Origin: a virus
Virus record (IMG/VR): IMGVR_UViG_3300005933_000015
Location: 1 to 57,474 of that record
Length of the DNA: 57,474 nucleotides
Reading direction: 5' to 3' (one strand)
The notes below the pieces were generated by a model. It had not been told where the DNA came from and did not search any database. It was given only the letters and a program-made list of their open reading frames with translations. Of the stretch, positions 1-57,474 are shown in pieces; positions within the stretch are counted from its first letter, which is position 1, and each line of letters begins with the position of its first letter. A program made the position numbers and the translations under genes.

Positions 1-102
1 TTTGTGACCAAACAAAACTTAATGGGTGGCATAGAGTTTCAAGAGCGTTATGACACGCCCTACTACTGTAGCCCAAGCTCAGAAACTTACTGGAGAATGT
101 AA
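1..102 (+). CDS. 3' end of a gene cut by the window edge
   Basis: Frame 1 is open from the first base to a TAA at 100-102 and gives 33 C-terminal residues ending in PYYCSPSSETYWRM. The start lies outside the window. The aromatic and Ser-rich tail looks like a real protein C-terminus, but I do not recognise the family. It is followed by about 67 non-coding bases before the next gene. Confidence 0.5.
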   Translation, partial: FVTKQNLMGGIEFQERYDTPYYCSPSSETYWRM

Positions 103-169
103 TACGCAAGTATTACAAACTTTTGGTTGACCCATATTTACCATTTTAGATTAATACTCGATAATACAC

Positions 170-400
170 ATGTCCAAACAAATTTTTATCATCTACGACA
201 AGAAAACATACGAGGTCTTGAAAACCAAGACCAACTCTGGCGTCAGTGTGCAATACTACGGTATGGGTGCTGCTCGGGGAGCGTTGACTCGCTTATGTAA
301 GAAGAGCGGTATATTTCCTAATGATCCTTCATACCCTCTGTACCAATACACTATTGCAGATCGTGACTACTATACAAAGATGACTGGAAAGACTATATGA
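170..400 (+). CDS. hypothetical small phage protein (76 aa)
   Basis: Small, basic, soluble-looking protein with no motif I recognise and no membrane segment. It is the first complete gene of a tight run of small genes; its stop overlaps the next start (ATGA at 397-400), which suggests translational coupling. A TTGACC at 127-132 with an AT-rich stretch near 151-157 could be a weak promoter, but spacing and -10 are poor. No clear Shine-Dalgarno precedes the ATG. Such runs of short genes are typical of the early region of T4-like phages. Confidence 0.7.
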   Translation: MSKQIFIIYDKKTYEVLKTKTNSGVSVQYYGMGAARGALTRLCKKSGIFPNDPSYPLYQYTIADRDYYTKMTGKTI

Positions 401-648
401 GCACTTTAACCGAATATTTTGATAAGAAGGCTATCACCGAGAAGTACTCTATCGGGGATCGTGTTGCTGGAAAATTTGGTAAGATCCCTTTCATGGGAAC
501 CGTTGGTAACTGTAGTAGCATGAATGCCGAGGGTGTGTCGGTTGCTATTGTGCATCTTGATTTGCCAATGGTTATCAATGACACGACTAGTCATTTCATT
601 AGCGTGTTGAGCAGGACCTTGCGCCCTTTGAAAGAATTGAAATTATGA
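397..648 (+). CDS. hypothetical small phage protein (83 aa)
   Basis: Unknown function. The protein has a beta-rich look: a GDRVAGKFGKIPFMGTVG stretch near residues 20-37 resembles a small SH3-like or Tudor-like barrel (hydrophobic strand, turn, strand), followed by AIVHLDLP. That fold idea is only pattern-based. It overlaps the upstream gene by 4 bases and the downstream gene by 4 bases (ATGA at 645-648), so it belongs to a coupled operon. Confidence 0.7.
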   Translation: MSTLTEYFDKKAITEKYSIGDRVAGKFGKIPFMGTVGNCSSMNAEGVSVAIVHLDLPMVINDTTSHFISVLSRTLRPLKELKL

Positions 649-884
649 ATCGCAAATTTACAGCCGAGTTTGAAGATTATGAATGTGACAATGATCGCCG
701 CTCATACTGGACGGTCATAGAATGGGATGAGGGAGATAATATGGGTAATCGTTCAGGGCGGCAATTTCAACCCGCAACTATATACACTGAAGAAAGTGCC
801 AGGCAAGTTGCAGATAGTATGCAGGCTGCGTGGGAGCGCGAGCAGTACCTAAATCAAGAAAGTGCGTTTGACTACCGTGGCTAA
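645..884 (+). CDS. hypothetical small acidic protein (79 aa)
   Basis: Acidic, aromatic-rich protein (for example WTVIEWDEGD near residues 22-31) with no recognised domain. The start overlaps the previous stop by 4 bases. The C-terminus overlaps the next gene. No Cys cluster or membrane segment. Function unknown; its position in the coupled run of small genes suggests an early accessory role, which is inference. Confidence 0.68.
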   Translation: MNRKFTAEFEDYECDNDRRSYWTVIEWDEGDNMGNRSGRQFQPATIYTEESARQVADSMQAAWEREQYLNQESAFDYRG

Positions 885-1104
885 TATTCACTTCCTACGC
901 AAAATCGCCGCAGATGAGTTGATGGACACTATGTTCTTTGCAACTGGCCAGCGGGCGACTAAAGTTAAGTCTCGCTCGCATTGGGACTTGAGCAACGAGT
1001 ACTTCAAAGTTAAGATCGTTACCAATAGAAACATCACGGTCAATGGTGCTAAGTGTAAAACCATCCACGATGCGAAGTGGGAATTACAGGATTTGATATC
1101 ATAA
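862..1104 (+). CDS. hypothetical small basic protein (80 aa), GTG start
   Basis: Basic protein with no recognised family. The start is uncertain: a GTG at 862 has a weak purine-rich stretch (aagaaa) just upstream, and a second in-frame GTG at 877 would give a shorter overlap with the upstream gene. Both require a non-ATG start. The body (residues 15-80) has alternating helix and strand character and ends at TAA 1102-1104, directly before the next ATG. Confidence 0.6.
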   Translation: MRLTTVANIHFLRKIAADELMDTMFFATGQRATKVKSRSHWDLSNEYFKVKIVTNRNITVNGAKCKTIHDAKWELQDLIS

Positions 1105-1105
1105 C

Positions 1106-1285
1106 ATGGCAATGAAATTTAGAAATTGGGTTCAAGAAAAGTACTACGAGAACCAAGAGGAACTATTAGGGTGGTCTGAGATTATCCCATCTGACCATAC
1201 ACTGTCAAAGTACTTTAACGCATATCGCTGGTGGTTAAAACGCGAATACCGCTTTTACCTAAATGGTAAATTGAACAAAGACTGA
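1106..1285 (+). CDS. hypothetical protein (59 aa)
   Basis: Short gene with ATG one base after the preceding stop and TGA at 1283-1285, only 3 bases before the ligase start. The product is rich in aromatic and charged residues (NWVQEKYYENQEE near the start, YRWWLKREYRFYL near residues 41-53). No known motif. The tight packing between two genes on the same strand and the absence of any other reading here support it as real. Confidence 0.6.
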   Translation: MAMKFRNWVQEKYYENQEELLGWSEIIPSDHTLSKYFNAYRWWLKREYRFYLNGKLNKD

Positions 1286-1288
1286 TAT

Positions 1289-2584
1289 ATGGCTATACTA
1301 AACATACTTGATGAACTAGCATCTGACGCGAGTCGTAACTTTAAGATCGCTACTCTTGAGAAGTATAAGAACAACGACACACTTCAAACGGTTATCTTTC
1401 TTGCTCTAGATCCGTTCACACAGTTCTATATTCGCAAGATCCCAAAGTACATACGAGGTATCCATACTATCACTTTCGTAAACGCATGTAAACAGTTGAA
1501 GAAATTGTCCTCTCGTGAGTACACGGGTAATGCTGCAATTGACATGTTAGCATCGATGTTGGAAAGTCTACCCCAAGATGATGCAAGGGTAATTGAGAGG
1601 ATTATCCAGAAAGACCTAAAGTGTGGAGTTGCTGCTTCTACGGTCAATAAGGTATGGCCTGGTATGATTCACGAGTATCCATGTATGCTCTGTACCGCAT
1701 ACGATGAAAAGGTTATAAGTAAGTTTGAGTTTCCTGCGATGGTGCAACTTAAGATGGATGGTATGCGCTTTAATGCTATTGTTAAAGATGGTGCTGTAGA
1801 GTTCCGCAGTCGCAACGGCAAAGAGATTAACCTATTGGGTAACTTATCCCAAGAGTTTATTACACTTTCCGAGGGAAATGACTTAGTCTTTGATGGTGAG
1901 TTGGTATTGTTGTCTGAGGATGGTTCATACATGGATCGTCAGACGGGTAATGGTATTCTTAACAAGGCAGTCAAAGGAACAATATCAGCAGATGAAGCGA
2001 TGCTAGTTTCTGCAACACTTTGGGATGTTATACCATATGAAGAATTTAAAAATGGCGTTTGTACATTTCCGTACGAAGATAGGTTTGCTCGTATTAAGAT
2101 CTCTCGTTTTTCGGCTGGAAAGTTGCGCATCGTCACTAACACATATGTCGAATCGCTTGATCAAGCACGAAGCATCTTTAACGCTTACCTTGCTGAAGGT
2201 GAAGAGGGAATTATCCTCAAATCAATGACTGGTATCTGGGAAGATAAGCGTACCAAGTCTCAGATTAAATTTAAAGCGGAGTTAGATTGTGATCTTAAAA
2301 TCGTTGATGTGCAAGAAGGTACTGGCAAGTACTCAGGAATGCTTGGAGCAGTTATCGCTGAATCTGCAGACGGACTCCTTAAAGTCTCTATCGGTTCTGG
2401 TTTTTCTGACGCTATGCGAACTGAGTTTTGGTCTGATCGCGATTTTTTACTTGCTAAAATTGTCGCAGTGAAGTATAATGCTAGAATAAGTAATAAACAA
2501 GGCGAGGAGTCGTTGTTCTTACCTATCTTCCTAGAGATTCGTGAGGACAAGACTTCTGCAGACATGACAAAGGATATTAAATGA
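1289..2584 (+). CDS. 30: ATP-dependent DNA ligase (gp30-like)
   Basis: Seals nicks in duplex DNA using ATP through a ligase-AMP intermediate; in T4-like phages it joins Okazaki fragments and recombination products. Nucleotidyltransferase motifs are in order: motif I KMDGMR with the adenylated Lys at about residue 155, motif Ia SRNGK at 174-178, motif III FDGEL at 201-205, motif IV EGIILK at 306-311 and motif V QIKFKAE at 325-331. A C-terminal OB-fold region follows. At 431 aa it is somewhat shorter than T4 gp30 (487 aa), with a reduced N-terminal domain. The start lies 3 bases after the previous stop; the stop overlaps the next start. Confidence 0.96.
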   Translation: MAILNILDELASDASRNFKIATLEKYKNNDTLQTVIFLALDPFTQFYIRKIPKYIRGIHTITFVNACKQLKKLSSREYTGNAAIDMLASMLESLPQDDARVIERIIQKDLKCGVAASTVNKVWPGMIHEYPCMLCTAYDEKVISKFEFPAMVQLKMDGMRFNAIVKDGAVEFRSRNGKEINLLGNLSQEFITLSEGNDLVFDGELVLLSEDGSYMDRQTGNGILNKAVKGTISADEAMLVSATLWDVIPYEEFKNGVCTFPYEDRFARIKISRFSAGKLRIVTNTYVESLDQARSIFNAYLAEGEEGIILKSMTGIWEDKRTKSQIKFKAELDCDLKIVDVQEGTGKYSGMLGAVIAESADGLLKVSIGSGFSDAMRTEFWSDRDFLLAKIVAVKYNARISNKQGEESLFLPIFLEIREDKTSADMTKDIK

Positions 2585-2823
2585 TAGATGCATTTGAACT
2601 AGATAACGAACTAACACAAACACAGAAACAAGACTTGCGTATAGTATTGTCACTAAACACACCAGAAGAAATTCAAGACTGGATTGATCATGTCGGTTGG
2701 GGTGACTTTGAATATGGTATGTCTCTTATTGAAGTTGCTGCGCTAAAGCAGTTAGAGAAAGATACTGCCCATGATGATTGTATCGACGCAAAGATTGCAT
2801 TGTCGAGATGCTTGGATATATAA
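2581..2823 (+). CDS. hypothetical acidic protein (80 aa)
   Basis: Mostly helical, acidic protein of unknown function (segments LTQTQKQDLRIVLSL and SLIEVAALKQLEKD look amphipathic). Its ATG overlaps the ligase stop (ATGA), so it is probably translated by coupling with ligase. Its 3' end overlaps the start of the downstream oxygenase gene by 16 bases. No recognised domain. Confidence 0.7.
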   Translation: MIDAFELDNELTQTQKQDLRIVLSLNTPEEIQDWIDHVGWGDFEYGMSLIEVAALKQLEKDTAHDDCIDAKIALSRCLDI

Positions 2824-3362
2824 AAGTATACGACAACGTATTAGATAATATAGATTGTAACAAGTTGATAAAGGGTTACGAGGAAAATCTGCATAAGGCA
2901 AGGATGATCGACTCTCCTGGAGACAAATACTATTTCATGAAGTGTTCAGATAATCTAAGATGGGATTCGTACTCAAATAAGGTTGTTGAACTTATGCAGT
3001 TGTTGTATAAACAATATCGGCAAGACACTGGTATGAAGATCAACCGTCAGGTTCCAGACAAATATGTATTGGAAGATCCTTACATGGAAAAATATAACCC
3101 CGACCACGATTTTCGTAAACGAATACACTCCGACTCCCAAGACTCATTCACATCTCATCGATTCTTGTCCATGACAATATACTTGAATTCAGTTAGTCCG
3201 GGTGGTGAAACAGACTTCACACCAAATATAAAATTTAAGATGAACCCTCAACAAGGGTCGGTTATAATATTCCCTTCTTATTGGGGATACTACCATAAAG
3301 AAAATCATTGCTCTGGCCAAACACCTAAGTACACGATCAACACACATTTAAAATATTTGTAG
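2808..3362 (+). CDS. 2OG-Fe(II) oxygenase, prolyl-4-hydroxylase-like
   Basis: Double-stranded beta-helix dioxygenase that should couple 2-oxoglutarate and O2 to hydroxylation of an unknown substrate. The iron ligands are visible as HSDS (His107, Asp109) and a distal His at about 163 (YYHKENHCSG), with Lys174 in KYTINTH as the likely 2OG carboxylate contact; GGETDF near 132-137 is typical of the prolyl hydroxylase branch. I chose ATG 2808 rather than an in-frame TTG at 2778 because the fold begins directly at LGYIKVYDNVL. Small 2OG oxygenases of this kind are common in marine T4-like phages, with substrates largely unknown. Confidence 0.85.
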   Translation: MLGYIKVYDNVLDNIDCNKLIKGYEENLHKARMIDSPGDKYYFMKCSDNLRWDSYSNKVVELMQLLYKQYRQDTGMKINRQVPDKYVLEDPYMEKYNPDHDFRKRIHSDSQDSFTSHRFLSMTIYLNSVSPGGETDFTPNIKFKMNPQQGSVIIFPSYWGYYHKENHCSGQTPKYTINTHLKYL

Positions 3363-3371
3363 GAAATTCAT

Positions 3372-3611
3372 ATGTCATCTGACGCAGCACCAATTCCAGA
3401 CTTACCTAGTCCATACGAGTTTAAGAAGATCCGAGTTAACAAGATGCTCAACGCATTATACAATGGAGACGAGGTTATCATAGAACGCTGGTGGAAATCG
3501 CCTAATGTGTATATGAGTATGGAAATCCCAAGAGTGTTATTTGAAACTAACCAAGACAAGGTCGTCGAAGTAGCACATGCAGAAGTTAGAAGACGGCTGG
3601 CTAAACAATGA
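3372..3611 (+). CDS. hypothetical protein (79 aa)
   Basis: Small charged protein, Pro-rich at the N-terminus (PIPDLPSPYEF), then helical. An AGGAAAT purine stretch lies just upstream of the ATG. No recognised motif. The stop overlaps the next start (ATGA at 3608-3611), so it is probably coupled to the next gene. Confidence 0.68.
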   Translation: MSSDAAPIPDLPSPYEFKKIRVNKMLNALYNGDEVIIERWWKSPNVYMSMEIPRVLFETNQDKVVEVAHAEVRRRLAKQ

Positions 3612-3802
3612 ACGCATTAGCACAATGGATATTGATTTTTAATATCAATGTCGCGGAAGTACCATCCGCAGCATACCTAAACTCTCCAGTCGTTATGGAC
3701 AGTTTTCCTTCTCAGGAGCGATGCGAAACTGCACTACAACAACTCTCTCGAACCTTTGAAGGTACTTCGAGCAAGGGGTATTGTGTAGGCGAATCCCGAT
3801 AA
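3608..3802 (+). CDS. hypothetical protein with hydrophobic N-terminus (64 aa)
   Basis: Short protein whose first 15 residues are hydrophobic (ALAQWILIFNINVA) and followed by small residues before a polar body with two cysteines at about 38 and 59. This could be a short signal or membrane-associated segment, but there is no positively charged N-region, so secretion is not certain. Unknown function. A TATAAT at 3809-3814 just after the stop could serve the next gene, but no good -35 is seen. Confidence 0.55.
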   Translation: MNALAQWILIFNINVAEVPSAAYLNSPVVMDSFPSQERCETALQQLSRTFEGTSSKGYCVGESR

Positions 3803-3845
3803 CCCCTATATAATTATTTACCTAAACATTAACGGAGATTATACC

Positions 3846-4208
3846 ATGTTTACATTTATTAAAAACCTATTTAAGAGCAAACCCCTAGAAGAAGTTCTAG
3901 ATTCTGAACCTGTGCGCATTACCCCTACACTGGAACTAGTTGCACCAGTTGTTGAAGAAGATACTCCTGCTGCATTAATCCCTCAACCGGCATGGCCATT
4001 TCCCACTGAGGAAAAACCTGTTGCCACGCAAGAAGTGAAGAAAACACTTCCGAAGAAAAATAATAACTATAAGAAGAAGAACTCCGCTGTAAAGAAACCA
4101 ACACCTGTCCAGAAACCTACTAATATACCAGCACCAACTGATCCACTTGCTCCTAATGCTCCACAGAAACGCGCTAAGAAGCAAGCAGTTCGTCCAAAGA
4201 AAAAGTAA
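3846..4208 (+). CDS. Lys/Pro-rich low-complexity protein (120 aa)
   Basis: N-terminal amphipathic segment (FTFIKNLFKS), an acidic Pro-rich middle and a strongly basic Lys/Pro/Ala-rich C-terminal half (repeated KKP and KPT-type steps) ending in KKK. It is probably disordered and the tail may bind nucleic acid or a membrane; this is inference from composition. A good ribosome site (GGAGA at 3835-3839) precedes the ATG. No known family. Confidence 0.7.
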   Translation: MFTFIKNLFKSKPLEEVLDSEPVRITPTLELVAPVVEEDTPAALIPQPAWPFPTEEKPVATQEVKKTLPKKNNNYKKKNSAVKKPTPVQKPTNIPAPTDPLAPNAPQKRAKKQAVRPKKK

Positions 4209-4240
4209 TTTTTGTAATTTAGATTGAGAGAAACTATAAT

Positions 4241-4828
4241 ATGTTTATGTTTGATATTGAAACCCTCGGAGTAGAATCTACTACGGTAATTCTGTCTGCG
4301 GGTATCATTTACTTTGACCCAGAAAAAGATGCCGACATCAGTTATAAAGAACTAGTTGAACGCGGGCTGTTCGTTAAACTGGATGCTAAAGACCAACTAA
4401 AGCGCCTGGATCGCACCATCACTAAATCCACCTTGGATTGGTGGGCAAAGCAGGGCGAGTACCAACGCAGTCAGAGTTTCGACACTAAACCAGACGATAT
4501 CAAGGTAGAAGAAGGCATTGCTGCGATCAAGAAGTACATTAACAAGTATGCTCAAGGTAAGTTGAACAACGAGACCATGTGGGCGAGAGGGTCTTTGGAC
4601 CAGATGGCGATCGACAGCCTAACAAATAAGTGCGGCGTGGAACCGATTATCAACTTTGCTCGCTGGCGTGATATGCGCACTGCAATTGATATGCTCACGG
4701 GTAGTACTAATGGTTACTGTAAAGTTGCCAATTTAGACATGAACTCAGTACTAAAGCACCATCCTGTAGACGATTGCGCCCTTGACATCCTAATGTTGTT
4801 GCGTGGTATGCCAGAACCGGAGCAATAA
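4241..4828 (+). CDS. dexA: DEDD 3'-5' exonuclease, DexA-like
   Basis: RNase H-fold 3'-5' exonuclease acting on DNA or RNA ends. Exo I is DIET (Asp5, Glu7), Exo II carries Asp120 in ARGSLDQMAI, and Exo III is HHPVDDCALD with His173 or His174 and Asp178, fitting the DEDDh class. Length (195 aa) is close to T4 DexA (227 aa), and the opening MFMFDIETLG matches the DexA-like start. It is followed by a structured intergenic region and a terminator. The family assignment is firm; the exact substrate is not shown by sequence. Confidence 0.85.
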   Translation: MFMFDIETLGVESTTVILSAGIIYFDPEKDADISYKELVERGLFVKLDAKDQLKRLDRTITKSTLDWWAKQGEYQRSQSFDTKPDDIKVEEGIAAIKKYINKYAQGKLNNETMWARGSLDQMAIDSLTNKCGVEPIINFARWRDMRTAIDMLTGSTNGYCKVANLDMNSVLKHHPVDDCALDILMLLRGMPEPEQ

Positions 4829-4844
4829 AACCGATTGTAAGGAG

Positions 4845-4922
4845 ATTACCCAGCCTGGGTGATACTAACATGTCCCTAAGAGGTTTAAACTCCTTAAATC
4901 GCTCCTGTTGTATTTAAACAAC
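4845..4922 (+). other. intergenic hairpin cluster
   Basis: Between the exonuclease and the terminator at 4931 there are two inverted repeats: an 8-bp stem 4845-4852/4856-4863 (with one G-T pair) around a 3-base loop, and a 5-bp stem 4907-4911/4918-4922. A GTTTAAAC palindrome lies at 4883-4890. I tried to fold the stretch as a tRNA and failed: no paired acceptor, no T-loop consensus. It may be a small RNA or mRNA-stabilising element. Confidence 0.35.
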
Positions 4923-4930
4923 GATTAATA

Positions 4931-4958
4931 ACCCTACCATTGCGTAGGGTATTTTTTT
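4931..4958 (+). terminator. intrinsic terminator
   Basis: Perfect 7-bp stem ACCCTAC/GTAGGGT with a 6-base loop, followed by A and seven T. It ends transcription after the exonuclease operon. A promoter -35 element lies inside the same hairpin (see 4940). Confidence 0.85.
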
Positions 4959-4968
4959 GTGTTATACT
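4940..4968 (+). promoter_or_regulatory. sigma70-like promoter nested in the terminator
   Basis: TTGCGT (4940-4945), 17-base spacer, TATACT (4963-4968). The -35 lies in the terminator stem and the T-tract forms the spacer. The same design recurs at 5409; with 6288 and 6585 the -35 series is TTGCGT/TTGCAT/TTGCAA and the -10 is TATACT each time. Confidence 0.75.
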
Positions 4969-5000
4969 GAACTCTGTTTAGTTAATAAGGAGTTTTTCAA

Positions 5001-5165
5001 ATGTCTTCCCCTTTCATAGTCCGTATTACTGATGAATTTTTATCTGTATTTACAGTAGAAGCCCAAACAAAAAAAGAAGCTATTAAAATAGTTACTATGT
5101 GGTTAAATAATTCAGATTCTACCCCAATTTACGAAATTGTAATTGAAATTAATGAAATTGTTTAA
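5001..5165 (+). CDS. hypothetical small protein (54 aa)
   Basis: ATG 8 bases after a strong AAGGAG ribosome site (4987-4992) and downstream of the promoter at 4940. The product has an N-terminal strand pattern (PFIVRITDEFLSVFTVEA), a helix with KKEAIKIVTMWL, and an Ile/Glu-rich end. It could be a small alpha/beta protein. No family recognised. Own promoter, strong ribosome site and in-frame coupling to the next small gene support expression. Confidence 0.65.
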   Translation: MSSPFIVRITDEFLSVFTVEAQTKKEAIKIVTMWLNNSDSTPIYEIVIEINEIV

Positions 5166-5194
5166 ATCTATTGTATTAATTAAGGAAATTTAAA

Positions 5195-5374
5195 ATGAAT
5201 ATTAATAAATTAACTAATTGGGAATTATTTAAAGTTGCTCCGCATATATTTGCTGAACGAATGGTTAAGACTCGTAGGATCTCCGCTAAGGAACTTTTAG
5301 ATGCATGTTTGACTACCATGACCAGTGAGATGATCGAGGAGATGCTAGAAGACCTTGAACTAGCACCCGAATAA
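5195..5374 (+). CDS. hypothetical small helical protein (59 aa)
   Basis: ATG preceded by AAGGAAA; ends TAA 5372-5374 just before the next terminator hairpin. The product is helical with an acidic C-terminus (MIEEMLEDLELAPE). It shares the promoter at 4940 with the 54-aa gene upstream. Unknown function; no membrane segment. Its size and position resemble the many host-takeover genes of T4-like phages, which is only a contextual guess. Confidence 0.62.
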   Translation: MNINKLTNWELFKVAPHIFAERMVKTRRISAKELLDACLTTMTSEMIEEMLEDLELAPE

Positions 5375-5398
5375 TGTTGCATTAATACAACAAATAAT

Positions 5399-5427
5399 AC
5401 CCCTACACTTGCATGGGGTATTTTTTT
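5399..5427 (+). terminator. intrinsic terminator
   Basis: ACCCC/GGGGT stem (5399-5403 and 5415-5419) with an 11-base loop, followed by A and seven T (5421-5427). Same layout as the element at 4931, with a promoter -35 inside the loop. Confidence 0.72.
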
Positions 5428-5437
5428 GTGTTATACT
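5409..5437 (+). promoter_or_regulatory. sigma70-like promoter with palindromic -10 region
   Basis: TTGCAT (5409-5414), 17-base spacer, TATACT (5432-5437). The -10 is part of a 10-bp palindrome ATACTAGTAT (5433-5442) followed by CATAGTTTGAAA, a block also found after the promoters at 6288 and 6585. It drives the gene at 5466. Confidence 0.8.
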
Positions 5438-5465
5438 AGTATCATAGTTTGAAACAAAGGTCTCC

Positions 5466-6215
5466 ATGAAATTACTATCTACAGGCAACCCCAAAGTACT
5501 CAAGGGTACAAAGCAGGGATATAATACTTACATACTACACCTCGCTCCGGCAAATTTGTCAGGATACGAGACATGTGCCAAGAGAACCGCTGGTTGTACT
5601 GATGCTTGTCTCAATACTGCTGGGCGTGGTGGTCTGTTCAAGAAGGGGGAGGCCACTAACGTCATCCAACAAGCTCGTATCCGCAAGACCAAGATGTTCT
5701 TCGAGTCCCGTGAGGTGTTCATGCCCCAACTGGTCAAAGATATTGAGTTGGGTATCAAGCAGTCTGCTAAGGTAGATTTGACTCCGGTGTTCCGACTCAA
5801 TGGAACATCAGACCTTGCCTTTGAGAAATATGAAGTGGTTCGTGCTGGAGTTACATACAAGAATGTGTTCAGTGCGTTTCCAGAGGTACAGTTCTATGAC
5901 TACACCAAGATCCTCGGTCGTAAGGTGTTAAACATTCCTAACTATCACTTGACGTTCTCAGACGCAGATGGCAACGATACTGATGTACGCAAGGCTATCG
6001 GTCAGGGGTATAACATTGCTACTGTATTCGGTATCAAGAAGACTCTTGCTATGCCCGAGTCATACAATGGGTTGCCAGTATTTAACGGAGATGAGAGCGA
6101 CCTACGCTTCCTCGACCCGAAAGGCGTCATAGTTGGCTTGTATGCAAAGGGCAAAGCGAAGAAAGACACCACTGGATTCGTTAAATATCCTACAATTACT
6201 CTGACCAAAGTATAA
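5466..6215 (+). CDS. GP88-like phage protein with Cys cluster
   Basis: A 249-aa protein resembling the phage 'gene product 88' family: LSTGNPK opening, HLAPANLSGYETC, AGCTDACLNTAGR and FESREVF. Cysteines at about 37, 44 and 48 suggest a metal or iron-sulphur site; later blocks LTPVFRLNGTSDL, FYDYTKI and HLTFS are the usual conserved strands. The family has no known biochemical role as far as I know. Transcribed from its own promoter at 5409, so it may be produced early. The family call is from memory of conserved blocks and should be checked by profile search. Confidence 0.7.
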   Translation: MKLLSTGNPKVLKGTKQGYNTYILHLAPANLSGYETCAKRTAGCTDACLNTAGRGGLFKKGEATNVIQQARIRKTKMFFESREVFMPQLVKDIELGIKQSAKVDLTPVFRLNGTSDLAFEKYEVVRAGVTYKNVFSAFPEVQFYDYTKILGRKVLNIPNYHLTFSDADGNDTDVRKAIGQGYNIATVFGIKKTLAMPESYNGLPVFNGDESDLRFLDPKGVIVGLYAKGKAKKDTTGFVKYPTITLTKV

Positions 6216-6233
6216 TAATTGCGCCGGCGCTCC

Positions 6234-6253
6234 TGATGGGCTCATAACCCATC
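6234..6253 (+). other. tRNA-Met-like anticodon arm (possible tRNA remnant)
   Basis: GATGGG, loop CTCATAA, CCCATC: a 6-bp stem with a 7-base loop carrying CAT in the anticodon position, exactly the layout of an initiator tRNA-Met anticodon arm. A hairpin downstream (6254-6258/6267-6271) sits where a T-arm would be but lacks the T-loop consensus, and no acceptor stem pairs. It is not a functional tRNA by eye. Confidence 0.35.
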
Positions 6254-6287
6254 TGTTGCAAAAATACAACAACTGAGAAAATAATGC

Positions 6288-6315
6288 TTGCAAGTATCCA
6301 TTTTTGTGGTATACT
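6288..6315 (+). promoter_or_regulatory. sigma70-like promoter, repeated cassette copy
   Basis: TTGCAA (6288-6293), 16-base spacer, TATACT (6310-6315), again followed by the palindromic TACTAGTAT and CATAGTT block. About 45 bases are identical to the promoter at 6585. It drives the 74-aa gene at 6348. Confidence 0.8.
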
Positions 6316-6347
6316 AGTATCATAGTTCAAAACAAAGAGAGGTTACC

Positions 6348-6572
6348 ATGTATCGCATACCCCGAGTATCAACATACCAAGTTGAGTACACTGCATTAGA
6401 TAGTAATAAAGTAGTACAAGAGCAGCGCACCTTCAATGAGTTCCATGCGCGTGAAGTTGGAACAGTACTTGCTAATGACGGTTTGAGCGTTCGCGCGGCA
6501 GAGATGCTAGTCCAAGGATGGAACAATGTGTCAACTAATGGGGTATATTCTGTTGCATTTTTGCAACATTGA
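6348..6572 (+). CDS. hypothetical protein (74 aa)
   Basis: Small protein with a beta-strand start (YRIPRVSTYQVEYTALDSNKV), then a helix rich in small residues. No family recognised. It has a private promoter (6288) and an AGAGAGG ribosome site, and its last codons form the left arm of the hairpin at 6551, so the coding end is also the terminator-like element of the next cassette. Confidence 0.65.
   Translation: MYRIPRVSTYQVEYTALDSNKVVQEQRTFNEFHAREVGTVLANDGLSVRAAEMLVQGWNNVSTNGVYSVAFLQH
6551..6568 (+). terminator. terminator-like hairpin overlapping the gene end
   Basis: TGTTGCA/TGCAACA, a perfect 7-bp stem with a TTTT loop, overlapping the last codons of the 74-aa gene. No T-run follows, so termination would be weak. 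A related hairpin (6254-6271) sits at the same place in the previous promoter cassette. Confidence 0.45.
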
Positions 6573-6584
6573 TGAAAATAATGC

Positions 6585-6612
6585 TTGCAAGTATCCATTT
6601 TTGTGGTATACT
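6585..6612 (+). promoter_or_regulatory. sigma70-like promoter, repeated cassette copy
   Basis: TTGCAA (6585-6590), 16-base spacer, TATACT (6607-6612), with the same palindromic downstream block. It is a near-perfect copy of the promoter at 6288 and drives the genes from 6643. Confidence 0.8.
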
Positions 6613-6642
6613 AGTATCATAGTTTGAAAAAAAGAGGTTCAT

Positions 6643-6963
6643 ATGATCAATGAAAAATTCGCAAATCACATCGGTTACTCTGATGTTAACCCGTTCGAGA
6701 TCGTTAAGGTAGTATCAGACAAGACCATCGAGGTTCGTGAAATGGATGCTACAGAAGATAAATCTGTCAAGATGGAGTTCATTCCAGGCGGTTTCTCTGC
6801 TGTGTGTACTAACATCCGTGACCAGAAGTGGAAAATCACCTCTGATAATACTGCTCCAGTTATCCGTATCCGTCTTAATAAGAATGGTAAATGGAAATGT
6901 AAAGATGGTCGCCGCTTCTCGCTGTCAGCCACCCCTGCTAAATTTTACGACTACAACTTCTAA
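6643..6963 (+). CDS. hypothetical beta-rich protein (106 aa)
   Basis: Probably an all-beta protein: repeated strand-turn-strand units such as FEIVKVVSDKTIEVREMDA, WKITSDNTAPVIRIRLNKNG and WKCKDGRRFSLSA, which look like a small barrel. A phage protein of unknown function; no catalytic motif. An AAGAGG ribosome site precedes the ATG. It leads a run of small genes to 7845 that probably share the promoter at 6585. Confidence 0.7.
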   Translation: MINEKFANHIGYSDVNPFEIVKVVSDKTIEVREMDATEDKSVKMEFIPGGFSAVCTNIRDQKWKITSDNTAPVIRIRLNKNGKWKCKDGRRFSLSATPAKFYDYNF

Positions 6964-6975
6964 GGAAATATTAAA

Positions 6976-7194
6976 ATGCCCGCTACACTAAAACAACGCA
7001 CTGCCAAGTCCAATACAACCGTTAAACGCATTGGTAAAAATGCCAAGACCACTACTAAGATCAAACGGAGTGAAGACTTCGACGGTGGTGACCGTTACTT
7101 GGGATGGACTGCTAAGGAAGAACAGTCGTACATCCGAGATAGTGGTATCTACGAATCATACTCATCTATGAAGGGTATGGATTCATGGGACTAA
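6976..7194 (+). CDS. hypothetical basic/acidic protein (72 aa)
   Basis: A strongly basic N-terminal half (LKQRTAKSNTTVKRIGKNAK) and an acidic, aromatic C-terminal half. Possibly nucleic-acid binding through the basic part, which is inference. ATG preceded by AAGGAAA. The end overlaps the next gene by 10 bases. Confidence 0.65.
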   Translation: MPATLKQRTAKSNTTVKRIGKNAKTTTKIKRSEDFDGGDRYLGWTAKEEQSYIRDSGIYESYSSMKGMDSWD

Positions 7195-7550
7195 TGCATC
7201 CGATGTATAACATGAGCGGATCTTCTAAAAAGAATAAGAAGATGAAGTTCAAGTCGGCAGAAGCAAAGCGTGAGTACGAACTCAGTTTAAATTCGGAGTT
7301 TGGGGTTGCGCAAAAACGAAAAGGCGTGTATAATTCACACATGACCAATTCTATACTGACACCAAGGGCATATGTCCGAGAGACTGCTACTATACTCTCT
7401 AGGGGTAATGGTATGGGTAATGCTGCGAAACCAGCAGATAAAGTGTATACTGGATCTAAAATGATTGGAGTAGCTACGCTACACAAGTCTAATGCTGTTC
7501 CGGTATTCTCGAATGAAGAAGCAATCAACATGGCGAATATGCGCCGATAA
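7185..7550 (+). CDS. hypothetical basic protein (121 aa)
   Basis: Lys/Arg-rich, Gly/Asn-containing protein without recognised domain. Two starts are possible: ATG 7185, with AAGGG 9 bases upstream, or ATG 7194 in a TAATG overlap with the previous stop; I kept the first because of the ribosome site. Mostly polar, so probably soluble. Part of the run of small genes before the 383-aa protein. Confidence 0.65.
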   Translation: MGLMHPMYNMSGSSKKNKKMKFKSAEAKREYELSLNSEFGVAQKRKGVYNSHMTNSILTPRAYVRETATILSRGNGMGNAAKPADKVYTGSKMIGVATLHKSNAVPVFSNEEAINMANMRR

Positions 7551-7551
7551 C

Positions 7552-7845
7552 ATGAAAGAAAATATTATGCAAGTGACTACAGAACCTACTCTAACTCGCG
7601 ACGAAATGCTATCACGCCTTGCAATGGATGCACAGCAAGTGGTGTTCACTAAGAAGGACGGTACAGAACGAGTGATGAACTGTACTATGGACTTTATGAT
7701 GATTCCAGTGGAACACCAGCCTGTTATCAAGGAAGATGCACCTGAGCGCAAAATCTCTACCGAGACCATCCGTGTATTTGACTTGGATATCAATGAGTGG
7801 CGCAGTTTTCGAGTAGATTCAGTAAAATGCTTTACAAACATCTAA
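7552..7845 (+). CDS. DUF2693-like SH3-barrel protein (97 aa)
   Basis: Contains the conserved pattern of a small T4-type family usually called DUF2693: FTKKDGTERVMNCTMDF, then a Pro-rich turn, then RVFDLDINEWRSFRVDSV at the C-terminus. The family is predicted to form an SH3-like beta barrel; its role is unknown. I take ATG 7552, two bases after the previous stop; an upstream in-frame extension to 7492 would lie wholly within the previous gene. The C-terminal strand is intact and the length is normal. Confidence 0.72.
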   Translation: MKENIMQVTTEPTLTRDEMLSRLAMDAQQVVFTKKDGTERVMNCTMDFMMIPVEHQPVIKEDAPERKISTETIRVFDLDINEWRSFRVDSVKCFTNI

Positions 7846-7859
7846 TTTTAATATATAAT
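7831..7859 (+). promoter_or_regulatory. putative promoter upstream of the 383-aa gene
   Basis: TTTACA (7831-7836), 17-base spacer, TATAAT (7854-7859), 30 bases before ATG 7890. The -35 lies in the end of the preceding gene. The spacing is ideal. Confidence 0.6.
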
Positions 7860-7889
7860 AACCACATATTATAATTAAAGGTACATCTC

Positions 7890-9041
7890 ATGGCAACATC
7901 AAGCAAAACTACAAAATCTAGATTCTCCGACCCAGACATGAAGTTCTTGGGAGCTGAACCTATGTTCGATTCAACTCTTGGTGTTGACTATGAGGGTAGG
8001 AATATTGCGTTGCTCAAGGCTCTCAATTGGTACAACTATTTTGTATCTAAGAAAGACCTTATTCCCAATATACTATCCTACGCAAAGACAGAGTTAAAGT
8101 TACCTGCAACACAACTCAATCAGTTCAAGTTAGCGTGTCCAACATGGGCGAACTCAACCGCAGGCGCATTGGTTAGGATGAGCGATAGTCGTGGATTCGT
8201 GCTTAATGATAAAGAGAAAACATTTATCAAAGACCATATCATGAGAGCGGTTGAGGAAGGTTCTAAGATCAAGGAGGTCAAAACGTCAGAAGACAAACCT
8301 CGTGAAGTCATTACCCCTCAACAGCGTCTGCGTAATAAGGTTAACGTCACTATCATGGAAGACCTTCGCGTGTTGGAAGACGCATGGTTGGCGAGTCTAA
8401 CTGAAAAGTTTGATGCATACGCCCTTATGAAGCAACACGACTTACCAGCAATGTCTGTTGGTATGGTTACTCCTTGGGTTAATGACCGCATCCAGGAGAT
8501 GCAAGACGCGATTGATAAATCTTGTCCACAGGCGGTGGAGGCATTCCGTCACTTGGATAAGAAAGAATTAGTTGCGCGTGTAAAATTGCTAAATAAAGTA
8601 CTAGATGATTTAAAACGTCATCAAGCGAACTCTAAAACAGTACGGAAGGTCCGTACAAAGAAACCAGTCGCGGCAACGAAACTAGTCGCTAAGATAAAAT
8701 TCCTAAAGGAATCACCAGAGTTCAAACTCGTGTCGATCAATCCTGCTACAGTAGTAGGGGCGGCGCGTCTGTTTGTATTTAATGTGAAAACGAGGACATT
8801 GTCTGAGTACATAAGTTCGGGTCCCGATGGTCTGAGCGTTAAGGGTACAAGTCTACAAAATTGGGATAGTGCTATATCCAAGTCTACGCGTCTGCGTAAA
8901 CCGGAGGAGTTCTTACCCCTAGTCCTTTCTAAGACACCGAAACAAATCGGTAACGCTTGGTCCAAATTAACTACAAAAGATGCCTCTCCAAATGGTCGAC
9001 TTAACGACGACACCATTTTGATGAGGATAACTAATGGTTAA
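7890..9041 (+). CDS. conserved uncharacterised phage protein (383 aa)
   Basis: Large soluble protein of unknown function. The N-terminal half is helical (NIALLKALNWYNYFVSKKDL near 38-57; a helical region with RLRNKVNVTIMEDLRVLEDAW near 145-165); a basic linker (RKVRTKKPVAATK near 250-262) leads to a C-terminal alpha/beta part ending RLNDDTILMRIT. The composition and basic linker would fit a DNA- or protein-binding role, but no motif proves it. Own promoter at 7831, AAAGG ribosome site. The end overlaps the endolysin start by 8 bases. I recall similar proteins in marine T4-like phages without assigned function. Confidence 0.75.
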   Translation: MATSSKTTKSRFSDPDMKFLGAEPMFDSTLGVDYEGRNIALLKALNWYNYFVSKKDLIPNILSYAKTELKLPATQLNQFKLACPTWANSTAGALVRMSDSRGFVLNDKEKTFIKDHIMRAVEEGSKIKEVKTSEDKPREVITPQQRLRNKVNVTIMEDLRVLEDAWLASLTEKFDAYALMKQHDLPAMSVGMVTPWVNDRIQEMQDAIDKSCPQAVEAFRHLDKKELVARVKLLNKVLDDLKRHQANSKTVRKVRTKKPVAATKLVAKIKFLKESPEFKLVSINPATVVGAARLFVFNVKTRTLSEYISSGPDGLSVKGTSLQNWDSAISKSTRLRKPEEFLPLVLSKTPKQIGNAWSKLTTKDASPNGRLNDDTILMRITNG

Positions 9042-9675
9042 AAAACAAATAATCGGTTCAATCGCTTCTATCGCTCTTGCGCTAATATCAGTAACATCTC
9101 TGGTACTTACAATACCAAGTATGGTTAGTAGTAACCAAATTGAATATCGGATCACACTCCCAGAAGAAACTTCTGAGCCAATTGTGGAGCGGTTGCAACT
9201 ATCAACCGAACTCAAACCACTAACGAGACAAACTAAACTAAGCATCAAGGACTTAAACTGTCTTGCCACTAATGTATACTTTGAGGCACTAAACGAAAGT
9301 TTTGCTGGGCAGATCTCTGTGGTGTTTGTTGTTATGAATAGGGTTGTAGATGATAGGTTTCCCAACTCAATTTGTAAAGTAGTATATCAGGGAAGGCTTG
9401 GCACTGAACAACATGCAGATGATGCTCGCAAAGGTAAGTGTCAGTTCTCTTGGGCGTGTGATGGTAAATCAGACACTATCAATGAGGAAACGGATAAGTG
9501 GAAACGAGTTATAGAGGTTGCCAAAACAGCGTTTCAGATGTATAATAAGGGGTTCGACATAACAGAAGGTTCCACACATTATCATGCGACATATGTCAAT
9601 CCAAAGTGGCGCAATGATAGAAGCATGGAACGCACTGGTAAGATGGACACACATATTTTTTATAAATGGGGTTAA
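9034..9675 (+). CDS. SleB-type cell wall hydrolase with N-terminal membrane anchor (endolysin candidate)
   Basis: Matches the SleB/Hydrolase_2 family, which cleaves the glycan strand of peptidoglycan. The domain starts at NCLATNVYFEA, with Glu84 the expected catalytic acid, then GQISVVFVVMNRV, FPNSICKVVYQ, CQFSWACDGKSD, and the conserved end THYHATYV and HIFYKWG. Residues 1-30 form a Lys-started hydrophobic segment rich in Ala, Ser, Ile and Leu, like a signal-anchor-release sequence; this suggests secretion by the host Sec system without a holin, or anchoring in the inner membrane. It lies just upstream of gp33. Substituting SleB for the T4 lysozyme-type endolysin is an observation; the lysis role is inferred. 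Confidence 0.85.
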   Translation: MVKKQIIGSIASIALALISVTSLVLTIPSMVSSNQIEYRITLPEETSEPIVERLQLSTELKPLTRQTKLSIKDLNCLATNVYFEALNESFAGQISVVFVVMNRVVDDRFPNSICKVVYQGRLGTEQHADDARKGKCQFSWACDGKSDTINEETDKWKRVIEVAKTAFQMYNKGFDITEGSTHYHATYVNPKWRNDRSMERTGKMDTHIFYKWG

Positions 9676-9676
9676 C

Positions 9677-9901
9677 GTGATTGATGATATTTTAAGTAAG
9701 AAACAGTTTAGTGAACTTGCCGAGCAGACCGCTCGTCTAAAACGCATGACGCACATGGAGGCAGTTCTTTTTATCTGCTCTGAGCGATCGATCGACCCGC
9801 AAGATGTTGGTCCATTAATCAGTGCTCCCCTTAAATCTCGTATTGAGGCAGAGGCAATTGCTGATCGTATGTTACCTGGACACAATACACTACCAGTATG
9901 A
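9677..9901 (+). CDS. 33: late transcription co-activator gp33-like (74 aa)
   Basis: In T4, gp33 binds the RNA polymerase beta flap and links the sliding clamp to the gp55 sigma factor for late transcription. The protein shows the gp33-type helical core: a MEAVLFICSERSIDPQDVG segment, then PLKSRIEAEAIADRMLP. The position directly before gp59 and gp32 matches the T4 33-59-32 order. I chose the GTG at 9677, one base after the endolysin stop; upstream ATGs lie inside the endolysin. The stop overlaps gp59 by 4 bases. Exact TATAAATA late promoters elsewhere in the window fit the presence of this factor. Confidence 0.8.
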   Translation: MIDDILSKKQFSELAEQTARLKRMTHMEAVLFICSERSIDPQDVGPLISAPLKSRIEAEAIADRMLPGHNTLPV

Positions 9902-10509
9902 TTATGATCCAACCATATGATGCATACTCATATTACATGGCGATCAAATTACATTTTGAGCGCGATGGGTATGACGCTCTGAAATATAACTTTAAAAGTT
10001 CTGCAACACCCAAGGCATTCTTGGGTCGTAAGGACAAGTATCACTTCGCAAAGATAGCAAAGAAGTTCACTCAACCAAAAGACTTGGTGGAATTCTATGT
10101 TTCTAACTTCTCGCGTGGTTCTAAATGGGTTGGCGACATGGTAGAGGATGGTGATGTTCACTACCTTGCATGGAAAAGATACTCTGACTCTATGAAATAT
10201 CGTTTCACAAACGATATAGATACTATGGTAAACTATGCAGATATGAAGGGTCTTAAATTTGACGGACTCTTCTTATCTACTACTGACGATGCGCATCCGC
10301 ACATTGTCAAACTACTTCTTCAAGAAGATATATCCCTGGAGACAGTGGTAATCATCGAGAAGATGTTGGGATTCACTAAACGATTGAACAAGTCAATAAC
10401 GGAAACACTAGTGTGGCCAGATTTGTCTAAGAAGATTGTGAAGATGACTCCCTTTGTGAGTGCAGACCTACCAGTGATGAAAAAAATCATCGTTGAAAAG
10501 TTTGCATAA
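9898..10509 (+). CDS. 59: gp59-like loader of replicative helicase
   Basis: In T4, gp59 recognises forks and gp32-coated DNA and loads the gp41 helicase. The product (203 aa, T4 217 aa) has the family start YDAYSYYMAIKLHFERDGYDALKY, then GRKDKYHFAKIAKKF (T4 has RRDRYFFEKLSKKY at this place), EFYVSNF and WVGD. All-helical prediction agrees with the known fold. The start ATGA overlaps gp33; gp32 follows on its own promoter. Synteny and motifs agree. Confidence 0.88.
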   Translation: MIMIQPYDAYSYYMAIKLHFERDGYDALKYNFKSSATPKAFLGRKDKYHFAKIAKKFTQPKDLVEFYVSNFSRGSKWVGDMVEDGDVHYLAWKRYSDSMKYRFTNDIDTMVNYADMKGLKFDGLFLSTTDDAHPHIVKLLLQEDISLETVVIIEKMLGFTKRLNKSITETLVWPDLSKKIVKMTPFVSADLPVMKKIIVEKFA

Positions 10510-10530
10510 TTTGCGATACTGTGTTATAAT
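10502..10530 (+). promoter_or_regulatory. sigma70-like promoter for gp32
   Basis: TTGCAT (10502-10507), 17-base spacer, TATAAT (10525-10530). The -35 overlaps the last codons of gp59. AAAGGAAA at 10552-10559 is the ribosome site for gp32. The -35 is identical to that of the promoter at 5409. Confidence 0.78.
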
Positions 10531-10565
10531 ATCAATTCAAAATCTGTATAAAAGGAAAATACAAA

Positions 10566-11495
10566 ATGTCATTTAATGCTCTAAAGAAAAATCGTTCTGC
10601 TTCAATTAACAAACTAGTTGAACAAGCACAAGCCGTTGCTGATAAGGCAGGCGGTTCAAAGCAAGAAGATAATATCTGGAAACCTACGGTAGACAAGTCT
10701 GGTAACGGTTACGCCGTGTTGCGATTCTTGCCCGCGCCAGAAGGTGAAGATGTGCCTTGGGTTCGTTTCTGGGACCACGGTTTCCAAGGTCCTACTGGAA
10801 AGTGGTACATTGAAAAGTCATTGACAAGTATTGGTCAACCCGATCCTGTCTCTGAACTCAACTCTAAGTTGTGGAACTCTGGTATCGAATCTGACAAAGA
10901 TCAGGTGCGTAAACAGAAACGCCGACAACACTATGCAGTCAATGCATATATTGTGAGCGATCCGGGCAATCCTGCTAATGAAGGTAAGGTATTCATCTAT
11001 CAGTTTGGTAAGAAGATCTTTGATAAAATCATGGATGTTATTCAACCACAATTCCAAGATGAAGACCCAGTCAATCCGTTTGACTTCTGGGATGGCGCAG
11101 ACTTCAAATTGAAGATCCGTCAAGTTGAAGGATACCGTAACTACGACAAGTCTGAGTTTGCAACCCCTGCTCCATTGCTAGGTGGCGACGACGAGAAGTT
11201 GGAAGAAGTCTATACGAAACTAAACCCATTATCTGCTTACACTGATGTTAAGAACTTCAAATCATATGAAGAACTAGATCGTAAACTAAGTATGGTATTG
11301 GGTGGTGCGCAAGCATCTCCAATGAAGACTGCTGAGTCTATGATGGATGATGAGTTCTATACTCCTACTCCATCTGCGGGTCGCACTGAAAGTGCTGCTG
11401 CTCCAAAGAGTGCTGGCGCAAAACCAGTTACCTCCATGGAAGACGACGATGAAGATGCGATGAGTTTCTTCAGTAAGTTAGCTGCTGACGCATAA
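10566..11495 (+). CDS. 32: single-stranded DNA-binding protein gp32
   Basis: Coats ssDNA in replication, repair and recombination. The N-terminal LKKNRSASI resembles the LAST motif for cooperativity. The OB core is seen in YAVLRFLPAPEGEDVPWVRF, HGFQGPTGKWYIE and NAYIVSDPGNPANEGKVFIY. The C-terminal tail is acidic (EDDDEDAMSFF), the docking site for partner proteins in T4. The T4 zinc finger (His-Cys3) is missing: where T4 has Cys residues this protein reads SIGQPDPVSELNSKLWNSG, and no Cys is present in the core. The 309-aa length is close to T4 (301). Strong private promoter and downstream terminator fit its high expression. Confidence 0.95.
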   Translation: MSFNALKKNRSASINKLVEQAQAVADKAGGSKQEDNIWKPTVDKSGNGYAVLRFLPAPEGEDVPWVRFWDHGFQGPTGKWYIEKSLTSIGQPDPVSELNSKLWNSGIESDKDQVRKQKRRQHYAVNAYIVSDPGNPANEGKVFIYQFGKKIFDKIMDVIQPQFQDEDPVNPFDFWDGADFKLKIRQVEGYRNYDKSEFATPAPLLGGDDEKLEEVYTKLNPLSAYTDVKNFKSYEELDRKLSMVLGGAQASPMKTAESMMDDEFYTPTPSAGRTESAAAPKSAGAKPVTSMEDDDEDAMSFFSKLAADA

Positions 11496-11513
11496 CAGTT
11501 CAATATGCCAAAT

Positions 11514-11540
11514 AAAAAGGACCCTTCGGGGTCCTTTTTT
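11514..11540. terminator. bidirectional intrinsic terminator
   Basis: 11-bp stem AAAAAGGACCC/GGGTCCTTTTT with a TTCG tetraloop, flanked by A-run and T-run so it works on both strands. It separates gp32 (+) from the tape-measure gene (-), whose stop codon it touches. Confidence 0.92.
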
Positions 11541-13261
11541 TATGCTGCTATCATCATATCATTACCTACTAATCCACCGAAACTTCGATCTGGAATATTA
11601 GGGTTTGATATATTATAGGTGTTCTGACTATTAGTTACTGGAGAAGATCCGGAGTTACTCGACACTGATGCAGGCACAGATAGTGCCGCACTATCTTTAA
11701 CCATTTCGGTGGCAGTTTCAGAGTTGCGCCTTTCAGTATCTGATTTGTTTAGTGTGTCTCCACTCTTCTGAACTTCTTTTATCGGGGGTGCTGACATTTT
11801 CTTAATATCGACTGTTGCTTCACCCGCAGCCAGTCCACGGATCATAGAAGCACCTTTGTTGCCAACAAGAGGAATTTTTTCAATGAGTGATGCAACCCAT
11901 TCTATAATAGTGTTCCACACACCGCGAAGTATGTTGCCGATACTAAATTCTGGAGCATCTTCATCGCGGAAACCAAGAGTTTTGGTAATCCAGTCAATAA
12001 GCATGTCGATTGGTTTGAATAGTAAGTCCATATAACCACCTTTGCCTACTAGGTTATTCCATAATTCGGTTAGTGCTGCGCCAGGATCAGTGAATAATGT
12101 ACTAAACCAATTGAATATACCGTCGATACCGTTTTTAATCAATGATAAGAAGTCAAAACTATCTAATGTTTCTGAGAAAGATTCGAACCCTAGTTTAGAA
12201 GCGATCCAAGATGCTAAGTCCTTGAGCATATTCAATGGAGTACCGATGATAGATGATATTAAACCACCCAGGCCACCTTTAATAGCACCCAATATCCCGC
12301 CGTCTTCGTATCCTTTCATAGCACCACTAACAGTATCGAATAGTGCCATGATGATAGTGAAGGGCGCGAAGATCTTTCCAAAGAATGCTCCGAACTTACC
12401 CAGTACACCACCGGCAGTAAATATCTTAAGAACTCCCTTGATCTTTGATAATACATTACTAACCCATCCACCAACTGTATTCTTTATCGAGGTGAATACT
12501 CCCTTAACATCATTTAATCTATCGCCTATGCCAAATATAGGACCAAGCAAAGCTTTTACTTTAGGTACAATGTTTCCAAATGCGTCTGAGAATAATTTAA
12601 ATTCAGCTTTAACATTATTTAATGGTATGAGAAAGAAATTCTTCACACTAGTGAATATCGATTTAATCTTTTTTACAAAACTACTTTCTTTAAAGAACAA
12701 TTTGATACGATCCAGCACACCAGTGAAGAAATTTCCTACACTGGAAACTAAAGACATGATCTTAGCACCTATCTTAGTAGCACCAAACTCTGCCTTCAGG
12801 AAACGGAATGTTGCTGCAATTCCTTTACCTATCAATAGAGCAGCTTCTTTCACTATGATAAAAAATGACTTGGCGATCGTTACGAACTGCTTTAGATAGC
12901 CGCTAATAAATCCCGCGACAAAACTAATAGCACCTAATATAATTCCACCAAACCCTCCAGCGCTTGATTCACTAACGGTCTTTTTTGGGGTAGTATTGTC
13001 TGCAATTGCGTTTAGAGCATTAAGAGTCCTCTCTTGTAATACTCCATCTTCCTTTGCCTTTTCAAGTGCTGCAAGGTTATTGCCTCCTAAGATATCTGCA
13101 ATGTTTTGTAGTTGATCGTTCATCACGAACGAGTTCGCGTCGATGTTATTCAAGTAGTCGTTAGACATAGAAATCCTGCTATCGACCTGAACAATGTTCT
13201 GGTTGAATTCCATCATCTCTAGAATTACATCTTCTAGCAAACCTTTTTGTTCGTTATCCAT
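11540..13261 (-). CDS. 29: tail tape-measure / hub protein, gp29-like (573 aa)
   Basis: A long hydrophobic, glycine-rich helical protein with many amphipathic segments (for example GGFGGIILGAISFVAGFISG near 100-119) and a Ser/Asn-rich tail. The length is close to T4 gp29 (590 aa), which sets tail length. Its position directly downstream of gp26 and its frameshift extension follows the usual chaperone-then-tape-measure order of tailed phages. The N-terminal 60 residues look coiled-coil. No peptidase or lysozyme domain is visible. The gp29 name rests on length, composition and order rather than on a strict motif. Confidence 0.75.
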   Translation of the reverse strand: MDNEQKGLLEDVILEMMEFNQNIVQVDSRISMSNDYLNNIDANSFVMNDQLQNIADILGGNNLAALEKAKEDGVLQERTLNALNAIADNTTPKKTVSESSAGGFGGIILGAISFVAGFISGYLKQFVTIAKSFFIIVKEAALLIGKGIAATFRFLKAEFGATKIGAKIMSLVSSVGNFFTGVLDRIKLFFKESSFVKKIKSIFTSVKNFFLIPLNNVKAEFKLFSDAFGNIVPKVKALLGPIFGIGDRLNDVKGVFTSIKNTVGGWVSNVLSKIKGVLKIFTAGGVLGKFGAFFGKIFAPFTIIMALFDTVSGAMKGYEDGGILGAIKGGLGGLISSIIGTPLNMLKDLASWIASKLGFESFSETLDSFDFLSLIKNGIDGIFNWFSTLFTDPGAALTELWNNLVGKGGYMDLLFKPIDMLIDWITKTLGFRDEDAPEFSIGNILRGVWNTIIEWVASLIEKIPLVGNKGASMIRGLAAGEATVDIKKMSAPPIKEVQKSGDTLNKSDTERRNSETATEMVKDSAALSVPASVSSNSGSSPVTNSQNTYNISNPNIPDRSFGGLVGNDMMIAA

Positions 13262-13265
13262 ATCT

Positions 13266-13463
13266 TTACCTATTCCAAGATTGTTGTCTTATTTTTGCGC
13301 GTTCTTCTTCTTGTTTCACAAACTCAACTAATTGCATAACATAAATCTCTCTCTCCCAAGGCATCATGGTATCAAGTTCACTGAGTGAATAATTATGATG
13401 CTGCATCATAGCAAAATTCGTCTTGTAGTGGTTTACAAGCGAATCATGGGAGAGGCCTACCCG
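13266..13463 (-). CDS. -1 frame extension of gp26 (tail assembly chaperone, GT-like; gp51 position)
   Basis: An open -1 frame of 65 codons begins inside the end of gp26 and stops at TAA 13268-13266, just before gp29. It encodes a tail with HHNYSLSELDTMMPWEREIY and an Arg/Glu/Gln-rich helix, the pattern of tail-chaperone C-terminal extensions that contact the tape measure. In this frame there is no ATG until 13409, and no Shine-Dalgarno stands before it. The frame is closed upstream by a TGA about nine codons before the shared region, so a -1 shift at the heptamer 13469-13463 is the simplest way to express it, giving a gp26 fusion of about 296 aa. An alternative is separate expression from ATG 13409 as a short gp51-like protein. 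Confidence 0.75.
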   Translation of the reverse strand, partial: RVGLSHDSLVNHYKTNFAMMQHHNYSLSELDTMMPWEREIYVMQLVEFVKQEEERAKIRQQSWNR

Positions 13464-14155
13464 AAAAAATTTGCAAGACCCTTTAACTCAAACTCATTAA
13501 CTGTACCACAATTGGAACAAGTATATTTGACATCATGTTTAAGCGAAGGCATGCTCTGGAAGAACTGCTCGATCTTTTTAAACTGAGCAGAGTTCAGTGA
13601 GTCTACAAACGCTTGTAGTTCTTGTGGAGTAGAATCTTTGGCAGGGTATACATTATTTTCGTCAAAAATCATTTCAATTGAATTAACAACTGTTTTCATA
13701 ACCGCTTCTATACCTTCTAACTTAGATATCTTTTGAGCATCTTCGACAGTAGGATACCTTAGTTTGATTCCGACCTTATCGGTCAACATAATCTTACTAT
13801 CGAATTCAGTACCTTGTACTTCTAATGCATCTAGATTAAGTTCGTACTCGTTACTCTCTTCGCAGTTAGAACACTTTAGGTTAATTTTAGATACTTCCCC
13901 GACAGACTTTGATCTCAACTTTAAAAACAAGTACTCTAGGTCAAATGTAGCAAGTTGTTTAACTTGAAGTTTGCCAAATGTACATGCGTCAATAACATCT
14001 TGCACTGCTCTTAATATTTGCGATTGATCTTCGCTTTCCATAGCAAGCATCAAAACCTTTTCCTCTTTAACGAGGTAGGGTCTGTATGTAACTTCTTTCT
14101 GTGTAGATGGGATCTTTACAGAATATTTGGGTGTATCGATTACGGGTAATGCCAT
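13457..14155 (-). CDS. 26: baseplate hub assembly / tail chaperone gp26-like
   Basis: A 232-aa protein of the T4 gp26 type: opening LPVIDTPKYSVKIPSTQKEV, then YRPYLVKEEKVLMLAME, and two CxxC pairs, LKCSNCEES near 119-127 and YTCSNCGTVN near 216-225, probably binding zinc. In T4, gp26 is needed for hub assembly and is absent from mature virions or scarce. Here it has its own late promoter (14192) and an AAGGAA ribosome site, and its stop is preceded by a slippery heptamer. This makes it the equivalent of the short lambda G-type chaperone, with the 65-codon -1 frame as its long form. Synteny upstream of the tape measure supports this. Confidence 0.85.
   Translation of the reverse strand: MALPVIDTPKYSVKIPSTQKEVTYRPYLVKEEKVLMLAMESEDQSQILRAVQDVIDACTFGKLQVKQLATFDLEYLFLKLRSKSVGEVSKINLKCSNCEESNEYELNLDALEVQGTEFDSKIMLTDKVGIKLRYPTVEDAQKISKLEGIEAVMKTVVNSIEMIFDENNVYPAKDSTPQELQAFVDSLNSAQFKKIEQFFQSMPSLKHDVKYTCSNCGTVNEFELKGLANFFG
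13463..13469 (-). promoter_or_regulatory. programmed -1 frameshift heptamer T TTT TTC
   Basis: On the minus strand the gp26 frame reads GCA AAT TTT TTC GGG TAG. The heptamer U UUU UUC lets both Phe tRNAs re-pair after a -1 slip, two codons before the stop. A possible hairpin (CTTGTA/TACAAG, 13439-13422) lies about 23 bases downstream, further than is usual. Confidence 0.75.
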
Positions 14156-14191
14156 TATTTAATTCCTTAATATAAAAATTTCAGTCAGTAG

Positions 14192-14199
14192 TATTTATA
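14192..14199 (-). promoter_or_regulatory. T4-type late promoter for gp26-gp29
   Basis: Exact TATAAATA on the minus strand, about 36 bases upstream of the gp26 ATG, in the 46-base gap between two genes. It should be read by the gp55-type sigma factor together with gp33. Confidence 0.85.
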
Positions 14200-14201
14200 G
14201 T

Positions 14202-14870
14202 TTAAAGTCCGAAGGTTCCTGCAACTGTATCAGCAATTCCACCAGCAATTCCAGTAACTGTATCAACAAGTCCTTCTACCACGAAGTTCTCGTATGTTAG
14301 GTTAACCGTCACTTTCTGAATACTGTTCTCGGCAGTGTTATCTAGGTTAATAGCATTAATACCAGTAGGATATGCGTTCTCTAGGCGAACAGTGTATATT
14401 GGGATGTTCTGTTTGTTTAGTTGAGCAATTCTGACGTCGGTTACATATTCGCTCTTATAGTTCATAGTATAAGTGTCGATATTAAATACCATACCCATCC
14501 ATTGATCAAACATCTTTCGCATATAATAATCATTGGTCAACAAGAAAGTAAACGTGACGTCTTCATTGATATATGTGTATGGAACTTTGATAGATTGCTT
14601 TACGTTCTGCATATCAATCGTCGTGATTGCGCGCCCAGGCAGGGTGCAACTCTCACATAACATAGCAACATCTCTGGGGTCGTTTATAAGACCTCCTAAC
14701 GACAAACCATTTCCAGACAGTACTCCGACTGCAAGGGCGTTTAAGTCAAGATTCAGTAAACTGCCCGATGGAGGTTGCATATAAACCATGAATCTATTAG
14801 AGTTAGCAAGTCCTTGGCGTTTGCTGAAGATTCCTTTTAGTTCGTCGATATCGCTTCCGAGTAATGACAT
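14202..14870 (-). CDS. tail tube / tube-initiator protein (gp19/gp54-like)
   Basis: A 222-aa T4 tail-tube-fold protein. Recognisable parts are ESCTLPGRAITTID, the KVPYTYINEDVTFTFLLTND strand pair, MRKMFDQWMG, and the end block with TVNLTYENF, all typical of the gp19 superfamily, which includes gp19 and gp54. Since the gene sits among baseplate hub genes and not beside the sheath gene, gp54 (baseplate protein that starts tube polymerisation) is the better guess. Cysteine at about 73 in the conserved block. One base separates its ATG from the upstream gene's stop region, so it is co-transcribed with gp4. gp19 versus gp54 cannot be decided without the rest of the genome. Confidence 0.72.
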   Translation of the reverse strand: MSLLGSDIDELKGIFSKRQGLANSNRFMVYMQPPSGSLLNLDLNALAVGVLSGNGLSLGGLINDPRDVAMLCESCTLPGRAITTIDMQNVKQSIKVPYTYINEDVTFTFLLTNDYYMRKMFDQWMGMVFNIDTYTMNYKSEYVTDVRIAQLNKQNIPIYTVRLENAYPTGINAINLDNTAENSIQKVTVNLTYENFVVEGLVDTVTGIAGGIADTVAGTFGL

Positions 14871-14872
14871 TA

Positions 14873-15469
14873 TTATAGTCCTCTACTTATTTTATATGAG
14901 TCTTTCCAGACTGCGGTTTTTGTGCTCTTAGCAAATTGCTCAGTTGGTAAGAATATCGCGATCTCCCATTCTGGTGGGCGAACCAATACAATTTTTGAAT
15001 CTATCTGACTACTAAGATAATGTTTGAAACAAGGTTTAAACTCTCGATACTTACGAACACTCTTGAGTAAGTCGTACCTCATTTTAAACCTAGTACTTTC
15101 ATCAAATTTATCATTAGTAAGAGTACCACCAAGGCTGTCTAAGAACGAAGCCCGTACCGTTGGTTTCAGATAGTGTAGATTTAATCCGTAGAAACCGCCC
15201 GGAGCCTTTTCAACCATTATTGTCAATGGGAATTGGTCATAGTACGGAAGTTTCTCTCGATGTTTAGGATCATAAAAGAACATATACATGTTACCCCAGA
15301 TCGCCCTAGACTTCATGATCAATGCTTCATCCTTTAGCAATTGATTTCTATTGACCTTGCCTAGTTCCTTAACTTTTTGACGGAACCATACTTTAGCATC
15401 ATCGCTGCGTGGGTTTATTCCCGCTCGAAATGCTGCTTGTTCTAATTTATAAAATAATGATTCTGCCAT
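14873..15469 (-). CDS. virion protein, possibly gp2-like DNA end protector
   Basis: A 198-aa protein with conserved-looking blocks KVWFRQKVKELGKVNRNQLL, GNMYMFFYDPKHREKLPYYD, PGGFYGLNLHYLKPTVRASF and PPEWEIAIFLPTEQF. I recall these in T4-like phages next to gp4, the place of T4 gene 2, whose product protects packaged DNA ends from RecBCD. T4 gp2 is longer (274 aa). The name is therefore tentative; the conservation and the neighbouring gp4 support a structural or head-completion role. The gene abuts gp4 without a gap and is in the same minus-strand unit. Confidence 0.55.
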   Translation of the reverse strand: MAESLFYKLEQAAFRAGINPRSDDAKVWFRQKVKELGKVNRNQLLKDEALIMKSRAIWGNMYMFFYDPKHREKLPYYDQFPLTIMVEKAPGGFYGLNLHYLKPTVRASFLDSLGGTLTNDKFDESTRFKMRYDLLKSVRKYREFKPCFKHYLSSQIDSKIVLVRPPEWEIAIFLPTEQFAKSTKTAVWKDSYKISRGL

Positions 15470-15916
15470 TTATTTTCCTAGTATTTTAATTCCAAGACCC
15501 TTTAAGGTATCTTCTGTCCACACAACAAACTTCCACCCCCGAGTCATACAATATTCTTCAGCAGCATCCCACTTAGATTGGTTCTTAACATATGTCATAA
15601 CCTCAGTAATATACTTCCTAGTTTTACGAGCAGGTTGCGCGGGTGGTGTAGTTTCTTTCTTTGGTTTAATCTCAACCAAAAATGTTTGCCCATTTGCCAT
15701 TTTCATTTTAACGTCTACAAAATATCTATGTATCTTATTATCAGTCTTGCATCTGTATGGTATGACAACTTCTTCAGAACTCCATTTTAGAACCTGATCG
15801 TTTTCTTCGCACCACTTAAACACCTGTCGTTCCCATAGGGAACGGAAATATACCTTAGTAGAGTCCCCATCGTACTTATCATGTCGTTTAATTGGGTATC
15901 TGCCGGAGTATGCCAT
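15470..15916 (-). CDS. 4: head completion nuclease gp4 (gp50)
   Basis: A 148-aa protein matching T4 gp4 over its length: opening MAYSGRYPIKRHDKYDGD, RSLWERQVFKWCEEN, SSEEVVIPY, HRYFVDVKMKM, FLVEIKPKKETTPP and the end WKFVVWTED. The E-x(n)-D-x(n)-E-x-K pattern (EE at about 48, Asp66 region, EIKPKK at about 82) is that of a restriction-endonuclease-like nuclease fold. In T4 it is needed to finish heads before tail joining. First gene of the minus-strand late unit; a late promoter lies 35 bases upstream (15951), and the promoter for the opposite strand overlaps its start codon. Confidence 0.88.
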   Translation of the reverse strand: MAYSGRYPIKRHDKYDGDSTKVYFRSLWERQVFKWCEENDQVLKWSSEEVVIPYRCKTDNKIHRYFVDVKMKMANGQTFLVEIKPKKETTPPAQPARKTRKYITEVMTYVKNQSKWDAAEEYCMTRGWKFVVWTEDTLKGLGIKILGK

Positions 15917-15923
15917 ATAAATA
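15916..15923 (+). promoter_or_regulatory. T4-type late promoter for the gp48 operon
   Basis: Exact TATAAATA on the plus strand, 45 bases before ATG 15969. Its first base is part of the start codon of gp4 on the other strand. It should begin the baseplate operon (gp48, gp53, hub, spike). Confidence 0.85.
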
Positions 15924-15950
15924 ATATATAATGTTGTGTATTCTTACAAC

Positions 15951-15958
15951 TATTTATA
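15951..15958 (-). promoter_or_regulatory. T4-type late promoter for gp4, facing the plus promoter
   Basis: Exact TATAAATA on the minus strand, 34 bases before the gp4 ATG. It faces the plus-strand promoter at 15916, so the expected start points (about 15945 on minus, about 15929 on plus) would give 5' leaders that overlap by some 17 bases. Confidence 0.85.
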
Positions 15959-15968
15959 AGAGAAATCC

Positions 15969-16793
15969 ATGATAGATTTTAATAAAAAAAATGATACAGC
16001 AAGGTACATGTATCCAGAAGATATATCAAATTACCCAAAAATGGCAATTGAAGTTGTCACGGGGGATTACCCAACTTCTGTATTTCTACCGATACCAATT
16101 GGAATGCCTATACAAGATGGTATGTCATATGGGTCTAATAACCTCAATCAGATTGGCGCTATAGCTCAAGATGTTTTGAACAGTGGTGGTTCGATAAATT
16201 CAATTGGAAATAGTATAAGTAAGATGAAGAATGAACTTGCCGCTTCGAATGATTCTACCACAAATACAGCTGCACTTGCGATGATTGCGCAGAAGAACGG
16301 CATGGGAGCACTTGCGGGTGGTGATACGGGCAAAGCGATTGCAGAGGCAGTGTTATACAACAAGAGAACATTGCTTAACCCGAATCAAGTAACAACTTTC
16401 AATGGTTCTAACACACGGTCATATTCATTTGAATTTAAACTAATTGCGACTAGTCAGAAAGATAGTGATACCATAAGGAATATTCTTGAGCGATTACGAC
16501 TTAATGCATACCCATCTGGTAATAGGTTTACATTGAAATATCCATCAGAGTTTAATATTAAGGTTCTTAATAGAGACGACACTGTCAATAAGTATTATTC
16601 ACCTACATATAATTGTTTCTTACTCAGTATGAGTTCTTCTTATAATACGACTGCTAACTCTTTCTATAAAGACGGAGCACCATTAGATGTTACTCTATCA
16701 CTACAGTTTCAAGAAACTAAAGCACTTACACGAGAAGATATCGAAAAGATGCATTCTGATAGGTCTAGTATGCCAGATAACTTTTACATCTAA
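15969..16793 (+). CDS. 48: baseplate tail-tube cap gp48-like
   Basis: A 274-aa protein resembling the T4 gp48 family, which sits on the hub and with gp54 starts the tail tube. Seen: early PIPIGMPIQDGMSYG, a small-residue Asn/Ala/Gly-rich central helix region (about 55-130), then NPNQVTTFNGSNTRSYSFEF, YPSEFNIKVL and the end block LDVTLSLQFQETKALTREDI, which matches the C-terminal strand of gp48. The T4 protein is longer (364 aa). First gene of the plus-strand late operon; AAGAGAA ribosome site. Good match in order with gp53 next. Confidence 0.75.
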   Translation: MIDFNKKNDTARYMYPEDISNYPKMAIEVVTGDYPTSVFLPIPIGMPIQDGMSYGSNNLNQIGAIAQDVLNSGGSINSIGNSISKMKNELAASNDSTTNTAALAMIAQKNGMGALAGGDTGKAIAEAVLYNKRTLLNPNQVTTFNGSNTRSYSFEFKLIATSQKDSDTIRNILERLRLNAYPSGNRFTLKYPSEFNIKVLNRDDTVNKYYSPTYNCFLLSMSSSYNTTANSFYKDGAPLDVTLSLQFQETKALTREDIEKMHSDRSSMPDNFYI

Positions 16794-16804
16794 GAGGTTT
16801 TATA

Positions 16805-17584
16805 ATGTCTTTCTTTAGAAACTTCCCAAAAACTTCCTACGACTATTTCAATACAGGAGTTAATACCAGAATCATTGATTTGTTCAGGTATGTCAAACCT
16901 TTAAACACCTTAGATGATGAATTGACTGCTTATACTTTTTACAAGATTGAAGAAGGTGACAGACCCGATATAGTATCACAAAAAGTATATGGCACGCCAG
17001 AATATTACTGGACTTTCTTTATAACTAACGACAGCCTTAGAACAGGTTTAGGTGAATGGCCAATGTCATTTAACGAGTTCGATAAGTACATGGCAGAAGA
17101 ATACTCTGGAGTAACTTTCACATTCAGACCACAGTACAACTACACTGGAGACGGATTACTACAGTCTATTGAGAATTCTGTTGCGGGTAAGTTTCAAATT
17201 GGAGAAACCGTTATAGGAACATTGAGTGGTGCAACTGGTAAAATAGAAAGTAAAGAACCAACCATGCAACAATTATCTATTGTTGATGTTGTTGGCACAT
17301 TTCGCAGTAATGAGATTATCCGTGGGCAAACTACACTGAACAGTTCTATTACTTATGAAGTTTTTGACACACAAGTAGCACCTCATCACTACGAAGACAA
17401 TCTTGGTAGGAGAGTTAACAATGCAATACACATTGATGGAGGTCTTCCCCCAGTGCAGTTGAATACAGTTACCAATTATGAATATGAGTATAATTTAAAC
17501 GAACAAAGGTCAAATATTCGTATTATTAGTAACGATCGTATATTCGAATTCGCAGACTCTTATCAAGAATTACTCAACACATGA
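16805..17584 (+). CDS. 53: baseplate wedge protein gp53
   Basis: Baseplate wedge subunit that holds wedges together around the hub. The LysM-like T4 gp53 core is clear: TAYTFYKIEEGDRPDIVSQ, YGTPEYYWTFFITND, LGEWPMSFNEF. The region 105-190 looks like an insertion absent from T4 gp53 (196 aa): it carries GKFQIGETVIGTLSGATGKI, a beta-strand repeat type also present in other baseplate proteins here (gp8, the 1741-aa protein). Stop and next start overlap (ATGA). AAGAGG ribosome site. Confidence 0.88.
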   Translation: MSFFRNFPKTSYDYFNTGVNTRIIDLFRYVKPLNTLDDELTAYTFYKIEEGDRPDIVSQKVYGTPEYYWTFFITNDSLRTGLGEWPMSFNEFDKYMAEEYSGVTFTFRPQYNYTGDGLLQSIENSVAGKFQIGETVIGTLSGATGKIESKEPTMQQLSIVDVVGTFRSNEIIRGQTTLNSSITYEVFDTQVAPHHYEDNLGRRVNNAIHIDGGLPPVQLNTVTNYEYEYNLNEQRSNIRIISNDRIFEFADSYQELLNT

Positions 17585-18927
17585 TTAACGGCAATCTAGA
17601 CAATAATAACACTGCAGAAAGTGCTGTTCCGGGATCTTTTAGGATATCTGAGATATCTATACAGAACGCATACGGTAAAGAGTTTAATATATTTAACCAA
17701 GTAACTAAATTGGTAATAACTGAGAGTATGTACACCTATGGTCTGCATGCTTCTATAGAAATACTCGATACAGTCAACCTATTTGAAGAACTGCGCATAA
17801 GCGGCCAAGAGAAAGTTACTATCATCATCCACAAGAGAGATAAAGGATCTAAAGACACCATTAAATTGAAAAAAGTATTTTATGTTACGGAAATCCCATT
17901 ATTTGGTAAGATCAAAGAAGCAAGTCAAGGATATACCCTAACTTGCCTAAGCGAACACGCATTTACAAATAAGGTAGTAAGTTTGTCTAGGTCTGTTAAA
18001 GGTTCTATCTCTAAAGCAATTGAAAAAGTTATAAAAAACGATCTACAGTATACGGGTGACATATTCAACACGGCAGATAGTAAGGGAAATGTGAGTTTAG
18101 TAATACCCAATGTAAAACCATTCAAGGCTGTGGACTGGTTGTTGCGTAGATCATTTGACGAGTCCAGTTCACCTATATTTGCATACGAAACGTTGAACGG
18201 GTTTTATATAATCCCATATAAAGAAATTGCAACCTCAAAAAGTATCGGAACATACAGTTTTACATTTAGACAAAATGATGAGGAAACTACTGAGGAAGGG
18301 TATAACGAGCGTAAATACAAAGTACTTGCAATGGCGTCTAACCTAAACAGTTCAAAGTTTCATCACTCTGGACGGGGTGCATATGCATCGACGACAAAAG
18401 TATTAGACATATCGACCAAGAAATATTATGATGTTAAGTACGATTATCAGAAATCATTCGAGAGGTCTCCCAAGGCGTATGTGGGATATCCGTTGATATC
18501 TAATAAGTTTAAGATAAAAGACGAGACTTTAAATCATCATCACGATTCTTTAGAAATTTATATAAACTCCAATGAAATGTCATATGGTACGAACTATGTG
18601 AACTATCATGCGGGAGCAATTAATAGTGCAGGGACAAGATTGTCCATTCTAGAGAATATGGATTCAATTAAAGTTTCTATCACCATCAATGGTGACTTGT
18701 CAGTTAATCCTGGAAAGAAACTTTCGCTGACCGCACCAAAGTCAATTGATCCACAAGTATATAAAAAGATACGAGAAAAATCTGCAAAAAGAAGCTCTGA
18801 GCATGACATGATGATATCTGGGGACTACATAATTACTGGAGTTCAACATGTATTCAGTGATAAGTACACATGCGAAGCAGTACTGAAGCGAGATTATTCA
18901 TATTACACATTAGATTCGGCAGAGTAA
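17581..18927 (+). CDS. baseplate hub protein, gp27-like
   Basis: A 448-aa protein between gp53 and the spike. It has the two tube-fold-like domains expected of hub proteins: SISIQ-type N-terminal strands (RISEISIQNAYGKEFNIFNQ), TPLF-like FYVTEIPLFGKI, and GYTLTCLSEHAF; then PNVKPFKAVDWLLRRSF, which resembles the gpD/VgrG/gp27 'helix plus WLL' block, and GFYIIPYKEI. The end, YIITGVQHVFSDKYTCEAVL, is typical for gp27/gpD-like proteins. Neighbouring genes support a trimeric hub carrying the spike. T4 gp27 is 391 aa. The assignment is by blocks and order. Confidence 0.7.
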   Translation: MINGNLDNNNTAESAVPGSFRISEISIQNAYGKEFNIFNQVTKLVITESMYTYGLHASIEILDTVNLFEELRISGQEKVTIIIHKRDKGSKDTIKLKKVFYVTEIPLFGKIKEASQGYTLTCLSEHAFTNKVVSLSRSVKGSISKAIEKVIKNDLQYTGDIFNTADSKGNVSLVIPNVKPFKAVDWLLRRSFDESSSPIFAYETLNGFYIIPYKEIATSKSIGTYSFTFRQNDEETTEEGYNERKYKVLAMASNLNSSKFHHSGRGAYASTTKVLDISTKKYYDVKYDYQKSFERSPKAYVGYPLISNKFKIKDETLNHHHDSLEIYINSNEMSYGTNYVNYHAGAINSAGTRLSILENMDSIKVSITINGDLSVNPGKKLSLTAPKSIDPQVYKKIREKSAKRSSEHDMMISGDYIITGVQHVFSDKYTCEAVLKRDYSYYTLDSAE

Positions 18928-18931
18928 CATT

Positions 18932-20443
18932 ATGGCAAGTAGTACAGACCAATTTATTGGAGCAAGTTTTGTTTGGTTCACAGGCGTGGTTGAAGATCGC
19001 ACCGATCCAGAAATGATGGGGCGAGTTAGGGTTAGATGCTTTGGGTTTCACACAGACTCTAAGGCACAGATCCCTACTAACGATCTCCCTTGGGCAACGG
19101 TATTATTACCAAATACCTCAGCATCAGTATCTGGCGTAGGACACACTCACGGATTGGTTCCTGGGAGTTGGGTTGTTGGGTTTTTCCGAGACGGATCATC
19201 TGCACAAGATCCAGTTATCATGGGATCTATAGCAAGTTCATTCGAACAGATGCCGGTTTCTACCAAAGGGTTTTCTGATCCTGGTGGACATTATCCAAAA
19301 TATATCGGCGAACCTGATGTGAATAAACTAGCCCGTGGAATAGACACTCACCCATATGTAAATGACGTAAGCATTGGTGAACCCGCGTCGCCATATGCAG
19401 CGGTATATCCATACAACAAGGTTATAGAAACTGAGTCTGGTCATAAGATAGAACTTGATGATACCCAAGGCGCAGAGCGAGTTAGAATAACTCATCATTC
19501 CGGCTCATTCGTTGAGATGCAACCTGAAGGCGATATTGTAATTAGACAAGAGAACAAGTATGAAATTGTTCTATCCAACGATAACTGTCACGTCCAAGGG
19601 AATATCAACTTATTAGTTGATGGGAATGTAAATCAGTTTATCCGGGGCGACCTAGATATATTCGCAGAAGGGAATATGAGTTTTAAATCTGGTGGAAACA
19701 TCACCTTTGATGCAGCGGGTAATTACGCTGAAGCAGCATCTAATATTAACATGAACACATCGCCCGCTGACCCATTCGGTGCGGATGCTCAACGTTTAGT
19801 TCTTGCTCTTGCAGGATCTAACGCTGCGTTTGACGATGACTTTGATAATGATAACGCAGCATTAATCGTCCCATCAGAAGATGTTGTTGTTACTGAAAAT
19901 GTTACTCCTGATACGACTCCAGAGGTAGTGAAAAAAAATCCAGCAAAACAAGTGTGTGATGGCATATCTGAGGACGATGTTACAGATTCTCTACAATTGA
20001 CACCCAATTATACATTGGCATCAGTTTCTTCTGCAGCACTGTTTAAGCATACCGTACAAGCACAGGCGGGGTATACTAAATCAGAAATTGCATGTAACCT
20101 AAAGGCACTTTGTGAAAATATTCTAGAACCAATCATTGCGCAATACCCAGGCCTAAGAGTTAACTCTGGATTCCGAACAGTAACTACAGGTAAATCTCAA
20201 CACGAACGGGGGATGGCATGTGATATTCAATGGCCCGGAATTAAACCCGCCGAATATCTTAATCGTGCGCAGTGGATTAAAGCAAACGTTGGATATGATC
20301 AACTTATATTTGAACATGGAAACTCTATCTGGTTACACCTAAGTTTTGATCGCCCTAGAAATAATCAGGGCACTCCGCAGAGAAACCGTGAACTAACTTA
20401 TTACAAAAGTAAGTATACCTCTGGTATGACTTTGTACTACTAA
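18932..20443 (+). CDS. 5: baseplate spike gp5-like with C-terminal M15 peptidase
   Basis: Central membrane-piercing spike. Domains in order: OB-fold (about 10-110; GVVEDRTDPEMMGRVRVRCFG, GVGHTHGLVPGSWVVGFF); a trimeric beta-helix (about 165-275) with short strand repeats such as GDIVIRQENK, GNINLLVDGNVN, GDLDIFAEGNMSFKSGGNI; an Ala/Asp/Val-rich linker (280-345); and a D-Ala-D-Ala carboxypeptidase/M15-type domain (355-475) with NSGFRT, SQHERGMACD and WLHLSF, giving zinc ligands His424, Asp431 and His469. T4 gp5 instead has a lysozyme domain before the helix. The peptidase should cut peptidoglycan cross-links during injection. Confidence 0.85.
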   Translation: MASSTDQFIGASFVWFTGVVEDRTDPEMMGRVRVRCFGFHTDSKAQIPTNDLPWATVLLPNTSASVSGVGHTHGLVPGSWVVGFFRDGSSAQDPVIMGSIASSFEQMPVSTKGFSDPGGHYPKYIGEPDVNKLARGIDTHPYVNDVSIGEPASPYAAVYPYNKVIETESGHKIELDDTQGAERVRITHHSGSFVEMQPEGDIVIRQENKYEIVLSNDNCHVQGNINLLVDGNVNQFIRGDLDIFAEGNMSFKSGGNITFDAAGNYAEAASNINMNTSPADPFGADAQRLVLALAGSNAAFDDDFDNDNAALIVPSEDVVVTENVTPDTTPEVVKKNPAKQVCDGISEDDVTDSLQLTPNYTLASVSSAALFKHTVQAQAGYTKSEIACNLKALCENILEPIIAQYPGLRVNSGFRTVTTGKSQHERGMACDIQWPGIKPAEYLNRAQWIKANVGYDQLIFEHGNSIWLHLSFDRPRNNQGTPQRNRELTYYKSKYTSGMTLYY

Positions 20444-20444
20444 A

Positions 20445-20741
20445 ATGCCAGCAGTAGCAAGAATAGGTGACCCGACCACAACAGGGCATGGATGTGATGC
20501 CACCACTACTGTGATAGGTGGTTCGGGGAATGTGTTTGCTAATGGTATCGGGGTAGAGCGTCAAGGAGACCCTACAGCGCCGCATACGATCCTTGCGGGT
20601 AGTGTATGTGTACCCCACGGCGCTGTGATCAACGTGGGGTCTCATAATGTCTTTACTAATGGTATTCCTACTGCAAGGGTTGGTGACTCCACCGACGGAG
20701 GTGCTATCACTGCTGGGTCGCCCAACGTGTTCGCAAATTAA
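20445..20741 (+). CDS. PAAR spike-tip protein (gp5.4-like)
   Basis: A 98-aa PAAR-repeat protein that sharpens the spike tip. It has the PAARIGD-like start (MPAVARIGDPTTTGHG), NVFANGI and NVFTNGIPTARVGD repeats, SPNVFAN at the end, and likely metal ligands His15, Cys17, Cys55 and His58. Its ATG starts one base after the spike stop. In T4, gp5.4 has this position on the gp5 needle. Followed by a promoter region for gp25. Confidence 0.92.
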   Translation: MPAVARIGDPTTTGHGCDATTTVIGGSGNVFANGIGVERQGDPTAPHTILAGSVCVPHGAVINVGSHNVFTNGIPTARVGDSTDGGAITAGSPNVFAN

Positions 20742-20744
20742 CCC

Positions 20745-20773
20745 TTGCCAATATTCCAAAAATGGTGTATAAT
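20745..20773 (+). promoter_or_regulatory. sigma70-like promoter upstream of gp25
   Basis: TTGCCA (20745-20750), 17-base spacer, TATAAT (20768-20773), in the 83-base gap between the PAAR gene and gp25. Confidence 0.6.
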
Positions 20774-20811
20774 ATTCATTGGTCCAGCAGGGTAGTAGCT
20801 ACAATATAACA

Positions 20812-20819
20812 TATAAATA
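20812..20819 (+). promoter_or_regulatory. T4-type late promoter directly before gp25
   Basis: Exact TATAAATA ending 5 bases before the ATG at 20825. With the usual distance from this element to the start point, the transcript would begin at or next to the start codon. Confidence 0.7.
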
Positions 20820-20824
20820 AAAGT

Positions 20825-21268
20825 ATGAGCACAGAACTACTATCAGACGTTAATGTAACAAACCAGAAGGTTGCTATTGTTTCTAGAAGAAAACAATACT
20901 CTGACCTAGACTTGTCATTAATACCTCACCCAAACAAAAAGGATATAATTCCTTTAACGGATATTGCAGCAGTAAAGAATTCTATTAAGAATTTAATACT
21001 TACTTCAAGATACGAGAGACCATTTCAACCAGAACTTGATTCTGGTGTGAGAAGTATGTTATTCGAGAATGCGGATAGCATGACAAGATATATGTTAACT
21101 AGTAGAGTTAAGAGAATCATTGATAATTACGAACCTAGAGTTAATAATGTAATTGTCCAAGTAGAAGATGACTCTGACAACAATGGATACAATATAACTA
21201 TAGTTTTTAACGTTATAACTTATGACTCGCAGTCAGACGTTAGAATATTCTTAGAGAGAGTTCGATAA
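20825..21268 (+). CDS. 25: baseplate wedge protein gp25
   Basis: Sheath-initiator wedge subunit of the gpW/gp25 family. Conserved parts: SDLDLSLIPHPNKKDIIPLTD, VKNSIKNLILTSRYERPFQP (the RPFQP signature), GVRSMLFEN and the C-terminal strand VFNVITYDSQSDVRIFLERV. 147 aa, T4 132 aa. No ribosome site is obvious upstream (AT-rich only), and a late promoter abuts the ATG. The stop shares a base with the ATG of gp6. Confidence 0.93.
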   Translation: MSTELLSDVNVTNQKVAIVSRRKQYSDLDLSLIPHPNKKDIIPLTDIAAVKNSIKNLILTSRYERPFQPELDSGVRSMLFENADSMTRYMLTSRVKRIIDNYEPRVNNVIVQVEDDSDNNGYNITIVFNVITYDSQSDVRIFLERVR

Positions 21269-23112
21269 TGGCAGTCAACCTAAATGTAACTGAATTAGAT
21301 TTTGATCTGATCAAGCAAAATTTAAAAAATTACTTATCATCACAATCGAAGTATAATGACTACGACTTTGAAGGGTCTGGGCTATCTATTCTATTAGATG
21401 TTCTGGCATATAATACACATTATAACGCGATGACAGCACACCTTGCGTTGAATGAGGCGTTTCTCGACTCAGCGCAGATTCGCGGTAATGTTGTGTCACA
21501 TTCGAAATTGTTGGGATACTTGCCTAGGTCAAAGACTGCATCTACAGGACTAGTTAATGTAACGGTTAATAATCCAATTGGTTCACCAGTACCTGCTTAT
21601 TTAACTCTAGAACGCGGAACTAAATTTATTTCTATAGTTGATGGTGAGGAATTTCCGTTTGTGGTAACAGAATCTACTTCTGCAACATATTCTGCATCTA
21701 ATAATAATTTTGTATATCCAAATATAGCTATCAAACAGGGCACATTTAAAAGTCTTACTTATAGGGTAGACACTTCCATCGAAAATCAAAAGTTTGAGAT
21801 ACCAGATGAAGATATTGATATCTCAACTCTGAGAGTTCGCCTCAAGACAAATGATGACTCTGACGACTATACTATATACACTCAATTCTCATCTTTGGTA
21901 AATGTTGGTGCTAGTAGTAGAGTTTACTTTGTTCAGGAGAATAGTGGTAGTAAGTATGAGATTTATTTCGGTGATGGTATTATTGGCGCAAGGCCAACTT
22001 CAAATAATATTGTAGAGTTGGAGTATGTATATACATCTGGTGCAATAGCAAACTCTGCTAGAAACTTTGAAATAGTATCTGAGATAGGTGGTAACTCTGA
22101 TATTACAGTCGCAACAGTTAGTTCAGGCACAGGCGGTGACGATCGAGAGTCAATAGAATCTATTCGTTTTAACGCGCCTCTGACATACATTACACAGAAC
22201 CGTGCAGTGACTGCCGACGATTATAAAGCAATTATTTTAAGAGAATATGGTGACATCGATGCGATTTCCGTTTGGGGTGGTGAAGATGCTAGTCCTCCAG
22301 ATTATGGTAAAGTATATATCTCGATTAAACCTAAAACTTCTGATACATTAAGTACGACAGATAAAGAATTTATCAAAGATAATATCCTAAAGGGTAAGAA
22401 TGTTATTTCTATCACACCAGTAATGGTCGACCCAGAATACACTTTCATTAAACTAGAAGTATTCTTTAAGTATAACCCTAACCTAACTGATAGAAAACTT
22501 GCTGAGTTACAAGCATTAGTTGCAAACGTCATTGCAAATTATAACAATACTGATTTGAAGAGATTCGACGGCGTGTTTAGATATTCTAAGTTGTTAAGAA
22601 ATATCGACTCTTCTGATCCTGCTATATTAAACTCATACTCAAGAGTCTATATGTATAAGGTTGTTACTCCTTCGAACACTGTTCAAAACTATTACGACTT
22701 ATATTTCTCATCTCCGATATACACTACAACTTCTTCAGAATCTGTTCTGGAAAGTACATCATTTTTGATCAATAGTATTGAACACTTCTTTGGCGACTAT
22801 CCGATTATTAATTCTAATAATCGACGCATAACTATTTACAAGATTGTTAATGGTGCGAGAGTAATAGTCAACTCTGAAGCAGGTATTATATACACTGCAA
22901 CTGGTAGAATAGTTATCAATAACTTTAAACCCGACACAACTGCTGAGATTAGGCTTACAGTTCTACCAAATTCATTAGACCTTGCGCCTAAACGCAATCA
23001 GTTATTGTCGATATCACCTTTCTTTACAGAAGTTAATGGTGAGGTAGATACTATTGCGGTATCTGGTTCATCAGGAACAGTTGATTACACTACAACTTCT
23101 AGACACAAGTAA
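21268..23112 (+). CDS. 6: baseplate wedge protein gp6
   Basis: Wedge subunit that forms the continuous inner baseplate ring in T4. At 614 aa it is near T4 gp6 (660 aa). Recognised blocks: LSSQSKYNDYDFEGSGLSIL, LAYNTHYNAMTAHLALNEAF, RSKTASTGLVNVTVN, the baseplate-J-like stretch YEIYFGDGIIGARPTSNN, and NRAVTADDYKAIILREYGDI. A C-terminal fibrous part follows. The start overlaps the gp25 stop by one base, as is usual for this gene pair. Confidence 0.93.
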   Translation: MAVNLNVTELDFDLIKQNLKNYLSSQSKYNDYDFEGSGLSILLDVLAYNTHYNAMTAHLALNEAFLDSAQIRGNVVSHSKLLGYLPRSKTASTGLVNVTVNNPIGSPVPAYLTLERGTKFISIVDGEEFPFVVTESTSATYSASNNNFVYPNIAIKQGTFKSLTYRVDTSIENQKFEIPDEDIDISTLRVRLKTNDDSDDYTIYTQFSSLVNVGASSRVYFVQENSGSKYEIYFGDGIIGARPTSNNIVELEYVYTSGAIANSARNFEIVSEIGGNSDITVATVSSGTGGDDRESIESIRFNAPLTYITQNRAVTADDYKAIILREYGDIDAISVWGGEDASPPDYGKVYISIKPKTSDTLSTTDKEFIKDNILKGKNVISITPVMVDPEYTFIKLEVFFKYNPNLTDRKLAELQALVANVIANYNNTDLKRFDGVFRYSKLLRNIDSSDPAILNSYSRVYMYKVVTPSNTVQNYYDLYFSSPIYTTTSSESVLESTSFLINSIEHFFGDYPIINSNNRRITIYKIVNGARVIVNSEAGIIYTATGRIVINNFKPDTTAEIRLTVLPNSLDLAPKRNQLLSISPFFTEVNGEVDTIAVSGSSGTVDYTTTSRHK

Positions 23113-23118
23113 ATAGTT

Positions 23119-24066
23119 ATGGCATCTATCGAAGCATCCGCGTCTTCAAAACGAAAGACCAAAGAATCTATTAGAGTAGAATCATTAATACCCGAATACC
23201 TTAGAGAGAATTCGGAAAGATTATTGATGTTGCTCGAAGATTACTATAAATTCATGAATCAGGGATTTCAACCATCGTATGAACTACATCACATATCTGA
23301 AGAACGAGACATTGATACCGCTGAACATTATTTAGATCTTATTCAGAAAGAGATCGCGGTAGTTATACCTAGAGATATTCAAACTGACAGAGTTAAACTA
23401 TACAAGAGACTAGTTAACTATTATAATATTAGAGGTTCTTCTGAGTCTATTGAAACTTTCTTTCGTATACTATTGCAAGATGAAGTCGAAGTATACTACC
23501 CAAAGGATCAAATGTTGATCCCATCTGCGGGAAAATGGGATCCTAGTATTCAGAGATACCTTAATTCAGATGGATTCTTGTCAGATAGAAACAAGTTACA
23601 AGATTCTTATTTCTACCAGAAATTCTCATATGTTATTAGAACTGGTAACAATGTAGATCAGTGGGAAAATGTATACAACAAATTAGTACACCCAAGTGGA
23701 TTTATTTTCTTCGGTGAGATTTTCTTATTACTGATGGCAACTCTTGATCAAGGTGTTGTAAATAGTGGTGCAATCATGCCAGGGCGCCAGCCAGGATTGA
23801 TCCGAGATGAAGATCTGCCAAGATTAGTCTATATGATCGCAGCTCATAATAGGATGAGCGTTCAAGAATCTTTAATGGTAGTAATACTTGCACTTACATA
23901 TGTGGATCAATACTATGTACGCAAGTCTAAAGAATTCTCAGACCTGCTCAAGTTCTACGACGAATCTCCAATGTATTCTTATGAGAATTTCACTATACAA
24001 CAGGGTATAAATAAAACAATCGATAGAGTTAATGTAGGAGTCTCTATCACGCAATCATCAATGTAA
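23119..24066 (+). CDS. baseplate wedge protein, short gp7-like
   Basis: A 315-aa protein in the position of T4 gene 7 (between gp6 and gp8), but much shorter than T4 gp7 (1032 aa). The sequence has the helical blocks IPEYLRENSERLLMLLEDYY, HYLDLIQKEIAVVIPRDI and KLYKRLVNYYNIRGSSESIE, typical of the small wedge protein seen in marine T4-like phages, then VHPSGFIFFGEIFLL. It probably links gp6, gp8 and the large periphery protein. Six bases separate it from gp6. Confidence 0.72.
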   Translation: MASIEASASSKRKTKESIRVESLIPEYLRENSERLLMLLEDYYKFMNQGFQPSYELHHISEERDIDTAEHYLDLIQKEIAVVIPRDIQTDRVKLYKRLVNYYNIRGSSESIETFFRILLQDEVEVYYPKDQMLIPSAGKWDPSIQRYLNSDGFLSDRNKLQDSYFYQKFSYVIRTGNNVDQWENVYNKLVHPSGFIFFGEIFLLLMATLDQGVVNSGAIMPGRQPGLIRDEDLPRLVYMIAAHNRMSVQESLMVVILALTYVDQYYVRKSKEFSDLLKFYDESPMYSYENFTIQQGINKTIDRVNVGVSITQSSM

Positions 24067-24081
24067 GAGGAATATTTAAAA

Positions 24082-25446
24082 ATGACAGCAATCGTAACCA
24101 ATGATTTTCGAGTAGTTAACGCTCAGAACTTCAAAGAAGATATTACAGATGCGGATAATAGTGTTTATGTGTTCATCGGTAAGTCTGATGCGTGGTCAGA
24201 CTCTATTGATGATTTAGCCGATGCTACACCGCCCGATCCTATCGACTCGCCTTATGAACAAAACCTTGCGTATAAAAATATGATCGCAGCCAAGGTTGTA
24301 ACTTCTAGCGATGTAACACACGTTGTTCCACGTCATGATTGGACTAGTGGTGAAGTTTACTATGCATGGGACGATAGTGACCCAGATATATACTCCACAG
24401 GAGACCACTATTTTTATGTTATCACTGATGAGCGTAAAGTATTCAAGTGTTTAGATGTTGGTCCTGCTGCATCTGTAGTTAAACCTACTCTTTCTCAAGT
24501 ACCTCCGTTCGCATTAGGTGATGGTTACACTTGGAAGTATCTCTATACACTTGCTATTGTAGATTCTGAGAAGTTCTTGACTAACTTCTATATGCCAGTT
24601 AAAACAGTGTTGTTACCAGAATCTGGTTTGATAGGTGATTTGTCTGAATCTGATCAGGCACAGTACACGAATCAACAATCCGCGATCGCTTCGTTGTCTG
24701 GTAAAATATACAGATCTAAAGTTGTTTCTGGTGGTAGTGGTTATACTTACGCAACTTTAACCGTAGACGGTGACGGCACAGGTGCTACAGCTACAGCTAC
24801 AGTTGCCGGTGGTGTTATCACAGGCGTTACGATGACCAATGTTGGGTCTAACTACAATATTGCTAGAATTGTTATCACGGGCGACGGTGTCGGCGGCGAA
24901 ATTCACCCAATTCTTGCCGCTAGTAAAGCACATGGATCAGATCCAGTTGCTGAGCTTGGAGCATACTTTATTGGAGTCAATACTCGGTTAGAGTATGATG
25001 ATGGTAGTGGTGACTTTATTGTGGATAACTCATTTAGACAGGTCGGACTAATTCGCAACCCATTGAACCCTGCTGGTAATGCAGTATCAACTGCTACCAC
25101 TTTCAACGGACTAAAGACACTTAGTCTTGCTTCAGGAACTGGTTTTACCGCCAGTGACTATATAACAGGTGCTTCTAGTGGTGCTGTTGCATACATCGAC
25201 GATTTTGATTCAGATTCATTAGTTATCAAATTTCACCAAAATGAGAAGACCGGATATAAATCATTCCAAAACTCGGAAAACGTTGTAGGTGATATATCAG
25301 GCAGTGGTGCTGCACTAGGTTCTGGTGCGGTTTCTGGTCCAGAGTATTCTCCTAATACGGGTTATATTATATTCCTGGAAAACCGTGGACCGTTGAACCG
25401 ATCAGCAGCACAGATCGAAGATGTAAAAATCATCATTGAATTCTAA
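24082..25446 (+). CDS. 8: baseplate wedge protein gp8
   Basis: Wedge subunit. gp8-like blocks in order: AIVTNDFRVVNAQNFKEDI, VYVFIGKSDAWSD, DVTHVVPRHDWTSGEVY, VFKCLDVGPAAS, LGDGYTWKYLYTL, then near the C-terminus GYIIFLENRGPLNRSAAQIE. Those blocks match T4 gp8 (334 aa); the extra length (454 aa) comes from two Gly/Thr/Ala-rich beta insertions around 210-275 and 340-410. GAGG ribosome site. It lies between the gp7-like and the 1741-aa genes as in T4 order 7-8-(9,10). Confidence 0.87.
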   Translation: MTAIVTNDFRVVNAQNFKEDITDADNSVYVFIGKSDAWSDSIDDLADATPPDPIDSPYEQNLAYKNMIAAKVVTSSDVTHVVPRHDWTSGEVYYAWDDSDPDIYSTGDHYFYVITDERKVFKCLDVGPAASVVKPTLSQVPPFALGDGYTWKYLYTLAIVDSEKFLTNFYMPVKTVLLPESGLIGDLSESDQAQYTNQQSAIASLSGKIYRSKVVSGGSGYTYATLTVDGDGTGATATATVAGGVITGVTMTNVGSNYNIARIVITGDGVGGEIHPILAASKAHGSDPVAELGAYFIGVNTRLEYDDGSGDFIVDNSFRQVGLIRNPLNPAGNAVSTATTFNGLKTLSLASGTGFTASDYITGASSGAVAYIDDFDSDSLVIKFHQNEKTGYKSFQNSENVVGDISGSGAALGSGAVSGPEYSPNTGYIIFLENRGPLNRSAAQIEDVKIIIEF

Positions 25447-25459
25447 GAGAGAAATATAA

Positions 25460-28400
25460 ATGACATTCAAGCTTTTCAATACACCGCCTTACTATGATGA
25501 TTTCGATGAGACGAAGAACTATGTAAGAATCCTTTTCCGACCAGGAAATGCAGTCCAAGCGCGTGAATTAACTCAGATGCAGACTTCACTGCAAGCACAA
25601 ATTGATAGACATGGTAAACATGTATTCAAAGAAGGTTCTCCGGTAATTGGAGGGAAACCAACTATAGATGAATCTGATTTTATTAAGGTTGAATCATCTT
25701 TTATTCCCTCTTCTGGCGGAGCAACTTTAGTTACTGATAATTATTATGAAGAATTTTTAGGAACAACCATCCTTGGTCAAACATCTGGTGTTACTGCAAA
25801 AGTTATTGATGTAGTTCCATCTGGAACAGATGGTCCAATTACATTATATTTAAAGTATACTAATTCTGGTACTGATACAGAGACAAAATTATTTCAAACA
25901 GAAGAAGAACTAGTTTCGGATGCAATTATTCCGCGACAGGCAAAAATTAAAACCTCGGTAGAAATTCCTACAGGTAAAGGGTTGAGGTTCTCAATCCCTG
26001 AAGGAGTATTTTTTGTTAATGGTCATTTTGTATATGTCCCAAGCGAATCTTTAATCGTATCTAGGTATAGTCTAGATATTTCCACTCGCATTGTTTACGA
26101 GATTGTAGAGAACACTGTAACTATCGCTGAAGACGCGTCTCTTGGTGATAATGCTCTAGGTACTCCTAACGAGGCAGCACCCGGAGCACATAGATATCAA
26201 ATCCTACTGAACCTTAAAACTCAACCATTTTCTTTCACAGAACCTCGAGACGATAAATTTATTCAGTTAATGCTTATCGAAAATGGTTTCATCAAGCAGC
26301 GAGCAACGACAGAATACTCAGAATTAAGTAACGAACTTGCCCGAAGAACATACGAAGAATCTGGTAACTATGTTGTTAAGCCTTTCATCATCAATACTCG
26401 CGAGTTATATAATGATGGATCTAATAATGGACTTTATAATTTAGCACAATTGCGTAGATTTTCTAGATTAGGCGTTGCTTCTACAGACGCGCAAGTAATT
26501 TCTTATGGCGAAAGTCGGCTTGCGGTAGGCCTAGAAAAATCCGTTGCATATGTTAACGGATACCGTATCGAGTTAGAAGATATTAAATATGTAGAGTTGC
26601 TCAAATCTAGGGAAACTGAATGGTTTAATGGAGCTTCAATTGTTGCAAATTTAGGTAACTATGTAACAGTTAACGTCAGTCAGGGGTTACCAGACGTAGA
26701 TACATTTGGTATTCTTAACCTCAAAGACAGTGGTAATTCTGTTATCGGAACTGCTCGTGCTCGTTCTATAGATTGGGTATCAGGTACTACATATAAACTA
26801 TATCTGTTTGATATATCTATGGCAATAGAAACTTTTTCTGATGTCGTATATATTCAACAAACCCTTTCTTCTGGGCCACAGTTCACAGCAACTTTAGTTT
26901 CTACTAACTTATTCGATACCAACTATAATTCTTTAGTATATAAGTTACCATTTGATACAGTACAGACATTGATCTTTGGTGGGCAGAATGATACTTATTA
27001 TACTGTAAAGAGAAAAACTTCTGCTTCAGTTACTGGCTCTCAAACAACTGTTGATGCTACTGATGGTGTTATTCAACCATACAATTCAACTGACTGGATT
27101 GCGATTGATAATAGTGGTGATCCTATTAATATTAGCGGAGTTACTATATCATTCAACTCTAGCACGAACGTTTCTAGTGCAGTAATATCTTTCTCAGATC
27201 ATACAACTGGTGATGTATACATCGTATATCCAATTGATAAGAACCTTGCTAAGAAAACCAAGAACCTAATTGAAGATCATGTTATCTTAAAGACTAGCCC
27301 TAACACTACTCCAGGTAGTTATGATAGTTTAGGTATTACAGACGTATTTAGACTAGTTTCTATAAAAGATGTAGGTGTACCTCTTGCGGGTGGTGGTTTC
27401 TTAGATATCACCGATAGATATGAATTAGACAACGGTCAACGCGATAACTTCTACGGTATTGGTAGAGTTCGCCTAAAGTTTGATGCAATTCCTCCTATCG
27501 GAAATTTGTCTATTACTCTAGATTATTTCCTACATGGTACTGGCGATTACTTCTCTGTGGACTCGTACTCTGGTATCGACTACGAAGATATTCCATCTTT
27601 CAACTCTATTAAGGGTCAAGTCGAATTGCGCGACGCAATTGACTTTAGACCAGTAAAGACTACTTCTGGAGATAATTTCACCGGAGCAGGATCATCGCTA
27701 GTTGATATCGTTAAACCTGGATCTATTATTAGAACCGATATCGTGTATTACCTAAACCGTATCGATAAAATTTATGTTGATAAAGATGGTAACTTTGGTA
27801 TCCTACAGGGCGTTCCTGCTCTAAACCCAGAACCGCCTAAAGACCTTAAAGATTCTATGATTCTTTACAGGTTAGAAGTCGGGGCGTTTACATTTGGTCC
27901 TGAGAGTATCAATCCAATCATGATCGACAACCGTCGATACACAATGCGCGACATTGGTAAGTTGGAAAGACGTATTAAGAACTTAGAATACTACACAACA
28001 TTATCTTTGTTGGAAAAAGAAACTGCCGACTATCAGTTGCCAGGGAATGCATTTAAGAACGGATTCGTCGTAGATAACTTCTACGGTCATAATGTAGGAA
28101 ATCCATCTAATCCAGATTACTCATGTTCAGTTGACCGTGCAAGAGGGGTATTAAGACCGCAGTTTGTAGAACAAGAAACTCGGTTAAAGTGGAACAGCGG
28201 TTTAAGCACGGGGGTTAAGAAGTCTGGTTCTTTGTTAACACTAGATTACTCTGAGGTTTCTTATATAGAGCAACCATATGCTTCGTATGCAGAATGGGTT
28301 AATCCGTACAATGTATTCACATGGACTGGTGATATGGTGTTGTCGCCAGAGTCTGATAACTGGAAAGATACAGAAACCCGTCCAGATGTTATCATCGACC

Positions 28401-30685
28401 AAGAAGGTGTGTATGACTCATTTGTGCAACTAGCAGACGCGTCCGGTGTTACTGGCACCGTTTGGAACGAATGGCAGACAAACTGGTCTGGCGTTGTTGC
28501 ATCTTCTACTAGTAGAAGCAATATCAACATGGGTGTACGCGACACTACTATCACTACTACGAAAAGTAACCAATCTAGAGCAGGTATTAGAACTGATGTA
28601 GTCCCAGATACTATTACTACTGACCTAGGTGATCGTGTTGTTGAAGTTAACTTCGTACCATTCATTAGATCTAGAATCGTTGCCTTCAAAGCAGAACGTA
28701 TGAAACCTGGAACTAAGTTATATGCGTTCTTTGATGGTAAAGATATCACAGCATATACTACACAGACAACTCAGTTTTTTACATTTAGCGATTTCACCGG
28801 CAATAACCCAGAATATACATCTGGATACACATTTAATAACCGAACTGGCTGGCCAACTGAACTCCAGTCTAAAACAGATTTGGTTACAGACTCATCTGGG
28901 TCTATAACTGGGTTTTTCATTGTTCCGAATAATTCGTTACTAAAGTTTAAGACTGGTCAACGAACTTTCAAATTAACTGATGAAGAAAACAACATCTTTA
29001 TAGATTCGACTACTTCTGCAGAAGCACTTTATGAAGCTGCCGGACTAATTGAATCTAAAGAAAATGTCATTTTGTCTACGAGAGTTCCTCGTCTCGATAG
29101 AACTATGCTCGGTGAAGATAGAGTTCTTACATCGACAACTTCAACCTCGAGAGATATCATAACTTGGTCAGATCCATTGGCTCAGACCATTATAATCGAT
29201 GAACCAGGCGGTATATTCGCAACTTCATTAGACTTGTACTTTAGAGAATATGATGAAGATATTCCAGTTACAGTACACTTGGTTACTACAGAAACTGGTA
29301 TTCCTACACAAACAATCATACCGTTTACTAAAGTCACTAAGAAGTTGAGTGCCGCAAATGTTTCTGAAGATGCATCAGTGGCAACTAACTTTGCATTTGA
29401 AGCACCAGTGCATTTACAACCAGGAATTGAGTATGCAATCGTTATCATGTCTATGTCAGATAAGCCTAAGGCTTGGGTTGCTGAGATGGGGGGATTTGAT
29501 GTAACTAATCCAACTTACCGAATCTCAAAACAACCTTATAATGGTGTATTCTTCAAGTCAGCAAACGCTTCTACATGGACACCAGAGCAAGAGAAAGACC
29601 TTAAGTTTAAATTAAACCGCGCCGAGTTTACAACTACATCTGGTGAGATTATTCTAGAGAACGTCGAGTTGCAAAGAACCATACTAGGCACGGATCCTAT
29701 ATACACAACTACTGGTTCTAATGTAGTTAAGGTATACCACAAGAATCATGGTATGTTTGTTAATTCAGACACCACCATTGATAATATTACTGCAACAGCG
29801 ACAACATTCTTGAATGGAATTCCACTGAGTGAGTTAGAGGATACTCATAATATCATACGAGTTGAAAAAGAATACTACGAAATTACTGTAACCACTAATG
29901 CTACAGCAACTGGTAGAGCTGGCGGAAGTTCTTTAACAGCAACCGCAAACCGATTGATGGACCTGATGCAAGTATATCTTGAAGAACTTGCTATTCCAGG
30001 AACTTCATTGTTGTGGGATGCTTCGGTAATGTCTGCTAAGTCATTCGCAGGCATAGAGCAAGAATATGTTGCAAGTCCGTACTTCCCTATCATTATTAAC
30101 GAGAACACAATATTCAATCGACCACAGTGTATTCCTAGTCTGGAAAATGAGCCTGCTGGTGTTCGTGGATTCAGAGCAAAGGGTGCTATATCGACGAATA
30201 CAAGTAAGTTGTCTCCTGTATTAGATCTAGACAGAATGTCAGTATTCTCTATATCAAACAAGTTGGATCACCCAAGTAATATTGTTGAAGATAACAGAAA
30301 CTATGTTGAAAACTTCGTTGCTGAAACAGAAGCAAGTGGAACTAGTTCTGCTGCTAAGTATATTACTCGCAGGATCAGTTTAACTGAGAGTGCAAACAAT
30401 ATTAAAGTTCTTGCTGGTATGAACCGTCCTTCTGGAACAGATTTAGAGTTGTACTACAAAGTTCAATCTAGTGAAGATACTAACTTCGACTTTGTTGGAT
30501 GGACGCTGGCAACACCTACATCTCCTATTCCATTCGGTGAAAACTCTAATAACTACTCTGAGATTGAATATGATATTAGTACGAACGAGTTTAGTAACAT
30601 GGCATTTAAGATTGTTCTTAAATCTAGAAACTCTTCTTTCGTCCCTACGGTTCGAGACTTCCGAGCAATTGCATTTACTTCGTAA
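25460..30685 (+). CDS. very large virion structural protein (DUF4815-like, 1741 aa), baseplate periphery
   Basis: The largest complete gene in the window. The N-terminus (YYDDFDETKNYVRILFRPGN, AVQARELTQMQTSLQAQIDR, HGKHVFKEGSPVIGG) is the typical DUF4815-type start of large structural proteins in marine T4-like phages. The middle is a long series of beta-sandwich-like segments; around 850-900 RRYTMRDIGKLERRIKNLEY is a short coiled coil; the C-terminal third is beta-rich. Located after gp8, it takes the place of T4 gp9/gp10 and is expected to carry fibres. No enzymatic motif is seen. Function by position only. Confidence 0.78.
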   Translation: MTFKLFNTPPYYDDFDETKNYVRILFRPGNAVQARELTQMQTSLQAQIDRHGKHVFKEGSPVIGGKPTIDESDFIKVESSFIPSSGGATLVTDNYYEEFLGTTILGQTSGVTAKVIDVVPSGTDGPITLYLKYTNSGTDTETKLFQTEEELVSDAIIPRQAKIKTSVEIPTGKGLRFSIPEGVFFVNGHFVYVPSESLIVSRYSLDISTRIVYEIVENTVTIAEDASLGDNALGTPNEAAPGAHRYQILLNLKTQPFSFTEPRDDKFIQLMLIENGFIKQRATTEYSELSNELARRTYEESGNYVVKPFIINTRELYNDGSNNGLYNLAQLRRFSRLGVASTDAQVISYGESRLAVGLEKSVAYVNGYRIELEDIKYVELLKSRETEWFNGASIVANLGNYVTVNVSQGLPDVDTFGILNLKDSGNSVIGTARARSIDWVSGTTYKLYLFDISMAIETFSDVVYIQQTLSSGPQFTATLVSTNLFDTNYNSLVYKLPFDTVQTLIFGGQNDTYYTVKRKTSASVTGSQTTVDATDGVIQPYNSTDWIAIDNSGDPINISGVTISFNSSTNVSSAVISFSDHTTGDVYIVYPIDKNLAKKTKNLIEDHVILKTSPNTTPGSYDSLGITDVFRLVSIKDVGVPLAGGGFLDITDRYELDNGQRDNFYGIGRVRLKFDAIPPIGNLSITLDYFLHGTGDYFSVDSYSGIDYEDIPSFNSIKGQVELRDAIDFRPVKTTSGDNFTGAGSSLVDIVKPGSIIRTDIVYYLNRIDKIYVDKDGNFGILQGVPALNPEPPKDLKDSMILYRLEVGAFTFGPESINPIMIDNRRYTMRDIGKLERRIKNLEYYTTLSLLEKETADYQLPGNAFKNGFVVDNFYGHNVGNPSNPDYSCSVDRARGVLRPQFVEQETRLKWNSGLSTGVKKSGSLLTLDYSEVSYIEQPYASYAEWVNPYNVFTWTGDMVLSPESDNWKDTETRPDVIIDQEGVYDSFVQLADASGVTGTVWNEWQTNWSGVVASSTSRSNINMGVRDTTITTTKSNQSRAGIRTDVVPDTITTDLGDRVVEVNFVPFIRSRIVAFKAERMKPGTKLYAFFDGKDITAYTTQTTQFFTFSDFTGNNPEYTSGYTFNNRTGWPTELQSKTDLVTDSSGSITGFFIVPNNSLLKFKTGQRTFKLTDEENNIFIDSTTSAEALYEAAGLIESKENVILSTRVPRLDRTMLGEDRVLTSTTSTSRDIITWSDPLAQTIIIDEPGGIFATSLDLYFREYDEDIPVTVHLVTTETGIPTQTIIPFTKVTKKLSAANVSEDASVATNFAFEAPVHLQPGIEYAIVIMSMSDKPKAWVAEMGGFDVTNPTYRISKQPYNGVFFKSANASTWTPEQEKDLKFKLNRAEFTTTSGEIILENVELQRTILGTDPIYTTTGSNVVKVYHKNHGMFVNSDTTIDNITATATTFLNGIPLSELEDTHNIIRVEKEYYEITVTTNATATGRAGGSSLTATANRLMDLMQVYLEELAIPGTSLLWDASVMSAKSFAGIEQEYVASPYFPIIINENTIFNRPQCIPSLENEPAGVRGFRAKGAISTNTSKLSPVLDLDRMSVFSISNKLDHPSNIVEDNRNYVENFVAETEASGTSSAAKYITRRISLTESANNIKVLAGMNRPSGTDLELYYKVQSSEDTNFDFVGWTLATPTSPIPFGENSNNYSEIEYDISTNEFSNMAFKIVLKSRNSSFVPTVRDFRAIAFTS

Positions 30686-30690
30686 TAAGT

Positions 30691-30903
30691 ATGAGTGATA
30701 ATCTAGTTCCAATTGAGAATAGTACGGGGTTTAGAAGGGACCTCCACTCTAAAGCCGTACTAAATACTAATAAGAATGCATACCTCCGAGCACGCGAAGA
30801 GGCACAGAAAAAGAAACAAGAAATTGAGGAAATGCAACAACTTAAAACTGATGTTGCAGAACTCAAGGATTTACTAAACAAACTTTTAGAAAAAGTAGGT
30901 TAA
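30691..30903 (+). CDS. small coiled-coil virion-associated protein (70 aa)
   Basis: The N-terminus NLVPIENSTGFRRDLHSKAV is followed by a highly charged coiled coil (RAREEAQKKKQEIEEMQQLK, then heptads to LLNKLLEKVG). Small proteins of this type sit between the large periphery protein and fibre genes in marine T4-like phages. Probably a connector or trimerisation factor; function not proven. Five bases after the 1741-aa gene and one base before the fibre gene. Confidence 0.72.
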   Translation: MSDNLVPIENSTGFRRDLHSKAVLNTNKNAYLRAREEAQKKKQEIEEMQQLKTDVAELKDLLNKLLEKVG

Positions 30904-30904
30904 T

Positions 30905-33220
30905 ATGGCAGTAACTAATGTAGCAAAGACAGACACGTTTGATGGATGGCGTGTCAAGACAAATACCATAGCATCAGAACTTGGTGATAATACACTTCTG
31001 GTAGCAAACTCTACCCTAAATTCAGAAAATGCAGTTGATGCAGTATTAGAGACTCTTGCTAAAGTAGAAACTGAAGTTGGTAATATAAATGGACTAACCA
31101 CTACAGCACTTAACTTGGTAGGTGGTATCAATGAACACGATGTTGAAATCGGTGTAATATCAACGCTGACGACTGCTGCTAAGAATAATTTAGTAAGTTC
31201 TATCAACGAATTGGACTCGGAACTTGGTGTTCTATCTGGTTTAACAACAACTGTTAAATCTACAATCGTTGGTTCTATCAATGAATTGGACTCGGAACTT
31301 GGTGTTCTATCTGGTTTAACAACAACTGTTAAATCTACAATCGTTGGTTCTATCAATGAGGTAGTTCAACGAGAAACTGATAGATACAACAATACATTAA
31401 AACTAGACCTTACGGATGCAACCGTTGGTGGTAGCAACGCTAGTGAGCAAGCAATTCTATCTGATATATCAATGCCTGCTGGTAGAACTATGACTTTGTC
31501 TGGCACATTAGATATATCTTCTGGTCAATTGATCGTAGGTGGTGCAGGCGGCGCGTTGAATATCCAAACTACATTCTTGATATTAGGTGATGCTGAAGCA
31601 GCAACCGCTTCTAATGGTGGAGTAGTTGTTAATCGAGGTGAAGAAGGATCTACTGCAAGGGATGACGTTCGTGTATATTGGGATGAGACTGTAAAAGATT
31701 GGAAGTTGAAGAAATTCGCAGACGATAATACTACAGTTATTAGCCCACATATCATCGACTCATATAACATGAAAGATGTCGTTGTAGGAGGTACTCAGAA
31801 TGGTATTGCGGTAACATACGACAGTGTTAATAATAGAGCTAACTTTGATGTAAACGACTTTACGATCACCTTGAGTGGAGACGCTACAGGTAGTGCTACA
31901 GTAACGAACTTATCTAATGTTAATATTCCAGTAACGATTCAACCGAATTCTATCGCTCTTGGAGTAGATACCACTGGTGCATATGTTCAGTCTGTTACAC
32001 TATCTGCTTCTAATCCTGGTATTAGTTTAACACAATCTTCTGCTGGGGCTGAAAGTAATGCTATCACAGCATTGCAAGTTGACTCTACTGTCATTAGAAC
32101 AACAGGAACGCAATCCCTTGCTGGTGTAAAAACCTTTGCAGATAAACCAGTTTTTTCGACTGGATTTACTTCTAACGGGGCATCGACAATCTCAACAGGC
32201 GGGTTGGTTACATATGGCAACTCTTCGTTCGAGAACAATCTAGAGGTTAAGGGTAACTTTACTGTTTCTGGGACTGTCACTACGGTTAACACTGAGACGG
32301 TTACTATCAACGACAACATTATTGTATTAAATAACAACTCTGCAGCAACCCCTACAGAAAACGCGGGTATTGAGATTGAGCGCGGTAGTTCTACGAACAC
32401 TAGTTTGTTGTGGGACGAGACAGAAGATAGTTGGAAATTTTATAATGGATCAGTTCAATACGATCTAGTCGGTAAGGTAAATGCCGGAGCGGCAATAACA
32501 GTAGCCAAGTCTACTAATAAAGCAGAGTGGACTGTTAACCACGCAGATACTTCTTCCACTTCAAGCATAAATGTTAATAACAGCGCAAATACATTTGTGC
32601 AGGACATCAAAGTTAGTGTTGACACCTATGGTCATGTTACTGAACTTTCTAGTACATCAACTGAAGTTTCTATTGGTCGTGGTGAACTTACTATCACTGC
32701 TGGTGGTGCAATTACTCTCGGAAATATTTCAGGCAGCAATACATTTAATGCTGATCAGTTTACAAATAATAATATCACAGTTAACCACGCAGATACTTCA
32801 ACACAGGTTTCTGTAAATAATGCTGGATATACATATATTCAAGATATTATCTTAGATGATTATGGTCACTTAACTGGAATTACTTCCTCTACTTGGTCTG
32901 CAACTCTTGCTAATATAACAGACTCAACAGAAGATATTCAAGATATCGTCGGAGGAATGTTTTCTGGCATAGGTAATCCAGATGAATTTGGTATAAGTAT
33001 CACATATGATGACACGACTGGTAAGATCAAGGCAGATGTTGGGGATTTTAATATAACACTAACAGGATTTGTGAGTGGCACTGGTACTGTAAATAATTTA
33101 GGTAATGTTAGCATAACAACCTCGTTAAACAGCTCTATTAATACTGAACTCTCTAACGCAATTAAAGCACTTTTACCAAAGTTATATAATTCTGCTGGCT
33201 CCCAAGTATTCCCTACGTGA
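30905..33220 (+). CDS. tail fibre protein (771 aa)
   Basis: Fibrous receptor-binding-type protein, Thr/Ser/Asn/Gly-rich. The N-terminus (VAKTDTFDGWRVKTN, ASELGDNTLL) is the usual attachment region. A 25-residue repeat follows (residues about 98-150, SINELDSELGVLSGL), exact at the DNA level. The middle contains the fibre module GNFTVSGTVTTVNTETV then TINDNIIVLNN and TSLLWDETEDSWKFYNG, also found in the fibres at 49203 and 52747. The C-terminal part repeats the NHADTSS and NHADTST units with a 'YIQDI-DDYGHLTGI' pattern. Adhesin function is inferred from architecture and position. Confidence 0.82.
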   Translation: MAVTNVAKTDTFDGWRVKTNTIASELGDNTLLVANSTLNSENAVDAVLETLAKVETEVGNINGLTTTALNLVGGINEHDVEIGVISTLTTAAKNNLVSSINELDSELGVLSGLTTTVKSTIVGSINELDSELGVLSGLTTTVKSTIVGSINEVVQRETDRYNNTLKLDLTDATVGGSNASEQAILSDISMPAGRTMTLSGTLDISSGQLIVGGAGGALNIQTTFLILGDAEAATASNGGVVVNRGEEGSTARDDVRVYWDETVKDWKLKKFADDNTTVISPHIIDSYNMKDVVVGGTQNGIAVTYDSVNNRANFDVNDFTITLSGDATGSATVTNLSNVNIPVTIQPNSIALGVDTTGAYVQSVTLSASNPGISLTQSSAGAESNAITALQVDSTVIRTTGTQSLAGVKTFADKPVFSTGFTSNGASTISTGGLVTYGNSSFENNLEVKGNFTVSGTVTTVNTETVTINDNIIVLNNNSAATPTENAGIEIERGSSTNTSLLWDETEDSWKFYNGSVQYDLVGKVNAGAAITVAKSTNKAEWTVNHADTSSTSSINVNNSANTFVQDIKVSVDTYGHVTELSSTSTEVSIGRGELTITAGGAITLGNISGSNTFNADQFTNNNITVNHADTSTQVSVNNAGYTYIQDIILDDYGHLTGITSSTWSATLANITDSTEDIQDIVGGMFSGIGNPDEFGISITYDDTTGKIKADVGDFNITLTGFVSGTGTVNNLGNVSITTSLNSSINTELSNAIKALLPKLYNSAGSQVFPT
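31197..31360 (+). repeat. 75-bp exact tandem repeat in the fibre gene
   Basis: Two copies of a 75-base unit (31197-31271 and 31272-31346) and the first bases of a third. They encode a 25-residue unit and differ by only about one base, so the duplication is recent or kept uniform by conversion. Confidence 0.85.
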
Positions 33221-33232
33221 TAGGTTCATAAG

Positions 33233-34363
33233 ATGGTTGATTTTTTAAGATTGAAAAATACCGGCAGTGATACTGTCGGCTTGCAAGCTATGTCAACATC
33301 AGATAAAGCTTGGGTAGCTTGGAAGTTTGGTTCATACATAGTTAATAATCCAAGCAACTATATGCGTATTCAAGTTTCTACTTCTAATCCAGGTGGTACT
33401 TGGGAAAACATTGGTTCTTTCGTTGATACTTTTAGGGATCCTATAGGAACTCATCCAACAACTACAGTATATTCATCTACTACAGGATTATATCAAGTTA
33501 GACAACCAAGCGTTGCAGACAGACCTTCATTAAACGATTCTAATTCACCAGTATATCTATATAACCATCCGACAAATGGATGGGGGTCTAGAATATCTTC
33601 TAGTGGGGTAAATAGTAGTTATCAATTTGAAGATTCTATGATGCCTGCTGTAGCAGCACACTTAGCAGGGTTGAATATCGGGTCTTATTCTATTCAACCA
33701 AATAATCCAGGTGGTTCTGGAAAAACCTGGATAGCAAGAGATACTATTACCGATTTTGCAAGAAGTGGAAGCACTACTACAACGCTTTGGCAATGTACTG
33801 CATCACCTTCTCCTACAGAATACAGGCCTGTCTATGCTAATGATAGTGGTACGAGCGGAGATTTTCAAGAATATAGTGACTCTGGGGTAGATACATTAGT
33901 AAAATGTATACATACTAGATCATGGAGTTCTAGTGGAGTCGGTTCTTATGTATTTCAAACTTCTGCACCAACAACAGGTACTTGGGTTAAGATGGGTGCG
34001 TCTATAACAGATACTCGACAAACTGTATCACCTAGTTCTTATGTAAGCAACACTTCCGGAAATTTCACCGGATACTACGCAAGAGATTATGCTGGGACAT
34101 ACACTGGCACTTACATTAGGGATTTTGCTGGCGCATATGCTGGGGCGTATAGGATGATTTTTTCGGGATTTGCAGGTCCGCAATATGTAGGATATTATAC
34201 AGGATATTATAGAGGGTATTTCACTGGAAATTATACTGGATACTTCCGCACGAATTATGCCGGAACATATACTGCTTATTACACCGGATATTACGCTGGT
34301 GCTACTGTGACCAGTAACAAAGAAACTGTATCTTCAAAATCACTATGGTTGAGAACTGCTTAA
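33233..34363 (+). CDS. virion adhesin-like protein with aromatic Y-x-G repeats (376 aa)
   Basis: N-terminal domain of about 100 residues (LRLKNTGSDTVGLQAMSTSD, WVAWKFGSYIV), a middle with Trp/Ser/Thr-rich beta segments (WQCTASPSPTEYRPVYAND), and a C-terminal region (about 275-360) with more than a dozen Tyr/Phe-x-Gly-x-Tyr steps (for example GYYTGYYRGYFTGNYTGYF). Such aromatic-glycine repeats occur in some marine phage structural proteins; they may form a stacked beta-solenoid or a carbohydrate-binding surface. No known enzymatic motif. Lies between fibre genes and the accessory island. Confidence 0.7.
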   Translation: MVDFLRLKNTGSDTVGLQAMSTSDKAWVAWKFGSYIVNNPSNYMRIQVSTSNPGGTWENIGSFVDTFRDPIGTHPTTTVYSSTTGLYQVRQPSVADRPSLNDSNSPVYLYNHPTNGWGSRISSSGVNSSYQFEDSMMPAVAAHLAGLNIGSYSIQPNNPGGSGKTWIARDTITDFARSGSTTTTLWQCTASPSPTEYRPVYANDSGTSGDFQEYSDSGVDTLVKCIHTRSWSSSGVGSYVFQTSAPTTGTWVKMGASITDTRQTVSPSSYVSNTSGNFTGYYARDYAGTYTGTYIRDFAGAYAGAYRMIFSGFAGPQYVGYYTGYYRGYFTGNYTGYFRTNYAGTYTAYYTGYYAGATVTSNKETVSSKSLWLRTA

Positions 34364-34382
34364 CATATTAAGGAATTATAAA

Positions 34383-34925
34383 ATGGCAAATTTTATCTCG
34401 TCGACATTCGCAGAACCTCATTGGCAGGATATTCAGACAAAGAGCGTGATCCGCGCAAAGATGATCCACAACTATGACGACGGAAGTTCTAGACAATTCG
34501 ATTGTTCTATATCAAAACCTGCTGTTGAGGGCGAATCTAATCCTGACTGGGACTTTATCATGGATAAGTATGGTGAAGAATTCGTAACAGAATCGACGAC
34601 AGAAGTTATTCAGAAAATTCGAATGAGTGTAGAAAAATCTAGGATTGAAGACGACTCTAGAAAAAAGAAAGAAGAAAGTTTCGCCAAGCAAGAAATACTC
34701 TTTGCGATTAAGTTAGAAGCGTTCGAAATTGAAGAAATTAAAAATTCTAAAAACAGAGAATTAAAGGCGAAGATTCGGAAATCTAAGTCTGTTACTGAAG
34801 TGCAAGCGTATACTACTATTTTATTGATGAAAGAATTTGAGAATGCTAAATCAGAGCCAGCGCCAACAGCAAAACCTGCAACCAAGAAACCCTCTGTCAA
34901 GAAGGAAGAGTCCAGCCAAGAGTAA
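34383..34925 (+). CDS. conserved virion-associated protein with coiled coil (180 aa)
   Basis: N-terminal strand region (FAEPHWQDIQTKSVIRAKMI), an acidic middle, then a long charged coiled coil (about 80-140; KSRIEDDSRKKKEESFAKQE) and a Pro/Lys/Ala-rich tail. No enzyme motif. It may be a chaperone or a fibre-associated factor; inference. AAGGAA ribosome site. The last 89 bases overlap the longest reading of the next gene in another frame. Confidence 0.68.
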   Translation: MANFISSTFAEPHWQDIQTKSVIRAKMIHNYDDGSSRQFDCSISKPAVEGESNPDWDFIMDKYGEEFVTESTTEVIQKIRMSVEKSRIEDDSRKKKEESFAKQEILFAIKLEAFEIEEIKNSKNRELKAKIRKSKSVTEVQAYTTILLMKEFENAKSEPAPTAKPATKKPSVKKEESSQE

Positions 34926-35664
34926 CGGGTTTTTAATTGTAGCGTCAGTATCTTCTGGATATTATGACTCGGCAATTAACCTTGCTGGTTCTATACTAGA
35001 TTTCTATCCCGAGGCGAAAATAGCACTTTTTACTGAGAAAGAGTTATTTAAAGAAGAACATCGCCACCTCTTCGACTATGTAGAATCTAATTCACCACAT
35101 CATATTCGTGCTAAGTTATGGGCACTTCCCCGCTCACCTTATGCAACAACTGTCTATATAGATGCTGATTGTGAGGTGCGCGATGAAGAAATCTCAGAAG
35201 CATTCTCCCTATTAGATTCCCAAGAACTAGACATTGCAACAACTGCCGTGCGAGATTACTCTGGCGCATTTGTGTATTTTGATGACAACGGTGAGCAGAC
35301 TAAACTTGCTCATCATTGTGGGGTATTTGTATATAACGATAAACCGCAGACTTTAGAGTTTATGCAATCTTGGTGGGAAGAATACCTAGAGCAAGTTTCC
35401 GGAGAGTGGAACTATCCTCATGACAGGCGCTTAAAGCCTTGGGATCAATACACATTTTGGCGGTTGCTTCGTGACACTAGATACTCTACAAGTGTTAAAG
35501 TAGGATTCATAGAAGGCGAGGATGCTCGTTGGAATTTTGTGAATAACTATAAACTTGAAGAGGTCACTAAAGACCCTATTATATTTCATTACACATTAGC
35601 AAAAGATTTCATAGATGCAGGTCGTCTCAATAAAAAACAAACAACTACTCCAGATACTGAATGA
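34837..35664 (+). CDS. glycosyltransferase-like protein (GT-A fold); start uncertain
   Basis: A nucleotide-sugar transferase-type protein: the fold begins at NGFLIVASVSSGYYDSAINL, has FTEKELF, then the metal-binding VYIDADCEVRD (DxD), HHCGVFVYNDKPQ, and WDQYTFWRLL. The start is a problem: the fold begins exactly after the upstream stop (34925) and no ATG, GTG or TTG lies there; the first possible ATG (34837) adds 28 basic residues that lie within the upstream gene. A non-standard ATT at 34936 or a +1 shift out of the upstream gene are alternatives. First gene of the island; target sugar acceptor unknown. Confidence 0.7.
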   Translation: MRMLNQSQRQQQNLQPRNPLSRRKSPAKSNGFLIVASVSSGYYDSAINLAGSILDFYPEAKIALFTEKELFKEEHRHLFDYVESNSPHHIRAKLWALPRSPYATTVYIDADCEVRDEEISEAFSLLDSQELDIATTAVRDYSGAFVYFDDNGEQTKLAHHCGVFVYNDKPQTLEFMQSWWEEYLEQVSGEWNYPHDRRLKPWDQYTFWRLLRDTRYSTSVKVGFIEGEDARWNFVNNYKLEEVTKDPIIFHYTLAKDFIDAGRLNKKQTTTPDTE

Positions 35665-36256
35665 TTTTAAAGACTGGATGTTTACTGAACCAGTTAATAT
35701 TATTCATGATAAAAAGTTATTTGATCATAAATTACTTTCTTCTATTTCTGCAGAAGAAGGCACTTCTCAAGAATTTCTTAATGATCGTCTAAGCAAAGAC
35801 CCTTATGAAACGGGGTTCCCTTTATACTCTAAAGGGTTTGATATAGGTAATGATAAAAATTCTTGTGATGAGTGGGAATCCGTGTCTAAGAAGATGGACA
35901 TTGATATGATAGAAGCGATTGGTGTTAAGTTCAGCGCTCTGAAGATGTACTATCCTGAAGACGGGTTTATCGGCTGGCATAATAACTGCAACTGTCCAGG
36001 ATACAACTTGGTTATGTCATACAGCGAAACCGGAAACGGATACTTTCAGTATCTAGACCCAACGACCAAGCAAATAGTTCGTATGCAAGATGTTCCAGGA
36101 TGGAGCGCTAAGGTGGGTTACTTCGGATCGTTCACAGAACCTGATAAAATCTTTTGGCATTGCGCTCGTACTCATGAGCCTAGAATTACAGTATCTTACG
36201 TGACACCAGACCAATACATGTGGGAATGCATGATAGAGGATATTCAGAGCGAGTAA
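35615..36256 (+). CDS. 2OG/AspH-type oxygenase-like protein (213 aa)
   Basis: Cupin-fold hydroxylase-like protein. The key region is YYPEDGFIGWHNNCNCPGYN with His122 and Asn124 in the HxD place, then FWHCARTHEPRITVSYV with His182 as distal iron ligand and Arg190 as 2OG contact. The acidic ligand is replaced by Asn, as in AspH-type enzymes that use two His, or it may be catalytically weak. Overlaps the upstream transferase by 50 bases (a start at Met22, 35678, would remove this). Its end overlaps the convergent gene by 13 bases. Substrate unknown. Confidence 0.65.
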   Translation: MQVVSIKNKQLLQILNDFKDWMFTEPVNIIHDKKLFDHKLLSSISAEEGTSQEFLNDRLSKDPYETGFPLYSKGFDIGNDKNSCDEWESVSKKMDIDMIEAIGVKFSALKMYYPEDGFIGWHNNCNCPGYNLVMSYSETGNGYFQYLDPTTKQIVRMQDVPGWSAKVGYFGSFTEPDKIFWHCARTHEPRITVSYVTPDQYMWECMIEDIQSE

Positions 36257-36894
36257 TATTGCTTAGACAAATCGCCATTGTATAAACATATCATCCTCTC
36301 GGGCATATCATACACACCATCTACCATTCTAGAATGTCTTTTTGGGTCTCTCTGATCATACCCCCAAACTTTACAATAAACCCAATGTGAAGGTAGAACG
36401 TTTATATGGTCTATAAACTCTTGCTCCATAAAGTCATCATTCCCATCATACTTCAATTGATAGTAGTTGGGATCTTGTATAAATCGATTTTGAAATATAC
36501 TACACTGCGCATCCCATATCATTATGCTACTATTGATAGAAGTTAGCCCATCAGTAGGACCAAGTACACTTTTCCACTCAGCAGGAATAACATAAACTCC
36601 TTTGGTTGGCGCATAAGACAATATCTCGTCTATGTTGTTTTGAATATCTATGTCTAGATCAAAGAATACATTATGCCCTTCTAGGGTTAGTATCCACAGT
36701 TTCCACCAATAAGACTCCACATCATTTTTAGGCAATTCTGTTATTTGAATACCGCTGTCGATGTCACTTGGGTCTTCGGTAAAGCATATAAAATTAAACT
36801 TTATAGTGGTATTATCTTGAACTAACTTATATAAACGGTTTACATGAGCGGCAGAATACTTGTCGCCCCATTTTAGACAGATTACATTTACCAT
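36244..36894 (-). CDS. glycosyltransferase-like protein, array copy 3 (216 aa)
   Basis: GT-A-type protein closely related to those at 37301 and 38389. Each copy opens with a strand and the phrase WGDKYS, here VNVICLKWGDKYSAAHVNRL, then ends strand 4 with the DxD-containing FFDLDIDIQNN (Asp79, Asp81) and has SINSSIMIWDA, a typical GT8-like block. Last gene of the alternating minus-strand array. The ATG overlaps the end of the methyltransferase-like gene (ATGGTAA). It should transfer a sugar from a nucleotide donor; neither donor nor acceptor can be read from sequence. Confidence 0.75.
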   Translation of the reverse strand: MVNVICLKWGDKYSAAHVNRLYKLVQDNTTIKFNFICFTEDPSDIDSGIQITELPKNDVESYWWKLWILTLEGHNVFFDLDIDIQNNIDEILSYAPTKGVYVIPAEWKSVLGPTDGLTSINSSIMIWDAQCSIFQNRFIQDPNYYQLKYDGNDDFMEQEFIDHINVLPSHWVYCKVWGYDQRDPKRHSRMVDGVYDMPERMICLYNGDLSKQYYSL

Positions 36895-37304
36895 TTCTCA
36901 CCTACAATCGTATAGTAATTGACTCCATTAAACTTTGTGGTAGATGCAAAATTTACTTCATCTAGTTGAGACTGTTCAATAAGAGCCTCTTTAGATGTTG
37001 TTCTATTGACATGTTCGTCGCAATACCTATTGTTAGACTGTAGTAAGTAAGTTGCTGGTAGAGTTATTACTCGCATTGGATACATGTGTTCGCAGCATAG
37101 GTTTATGATTAAGTTGTGAGTGCCATTATTTATTTCTTCAAACCTATAATTAACATTAGACACCTTATCAATCCAGTCTATCTGATCATACTTGGTGAAT
37201 GGTAGCTCTGCACCGGAAACAGATCCCAGTATCAAAACATGCTTATCAACATGAAGTTCCATCACCCGCATTATTTCTATTGCATATTCCGCAGATAATT
37301 TCAT
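36888..37304 (-). CDS. degenerate methyltransferase-like protein, array copy 2 (138 aa)
   Basis: Clearly related to the C-terminal half of the methyltransferase-like protein at 47778: INLCCEHMYPM, YLLQSNNRYCDEHVN, QSQLDEVNF and NYYTIVGEKW match INTSCEHIT, VLQSNNYEIKEHV and the end motif there. The N-terminal SAM site is reduced to VLILGSVSGAE, and the DIDP acidic motif is missing, so SAM binding is doubtful. It may act as a binding or partner protein for the neighbouring glycosyltransferases. Start ATGA overlaps the upstream gene. Confidence 0.65.
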   Translation of the reverse strand: MKLSAEYAIEIMRVMELHVDKHVLILGSVSGAELPFTKYDQIDWIDKVSNVNYRFEEINNGTHNLIINLCCEHMYPMRVITLPATYLLQSNNRYCDEHVNRTTSKEALIEQSQLDEVNFASTTKFNGVNYYTIVGEKW

Positions 37305-37969
37305 AACATACCTAGTTCATGCATTTCGAGTTGACCTGGCTGAGTTTCAAAGGTATATATGATAGGTTCTACTGAAGGAGTTTCATTATGATAGGATGCA
37401 ACTAATGGCCTAGGAACAAAGTCAAATTTACTCATATGTTCTGAACTCAAGTAGTTGTCAGAACCATTTATACATACAAAAAATATGTACTCAGAGTTCT
37501 TCACTATATGTTCCCATATTTCCTTGGTATCAGAGGTGTCTTCCCAAACAATTATGCTGCTATTGGTAACTCCACGATAACAAAGATATGCATTATGCGC
37601 GGAGTTTATACCAGCATCGTCTTGCCAGTGTGATCTATTAATCAGTATCTTATTTGCGTGAAGTTCTGTAATTTTATTTAAATTACCTTGAATCAGTATA
37701 TCCAAGTCTAGATATACTTTCTTTCCCATGATACCCCAACAATTAGGTTCCCATATATTGCACTTGGGTTTATCCGGAAAGCGACCATCCATAATAGGTT
37801 GGAATTTGCTAAACGGTAGTTCTATCGCACCATCTATACCTAATACTTTATCTGTTTGGCAATAGAACGCAAATTCGCCAATGTAATTATCCTTTACAGA
37901 TTCATACAACTTCTGCACATATTTGGTACTGTACTTATCGCCCCATAAAGAACAAATGAAACTAATCAT
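37301..37969 (-). CDS. glycosyltransferase-like protein, array copy 2 (222 aa)
   Basis: Second transferase of the array. I start at ATG 37969, which overlaps the previous stop (ATGATTAG), where the family start ISFICSLWGDKYSTKYVQ begins; a longer reading to 38026 adds residues inside the upstream gene. DxD at VYLDLDILIQG (Asp88, Asp90), then GVTNSSIIVWED. A Cys-containing insertion WEPNCWGIMG precedes the DxD, differing from the other copies. Probably a different donor or acceptor than its neighbours; inference. Confidence 0.75.
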   Translation of the reverse strand: MISFICSLWGDKYSTKYVQKLYESVKDNYIGEFAFYCQTDKVLGIDGAIELPFSKFQPIMDGRFPDKPKCNIWEPNCWGIMGKKVYLDLDILIQGNLNKITELHANKILINRSHWQDDAGINSAHNAYLCYRGVTNSSIIVWEDTSDTKEIWEHIVKNSEYIFFVCINGSDNYLSSEHMSKFDFVPRPLVASYHNETPSVEPIIYTFETQPGQLEMHELGML

Positions 37970-38396
37970 TTCTACCCCATACAATGTAAGAATTAATTCT
38001 ACGATGTGCGATGTGTTTAGTCGCATATACGGTATGTATATTATTCTGCGTTATTAATTGCTTGCAAGAAGTGACTACATTACAATCGCCAGGATGGTTA
38101 TCATCACCGCCGCATATAATTAATACACCATTATATAATTTACCGATTGGATAAGTTTTCTGAGCATTCATATGAATAATGCAATTTGAAAGAGGAGGAG
38201 TCTCAAATATAACATCTACTATATTGCAATTAGAAATATTCTTAAACTTAGGGTCTATATCATAATATGTTAAAGAAATACCCATTGGTGCAACAACCGC
38301 AAATTCATTAAATGTATTCCCCGGAGCAATTATAGATGCATCTAATTCACCCGACTCTAACAACCATTCTATTGCTTGGTAAGTATCTTCACGCAT
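37962..38396 (-). CDS. methyltransferase-like protein, array copy 1 (144 aa)
   Basis: Shares with the full-length relative at 47778 the acidic SAM-site motif YYDIDPKFK and the following 'N-I-V-D' spacing, then CIIHMNAQKTYPIG (equivalent of CEHMYPM in the 36888 copy). It is shorter than normal class I methyltransferases (about 200 aa) and its glycine motif I is modified (IIAPGNTFNEF). I start at ATG 38396, overlapping the previous stop (ATGCGTGA); the longer reading lies inside the upstream gene. Function uncertain, perhaps methylation of a glycan. Confidence 0.65.
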   Translation of the reverse strand: MREDTYQAIEWLLESGELDASIIAPGNTFNEFAVVAPMGISLTYYDIDPKFKNISNCNIVDVIFETPPLSNCIIHMNAQKTYPIGKLYNGVLIICGGDDNHPGDCNVVTSCKQLITQNNIHTVYATKHIAHRRINSYIVWGRND

Positions 38397-39120
38397 CGTA
38401 GGACTCCCATAATTCCTTAGCCCACCCCTTGGTCTCATGAAGTTCTAATGCGTCCTTAGCGGTCCGATTAAGACGGATGTGAGAGGTGTTGAATAGTGCT
38501 ATCTTGTGTCCAACTTTCTTCTCATTAAGAGCGTTATCATAATTGTAATTGTACGCTATGCCTTCATCCCAAGTGTCTAATCTATCTTTCCAGTAATGTT
38601 GATAAAACAAATACTTATCTAACGAGTTATATGTAAAGAATATCTTCTCAGAGTTTTCTTGTGTATAATCATATAACCATTGACCACTATCACTCGACCA
38701 ATATACAAACGAACTATTGATATGACACGATGCACCGCGCCCATAATTAAACATTGTTCGTTTTTGTAAATCGAACCAGTAATTGAATATCAACTTTGGT
38801 TTAGTGCTCTTTGTTGTAACTAATTCAGTTATGTTGTCATGTATTAGTACATCTAAGTCGATCCATACATTATGTTCCTCATGAGATAAGTTAAACAAAC
38901 ATAACTTCTCCCTAGTGAATACTCTATCCTTGGGATAATTAAATCGATCAAAGGAATTGTAATCTATAATATATACTTCAGGGCGAATACCTTTTTTATC
39001 ATCTGTTATGCAGTGAAATTTAAATGGCGCATCAATGTGCTTCACTAATGAACCATATAGTCGGTTAACATAGTCGCAGGAATATTTGTCTCCCCATTTA
39101 AATGTAAATATATTAATCAT
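38389..39120 (-). CDS. glycosyltransferase-like protein, array copy 1 (243 aa)
   Basis: First gene of the minus-strand array. Same family opening INIFTFKWGDKYSCDYVNRL, DxD at VWIDLDVLIHDN (Asp88, Asp90), HINSSFVYWSS, and C-terminal helix. The gene is divergent from the radical SAM gene at 39132, with only 11 bases between the start codons, so the promoters must lie inside the opposite genes or be shared; TATAGATA on the minus strand (39132-39125) is one mismatch from a late promoter. Its stop overlaps the next start. Confidence 0.75.
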   Translation of the reverse strand: MINIFTFKWGDKYSCDYVNRLYGSLVKHIDAPFKFHCITDDKKGIRPEVYIIDYNSFDRFNYPKDRVFTREKLCLFNLSHEEHNVWIDLDVLIHDNITELVTTKSTKPKLIFNYWFDLQKRTMFNYGRGASCHINSSFVYWSSDSGQWLYDYTQENSEKIFFTYNSLDKYLFYQHYWKDRLDTWDEGIAYNYNYDNALNEKKVGHKIALFNTSHIRLNRTAKDALELHETKGWAKELWESYDA

Positions 39121-39131
39121 ACCATATCTAT

Positions 39132-40100
39132 ATGCAAGAAGTTAGAATACCATTAAAGAATATTATCAAGTTCGGTCAGAGAACTATGCTTGAGGATGAT
39201 GTATTTAATGTAAGTTGGATATTAGGAAGATTCTGCAACTATAAATGCTCGTACTGTTGGCCATACGCAAATAGTAGCACATTAGACTTTTCCGAACTTT
39301 ATACTTATAAATCTGTAGTGGACCGTATCCACGCCCAAAGCAGCGCAAATGGTTTTTCAAAAATACATTGGAGTTTATCTGGGGGCGAACCTACAACATA
39401 CAAACATTTGATTGAGTTGGTTAGTCATATAGCAGAGTATGAAGAAGAACAAACGATCCATATGACTAGCAACATAAGCCCTGGAATTAAATGGTGGGAT
39501 AAGTGGGAGCGAGATACTAGAAAATTCGCAAGGCGTTCTATCACAGCAAGTTTTCATGCAGAGTTTGCTAAGGAGAATAAGTTCATAGAGAAGTGTTTAC
39601 ATCTAAACAAATTAGGTATTCGCTTGGTGGTCAATCAAGTAATGGTTCCAGAACTATTTGGTGAGACATATGCAAGACTTGCTAAGATGTATGAACTAGG
39701 TATTAATGTTACGATGAAACCTCAAAGTGACGAAACTGCAAGTTCAATTGTATATGGATATACCGAAGAAATGCTTTCATTAATGCAACAAGGGTTTCCA
39801 CAGAAGTATGACGGCAGGGAAATTTCACAGATCGTTATGCATGATGTTGGCGGTGAAACTTATTACATGGATCAAGCAGAGAGGTTCAATGCGTTTGGGT
39901 TTAATGAGTTTTCTGGATGGAAATGTAATGCAGGATATCAAGGGTTGATAATTCGAGGAGATACTATTAAACGGGGTTACTCATGTAATGATGAACCTAT
40001 AGGAAACCTACAAGAATTTAAATTATTCTCTAGTCCAGTAAAGTGTTCCACTCCACGGTGCGTCAGTTCAGCAGATAGTAAGATACCTAAGTTTAAATAA
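39132..40100 (+). CDS. radical SAM enzyme A (C-terminal Cys motif type, 322 aa)
   Basis: Radical SAM protein with the CxxxCxxC cluster motif at FCNYKCSYC (Cys35, Cys39, Cys42), the SAM-binding SGGEPTTYK, and a TIM-barrel-like middle. The C-terminal part GWKCNAGYQGLIIRGDTIKR ... YSCN ... KCSTPRCVSSAD carries further Cys residues that could bind an auxiliary [4Fe-4S] cluster, like SPASM/twitch proteins that modify peptides or sugars. Related to the enzymes at 43652 and 45362 through the W-x-x-G-x-CNY core and the C-terminal GW-C-NAG block. Tail-to-tail overlap of 8 bases with the oxygenase gene. Confidence 0.82.
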   Translation: MQEVRIPLKNIIKFGQRTMLEDDVFNVSWILGRFCNYKCSYCWPYANSSTLDFSELYTYKSVVDRIHAQSSANGFSKIHWSLSGGEPTTYKHLIELVSHIAEYEEEQTIHMTSNISPGIKWWDKWERDTRKFARRSITASFHAEFAKENKFIEKCLHLNKLGIRLVVNQVMVPELFGETYARLAKMYELGINVTMKPQSDETASSIVYGYTEEMLSLMQQGFPQKYDGREISQIVMHDVGGETYYMDQAERFNAFGFNEFSGWKCNAGYQGLIIRGDTIKRGYSCNDEPIGNLQEFKLFSSPVKCSTPRCVSSADSKIPKFK

Positions 40101-40788
40101 TTTCTAAACCAAATTGAGATGGGAGCATTTCTTGAACAAGTTCTATGTGGTTTGGCTCAATATCAAATGATACTGTAGATGCAGTTTCAACCTTAAAATT
40201 GTCAATTATACTTCGTTTGTTTGCACGGTTTAACCACGGACTTATTATACTATCAAACACATATCTAAACTGATAAAATGTACTATCTTTCAGTTGTATC
40301 TTTACTCGCACGGCGGAATTTAACATACAGTGCCGTAGAAGTTTCCTAACAACTAATTGATATCTATCAGACTCGCCGAAGTTACATGCAGTATGAATAT
40401 ATCCCGCGTCCATATGATACCATTTCCCATCTGGCATCAGTTTATGCATAACCTCGTCTGAAAGATTTATAAGGTACGACATCTCGGATGCAATGGTTAA
40501 ATGATATCTATCATCGATATCAGCATGTGATAGGTATGATTGTCCTGGCGAAAGTTTAATAATCCTAGCCTCACCTATTTCAATATCATTTAAAGAACAT
40601 ATTATATTTTCCCAAACCGTATTGATAAATTTAGGTTTACATTTCCACGGATCATAAAAGAAATTTCCAGTGGGTTCGTTAATAACGGTTTTAGAATCTA
40701 TAACAGGCAAGTTATTATTTGCTTGCAGTAAGTCATCTGGTGTTACGCTATATTTTGTAGGTGTTATCATTCTGGCATATATATTCAT
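40093..40788 (-). CDS. aspartyl/asparaginyl beta-hydroxylase-like oxygenase (231 aa)
   Basis: Fe(II)/2OG oxygenase of AspH type. Core: ARIIKLSPGQSYLSHADIDDRYHL with His88 and Asp90, then WYHMDAGYIHTACNFGESDRYQLV with His132 and Arg142. A C-terminal domain of about 80 residues (KIQLKDSTFYQFRYVFDS) is of unknown type. It lies between two radical SAM genes on the other strand. Expected to hydroxylate an amino-acid or sugar group. The upstream region contains CTAAATAC, a poor late-promoter look-alike. Confidence 0.75.
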   Translation of the reverse strand: MNIYARMITPTKYSVTPDDLLQANNNLPVIDSKTVINEPTGNFFYDPWKCKPKFINTVWENIICSLNDIEIGEARIIKLSPGQSYLSHADIDDRYHLTIASEMSYLINLSDEVMHKLMPDGKWYHMDAGYIHTACNFGESDRYQLVVRKLLRHCMLNSAVRVKIQLKDSTFYQFRYVFDSIISPWLNRANKRSIIDNFKVETASTVSFDIEPNHIELVQEMLPSQFGLEII

Positions 40789-40830
40789 GAGGAACTTTAG
40801 TATTTAGTTTAATTAGTTAGGAAATTTTTA

Positions 40831-42102
40831 ATGAGTGGATGTGATAGTAAAACATTTTGTATGCATCCTTTTACAGGACTCGCAACAAGGGAAGACGGCG
40901 CGGTTAAGGTGTGTTGTAGAAGTGCTCCTATTGGGTTTATTCAAAAAGAATCTCTTGAGAAGATTTGGAATAATTCTATGATGTTGAAAGTTCGTAAACA
41001 AGTATTAAACAATGAGCGACCCGAGGTATGTAAACCATGTTTCGACTTAGAAGACCAAGGTGTCGAGAGTTTGCGTCAAAGACATATTAAGAACACTATT
41101 CCAGAATCTAGAGTTAACCTATACCCAGAAGCACTTGATAAACTAAATGATGATTACACAATGGCATTTGAACTGCCTACGATGGAAATTAAACTTAACA
41201 ATCTATGCAATCTGAAATGTAGAATGTGTAACCCATTAGACAGCACTAGTTGGAAAGACTGGGATCAGGTTACAGAATTCTACGCAAAGGACAGGAATAT
41301 ACTAATACCCATTGTAGAGTCGTTAGTAGATACTCCAGGAAAATATATTGGTGAGTTTGACGACACTGATAATTGGTGGAAAAGTTTTGAAAAATTATTA
41401 CCACACTTCAGGCGAGTAGAATTTGCTGGAGGGGAACCTCTTATGGATCCACAGCATTACAAGATACTTGATATGCTTAAACCATATGCTCATCAGATTG
41501 AGTTGAAGTATGCTACTAATGGAACAACATTAGGTATTAGCAAGGGTAGGACTATTCATGAGTACTGGCCGCATTTTAAGCAGATCGCGGTTAATGTTAG
41601 TATTGACGGTATACATGACGTCTACGAATATGTTCGGGGTAACGGTAAGTTTAGCACTATAGAATCTAACATCGAGGTGTTTAAATCTTTTCCAAATGTG
41701 AGTAGAGTTGTTGGTGCATTCACAGTACAGTCAAACAATATATTACAGATAGACAAGGTTATCGATTATTTCATAAACAAATTGGGCATTGTATTTTATT
41801 CTCACAGAGTTAGTTATCCTTTAGCATTAAGTGCGCAAGTAATACCGCCAGATCTGAAGGAAGGTGTTATAGAACGCTTAGAAGAAATGAAACTAGAGAT
41901 ATTAGATTATCCTCGCATTCAAGAAAATAAGTTGTTGGAAACTGTAACTAGGCAACAGATTCAAGATAATATAAATTTCTTGAAGGCAAAGTGTATGTAT
42001 GATTCGCATTGGCAAGACTGTATAGATTTTAATATGAAATTAGATAAGACTAGAAATCAAAGTTTATTGCAGGTAATACCAGAATTCAAGCCCTATGTAT
42101 GA
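40831..42102 (+). CDS. radical SAM enzyme B (N-terminal Cys domain, twitch-type, 423 aa)
   Basis: Different architecture from enzyme A. An N-terminal Cys domain comes first: CMHPFTGLATREDGAVKVCC (Cys10, Cys28, Cys29) and CKPC (Cys67, Cys70), a SPASM/twitch-like auxiliary cluster. The radical SAM core follows with LCNLKCRMC (Cys126, Cys130, Cys133), FAGGEPLMD, YATNGTTLG and VNVSIDGIHDVYEYVRG. Related to the enzyme at 46359 over its full length. AGGAAAT ribosome site. Its stop overlaps the SGNH gene by 8 bases. Substrate unknown; such proteins often act on sugars or peptides. Confidence 0.85.
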   Translation: MSGCDSKTFCMHPFTGLATREDGAVKVCCRSAPIGFIQKESLEKIWNNSMMLKVRKQVLNNERPEVCKPCFDLEDQGVESLRQRHIKNTIPESRVNLYPEALDKLNDDYTMAFELPTMEIKLNNLCNLKCRMCNPLDSTSWKDWDQVTEFYAKDRNILIPIVESLVDTPGKYIGEFDDTDNWWKSFEKLLPHFRRVEFAGGEPLMDPQHYKILDMLKPYAHQIELKYATNGTTLGISKGRTIHEYWPHFKQIAVNVSIDGIHDVYEYVRGNGKFSTIESNIEVFKSFPNVSRVVGAFTVQSNNILQIDKVIDYFINKLGIVFYSHRVSYPLALSAQVIPPDLKEGVIERLEEMKLEILDYPRIQENKLLETVTRQQIQDNINFLKAKCMYDSHWQDCIDFNMKLDKTRNQSLLQVIPEFKPYV

Positions 42103-42931
42103 ATCTATATGCTTAGAAGGAGATACTGAAGTTGCTAATACGATTAGCAAGTTTTACTCAGGGGATAGCGAAAAGATATTTAATAAAAATATTTCTATTA
42201 TCCCAGATTGGTATTGGTATGATGTACCAATTTCATATGAATTCAACTCTAAGGGTTATAGGATGCCTCAGTTTGACGAAGTTAACTGGGATAATTATTT
42301 TATTGCTTTGGGGTGTAGTAATTCTGTTGGAGTTGGATTGCCTTTAGGGGTAACATATACTGGATTATTGAGTGATGAACTGAATATTGATTGTGTTAAC
42401 TTAGGATTATCTGGGGCGAGTAATGATTTTATCACTATGAACTTCATACATAGTATAGACAAACTGCCAAAGAAACCCAAATTCGTAGTAGTTAACTGGA
42501 CTAAACCATATAGGTTTATGTGGTTCAAAAGAACACTTGATATAGAATGGATATATAATTGGGTTCCAAGTGTATCCGCATGGGGTAAGAATAAAGTACC
42601 GGATTTCTGTAGGCATGAAGATTATGTCAGCAGATCTTATGCTAATTTGTCTAATCACGATTTAACTTATCACAATATAAATTCATGGAAGTATAAGCGA
42701 AAGTCTATTCAGTTAATTTGTTCTGCATTAGGAGTGGGTTATGTAGACTTCAGTATGTTTTCGGATTTTTCTGAATACTGCGAGTATATATCAATTGATA
42801 ATTTCGATGTGAATTCTTATTGGGCTCGAGATATTCAGACCGCAAACTTAATAGATCCAACTAAATGCAATGGACATGTTGGTAGGTATCATCATAAACT
42901 AGCATACGAATATACGATAAATCAATTATGA
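42095..42931 (+). CDS. SGNH-type hydrolase-like protein 1 (278 aa)
   Basis: SGNH/GDSL-like esterase or acyltransferase. Block I: FIALGCSNSVGVG with Ser75; block II-III: VNLGLSGASNDF (Gly, Asn); block V: DPTKCNGHVGRYHHKLAYEY with the Asp and His. The N-terminal 65 residues are unique and Trp/Tyr-rich. The enzyme probably removes or transfers acyl groups on the glycan or peptide made by this cluster; this is inferred. Start and stop overlap the neighbouring radical SAM and PP-loop genes by 8 and 4 bases. Confidence 0.72.
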   Translation: MYESICLEGDTEVANTISKFYSGDSEKIFNKNISIIPDWYWYDVPISYEFNSKGYRMPQFDEVNWDNYFIALGCSNSVGVGLPLGVTYTGLLSDELNIDCVNLGLSGASNDFITMNFIHSIDKLPKKPKFVVVNWTKPYRFMWFKRTLDIEWIYNWVPSVSAWGKNKVPDFCRHEDYVSRSYANLSNHDLTYHNINSWKYKRKSIQLICSALGVGYVDFSMFSDFSEYCEYISIDNFDVNSYWARDIQTANLIDPTKCNGHVGRYHHKLAYEYTINQL

Positions 42932-43659
42932 TTAACATAGTAGATAAAGTTGAAATACCATACGATCCTTCTTGGGGTAATATTGCAATAAGCATGTCAG
43001 GAGGAGCAGACAGCACTATACTTGCATATCTACTATGCGATATGATTAAACAAAACGATAACTCTACAGCAGTTCATGTGATCAATCATGTTAGAATGTG
43101 GCAAACGCGCCCATGGCAAGAGTATGACGCACTGAGAATATATGAAGTACTATGCGAAATGTTTCCACAAATTATATTTCATCGACATGTTAATTTTATA
43201 CCTCCAGACCTAGAATATGGTGTTTCTGGACCAACTATAAAAGATGCATATGGTAGAACTGTATCAGGAGACAACATTGCAAAACGCTCATTTGCAGAAT
43301 ATGTATGTAAGAAGTTTTCTGTAGACTGTCATTACAATGGAGTTACTAAGAATCCTCCAGTTCAGATTCGAGGTGCTATGACCGAGCGAGAACTCACTAA
43401 AAATGAATCTAACACACATTTAGAATTTACTACTCATATGGGAATATTTGTTAGTCATCCATTGCGGTTTGTAGATAAATCTTGGGTGTACCGACAGTAT
43501 AGGGACAACGGTCTATTAGAACTATTTGAGCAGACAAGAAGTTGCGAAGGTGAGTTTGACGGATTAGACTATAAGTCATATGGACCATATCAACCAGTCC
43601 CAGTATGCGGTAAGTGTTTCTGGTGTGTAGAAAGAGAATGGTCTATTAAAAATGCATAG
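42928..43659 (+). CDS. QueC-like PP-loop ATP pyrophosphatase (243 aa)
   Basis: N-type ATP pyrophosphatase: SGGADS (Ser24-Ser29) is the PP-loop that binds ATP and adenylates a substrate. The C-terminal zinc-type motif TRSCEGEF ... VPVCGKCFWCVERE (Cys206, Cys227, Cys230, Cys233) matches the QueC pattern C-x(n)-CGxC-xxC. QueC converts carboxy-deazaguanine to preQ0 with ammonia. Here no FolE, QueD or QueE partners are recognised, and the gene sits among radical SAM and SGNH genes, so it may instead form an amide or nitrile on a cluster-specific acid. Overlaps neighbours by 4 and 8 bases. Confidence 0.78.
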   Translation: MINIVDKVEIPYDPSWGNIAISMSGGADSTILAYLLCDMIKQNDNSTAVHVINHVRMWQTRPWQEYDALRIYEVLCEMFPQIIFHRHVNFIPPDLEYGVSGPTIKDAYGRTVSGDNIAKRSFAEYVCKKFSVDCHYNGVTKNPPVQIRGAMTERELTKNESNTHLEFTTHMGIFVSHPLRFVDKSWVYRQYRDNGLLELFEQTRSCEGEFDGLDYKSYGPYQPVPVCGKCFWCVEREWSIKNA

Positions 43660-44539
43660 CGTTCGTAATAGATGGTATAAGGAAAATACCGTAAAGGTAG
43701 AATGGAACATAGGCAAGCGATGTAACTACGACTGCTCATATTGTCCTGCCGAGATACATGACAACCATAGTAAGAGCACACCTATAGATGAACTAATATC
43801 AGCGGCAGACCAGTTGCTTCAGATAAACAAGCATATGAGGATTAGTTTCACGGGTGGAGAACCATGTGTCAATAAAGGTCTACCGCAGTTAATAGAATAT
43901 ATTAAGTTGAACGGAGTAAGTTTCGTAAGTGTCACAACAAATGGTACTATGCCAGCAGATTACTACGCCTGTCAAAGGGTTGATCAGTATGTGTTTAGTG
44001 TACATTTTGAATACGACACCGAAAGGGTGTTAGAAACTATACTATCAATAAATGATCTGAACAAATTTCAAATTGTAGTTCATGTTATGGTGTTAGAAGA
44101 ACAGATAGAGCGTGTGCATAGTGTTGTAGATACACTAGACGTTGCTGGAATTCCATATGTGCTAAGGCGAATCCGTTGGAACAGTGGTTTAAGCAGAGAT
44201 GACTTTGATGACTCTCGATATGAAACCAAAACAATACAGTGGATGGTTAACAGCGCTGCGACAGTTAAACCCAATTGTATTGTAGATGACACAACTTTAA
44301 TACATGCAAACGATGTATTGAAAACAAATACTAATCAATTCCAAGGGTGGTCATGTAACGCAGGAATAGAAAGTTTGATGATAGATCAGGATGGAGAAGT
44401 GTACAGAGCAACTTGTAGAGTAGGTGGTAGATTAGGAAACATATATAATGAGAAGTTTACTATACCGAATGAATGGATAACATGCACTAGAACGTTCTGC
44501 ACATGTGAATCCGATATACCATTAACAAAATGCAAATAG
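43652..44539 (+). CDS. radical SAM enzyme C (C-terminal Cys motif type, 295 aa)
   Basis: CxxxCxxC motif RCNYDCSYC (Cys24, Cys28, Cys31), FTGGEPCVNKG, TTNGTMP and a C-terminal auxiliary site: GWSCNAGIESLMIDQDGEVY, TCRVGG, CTRTFCTCE and a last Cys. The same class as the enzymes at 39132 and 45362 (shared GW-C-NAG block and terminal Cys series). It overlaps the PP-loop gene by 8 bases, indicating co-expression. Likely a SPASM-type enzyme with at least two [4Fe-4S] clusters; substrate unknown. Confidence 0.82.
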   Translation: MHSVRNRWYKENTVKVEWNIGKRCNYDCSYCPAEIHDNHSKSTPIDELISAADQLLQINKHMRISFTGGEPCVNKGLPQLIEYIKLNGVSFVSVTTNGTMPADYYACQRVDQYVFSVHFEYDTERVLETILSINDLNKFQIVVHVMVLEEQIERVHSVVDTLDVAGIPYVLRRIRWNSGLSRDDFDDSRYETKTIQWMVNSAATVKPNCIVDDTTLIHANDVLKTNTNQFQGWSCNAGIESLMIDQDGEVYRATCRVGGRLGNIYNEKFTIPNEWITCTRTFCTCESDIPLTKCK

Positions 44540-45372
44540 ACAATTTAGACACAAGGAAATATAAGAGATTCTTTGCATTTGGATGCAGTTTCACTTGGTA
44601 CTACTGGCCGACGTGGGCAGACATCATCGGAAGAGAGATACCCTACTATGAAAATTGGGGACGCGGCGGAGCAGGAAACCAGTTCATATTTAATTCATTA
44701 ATAGAATGTAACTTGCGGAATAAGTTCACAGAAGATGATCTGGTTATAGTAATGTGGACTAGTTGTTCTAGAGAAGATAGATACGTTGATAATGATTGGT
44801 TATTATCTGCAACGGAAAATCGTAAATCTGTATATGGTAATACATGGATGCGAAGGTTTGCTAATCAAGACAAGGGTTTGATGATACGCGATTTTGCATC
44901 CATACAATCAACACAAACCTTATTAGATTCGTTTAATGTAGACTGGGTTAATTTAAATAGTCTACCTCTGATAAGATTTGATATAGATCGAGCAGAAAGA
45001 GATATCAAGAATGGTATTGCTTCTATAAACGACCTAGAAACTCGCTGGGCAGATCAGCAACAACACTTGCATGAAAATAATGGATACTTTGATGAATACC
45101 TAAAAGGTAAATCTGTAGTAGAGTTATATAAAGATATATTTCCCAATATCAAAGAGTCTCTGTATAGAACAATACTTAATAACAAAAAGAGACCCAACTT
45201 CGGAGATCTACATCCAACACCAATCGAATCCCTAAATTATTTGAATAAAGTAATACCTAATAATTTAAAGTCGAATGAATATGTCAACGGTTGGAATGAT
45301 ATGGTTTTGATGATAGAAATTGTAAATCAAATGCCAGAAAAATTTGTTAGGAAACTCCCATTCAGGTTTTAG
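44530..45372 (+). CDS. SGNH hydrolase-like protein 2 (280 aa)
   Basis: Canonical SGNH signature: FFAFGCSFTWYYW with Ser20 in the GCS block, WGRGGAGNQFIFN (Gly, Asn), VIVMWTSCSRED, and FGDLHPTPIESLNYL carrying the Asp/His pair. Similar proteins in marine phages are annotated as SGNH esterases. It overlaps the radical SAM gene upstream by 10 bases and the convergent radical SAM gene downstream by 11 bases. Together with the gene at 42095 it forms a second acyl-hydrolase in the same coupled group. Confidence 0.78.
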   Translation: MQIDNLDTRKYKRFFAFGCSFTWYYWPTWADIIGREIPYYENWGRGGAGNQFIFNSLIECNLRNKFTEDDLVIVMWTSCSREDRYVDNDWLLSATENRKSVYGNTWMRRFANQDKGLMIRDFASIQSTQTLLDSFNVDWVNLNSLPLIRFDIDRAERDIKNGIASINDLETRWADQQQHLHENNGYFDEYLKGKSVVELYKDIFPNIKESLYRTILNNKKRPNFGDLHPTPIESLNYLNKVIPNNLKSNEYVNGWNDMVLMIEIVNQMPEKFVRKLPFRF

Positions 45373-46366
45373 ACTTAGAAATATGTGTATCTGGTTGACA
45401 TGAACAATTTATCCTAGGGCATGTAATACTATCTAGTTTAAACATAGACATATCGAATTCATCGATGAAGTCCTCTGAGAAAATGTTTAGATTAGACCCT
45501 TTGAACAACTGTTCTTGACACGACCCCTTTACCGATCCATCATAACTGATAACTAGGTTTTCCTTTGCTACATCACATTTCCATCCATGGAAAAAGTTCC
45601 ATCTACCGTTAATATGAGTTTCTGGGCGACAAGAAACTGCTGATCCATCGTCAAATATAGCAACGCTCTTTACAACGCTCAATACATCCATTCGAGGTAA
45701 TATCCATTCTCCAGGAGGTATACGTTTGAGTGAGGGGTTAATGTATGCAAGTTGATCGGGAGTGTATGAATTGATATCTTTACCAGGAGACTCTACAACA
45801 CTTTTTGCTTCAACAATCCACAGTTCTTTACTCCTTAGCATCTTGTTAATAAGACCGACACATTTATCCCAAGCGGTCGCATCCATCAACATTATAGAAT
45901 TAATAATAACACCTTTACGATACAACATGTCAGCAACACTTATGAAGTGTTCTATGTTCACGAATTCATGATGACAACTTAACACTGCTTTGTCTATGTG
46001 TTCAGAATTTTCTTCCCACCAACGAAGAGTCCTAGATCCGTTGGAAGTTACTTGGATTCTGACATCATGTTGTTCTTTGATCTCTCGACAGAACTGCCCG
46101 AGGTGAGGCCACATTGTAGGTTCACCCCCTCCTACTAAATTTATCAGATATGTATTTTTACCAAACTTCTCATTATATACATCAAACAATCTGCGAAAGT
46201 TTTTTATCACAGTGTCAATATTCTTTGGATACCTATACACTGCATCTTTAGAACCCGGAAAGCAATATCCACAATCATAGTTACATATATCAGTTGGCCA
46301 GAATCTAATATCAAGAACATTAGATTCTTGGGTATTGACGATTCGTATTATTTTATTTTTATTCAT
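45362..46366 (-). CDS. radical SAM enzyme D (C-terminal Cys motif type, 334 aa)
   Basis: CxxxCxxC motif ICNYDCGYC (Cys28, Cys32, Cys35), GGGEPTMWPHLG, VTSNGSRTL, and a C-terminal block GWKCDVAKENLVISYDGSV ... CPRINCSC. The same architecture as enzymes at 39132 and 43652. The N-terminal KIIRIVNTQESNVLDIRFWP strand leads to the barrel. Its ATG overlaps the stop region of the next upstream gene on the minus strand by 8 bases, so it is co-translated with the enzyme at 46359. Substrate unknown. Confidence 0.82.
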   Translation of the reverse strand: MNKNKIIRIVNTQESNVLDIRFWPTDICNYDCGYCFPGSKDAVYRYPKNIDTVIKNFRRLFDVYNEKFGKNTYLINLVGGGEPTMWPHLGQFCREIKEQHDVRIQVTSNGSRTLRWWEENSEHIDKAVLSCHHEFVNIEHFISVADMLYRKGVIINSIMLMDATAWDKCVGLINKMLRSKELWIVEAKSVVESPGKDINSYTPDQLAYINPSLKRIPPGEWILPRMDVLSVVKSVAIFDDGSAVSCRPETHINGRWNFFHGWKCDVAKENLVISYDGSVKGSCQEQLFKGSNLNIFSEDFIDEFDMSMFKLDSITCPRINCSCQPDTHISKSKT

Positions 46367-47777
46367 ATATCAAATGAGCAAGCTCTGGAAATATTTCTAT
46401 AAATTTAGTATTACGGATACCATCCATCTTAGTAACATACTCTGAGAAAGCGCTGAGTTCTTTGCTATTATCTAAACCGTCCATAAAATCTAGTATTGCT
46501 TGCCAGCGCTTCCATCCATATGGATTAGTTTCCCAGAAGTTCTCATCAGTCCTATAGTTTACATATAACCATTCTTTAAATTCTGCAAATATTCTATGAA
46601 CTTCCTCTTTATCTTTCTTAGGTAGCGTTGTAATACTTAACCAAGTTGGGATATATAACAAATGCATATTAAATATGCCTCCACCCGCTTCGGTATCGTT
46701 ATATACATTCTGCAGATTCACTTTAGTAAACCCTTGTGTTATTTTCCATTTAGCAAACTCAGGTAAATGTTTAATATTCATTATCTGTATGGCGGTTGCA
46801 ATACTAACATGAATATTATCTGGGGTATTATCCAATTTATGTAAGTTACGCACAATAGTATCCCAATTACTAGGATACCTGATGTATGCGTTCCTATCGG
46901 TGAGTGCATCAACACTAAATCCTATCTTAACTTGCTTGAAATTTTTCCACAAATCAATAATATCATCATTCAATAGTAGTCCGTTGGTGTTATATCGCAA
47001 TTGGATTTTATCATGATATCCTTGTCTGATAATTTCTTCAACAAATTTTCTATGCTCTTTAATCATTAGGGGTTCTCCCCCTGCGAAATACACTTGCTTC
47101 AAATTAGGTATCTGAGCATACATTTCTTTCCAGAAGTCAGGGTTCTCATACCATGAGTTATTGAATTTAGTTGAGTCCCATGCCATCTGTTTGCGTAAAG
47201 ATTCATGACTCAGTATCGGGATTAACTTTTTATGATCTGCGACCCATCTACTGCTATCATGGGGACTACACATAATACATTTTATGTTACATGTATGCCC
47301 AAGTCGTAGGTCTAAATACGCAAGTTTTTCTGGTACAGTTCCATCCCCTTCGGTATCATCTACAAGTTTTCCAATATCATAACCATCTTCCATCCAAGTT
47401 CCGGTCTCCCATATTCGTTTACTAACAACATGTTTAGATTCTTCTGCGAAACACTTAGTACATGAAGCTGGAATTTCTCCAGATAACATAGTGGTGCGCA
47501 CGCTTTTCATATAATCATTATTCCACGCACTCATTGGAGTTTCTCTACCAAAATTTGCTGGAGAACCAGTTTCATTCTTCACCAACCCAATTGTATGATC
47601 TTCCCCGGCACCACTGCTATTGCTATTACAACATAGGCGCATATCACCATTAGGACGAGTTGCAAAGTGCATCCAAGGCAAAATACAGAAAGTATCAGAT
47701 CCAGTTATATCAGATATCTTTTTTTGATATCTACCAATGGTGCTATCTTCGGGTTGTATCCAATGTACTTTATTCAT
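46359..47777 (-). CDS. radical SAM enzyme E (N-terminal Cys domain, twitch-type, 472 aa)
   Basis: Same architecture as the enzyme at 40831: N-terminal CILPWMHFATRPNGDMRLCC (Cys31, Cys49, Cys50) and CTKC (Cys106, Cys109), then TCNIKCIMC (Cys163, Cys167, Cys170), FAGGEPLMIKEH, YNTNGLLL and IGFSVDALTDRNAYIRY. The pair thus uses two cluster-binding regions before the barrel. It abuts the methyltransferase gene upstream with no gap. Expected role: radical-based modification of a sugar or peptide; no substrate evidence. Confidence 0.85.
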   Translation of the reverse strand: MNKVHWIQPEDSTIGRYQKKISDITGSDTFCILPWMHFATRPNGDMRLCCNSNSSGAGEDHTIGLVKNETGSPANFGRETPMSAWNNDYMKSVRTTMLSGEIPASCTKCFAEESKHVVSKRIWETGTWMEDGYDIGKLVDDTEGDGTVPEKLAYLDLRLGHTCNIKCIMCSPHDSSRWVADHKKLIPILSHESLRKQMAWDSTKFNNSWYENPDFWKEMYAQIPNLKQVYFAGGEPLMIKEHRKFVEEIIRQGYHDKIQLRYNTNGLLLNDDIIDLWKNFKQVKIGFSVDALTDRNAYIRYPSNWDTIVRNLHKLDNTPDNIHVSIATAIQIMNIKHLPEFAKWKITQGFTKVNLQNVYNDTEAGGGIFNMHLLYIPTWLSITTLPKKDKEEVHRIFAEFKEWLYVNYRTDENFWETNPYGWKRWQAILDFMDGLDNSKELSAFSEYVTKMDGIRNTKFIEIFPELAHLIYE

Positions 47778-48380
47778 TTAATCTTTGTGTCCAATAATCA
47801 TATATCTATTGTATAGTGGTAAAGGTAGTTCTCCAGCATATGTGATAGAACCTAAGTTGCTTTGATGTGTAAATTCTTCTAACGACCTCGATATCCTTAC
47901 ATGCTCTTTTATCTCGTAGTTATTACTTTGCAGTACAACTAGGGCATCGCCAGGGATTTTATCTAACCAGCTGTCGTATTGATCTTGTGTTATGTGCTCG
48001 CATGAGGTATTTATTGCGACATCTGCAAGAGAATAAATACTACACATATCAGAGGTTATTGCTTGGAACATCCCTTTACTATACTCGACACGGTTAATTT
48101 CTTCTGCTGTGCGTTTACAAGTGGGGTCGATATCAATGCTACGGATGCTTGTTATATCGAAATCACTTTGAAACAACATACTGGATAATATGCCCGTCCA
48201 ACCTCCAAAGATATCAATGGAGATATCCTCTTGTTTATTTAAAATGTCTGTCAGTTTGTTAACAACCCATTCTTTACTGGATACTTGTCCACGCCACATC
48301 GAATCCATAACCCTAGTTGGATCATCTGATGTTCGGATTGCATGTATCCAATAATGTAAGTGTTCTAAGTCTATTCTCAT
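47778..48380 (-). CDS. class I SAM methyltransferase-like protein (200 aa)
   Basis: Full-length relative of the two short proteins in the GT array. Motif I region IDIFGGWTGILSSMLF, acidic motif SIDIDPTCKRTA, then ITSDMCSIYSLADVAINTSC and EHITQDQYDSWL; end LPLYNRYMIIGHKD. The N-terminal helix block HYWIHAIRTSDDPTRVMDSM and the SMWRGQVSSKEW segment are also distinctive. It is the first gene of the minus-strand radical SAM unit; a TATAAT-like sequence on the minus strand at 48413-48408 could be its -10. Substrate unknown. Confidence 0.76.
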   Translation of the reverse strand: MRIDLEHLHYWIHAIRTSDDPTRVMDSMWRGQVSSKEWVVNKLTDILNKQEDISIDIFGGWTGILSSMLFQSDFDITSIRSIDIDPTCKRTAEEINRVEYSKGMFQAITSDMCSIYSLADVAINTSCEHITQDQYDSWLDKIPGDALVVLQSNNYEIKEHVRISRSLEEFTHQSNLGSITYAGELPLPLYNRYMIIGHKD

Positions 48381-48444
48381 AATTATGACCCTGCTGAATC
48401 AATAAATATTATACTACATAATTATATAGTGAGATTTTAAATAT

Positions 48445-48452
48445 TATAAATA
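48445..48452 (+). promoter_or_regulatory. T4-type late promoter for the distal fibre operon
   Basis: Exact TATAAATA, 32 bases before ATG 48485, in the 104-base gap between the island and the fibre genes. A TTCGGAG ribosome site follows. Confidence 0.85.
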
Positions 48453-48484
48453 TACATGTATAGAATAAACAATTCGGAGATTTT

Positions 48485-48913
48485 ATGGCAGTTTATGCTA
48501 ACCTATTCATGGATCAGGGAACTGATTTCAGAACTACTATCAACCTTGAAGGTGGCACAGGCTCGGCGTTTGATATTACAGATTATGATATACTTGCTCA
48601 AATGAGAAAAAGTTATTCTTCGAATAAATCTTACGATTTCGAAGCTAACGTTAATGACGGGGAAAACGGCGTTGCTATTTTAGAAATGACCGCAGCAACG
48701 ACTAACGCTATCAAGCCAGGTCGTTATGTATATGATGTTCAGGTTAAATCACCTCAGGGAGTCTATTATAGAGTCGTTGAAGGTCAAATTGAAGTTAGTC
48801 CTGCTGTAAGTAGACCTAATGTTAGTGTATCTGGCACAGTCATAATCGACGGTGGCGCTGCAGATACCGATTATTCTGCAGCTTCTGGCGTTTTTGACGG
48901 CGGTGGTTCGTAA
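48485..48913 (+). CDS. virion structural protein, BppU-like N-terminal fold (142 aa)
   Basis: Beta-sandwich-type protein: FMDQGTDFRTTINLEGGTG, ITDYDILAQMRKSYSS, GVAILEMTAATTNAIKPGRY, YVYDVQVKSPQGVYYRVVEG then QIEVSPAVSR. This is the pattern of the phage baseplate upper protein N-terminal domain family, which binds fibres to baseplates in siphophages; similar small proteins occur in marine T4-like phages. A Gly/Asp-rich tail (DTDYSAASGVFDGGGS) ends the protein. Own late promoter. Confidence 0.72.
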   Translation: MAVYANLFMDQGTDFRTTINLEGGTGSAFDITDYDILAQMRKSYSSNKSYDFEANVNDGENGVAILEMTAATTNAIKPGRYVYDVQVKSPQGVYYRVVEGQIEVSPAVSRPNVSVSGTVIIDGGAADTDYSAASGVFDGGGS

Positions 48914-48919
48914 AACTAT

Positions 48920-48927
48920 TATAAATA
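48920..48927 (+). promoter_or_regulatory. T4-type late promoter
   Basis: Exact TATAAATA just after the 142-aa gene and 19 bases before ATG 48947. It would give a short leader containing the GAGG ribosome site. Confidence 0.75.
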
Positions 48928-48946
48928 AATAGAGGTATATAAAAAA

Positions 48947-49201
48947 ATGGCAGATAGAATTGTCGCTAAGGTTATAACTAACCCAACAGTCACCGCAAAA
49001 ACTTTTACTCCTAGGAACCTTCAGGCGACTAGCATAGGTATTAGCGGTGGTATCGCGATGGCAGATTTATCGGATGTGGTGATACCAGATTCTCAAAGAT
49101 TAACTGGTGCATTGATGACATACGATGCTGAAAGAGGCGGATTTGTTGTTCTATCAGAAATTTCAAGTCCTAACTTAAAACTAAATGGAGGTGCATTGTA
49201 A
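48947..49201 (+). CDS. small virion-associated protein (84 aa)
   Basis: A small protein with DRIVAKVITNPTVTAKTFTP and a second half LTGALMTYDAERGGFVVLSE that resembles the N-terminal attachment segments of phage fibres. Probably a connector between fibre modules; inference. It has its own late promoter and lies one base before the next fibre gene. Confidence 0.65.
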   Translation: MADRIVAKVITNPTVTAKTFTPRNLQATSIGISGGIAMADLSDVVIPDSQRLTGALMTYDAERGGFVVLSEISSPNLKLNGGAL

Positions 49202-49202
49202 A

Positions 49203-51821
49203 ATGGCCGGAACAGTAATTAAATTAAAAAGTAGTCCCCAGTCGGGCGGCTCATCAGCACCATTAGATAATACGCTTGAGGTAGCAGAACCGGCGTATAC
49301 ATTCTCCAATGGTATTTTATGGTTAGGACAAGACGACGGTGGAGGACTTGGTGGGACAACTTCTGTTCAAATCGGTGGTTCTTACTTTACTACTAAACTA
49401 GACCACAACCTAGGCGTACTGACCGCAAGTTCTGCACTTTTAGTTGACTCTAACAGTCATATTGATAAAGTCATTGCTGGTGCTCTACAGTTAACTACAT
49501 CGGGTGGTGCTGGTCAGATTGTTAGCAGCATTGCGACAACCATAGACGGAACATCTTCAGATACACAATTGGTTACTGCTCTTGCAGTCAAATCATTTGT
49601 TCAAGCTGAAACATCTAGTATTGAACTTGGTGAGATATCTAATGTAACTCTGGGAACTCTCGCAGCAGGTAACGTACTAGTATACAACTCTGCTTCGGGT
49701 GAGTGGATTAACCGCGCCCTAAGTGGTGATGTTACTATCAATGCATCTGGTGTTGCTGATATCAGTGCATCTGGTGTTAGTGCTGGTAATTATGGTTCTG
49801 CAACTGCAATTCCAATATTTACAGTTGCAGCAGATGGTCGTATCACAAGTGCTGGTACTGCAAACATTGCAACAACTCTGACAATTACTGGTGATGATGC
49901 AATCACACAGGGTATTGATCTATTAACCGAAACGCTCACTTTAACTGGCGGCACGGGCCTTACCACTGTAACAACAAGTAATAGAATTACTGTAAACCTT
50001 GACGATACCGCTGTAACTGCGGGTACATACGGTTCTACTGCTGCAATTCCTCAAATTACTATTGATGCTCAAGGTCGTATTACAAGTGCAACCACTCTTA
50101 GTGTTGCTACTGTACTTGATATTGCTGGCGACTTTGGTACAGACTCTGTTAACCTATTGGATGACACTTTCACCATTTCTGGTGGAACTGGTCTAACCAC
50201 TACTGCAACTGATAATGCACTTACAATTGTACTAGATGATACTGCTGTAGCCGCTGGTTCATACGGTTCTGCTACAGTTATTCCAGTACTAACTGTTGAT
50301 GCTCAAGGTCGTATCACAGGTGCAACTACACAAACAGTTTCTACCAATGTAACCGTTGCAGGTGACACTGGAACTGGTAATATTGCAACCGGATCTACAC
50401 TAACTGTTGCGGGTGGAACAGCTTTAACCTCAGTATTCTCTGCGGGTACTGTTACTGTAACACTAGATGATACTGCTGTAACTGCCGGTGCATATGGTTC
50501 TGCAACTACAATTCCTCAGTTCACAGTTGATGCGCAAGGTCGTATTACTGCTGCTGGAACTGTTGCGATTAACGCAAATTCATTCGGAACTGTTTCTGTA
50601 ATCGATGCAGACTCTGGATTTAGTTGGTCTGATAACGGCACTGCTGTCTCTGCTGCTAATGCCGCGACTCTAACATTCGTATCTGGGTATGGCGTAAACG
50701 TTGATGTAGACTCAGCATCAGATGCAATTCGCTTCAATAACACTGGTGTTACTAGTGCCACAGCTGGTACATACATCACGGTTGATGCATCAACTGGTGA
50801 TATCACAATCGGCACAAACGCGACTGCTGCTAATACAGTAAGTACTCTAGTTGCTCGTGACGGTTCTGGTGACTTTGCTGCTAATAAAGCAACACTGAAC
50901 GAATTACAAGTTGATAATATTAATATCAATGGTAATGTAATTTCTAGTACTGTTACTAACGAAAACATTCAGATCTCACCTAATGGCACGGGTATTGTCG
51001 AAATTACGGCAGAAACCAACATCACAGGCAATGTCGTAATTGCTGGTGACTTTACTGTCAATGGTCAAACTACTACAATTAATGTTCAACAACTAGTTGT
51101 TGAAGATCCCATCATTTACCTATCTAGTGCCGCCGCAGGCAATGCTGTAGACATTGGTTTTGTAGGTAACTACAATGATGGTACATATGCACACACTGGT
51201 TTGGTTCGTCATGCTGCAGATGGTGTATACTACCTATTTGATGGATATACTCCTGACATTGATGTCGACGGTAACATACTTGACATAAATCATGCATCGT
51301 TAAATATTGCTTCTTTGCAGGCAAACGTCGTAGGTGCTTTGATTGGTACTGCTGAGACTGCTACTAAACTTCTAACCACAAGATCAATATCGTTAACTGG
51401 TGATGTCGTTGGTACGCTGACATTTGATGGTAGTGCCGATGTTAGTATGACTGCAACTATCCAGGCCAACTCTGTTGCTCTGGGTACTGATACTACTGGT
51501 AACTATGTTGCAACTCTAGCAAGTGCAAACGGTGGTCTAATAGTAACTGGTTCTGGATCAGAAACTGCTGGTGTTACAATCGAACTAGATGTAACAGATA
51601 GTCTTTTTGTTGAAGGTGTTCAAGATGCTGCTGGTGCATTGTTCTCCAATGGTACACAAAGTCATATCAGCATTACATACGACGACGCAAACAATGCTAT
51701 CAATGCATCTGTTCCAGTCGCAACAACTTCTGTTAAGGGTGTTGCTTCTTTCAGTGCTGACAACTTTGCAGTAACTTCTGGTGTAGTTACTATCACGGTT
51801 ATCGATGGAGGAACATTCTAA
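49203..51821 (+). CDS. tail fibre protein with YGS-DAQGRIT repeats (872 aa)
   Basis: A fibre built of about four repeats of roughly 78 residues, each with the phrase VTAGAYGSATTIP and TVDAQGRIT (from about residue 195 to 455), then a GDFTVNGQTTTINVQQLVVE module with a DGTYAHTGLVRHAADGVYYL segment. The start is ATG 49203; a longer reading from 49185 lies within the previous gene. The C-terminus ends with VTITVIDGGTF. Receptor-binding fibre role is inferred from the repeats, which are common in T4-like marine phage fibres. Confidence 0.82.
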   Translation: MAGTVIKLKSSPQSGGSSAPLDNTLEVAEPAYTFSNGILWLGQDDGGGLGGTTSVQIGGSYFTTKLDHNLGVLTASSALLVDSNSHIDKVIAGALQLTTSGGAGQIVSSIATTIDGTSSDTQLVTALAVKSFVQAETSSIELGEISNVTLGTLAAGNVLVYNSASGEWINRALSGDVTINASGVADISASGVSAGNYGSATAIPIFTVAADGRITSAGTANIATTLTITGDDAITQGIDLLTETLTLTGGTGLTTVTTSNRITVNLDDTAVTAGTYGSTAAIPQITIDAQGRITSATTLSVATVLDIAGDFGTDSVNLLDDTFTISGGTGLTTTATDNALTIVLDDTAVAAGSYGSATVIPVLTVDAQGRITGATTQTVSTNVTVAGDTGTGNIATGSTLTVAGGTALTSVFSAGTVTVTLDDTAVTAGAYGSATTIPQFTVDAQGRITAAGTVAINANSFGTVSVIDADSGFSWSDNGTAVSAANAATLTFVSGYGVNVDVDSASDAIRFNNTGVTSATAGTYITVDASTGDITIGTNATAANTVSTLVARDGSGDFAANKATLNELQVDNININGNVISSTVTNENIQISPNGTGIVEITAETNITGNVVIAGDFTVNGQTTTINVQQLVVEDPIIYLSSAAAGNAVDIGFVGNYNDGTYAHTGLVRHAADGVYYLFDGYTPDIDVDGNILDINHASLNIASLQANVVGALIGTAETATKLLTTRSISLTGDVVGTLTFDGSADVSMTATIQANSVALGTDTTGNYVATLASANGGLIVTGSGSETAGVTIELDVTDSLFVEGVQDAAGALFSNGTQSHISITYDDANNAINASVPVATTSVKGVASFSADNFAVTSGVVTITVIDGGTF
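49791..50560 (+). repeat. ~234-bp degenerate repeats in the fibre gene
   Basis: The phrase for YGS-x(4)-IP starts at 49791, 50028, 50262 and 50493, with periods of 237, 234 and 231 bases. Copies are diverged in DNA but well kept in protein. Confidence 0.8.
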
Positions 51822-51863
51822 AGTTCTTTTAAATCTTATATATATTATGTAATGTTAAAATAT

Positions 51864-51885
51864 AACTCCCCTCTTTAGGGGAGTT
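51864..51885 (+). terminator. hairpin after fibre gene (weak terminator or processing site)
   Basis: 8-bp stem AACTCCCC/GGGGAGTT with a 6-base loop, between fibre genes. It is followed by TAACAACC rather than a T-run, so it may attenuate or stabilise mRNA rather than stop transcription. Confidence 0.5.
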
Positions 51886-51908
51886 TAACAACCAAAGGTC
51901 TTTACCTA

Positions 51909-52406
51909 ATGACAACGAAAATTATACACAAGAAGTCTTCCGTCTCTGGAAAGGCTCCTCTTGCAGGTCAACTCGATTATGGTGAGTTGGCAGTTAACAC
52001 ATACGATGGTGTAATTTATCTTAAACGCAATCAAGGCGTTGATGATGAATTAATTACAATTGCTCCGGTATCTGAAGATACTCTAGAAATTGACACCACC
52101 GGATTTTCGAACTCGTTAGGTTCCACACTGGCAGAGGTCTTAGAAGACCTAGACTCTGCTATCACTTCTGCCGCAGTTGGTGGGGTTTCGGTAAACCCAA
52201 ATACCATTCTAGGCGCAGGCACAGTCGCAAGCCCATTTACAGTAACACTAGATTCCGTCCTAGCAGGCGGAGGTGCTTCTGCGCGTAATCTTGAGGTGAA
52301 TAACCTTGTTGTAAACGGGCAGTTCAGTGGTTCTGATATATCTGCAACAGAACTAGAAGGGTCTACACTTTCTGACATTATTGCGTTATCAATTGCATTG
52401 GGATAA
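51909..52406 (+). CDS. fibre-associated protein (165 aa)
   Basis: The N-terminus has the fibre-attachment signature: HKKSSVSGKAPLAGQLDYGE then LAVNTYDGVIYLK, used in many phage fibres to bind the baseplate. The rest is Ser/Thr/Ala/Gly-rich (VGGVSVNPNTILGAGTVASP; NNLVVNGQFSGS). At 165 aa it is a short fibre or a fibre-joining protein. AAAGG ribosome site about 11 bases before the ATG. Confidence 0.7.
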   Translation: MTTKIIHKKSSVSGKAPLAGQLDYGELAVNTYDGVIYLKRNQGVDDELITIAPVSEDTLEIDTTGFSNSLGSTLAEVLEDLDSAITSAAVGGVSVNPNTILGAGTVASPFTVTLDSVLAGGGASARNLEVNNLVVNGQFSGSDISATELEGSTLSDIIALSIALG

Positions 52407-52409
52407 ATC

Positions 52410-52745
52410 ATGGCAAATACATTTAAATTAAAAACATTCGACGGATCATCTTCTGCATCAGATACTGCGATGACAGTATATACTTCTCCGGCAAGTACTA
52501 GTGCAGTTATTATTGGTTTAACTATAAGTAACACTTTGTCTACATTGGTTTTTATCAATGTTAAGATAAACAATGCAGACGGAGATAATGCATTTCTAGT
52601 AAAGAATGCTCCTATCCCTCAGGGTGGATCCATTGAGATTATGAATGGTAATAAAATCGTCCTAGAGACAGGTGATGCAATAGAAGTGTATTCAAACAAT
52701 GCAAACTCAGTAGATACAATCGTTAGTGTAATGGAGCAATCATAA
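52410..52745 (+). CDS. conserved virion structural protein (111 aa)
   Basis: Beta-sandwich-like small protein: TFKLKTFDGSSSASDTAMTV, SAVIIGLTISNTLSTLVFIN, KNAPIPQGGSIEIMNGNKIV then LETGDAIEVYSNNANSVDTI. Similar small proteins accompany fibres of T4-like marine phages. Starts 3 bases after the previous stop and ends one base before the large fibre gene. Function unknown. Confidence 0.7.
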   Translation: MANTFKLKTFDGSSSASDTAMTVYTSPASTSAVIIGLTISNTLSTLVFINVKINNADGDNAFLVKNAPIPQGGSIEIMNGNKIVLETGDAIEVYSNNANSVDTIVSVMEQS

Positions 52746-52746
52746 T

Positions 52747-55700
52747 ATGGCACAGTATATTGGTAATTCACCAGAAACAATTCTCTTAAAAACTAAGAGA
52801 GATACTTACACTTACACATCCACTGCGGGGCAGACAGTATTTTCTGGTACTGATAATGATTCTAAACTATTTGTATCCCTAGAGCGTTCACAAGTATTGG
52901 TATACTTGAATGGACTTCTATTAGAACCAAATTCATACACAGTAGGTTCTACTTCAGTCGTATTAGATACTGGTGTTGCAAGCGGCGTAGAAGTTGTAAT
53001 TTTTACTGAAATTGAGTCTGCACTTGTAAACTCACCAACTCGAGTTGAAGTCAATACTTTAATTAGTACTGCAATTGCCGCTGTTGCTACAGAGTTGAAC
53101 GACTTAACCGATGTAGACTTAACCACCACACCCCCGACAGATGGTCAGGCACTTATCTGGGATAACGCAACTTCTACTTGGATTCCAGGTGATAGTTTTA
53201 GTCAAACAGATTTCGACTCTGCGTTTACCTTTAAAGATACTGACGACCTGAGTGAAGGTACTACAAACCTATACTATACAGATGCACGAGTGGATGCAAG
53301 AGTAACCGCGCTTGACCTTGCAACTGAAACATATGTAGACAGTACAGTTAGCACAGCAGTGTCTAACCTAGTTTCTAGTGCTCCTGCTGCATTAGATACA
53401 TTGAACGAACTTGCTCAGGCACTTGGTGATGATGCTAACTTTAGCACAACAATTACCAACTCCATTGCTACTAAGTTATCGACTGCTGATTTTACATCAA
53501 CTGCTGATACTTGGATTGGTACTAAAGATACTGACGATCTAAGTGAAGGTACTACAAACCTATACTACACAGCAGCACGCTCAAGAGGTGCTATCAGCGC
53601 AACTGGTGATCTAACATACAACTCTGCTACTGGTGAGTTGGGTGTTACTACTTACAAAACTTCTGATTTTAATACTGACCTTGCTTCTAGCGATACTGAC
53701 GATCTGAGTGAAGGTTTAACTAATCTATATTACACAGATGCGCGAGTTGGTACATACTTAACAACTAACGATTATGCAACAGAGTCCTTTGTAACATCTG
53801 CTGTTGCGGCAAAGGATAATACTGATGAAATATCCGAAGGTTTAACTAATCTATATTACACAGATGCAAGAGTTGGTATATATTTAAATGCCAACTCATT
53901 TGCGACTGAAACATATGTAAATAATACAATCTCTGCAAAGGATAGTGATGACTTTGCCGAAGGTTCTACGAACCTATATTACACAGATGCAAGAGTTGGC
54001 TCATATTTAAATGCAAATTCATTTGCTACCGAAACATATGTAAATAATACAATCTCTGCAAAGGATAGTGATGACTTTGCCGAAGGTCTTACGAACCTAT
54101 ATTACACAGATGCGCGAGTTGGCTCATATTTAAATGCCAATTTATTTGCGACTGAAACATATGTAAATAATACAATCTCTGCAAAGGATAGTGATGACTT
54201 TGCTGAAGGTGCTACTAACTTATACTTCACCCAAGCAAGGGTTTCGTCATACCTAGATGTTAACGGATTTAATCCGACTGATGAAATTAGTATCACTGAT
54301 CTTGGTATCACTGATGGCGTTGTCGGACAAGTATTGACAACTGATGGTGCTGGTAACTTCACATTCGAAGATGGTGCTACACCTACTACAGTGTCTGGAA
54401 CTGCTCCAAGTTCACCAGAACAAGGCGACTTGTGGTTTGATAATGTAACGACTGGTCAACTGTACACATATGTTGGAACATCGTGGTTATCAACTGCCGG
54501 ACTAACAACATTAGAGTATTCTAGTGTTGGTGACCTATCTGATGTGGATTTAACGGTTGCTCCAGTTACCGGACAGGCCTTGGTGTGGGATGGATCTAAG
54601 TTCATTCCAGGCGACTCATTCAGTCAGACCGACTTTGACAATGCATTTACTGCCAAGGACACAGACGACCTATCAGAAGGGTCAACAAACCTCTACTATA
54701 CAGATGCTCGTGCGGATGCTAGAATCGCCGTTGCATCTAGTAACTATGCTACCGCCGCTCAGGGTGCTTTGGCAGACACTGCATTGCAAGCCGCAGACCT
54801 TACTGGGTATGCCACAGAAACATATGTCGGCACAGCGATATCTAATTTAATCGACACTGCTCCAACAACGTTAGACACATTGAATGAACTTGCAGCTGCA
54901 CTAGGTGATGATCCTAATTTTGCAACGACTGTCGCCACTTCAATTGGTACTAAGTTGGCGACTGCTGATTTTACATCAACTGCTGATACTTGGATTGGTA
55001 CTAAAGATACTGACGCTCTAAGTGAAGGTTCTACGAATCTATATTACACAGATGCAAGAGTTAGTTCTTATCTGACAACTAATACTTATGCAACCGAGTC
55101 ATATGTAACAACCGCTATTTCTGGCAAGGCGGATAGTTCATCGCTTGCAACAGTTGCAACTACGGGTGAATATAGTGATCTATTAAACCAACCGTCTATT
55201 CCATCAGTATTGACTGACATTGGAATCGTCGACGGTACAATTGGTCAGATCCTCACTACAGATGGCGCTGGCGGATTCATATTCGAAGATGCTGCTGAAC
55301 CTCTAGTAGTTTCAGGTACTGCACCAGCATCACCTTCAGAAGGCGCATTATGGTTTGATAATGTAAATACTGGGCAACTATATGCATATGTCGGAACCTC
55401 TTGGTTATCAACTGCAGGACTAACAACATTAGAGTATTCTTCAGTCGGCGATCTATCTGATGTGGATTTAACAGTTGCTCCAACGGATGGTCAGACACTG
55501 ATATGGGATAACGCCAATAGTAAGTTCATTGCTGGTACTATTGAAGGTTATACAGTATTAGACTTTAATACTGACCTTGCCGCTTCTGATACTGATGATT
55601 TGTCTGAAGGTTCTACAAACCTCTATTACACAGATGCAAGAGCAACTGCTGCGTCACGTTCTGCAATTAGCGCTGGTGGTGATCTCTCATATGATTCTGC

Positions 55701-57474
55701 AACTGGTGTTATCAGTTTTACTCAGGTGCCTGAAACAACTACATCACTGGCATTTGTTGGAACTACATTAACATTTACTGATGAGACAGGAACACCAAAC
55801 AATATTGATCTGTCATCACTACTTGATGACACAAATACTATCACTTCTGTTAATAGTCAAACTGGTGCTGTTGTATTAGATACTGATGATATCGGCGAAG
55901 GTACTACTAACCTTTACTACACCGATGCAAGAGCACAAGCCGCAATCACTGGTGGTACTGGTGTAACAGTTACTGGTGGATCAGTTGCGATTGGTCAAGA
56001 TGTATCCACTACTGCTGATGTAACTTTCAATGATGTTGATGTGAACGGGAATGTCACTATAGACGGAGACTTAACTGTATCCGGTACAACTGTTACTATC
56101 AACGCAACTAACTTGGCTGTTGAAGATAACATGATCTACTTAAATAGTGGATCTGCTGTTGCTAACCCAGATTTGGGTATTGCGGGTAACTACAATGATG
56201 GAACATATGCTCATGCGGGTGTATTCCGAGATGCAACAGACGGTGTGTGGAAGTTCTATGATGGATACACTCCGGAACCAGACGCTTCTGCTTTTATTGA
56301 TACCACACATGCATCATTTAATCTAGCATCTGTCGAGGCTGGATCATTTATTGGTGATCTAACTGGCAATGTGACTGGAACTGTTTCTAGTCTGTCTAAT
56401 CATACAACATCAACACTTTCTGAAGGTTCTAATCTATACTATACAGATTCTCGTGCTAGAGGTGCAATCTCTGTATCTGGTGATCTTTCATATGATTCTG
56501 CAACTGGTGTTATTTCATATACTACTCCAGATATATCATCTACGACAGTATCAGGCACTGCACCAGTTGCGCCATCTGAAGGCGACTTGTGGTTTGATAA
56601 TGTAACCACAGGGCAACTCTACACATATGTAGGTTCATCATGGTTGTCCACTGCGGGTATCACGACATTAGAGTTCTCAAGTGTTGGCGATCTTGGTGAT
56701 GTAGACCTTGTCACCAATGCTCCAACGGATGGTCAGACACTGATATGGGATAGTGTTAATTCTAAGTTTATTCCTGCTGATGTAGCAGTAGACTTTACTG
56801 GATATGCGACAGAGACGTTTGTTAATACTTCTATCTCTACTGCATCTAGTAACTACGCTACATCTACTCAAGGTGCATTAGCAGATACTGCATTGCAGAC
56901 AACAGACCTTACTGGTTACGCTACTGAGACATATGTCGGTACAGCGATATCTAATCTAATAGACTCTGCTCCTGGCGCACTAGACACATTAAATGAACTT
57001 GCTGCTGCACTTGGTGATGATGCTAATTTCGCAACTACTACTGCGAACGCAATTAGTCTAAAAGCTAACTCTGCTGATCTAGGTACTGCTGCGGTACAAG
57101 ATGTTGGCTACTTTGCAACTGCTGCCCAAGGCACGCTTGCCGGCACTGCACTACAGTCAGTCGCATTCGCTGATCTTACATCTACACCAACGACTCTCGC
57201 TGGTTACGGTATCACGGATTCGTTCTTTGATGGTGCTTATGGAAGTTTAACTGGTGCTCCTACCATTCCATCAGTATTAACTGATCTGGCTATTACTGAT
57301 GGCACTGTCGGGCAGGTTCTAACCACAGATGGTGCTGGCACATTTACTTTTGAAGATGCTGCGGCGCCATATGGCGATTCAGAAGTCGGAACTTACTTGT
57401 CCACCAATGGGTTTGATACTGCTGCAAACATTGTAGCATCTATTGTAGATACCGCTCCTGGAACCTTAGATACT
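52747..57474 (+). CDS. very large tail fibre protein, 3' end beyond the window (>1576 aa)
   Basis: The frame is open from ATG 52747 to the window edge without a stop. N-terminus MAQYIGNSPETILLKTKRDT. The body is built of repeats with the signature DTDDLSEG-(S/T)TNLYYTDAR (more than ten copies), ALDTLNELAAALGDD, GDLWFDNVTTGQLYTYVG and SSVGDLSDVDL, and one GDLTVSGTTVTINATNLAVE / NYNDGTYAHAGVFRDATDGV module shared with the fibres at 49203 and 30905. Ser/Thr/Asp/Ala-rich and free of Cys. Probably the distal long fibre; its receptor-binding end lies outside the window. Confidence 0.85.
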   Translation, partial: MAQYIGNSPETILLKTKRDTYTYTSTAGQTVFSGTDNDSKLFVSLERSQVLVYLNGLLLEPNSYTVGSTSVVLDTGVASGVEVVIFTEIESALVNSPTRVEVNTLISTAIAAVATELNDLTDVDLTTTPPTDGQALIWDNATSTWIPGDSFSQTDFDSAFTFKDTDDLSEGTTNLYYTDARVDARVTALDLATETYVDSTVSTAVSNLVSSAPAALDTLNELAQALGDDANFSTTITNSIATKLSTADFTSTADTWIGTKDTDDLSEGTTNLYYTAARSRGAISATGDLTYNSATGELGVTTYKTSDFNTDLASSDTDDLSEGLTNLYYTDARVGTYLTTNDYATESFVTSAVAAKDNTDEISEGLTNLYYTDARVGIYLNANSFATETYVNNTISAKDSDDFAEGSTNLYYTDARVGSYLNANSFATETYVNNTISAKDSDDFAEGLTNLYYTDARVGSYLNANLFATETYVNNTISAKDSDDFAEGATNLYFTQARVSSYLDVNGFNPTDEISITDLGITDGVVGQVLTTDGAGNFTFEDGATPTTVSGTAPSSPEQGDLWFDNVTTGQLYTYVGTSWLSTAGLTTLEYSSVGDLSDVDLTVAPVTGQALVWDGSKFIPGDSFSQTDFDNAFTAKDTDDLSEGSTNLYYTDARADARIAVASSNYATAAQGALADTALQAADLTGYATETYVGTAISNLIDTAPTTLDTLNELAAALGDDPNFATTVATSIGTKLATADFTSTADTWIGTKDTDALSEGSTNLYYTDARVSSYLTTNTYATESYVTTAISGKADSSSLATVATTGEYSDLLNQPSIPSVLTDIGIVDGTIGQILTTDGAGGFIFEDAAEPLVVSGTAPASPSEGALWFDNVNTGQLYAYVGTSWLSTAGLTTLEYSSVGDLSDVDLTVAPTDGQTLIWDNANSKFIAGTIEGYTVLDFNTDLAASDTDDLSEGSTNLYYTDARATAASRSAISAGGDLSYDSATGVISFTQVPETTTSLAFVGTTLTFTDETGTPNNIDLSSLLDDTNTITSVNSQTGAVVLDTDDIGEGTTNLYYTDARAQAAITGGTGVTVTGGSVAIGQDVSTTADVTFNDVDVNGNVTIDGDLTVSGTTVTINATNLAVEDNMIYLNSGSAVANPDLGIAGNYNDGTYAHAGVFRDATDGVWKFYDGYTPEPDASAFIDTTHASFNLASVEAGSFIGDLTGNVTGTVSSLSNHTTSTLSEGSNLYYTDSRARGAISVSGDLSYDSATGVISYTTPDISSTTVSGTAPVAPSEGDLWFDNVTTGQLYTYVGSSWLSTAGITTLEFSSVGDLGDVDLVTNAPTDGQTLIWDSVNSKFIPADVAVDFTGYATETFVNTSISTASSNYATSTQGALADTALQTTDLTGYATETYVGTAISNLIDSAPGALDTLNELAAALGDDANFATTTANAISLKANSADLGTAAVQDVGYFATAAQGTLAGTALQSVAFADLTSTPTTLAGYGITDSFFDGAYGSLTGAPTIPSVLTDLAITDGTVGQVLTTDGAGTFTFEDAAAPYGDSEVGTYLSTNGFDTAANIVASIVDTAPGTLDT
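53818..54186 (+). repeat. 123-bp tandem repeats in the large fibre gene
   Basis: Units start at 53818, 53941 and 54064, with the next block beginning at 54187 (exact period 123 bases, 41 residues). The copies from 53941 and 54064 differ at few positions; the first is more diverged. Confidence 0.85.

Follow-up and report, generated by a model that had tools for sequence, protein, structure and literature searches.

What would a T4-like phage of open water do with five radical SAM (rSAM) enzymes of two architectures, encoded in a single cluster? The window analysed here is a stretch of 57,474 nucleotides, positions 1 to 57,474 of IMG/VR virus record IMGVR_UViG_3300005933_000015. Judged by its gene content, the DNA is that of a T4-like phage: relatives of T4-like gp6, the gp5-type hub/lysozyme, gp59, gp32 and gp88 are encoded in it. 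The closest relatives of its gp6 are found in Methylophilales phage Melnitz and in pelagimyophages, and the source is a marine T4-like virus of bacteria. The rSAM island sits within the tail-fibre/host-recognition region (Table 1), and the repeat-rich ORF downstream of it occupies a place that corresponds to the tail-fibre region of Melnitz. A 14 kb IMG/VR contig shows the identical five-rSAM arrangement at 99.96% identity and was the sole match in single-sequence IMG/VR scans with T1b or the QueC-like protein, more distant homologs of which could be reached only by alignment-based searches.

Table 1. Genes of the rSAM island and its surroundings in the window
Feature	Coordinates	Strand	Evidence and remarks
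Tail-fibre protein	30905..33220	+	phrog_25848 tail fiber, E 9.8e-12; upstream of island
Three paralogous glycosyltransferase-like ORFs (36244, 37301, 38389) with two short methyltransferase-like ORFs (36888, 37962) in between	36244..39120	-	DLDxxI motif; flanks island
T1a, type 1 rSAM, 322 aa	39132..40100	+	PF04055 41 bits; C-terminal auxiliary Cys C265, C285, C305, C310
AspH, Asp/Asn beta-hydroxylase-like Fe(II)/2-oxoglutarate enzyme, 231 aa	40093..40788	-	PF05118 28.4 bits, cut-off 22.6
T2a, twitch-domain rSAM, 423 aa	40831..42102	+	NF033640 320.6 bits; N-terminal C10/C28/C29/C67/C70, then CNLKCRMC
SGNHa, SGNH/GDSL-like hydrolase	42095..42931	+	weak PF14606, E 0.047; variable module member
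QueC-like PP-loop ATPase, 243 aa	42928..43659	+	phrog_1550, E 2.5e-6; SGGADS, C206, CxxCxxC (227-233)
T1b, type 1 rSAM, 295 aa	43652..44539	+	PF04055 48 bits; auxiliary Cys C235, C255, C278, C283, C285
SGNHb, SGNH/GDSL-like protein	44530..45372	+	assigned by motif plus weak resemblance to family c15; no Pfam match
T1c, type 1 rSAM, 334 aa	45362..46366	-	PF04055 41 bits; auxiliary Cys C264, C283, C316, C321, C323
T2b, twitch-domain rSAM, 472 aa	46359..47777	-	NF033640 392.6 bits; N-terminal C31/C49/C50/C106/C109, then CNIKCIMC
MT, putative SAM-dependent methyltransferase, 200 aa	47778..48380	-	motif only (IDIFGGWTG...); no Pfam match
Repeat-rich tail-fibre-like protein	49185..51821	+	sequence repeats; no Pfam match; downstream of island

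Membership of the radical SAM superfamily was assigned on a CxxxCxxC cluster motif together with a PF04055 score above the curated cut-off of 29.5 bits, and all five proteins have both; a search of the whole record for a sixth PF04055 protein returned none. The five ORFs, their starts and strands, the two architectures and every motif, GGEP included, were found as the initial annotation had described them. The type 1 proteins combine an N-terminal CNYKCSYC (T1a), CNYDCSYC (T1b) or CNYDCGYC (T1c) and GGEP with a C-terminal GWKCN, GWSCN or GWKCD, respectively, and further cysteines. None of them passed the cut-off of a curated NCBIfam equivalog or matched a Pfam SPASM model, yet their four to five C-terminal cysteines, in a part of the models where confidence is below 60, are ~100% conserved. 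In the type 2 proteins an N-terminal C..CC..CxxC segment, matched in T2a by the SPASM model PF13186, precedes CNLKCRMC or CNIKCIMC, and GGEP is again present. T2a and T2b are members of NF033640 (N_Twi_rSAM; cut-off 170 bits) over residues 6–422 and 27–469, a subfamily model without a function that groups the two, whereas they form separate clades here.

The cysteines of the SAM-cluster triad are 99–100% conserved in each of the five groups, and one extra set of 4–5 cysteines per enzyme is ~100% conserved among about 100–140 homologs per group (105 sequences for T1a). The alignments thus show in each protein one triad predicted to hold the SAM-binding [4Fe-4S] cluster and one conserved auxiliary set. 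Since the cluster cysteines are invariant in all five enzymes, the loss of cluster sites in most copies that would mark pseudo-enzymes is not seen, and this explanation is ruled out. T1a, T1b, T1c, T2a and T2b are five monophyletic, distinct orthologous groups and therefore not recent copies, which likewise excludes a recent duplication of two ancestral genes; the viral T1a orthologs form a single clade, sister to Bdellovibrionales sequences. The earlier proposal of several radical steps or several substrates is consistent with five separate groups and may hold. Structure models place T1b (pLDDT 72) closest to BlsE, EpeE and viperin, and T2b (pLDDT 90) closest to CteB, followed by viperin and anSME. 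The comparison recovers the correct superfamily and was set aside as a guide to substrate: at low TM-scores the matches mix peptide maturases (EpeE, CteB, anSME) with sugar/nucleotide enzymes (BlsE, SpeY, viperin), and the family-level chemistry is not decisive.

Conservation was counted over 72 independent IMG/VR loci, each over 15 kb. All five rSAM groups are present in 42 of these and at least four in 66. Aquatic phage contigs that carry the set number from dozens to hundreds, and predatory bacteria have part of it; the set is a widespread phage toolkit rather than a one-off. Of the 74 independent loci that hold both T2b and T1c, 65 have them side by side in the same orientation, and T1b and T2a are neighbours in 71 of 101; the median gap is −1 nt in one pair and −5 nt in the other. 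Such pairing is more than chance would give. The initial annotation had proposed that each type 2 gene pairs with a type 1 neighbour; conservation supports such pairs and corrects the partners to T2b with T1c and T2a with T1b (between which the window has SGNHa and the QueC-like gene), leaving T1a as the odd one out. Within the same contigs, T1a and T2a each form a single cluster at 50% identity, and AspH and T1c form 23 and 25. At the level of sequence a slow core (T1a, T2a, T1b, T2b) has fast partners (AspH, T1c, an extra rSAM, 2OG-like enzymes), a pattern suggestive of one shared scaffold that is decorated in different ways, which would be expected for surface structures selected by phages and hosts.

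The regular companions of the set are the Asp/Asn-hydroxylase-like protein (65 of 72 loci), the QueC-like PP-loop enzyme and the methyltransferase (61 of 72). AspH belongs to the PF05118 family, conserves H88xD90, H132 and R142 (each ≥97% across 104 sequences), and has a beta-hydroxylase and L-proline cis-4-hydroxylase as its closest solved relatives. The cysteines of the QueC-like protein are invariant among 75 aligned homologs, and its family profile found no match in the PDB. A further rSAM type (c2) usually accompanies the module and is not present in the window. The SGNH-like genes vary, with homologs of SGNHa in 38 of 168 loci (E 1e-4) and of SGNHb in 26.

Multi-rSAM phages of the T4 kind were already known, and the claim that such a number is exceptional for a single phage has to be tempered: Campylobacter phages CP220 and CPt10 (Firehammervirus) carry 11–12 rSAM genes, including an interchangeable five-rSAM module (PMC2853527), the part of the account of the 183 kb T4-like marine genome TARA_ERS488813_N000010 that we drew on gives 12, treated there as Fe-S related genes with no pathway assigned (PMC5332604, Nishimura et al. 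2017), and 16 IMG/VR carriers examined whole hold 3–16 each. By description, the TARA genome resembles the window as a T4-like multi-rSAM genome. The CP220 module likewise clusters five rSAM genes in a T4-like phage, adjoins baseplate genes, and includes an amidinotransferase and two nucleotide-diphosphosugar-transferase-like genes. It is not the same module: the only gene families common to it and the wider module are c2, to which three of the five CP220 rSAM proteins belong by similarity (90–98 bits), and c38, matched by its amidinotransferase (132 bits), whereas no ortholog of T1a, T1b, T1c, T2a or T2b (best ~50 bits) and no AspH/QueC-like/MT set was found among the CP220 genes tested. The window's set is a far more conserved variant of this known kind.

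Relatives of T1a, T1b and T2b also reside on Bdellovibrionales chromosomes, often adjoining glycosyltransferases. On one, T1a, the extra rSAM, T2b and MT lie near a GDP-mannose-dehydratase-like epimerase, AsnB, GT2s and an AT3-SGNH acyltransferase; other Bdellovibrionales hold ortholog cassettes, several adjoining the GT2-like family c12. The cassette comprises T1a, c2 and T2b, often with MT and the GT2-like gene, its T1a and T2b being orthologs at 450–490 and 520–585 bits; unlike the phage module, the cassettes examined have no T2a or T1c orthologs, and T1b is represented by divergent relatives only, partly split into two ORFs. A literature search for rSAM genes with O-antigen and Bdellovibrio returned no published description of this cassette. 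Vibrio phage K566 encodes four twitch-type rSAM proteins related to the module's twitch-type enzymes; their genes are interleaved with two GT8 genes and one GT4-like gene and followed by an annotated PagP and then LpxC (140 bits).

On these grounds we give about an even chance to the following joint reading: T4-like phages possess a conserved biosynthetic module that can be transferred, with the five genes at its core, and this module makes or tailors an unusual carbohydrate, either on the LPS or surface glycan of the infected host or on the virus particle. For LPS or surface-glycan biosynthesis the evidence is genomic context, and we hold it at similarly balanced odds. The argument draws on glycan context in four settings (two Bdellovibrionales, K566 and CP220), on the co-occurrence over 72 loci of five monophyletic groups with invariant cluster cysteines, and on the island's place in a host-recognition region. 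In pelagimyophages, which share the window's backbone type, the corresponding hypervariable tail-fibre island carries glycosyltransferases and rSAM cassettes (MAGV3 vs MAGV16; PMC7029224), likened to the window's by description. Each rSAM enzyme would abstract hydrogen from an unactivated carbon, and its auxiliary cluster would serve in redox steps or to anchor the substrate; the QueC-like enzyme might use ATP to activate a carboxylate that is then amidated or ligated, the product would be decorated by AspH and the methyltransferase, and glycosyltransferases would attach it. Because the accessory gene content of T4-like phages often includes glycosyltransferases, finding them here is weak evidence. 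The window's own flanking block lies outside the conserved core; its three glycosyltransferase-like ORFs align with one another as paralogs, are so called on a motif, have no Pfam match, which counts against a carbohydrate role, and matched none of the glycosyltransferase families c12, c21, c45 and c46 in profile comparison.

The same location among tail-fibre genes could instead mean that the targets are proteins: the rSAM enzymes, together with AspH and the glycosyltransferases, would modify side chains of tail fibres or of a host protein and so diversify receptor binding. The AspH family takes Asp/Asn or free amino acids as substrates, peptides are frequent targets of twitch/SPASM rSAM enzymes, the best fold match of T2b is the sactipeptide enzyme CteB, and QueC-like proteins may conjugate deazaguanine to proteins (PMC13329287). 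We nevertheless regard this as unlikely, if worth keeping in view: in giant carriers the distance between module and gp6 ranges from 28 kb to well over 100 kb, far from baseplate genes, so that a host-recognition position is not general, which weighs against the carbohydrate reading too, and was dropped as proof of function; the module also occurs on bacterial chromosomes without tail genes, and a free-amino-acid hydroxylase is among AspH's closest solved relatives. That the enzymes mature a short genetically encoded peptide, as SPASM-like cysteine sets and fold matches to CteB, EpeE, SkfB and SuiB might suggest, is very improbable. Across 154 loci no conserved small ORF that could encode a precursor was found in the gaps among core genes, recurrent small ORFs occurring only outside the core, beside T1a/c18/c37, c17/c19 or c4, and five separate maturases for a single peptide would be unusual.

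A diffusible small molecule or lipid (a toxin, signal or cofactor-like compound) made during infection seems distinctly doubtful: the mix of rSAM, 2OG-like, PLP-like (c16), amidinotransferase (c38), B12-type rSAM (c13) and SDR-like proteins resembles a secondary-metabolite cluster, but no carrier protein, NRPS/PKS or transporter was recognised among the most conserved neighbours, and unrelated carriers repeatedly hold glycosyltransferases and surface-polysaccharide genes. Hypermodification of phage DNA or tRNA with 7-deazaguanine or another nucleobase, to which the QueC-like gene beside the rSAM genes and a BFVD neighbour of T1b annotated as QueE might point, deserves very little credence, the QueC-like gene being missing from 24 of 72 loci. 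The canonical QueC signature comprises SGGxDS, YxQxHxxE, VPxRN, YPDC and C(x)8CxxCxxC (PMC13329287); here only SGGADS and CxxCxxC, with a longer cysteine spacer, are present, and the protein falls below the Pfam and NCBIfam QueC cut-offs. QueE is rejected at no more than 39 bits against equivalog cut-offs of 206–260, and prokaryotic viperin (pVip) at a best score of 52.4 bits, over the rSAM core region only, against 180 for NF038283, PADLOC viperin matches being likewise partial. A RiPP maturase, viperin and the preQ0 pathway are thus not supported. The region is hypervariable and partners such as the SGNH genes vary, so unrelated auxiliary genes might have accumulated without a joint pathway; this is strongly disfavoured and scarcely credible, given that the five groups, their neighbour order and their strands stay the same in dozens of divergent contigs, where gene ends overlap or nearly do so.

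One could speculate, quite tentatively, that T4-like phages and Bdellovibrionales have in common an undescribed multi-rSAM pathway to a C-C-, N- or O-modified sugar or sugar-amino-acid conjugate of a new kind, displayed on infected cells or virions and controlling recognition and superinfection. Multi-rSAM phages have been known since 2010 and regarded as oddities; here the genes fall into a syntenic module of definite composition, for which orthologous groups and partners can be named and a bacterial counterpart exists, which makes the chemistry testable in cultivable systems. Should surface glycans prove to be what is remade, phages would gain one of the richest known sets of radical chemistry for altering the cell surface, and the T4-like phages of open water and predatory bacteria would be connected by a shared surface chemistry.

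The window encodes five radical SAM (rSAM) genes, all within 39132-47777, with none beyond these over the whole record. The initial annotation had claimed five such enzymes there, and this is borne out, as all five proteins pass the Pfam cut-off for PF04055; each motif that it named was likewise found in them. The type 2 proteins T2a and T2b, with N-terminal auxiliary cysteines, are members of NF033640 (twitch-domain rSAM), and the type 1 proteins T1a, T1b and T1c, with C-terminal auxiliary cysteines, match no curated equivalog. Measured over 103-140 sequences per group, the cysteine triad of the SAM cluster is conserved at 99-100% in each of the five groups, along with exactly one further cysteine set (four residues in T1a and five in the other four proteins), and cysteines outside these are variable. 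The pattern speaks for working enzymes and is the trace expected if each carries one auxiliary [4Fe-4S] cluster, which we infer to be present.

Features of the window, of other viral loci and of Bdellovibrionales
Feature	Location	Strand	Assignment
T1a	window, start 39132		radical SAM, type 1
T2a	window, start 40831		radical SAM, type 2
T1b	window, start 43652		radical SAM, type 1
T1c	window, start 45362	minus	radical SAM, type 1
T2b	window, start 46359	minus	radical SAM, type 2
213-aa ORF	window 35615-36256		GWHNN...H...R pattern
Glycosyltransferase-like block	window 36244-39120		three paralogous ORFs
c2	L062:8916-9983		third rSAM type
c38	L024:5381-6415		amidinotransferase-like
Lipid A genes	L227 (Vibrio phage K566 149587-174756)		LpxC homolog, annotated PagP
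Split T1b-/T1c-like ORF pairs, three separate Bdellovibrionales loci	L195:18362-19509; L197:9074-10116; L200:10433-11487		rSAM core; C-terminal auxiliary-Cys domain
Bdellovibrionales NF033640-rich regions	G002 contigs C47, C25, C18; G001 contig C21

In IMG/VR, at least 586 stretches are related to the type 2 alignment and at least 548 to the type 1 alignment, the contigs being redundant and partly fragmentary and the scan counts lower bounds. The rSAM ORFs of 168 fetched loci fall into the same five groups as the window, typical members scoring 200-750 bits against the window protein of their own group versus about 40-140 against another. In maximum-likelihood trees T1a, T1b, T1c and T2a each form one clade with 98-100% support, and T2b one with 85/87; they are five groups, not copies. 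When loci sharing a protein stretch were merged, 72 independent loci over 15 kb remained, with T1b in 70, T2a in 69, T2b in 68, T1a in 62 and T1c in 48; all five groups occur in 42 and at least four in 66. These counts are biased upwards because the type 1 and type 2 alignments served to fetch the loci. The partners were not bait: the Asp/Asn beta-hydroxylase-like enzyme AspH (65 of 72), the small methyltransferase-like MT (61), the QueC-like PP-loop ATPase (48) and the additional rSAM type c2 (70). T2b and T1c are adjacent on the same strand in 65 of the 74 loci having both, as are T1b and T2a in 71 of 101, and the ends of these neighbours often overlap. AspH retains HxD...H and the arginine, and the QueC-like protein SGGADS and CxxCxxC. 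In 15 of the 24 independent loci lacking the QueC-like gene, c16 occurs alone.

The functions of MT, the PLP-enzyme-like c16, the 2-oxoglutarate-oxygenase-like c4 and c5, SGNHb and the window's glycosyltransferase-like ORFs are read from motifs, without a Pfam hit. Of about 356 aa, c2 has CQASCPMC as its CxxxCxxC and recurs in 147 other loci; nearly all related viral modules have it, yet it is absent from the window. A 514-aa rSAM protein, c13, whose long N-terminal domain is possibly B12-binding, is found in about a third of the loci. Clustered at 50% identity, the 105 sequences of T1a collapse into a single cluster, as do the 127 of T2a, and T1b and T2b into three each, versus 23 for AspH (104) and 25 for T1c (103); c2, c4 and c5 are similarly diverse, but multi-copy. 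This suggests a conserved scaffold with variable decoration.

Relatives of gp6, hub/lysozyme, gp59, gp32 and gp88 identify the window as DNA of a T4-like phage, its gp6 being closest to those of Methylophilales phage Melnitz (41%) and pelagimyophages. The counterpart region in Melnitz is a tail-fibre gene run, flanked by the large baseplate-region protein and the neck genes, into which the island breaks in the window. An assembly artefact is made less likely by a separate IMG/VR contig, of 14 kb, that is 99.96% identical to 38121-52178. In the glycosyltransferase-like block, short methyltransferase-like ORFs lie between the paralogs, with no Pfam assignment, and one ORF has no relatives in deposited phages; the 213-aa ORF may be a 2-oxoglutarate/Fe(II) oxygenase.

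Sixteen large carriers have 3-16 rSAM genes each. Seven, among them all four over 330 kb, contain a T4-type portal; the others may be fragments. Because their gp6 is strongly diverged from the window's (about 39-61 vs 577 bits), the module is common to T4-like lineages that are only distantly related, with horizontal movement probable. Its distance to gp6 in the giant carriers ranges from 28 kb to well over 100 kb, which makes the tail-fibre position a property of the window and not of the module. A search of 50,697 deposited phage records gave nothing closer than distant relatives, with identities of 19-35% at best.

Multi-rSAM T4-like phages are already known, with 11-12 rSAM genes in CP220/CPt10 (PMC2853527) and 12 in a TARA genome (PMC5332604), and rSAM cassettes have been noted in pelagimyophage host-recognition islands (PMC7029224). 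In the open-access literature covered, no account was found of the module as an orthologous set, of its partners or of its counterpart in Bdellovibrionales.

That counterpart, which its flanking genes mark as chromosomal, usually consists of T1a, c2 and T2b, in many cases with MT and a GT2-like protein; two cassettes include PLP-like and AspH-like genes. Of 141 Bdellovibrionales genomes, 15 have a T1a ortholog, and three of the four GTDB records with T1b-like sequences are Bdellovibrionales MAGs. The flanks vary between genomes. A pheT-like gene is found directly next to one copy, trmD- and rplS-like genes being close by (read from sequence). The neighbours of one copy include an epimerase, AsnB, glycosyltransferases and an AT3-SGNH acyltransferase. 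In maximum-likelihood trees the viral clades have Bdellovibrionales sequences as their sisters, a placement that fits transfer in either direction. In three separate Bdellovibrionales loci a T1b- or T1c-like enzyme is naturally split into two adjoining ORFs. Two MAGs have 11 and 16 NF033640 matches, some below cut-off, and some of these genes accompany carbamoyltransferase, MmgE/PrpD-like and B12-rSAM-like genes in large uncharacterised rSAM clusters.

All functional evidence comes from genomic context. In Vibrio phage K566, four type-2-like rSAM genes are interspersed with two GT8 genes and one GT4-like gene; next come a gene annotated as PagP and a homolog of LpxC (140 bits), and these two are phage genes for lipid A remodelling. 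In Campylobacter phage CP220, five rSAM genes occur together with one amidinotransferase and two genes whose annotation names nucleotide-diphosphosugar-transferase domains. Three of these rSAM proteins have relatives among the families of the wider module, and so does the amidinotransferase, but none of the rSAM proteins is orthologous to T1a, T1b, T1c, T2a or T2b; c38, from aquatic viral loci, scores 132 bits to that amidinotransferase. Protein modification, the main rival, seems unlikely to us, and structure comparison, with weak likeness of T1b to BlsE, EpeE and viperin and of T2b to CteB, viperin and anSME, does not decide between glycan tailoring and its rivals. The Bdellovibrionales, K566 and CP220 contexts favour glycan or LPS tailoring, to which we give an even chance of being the function of the module.
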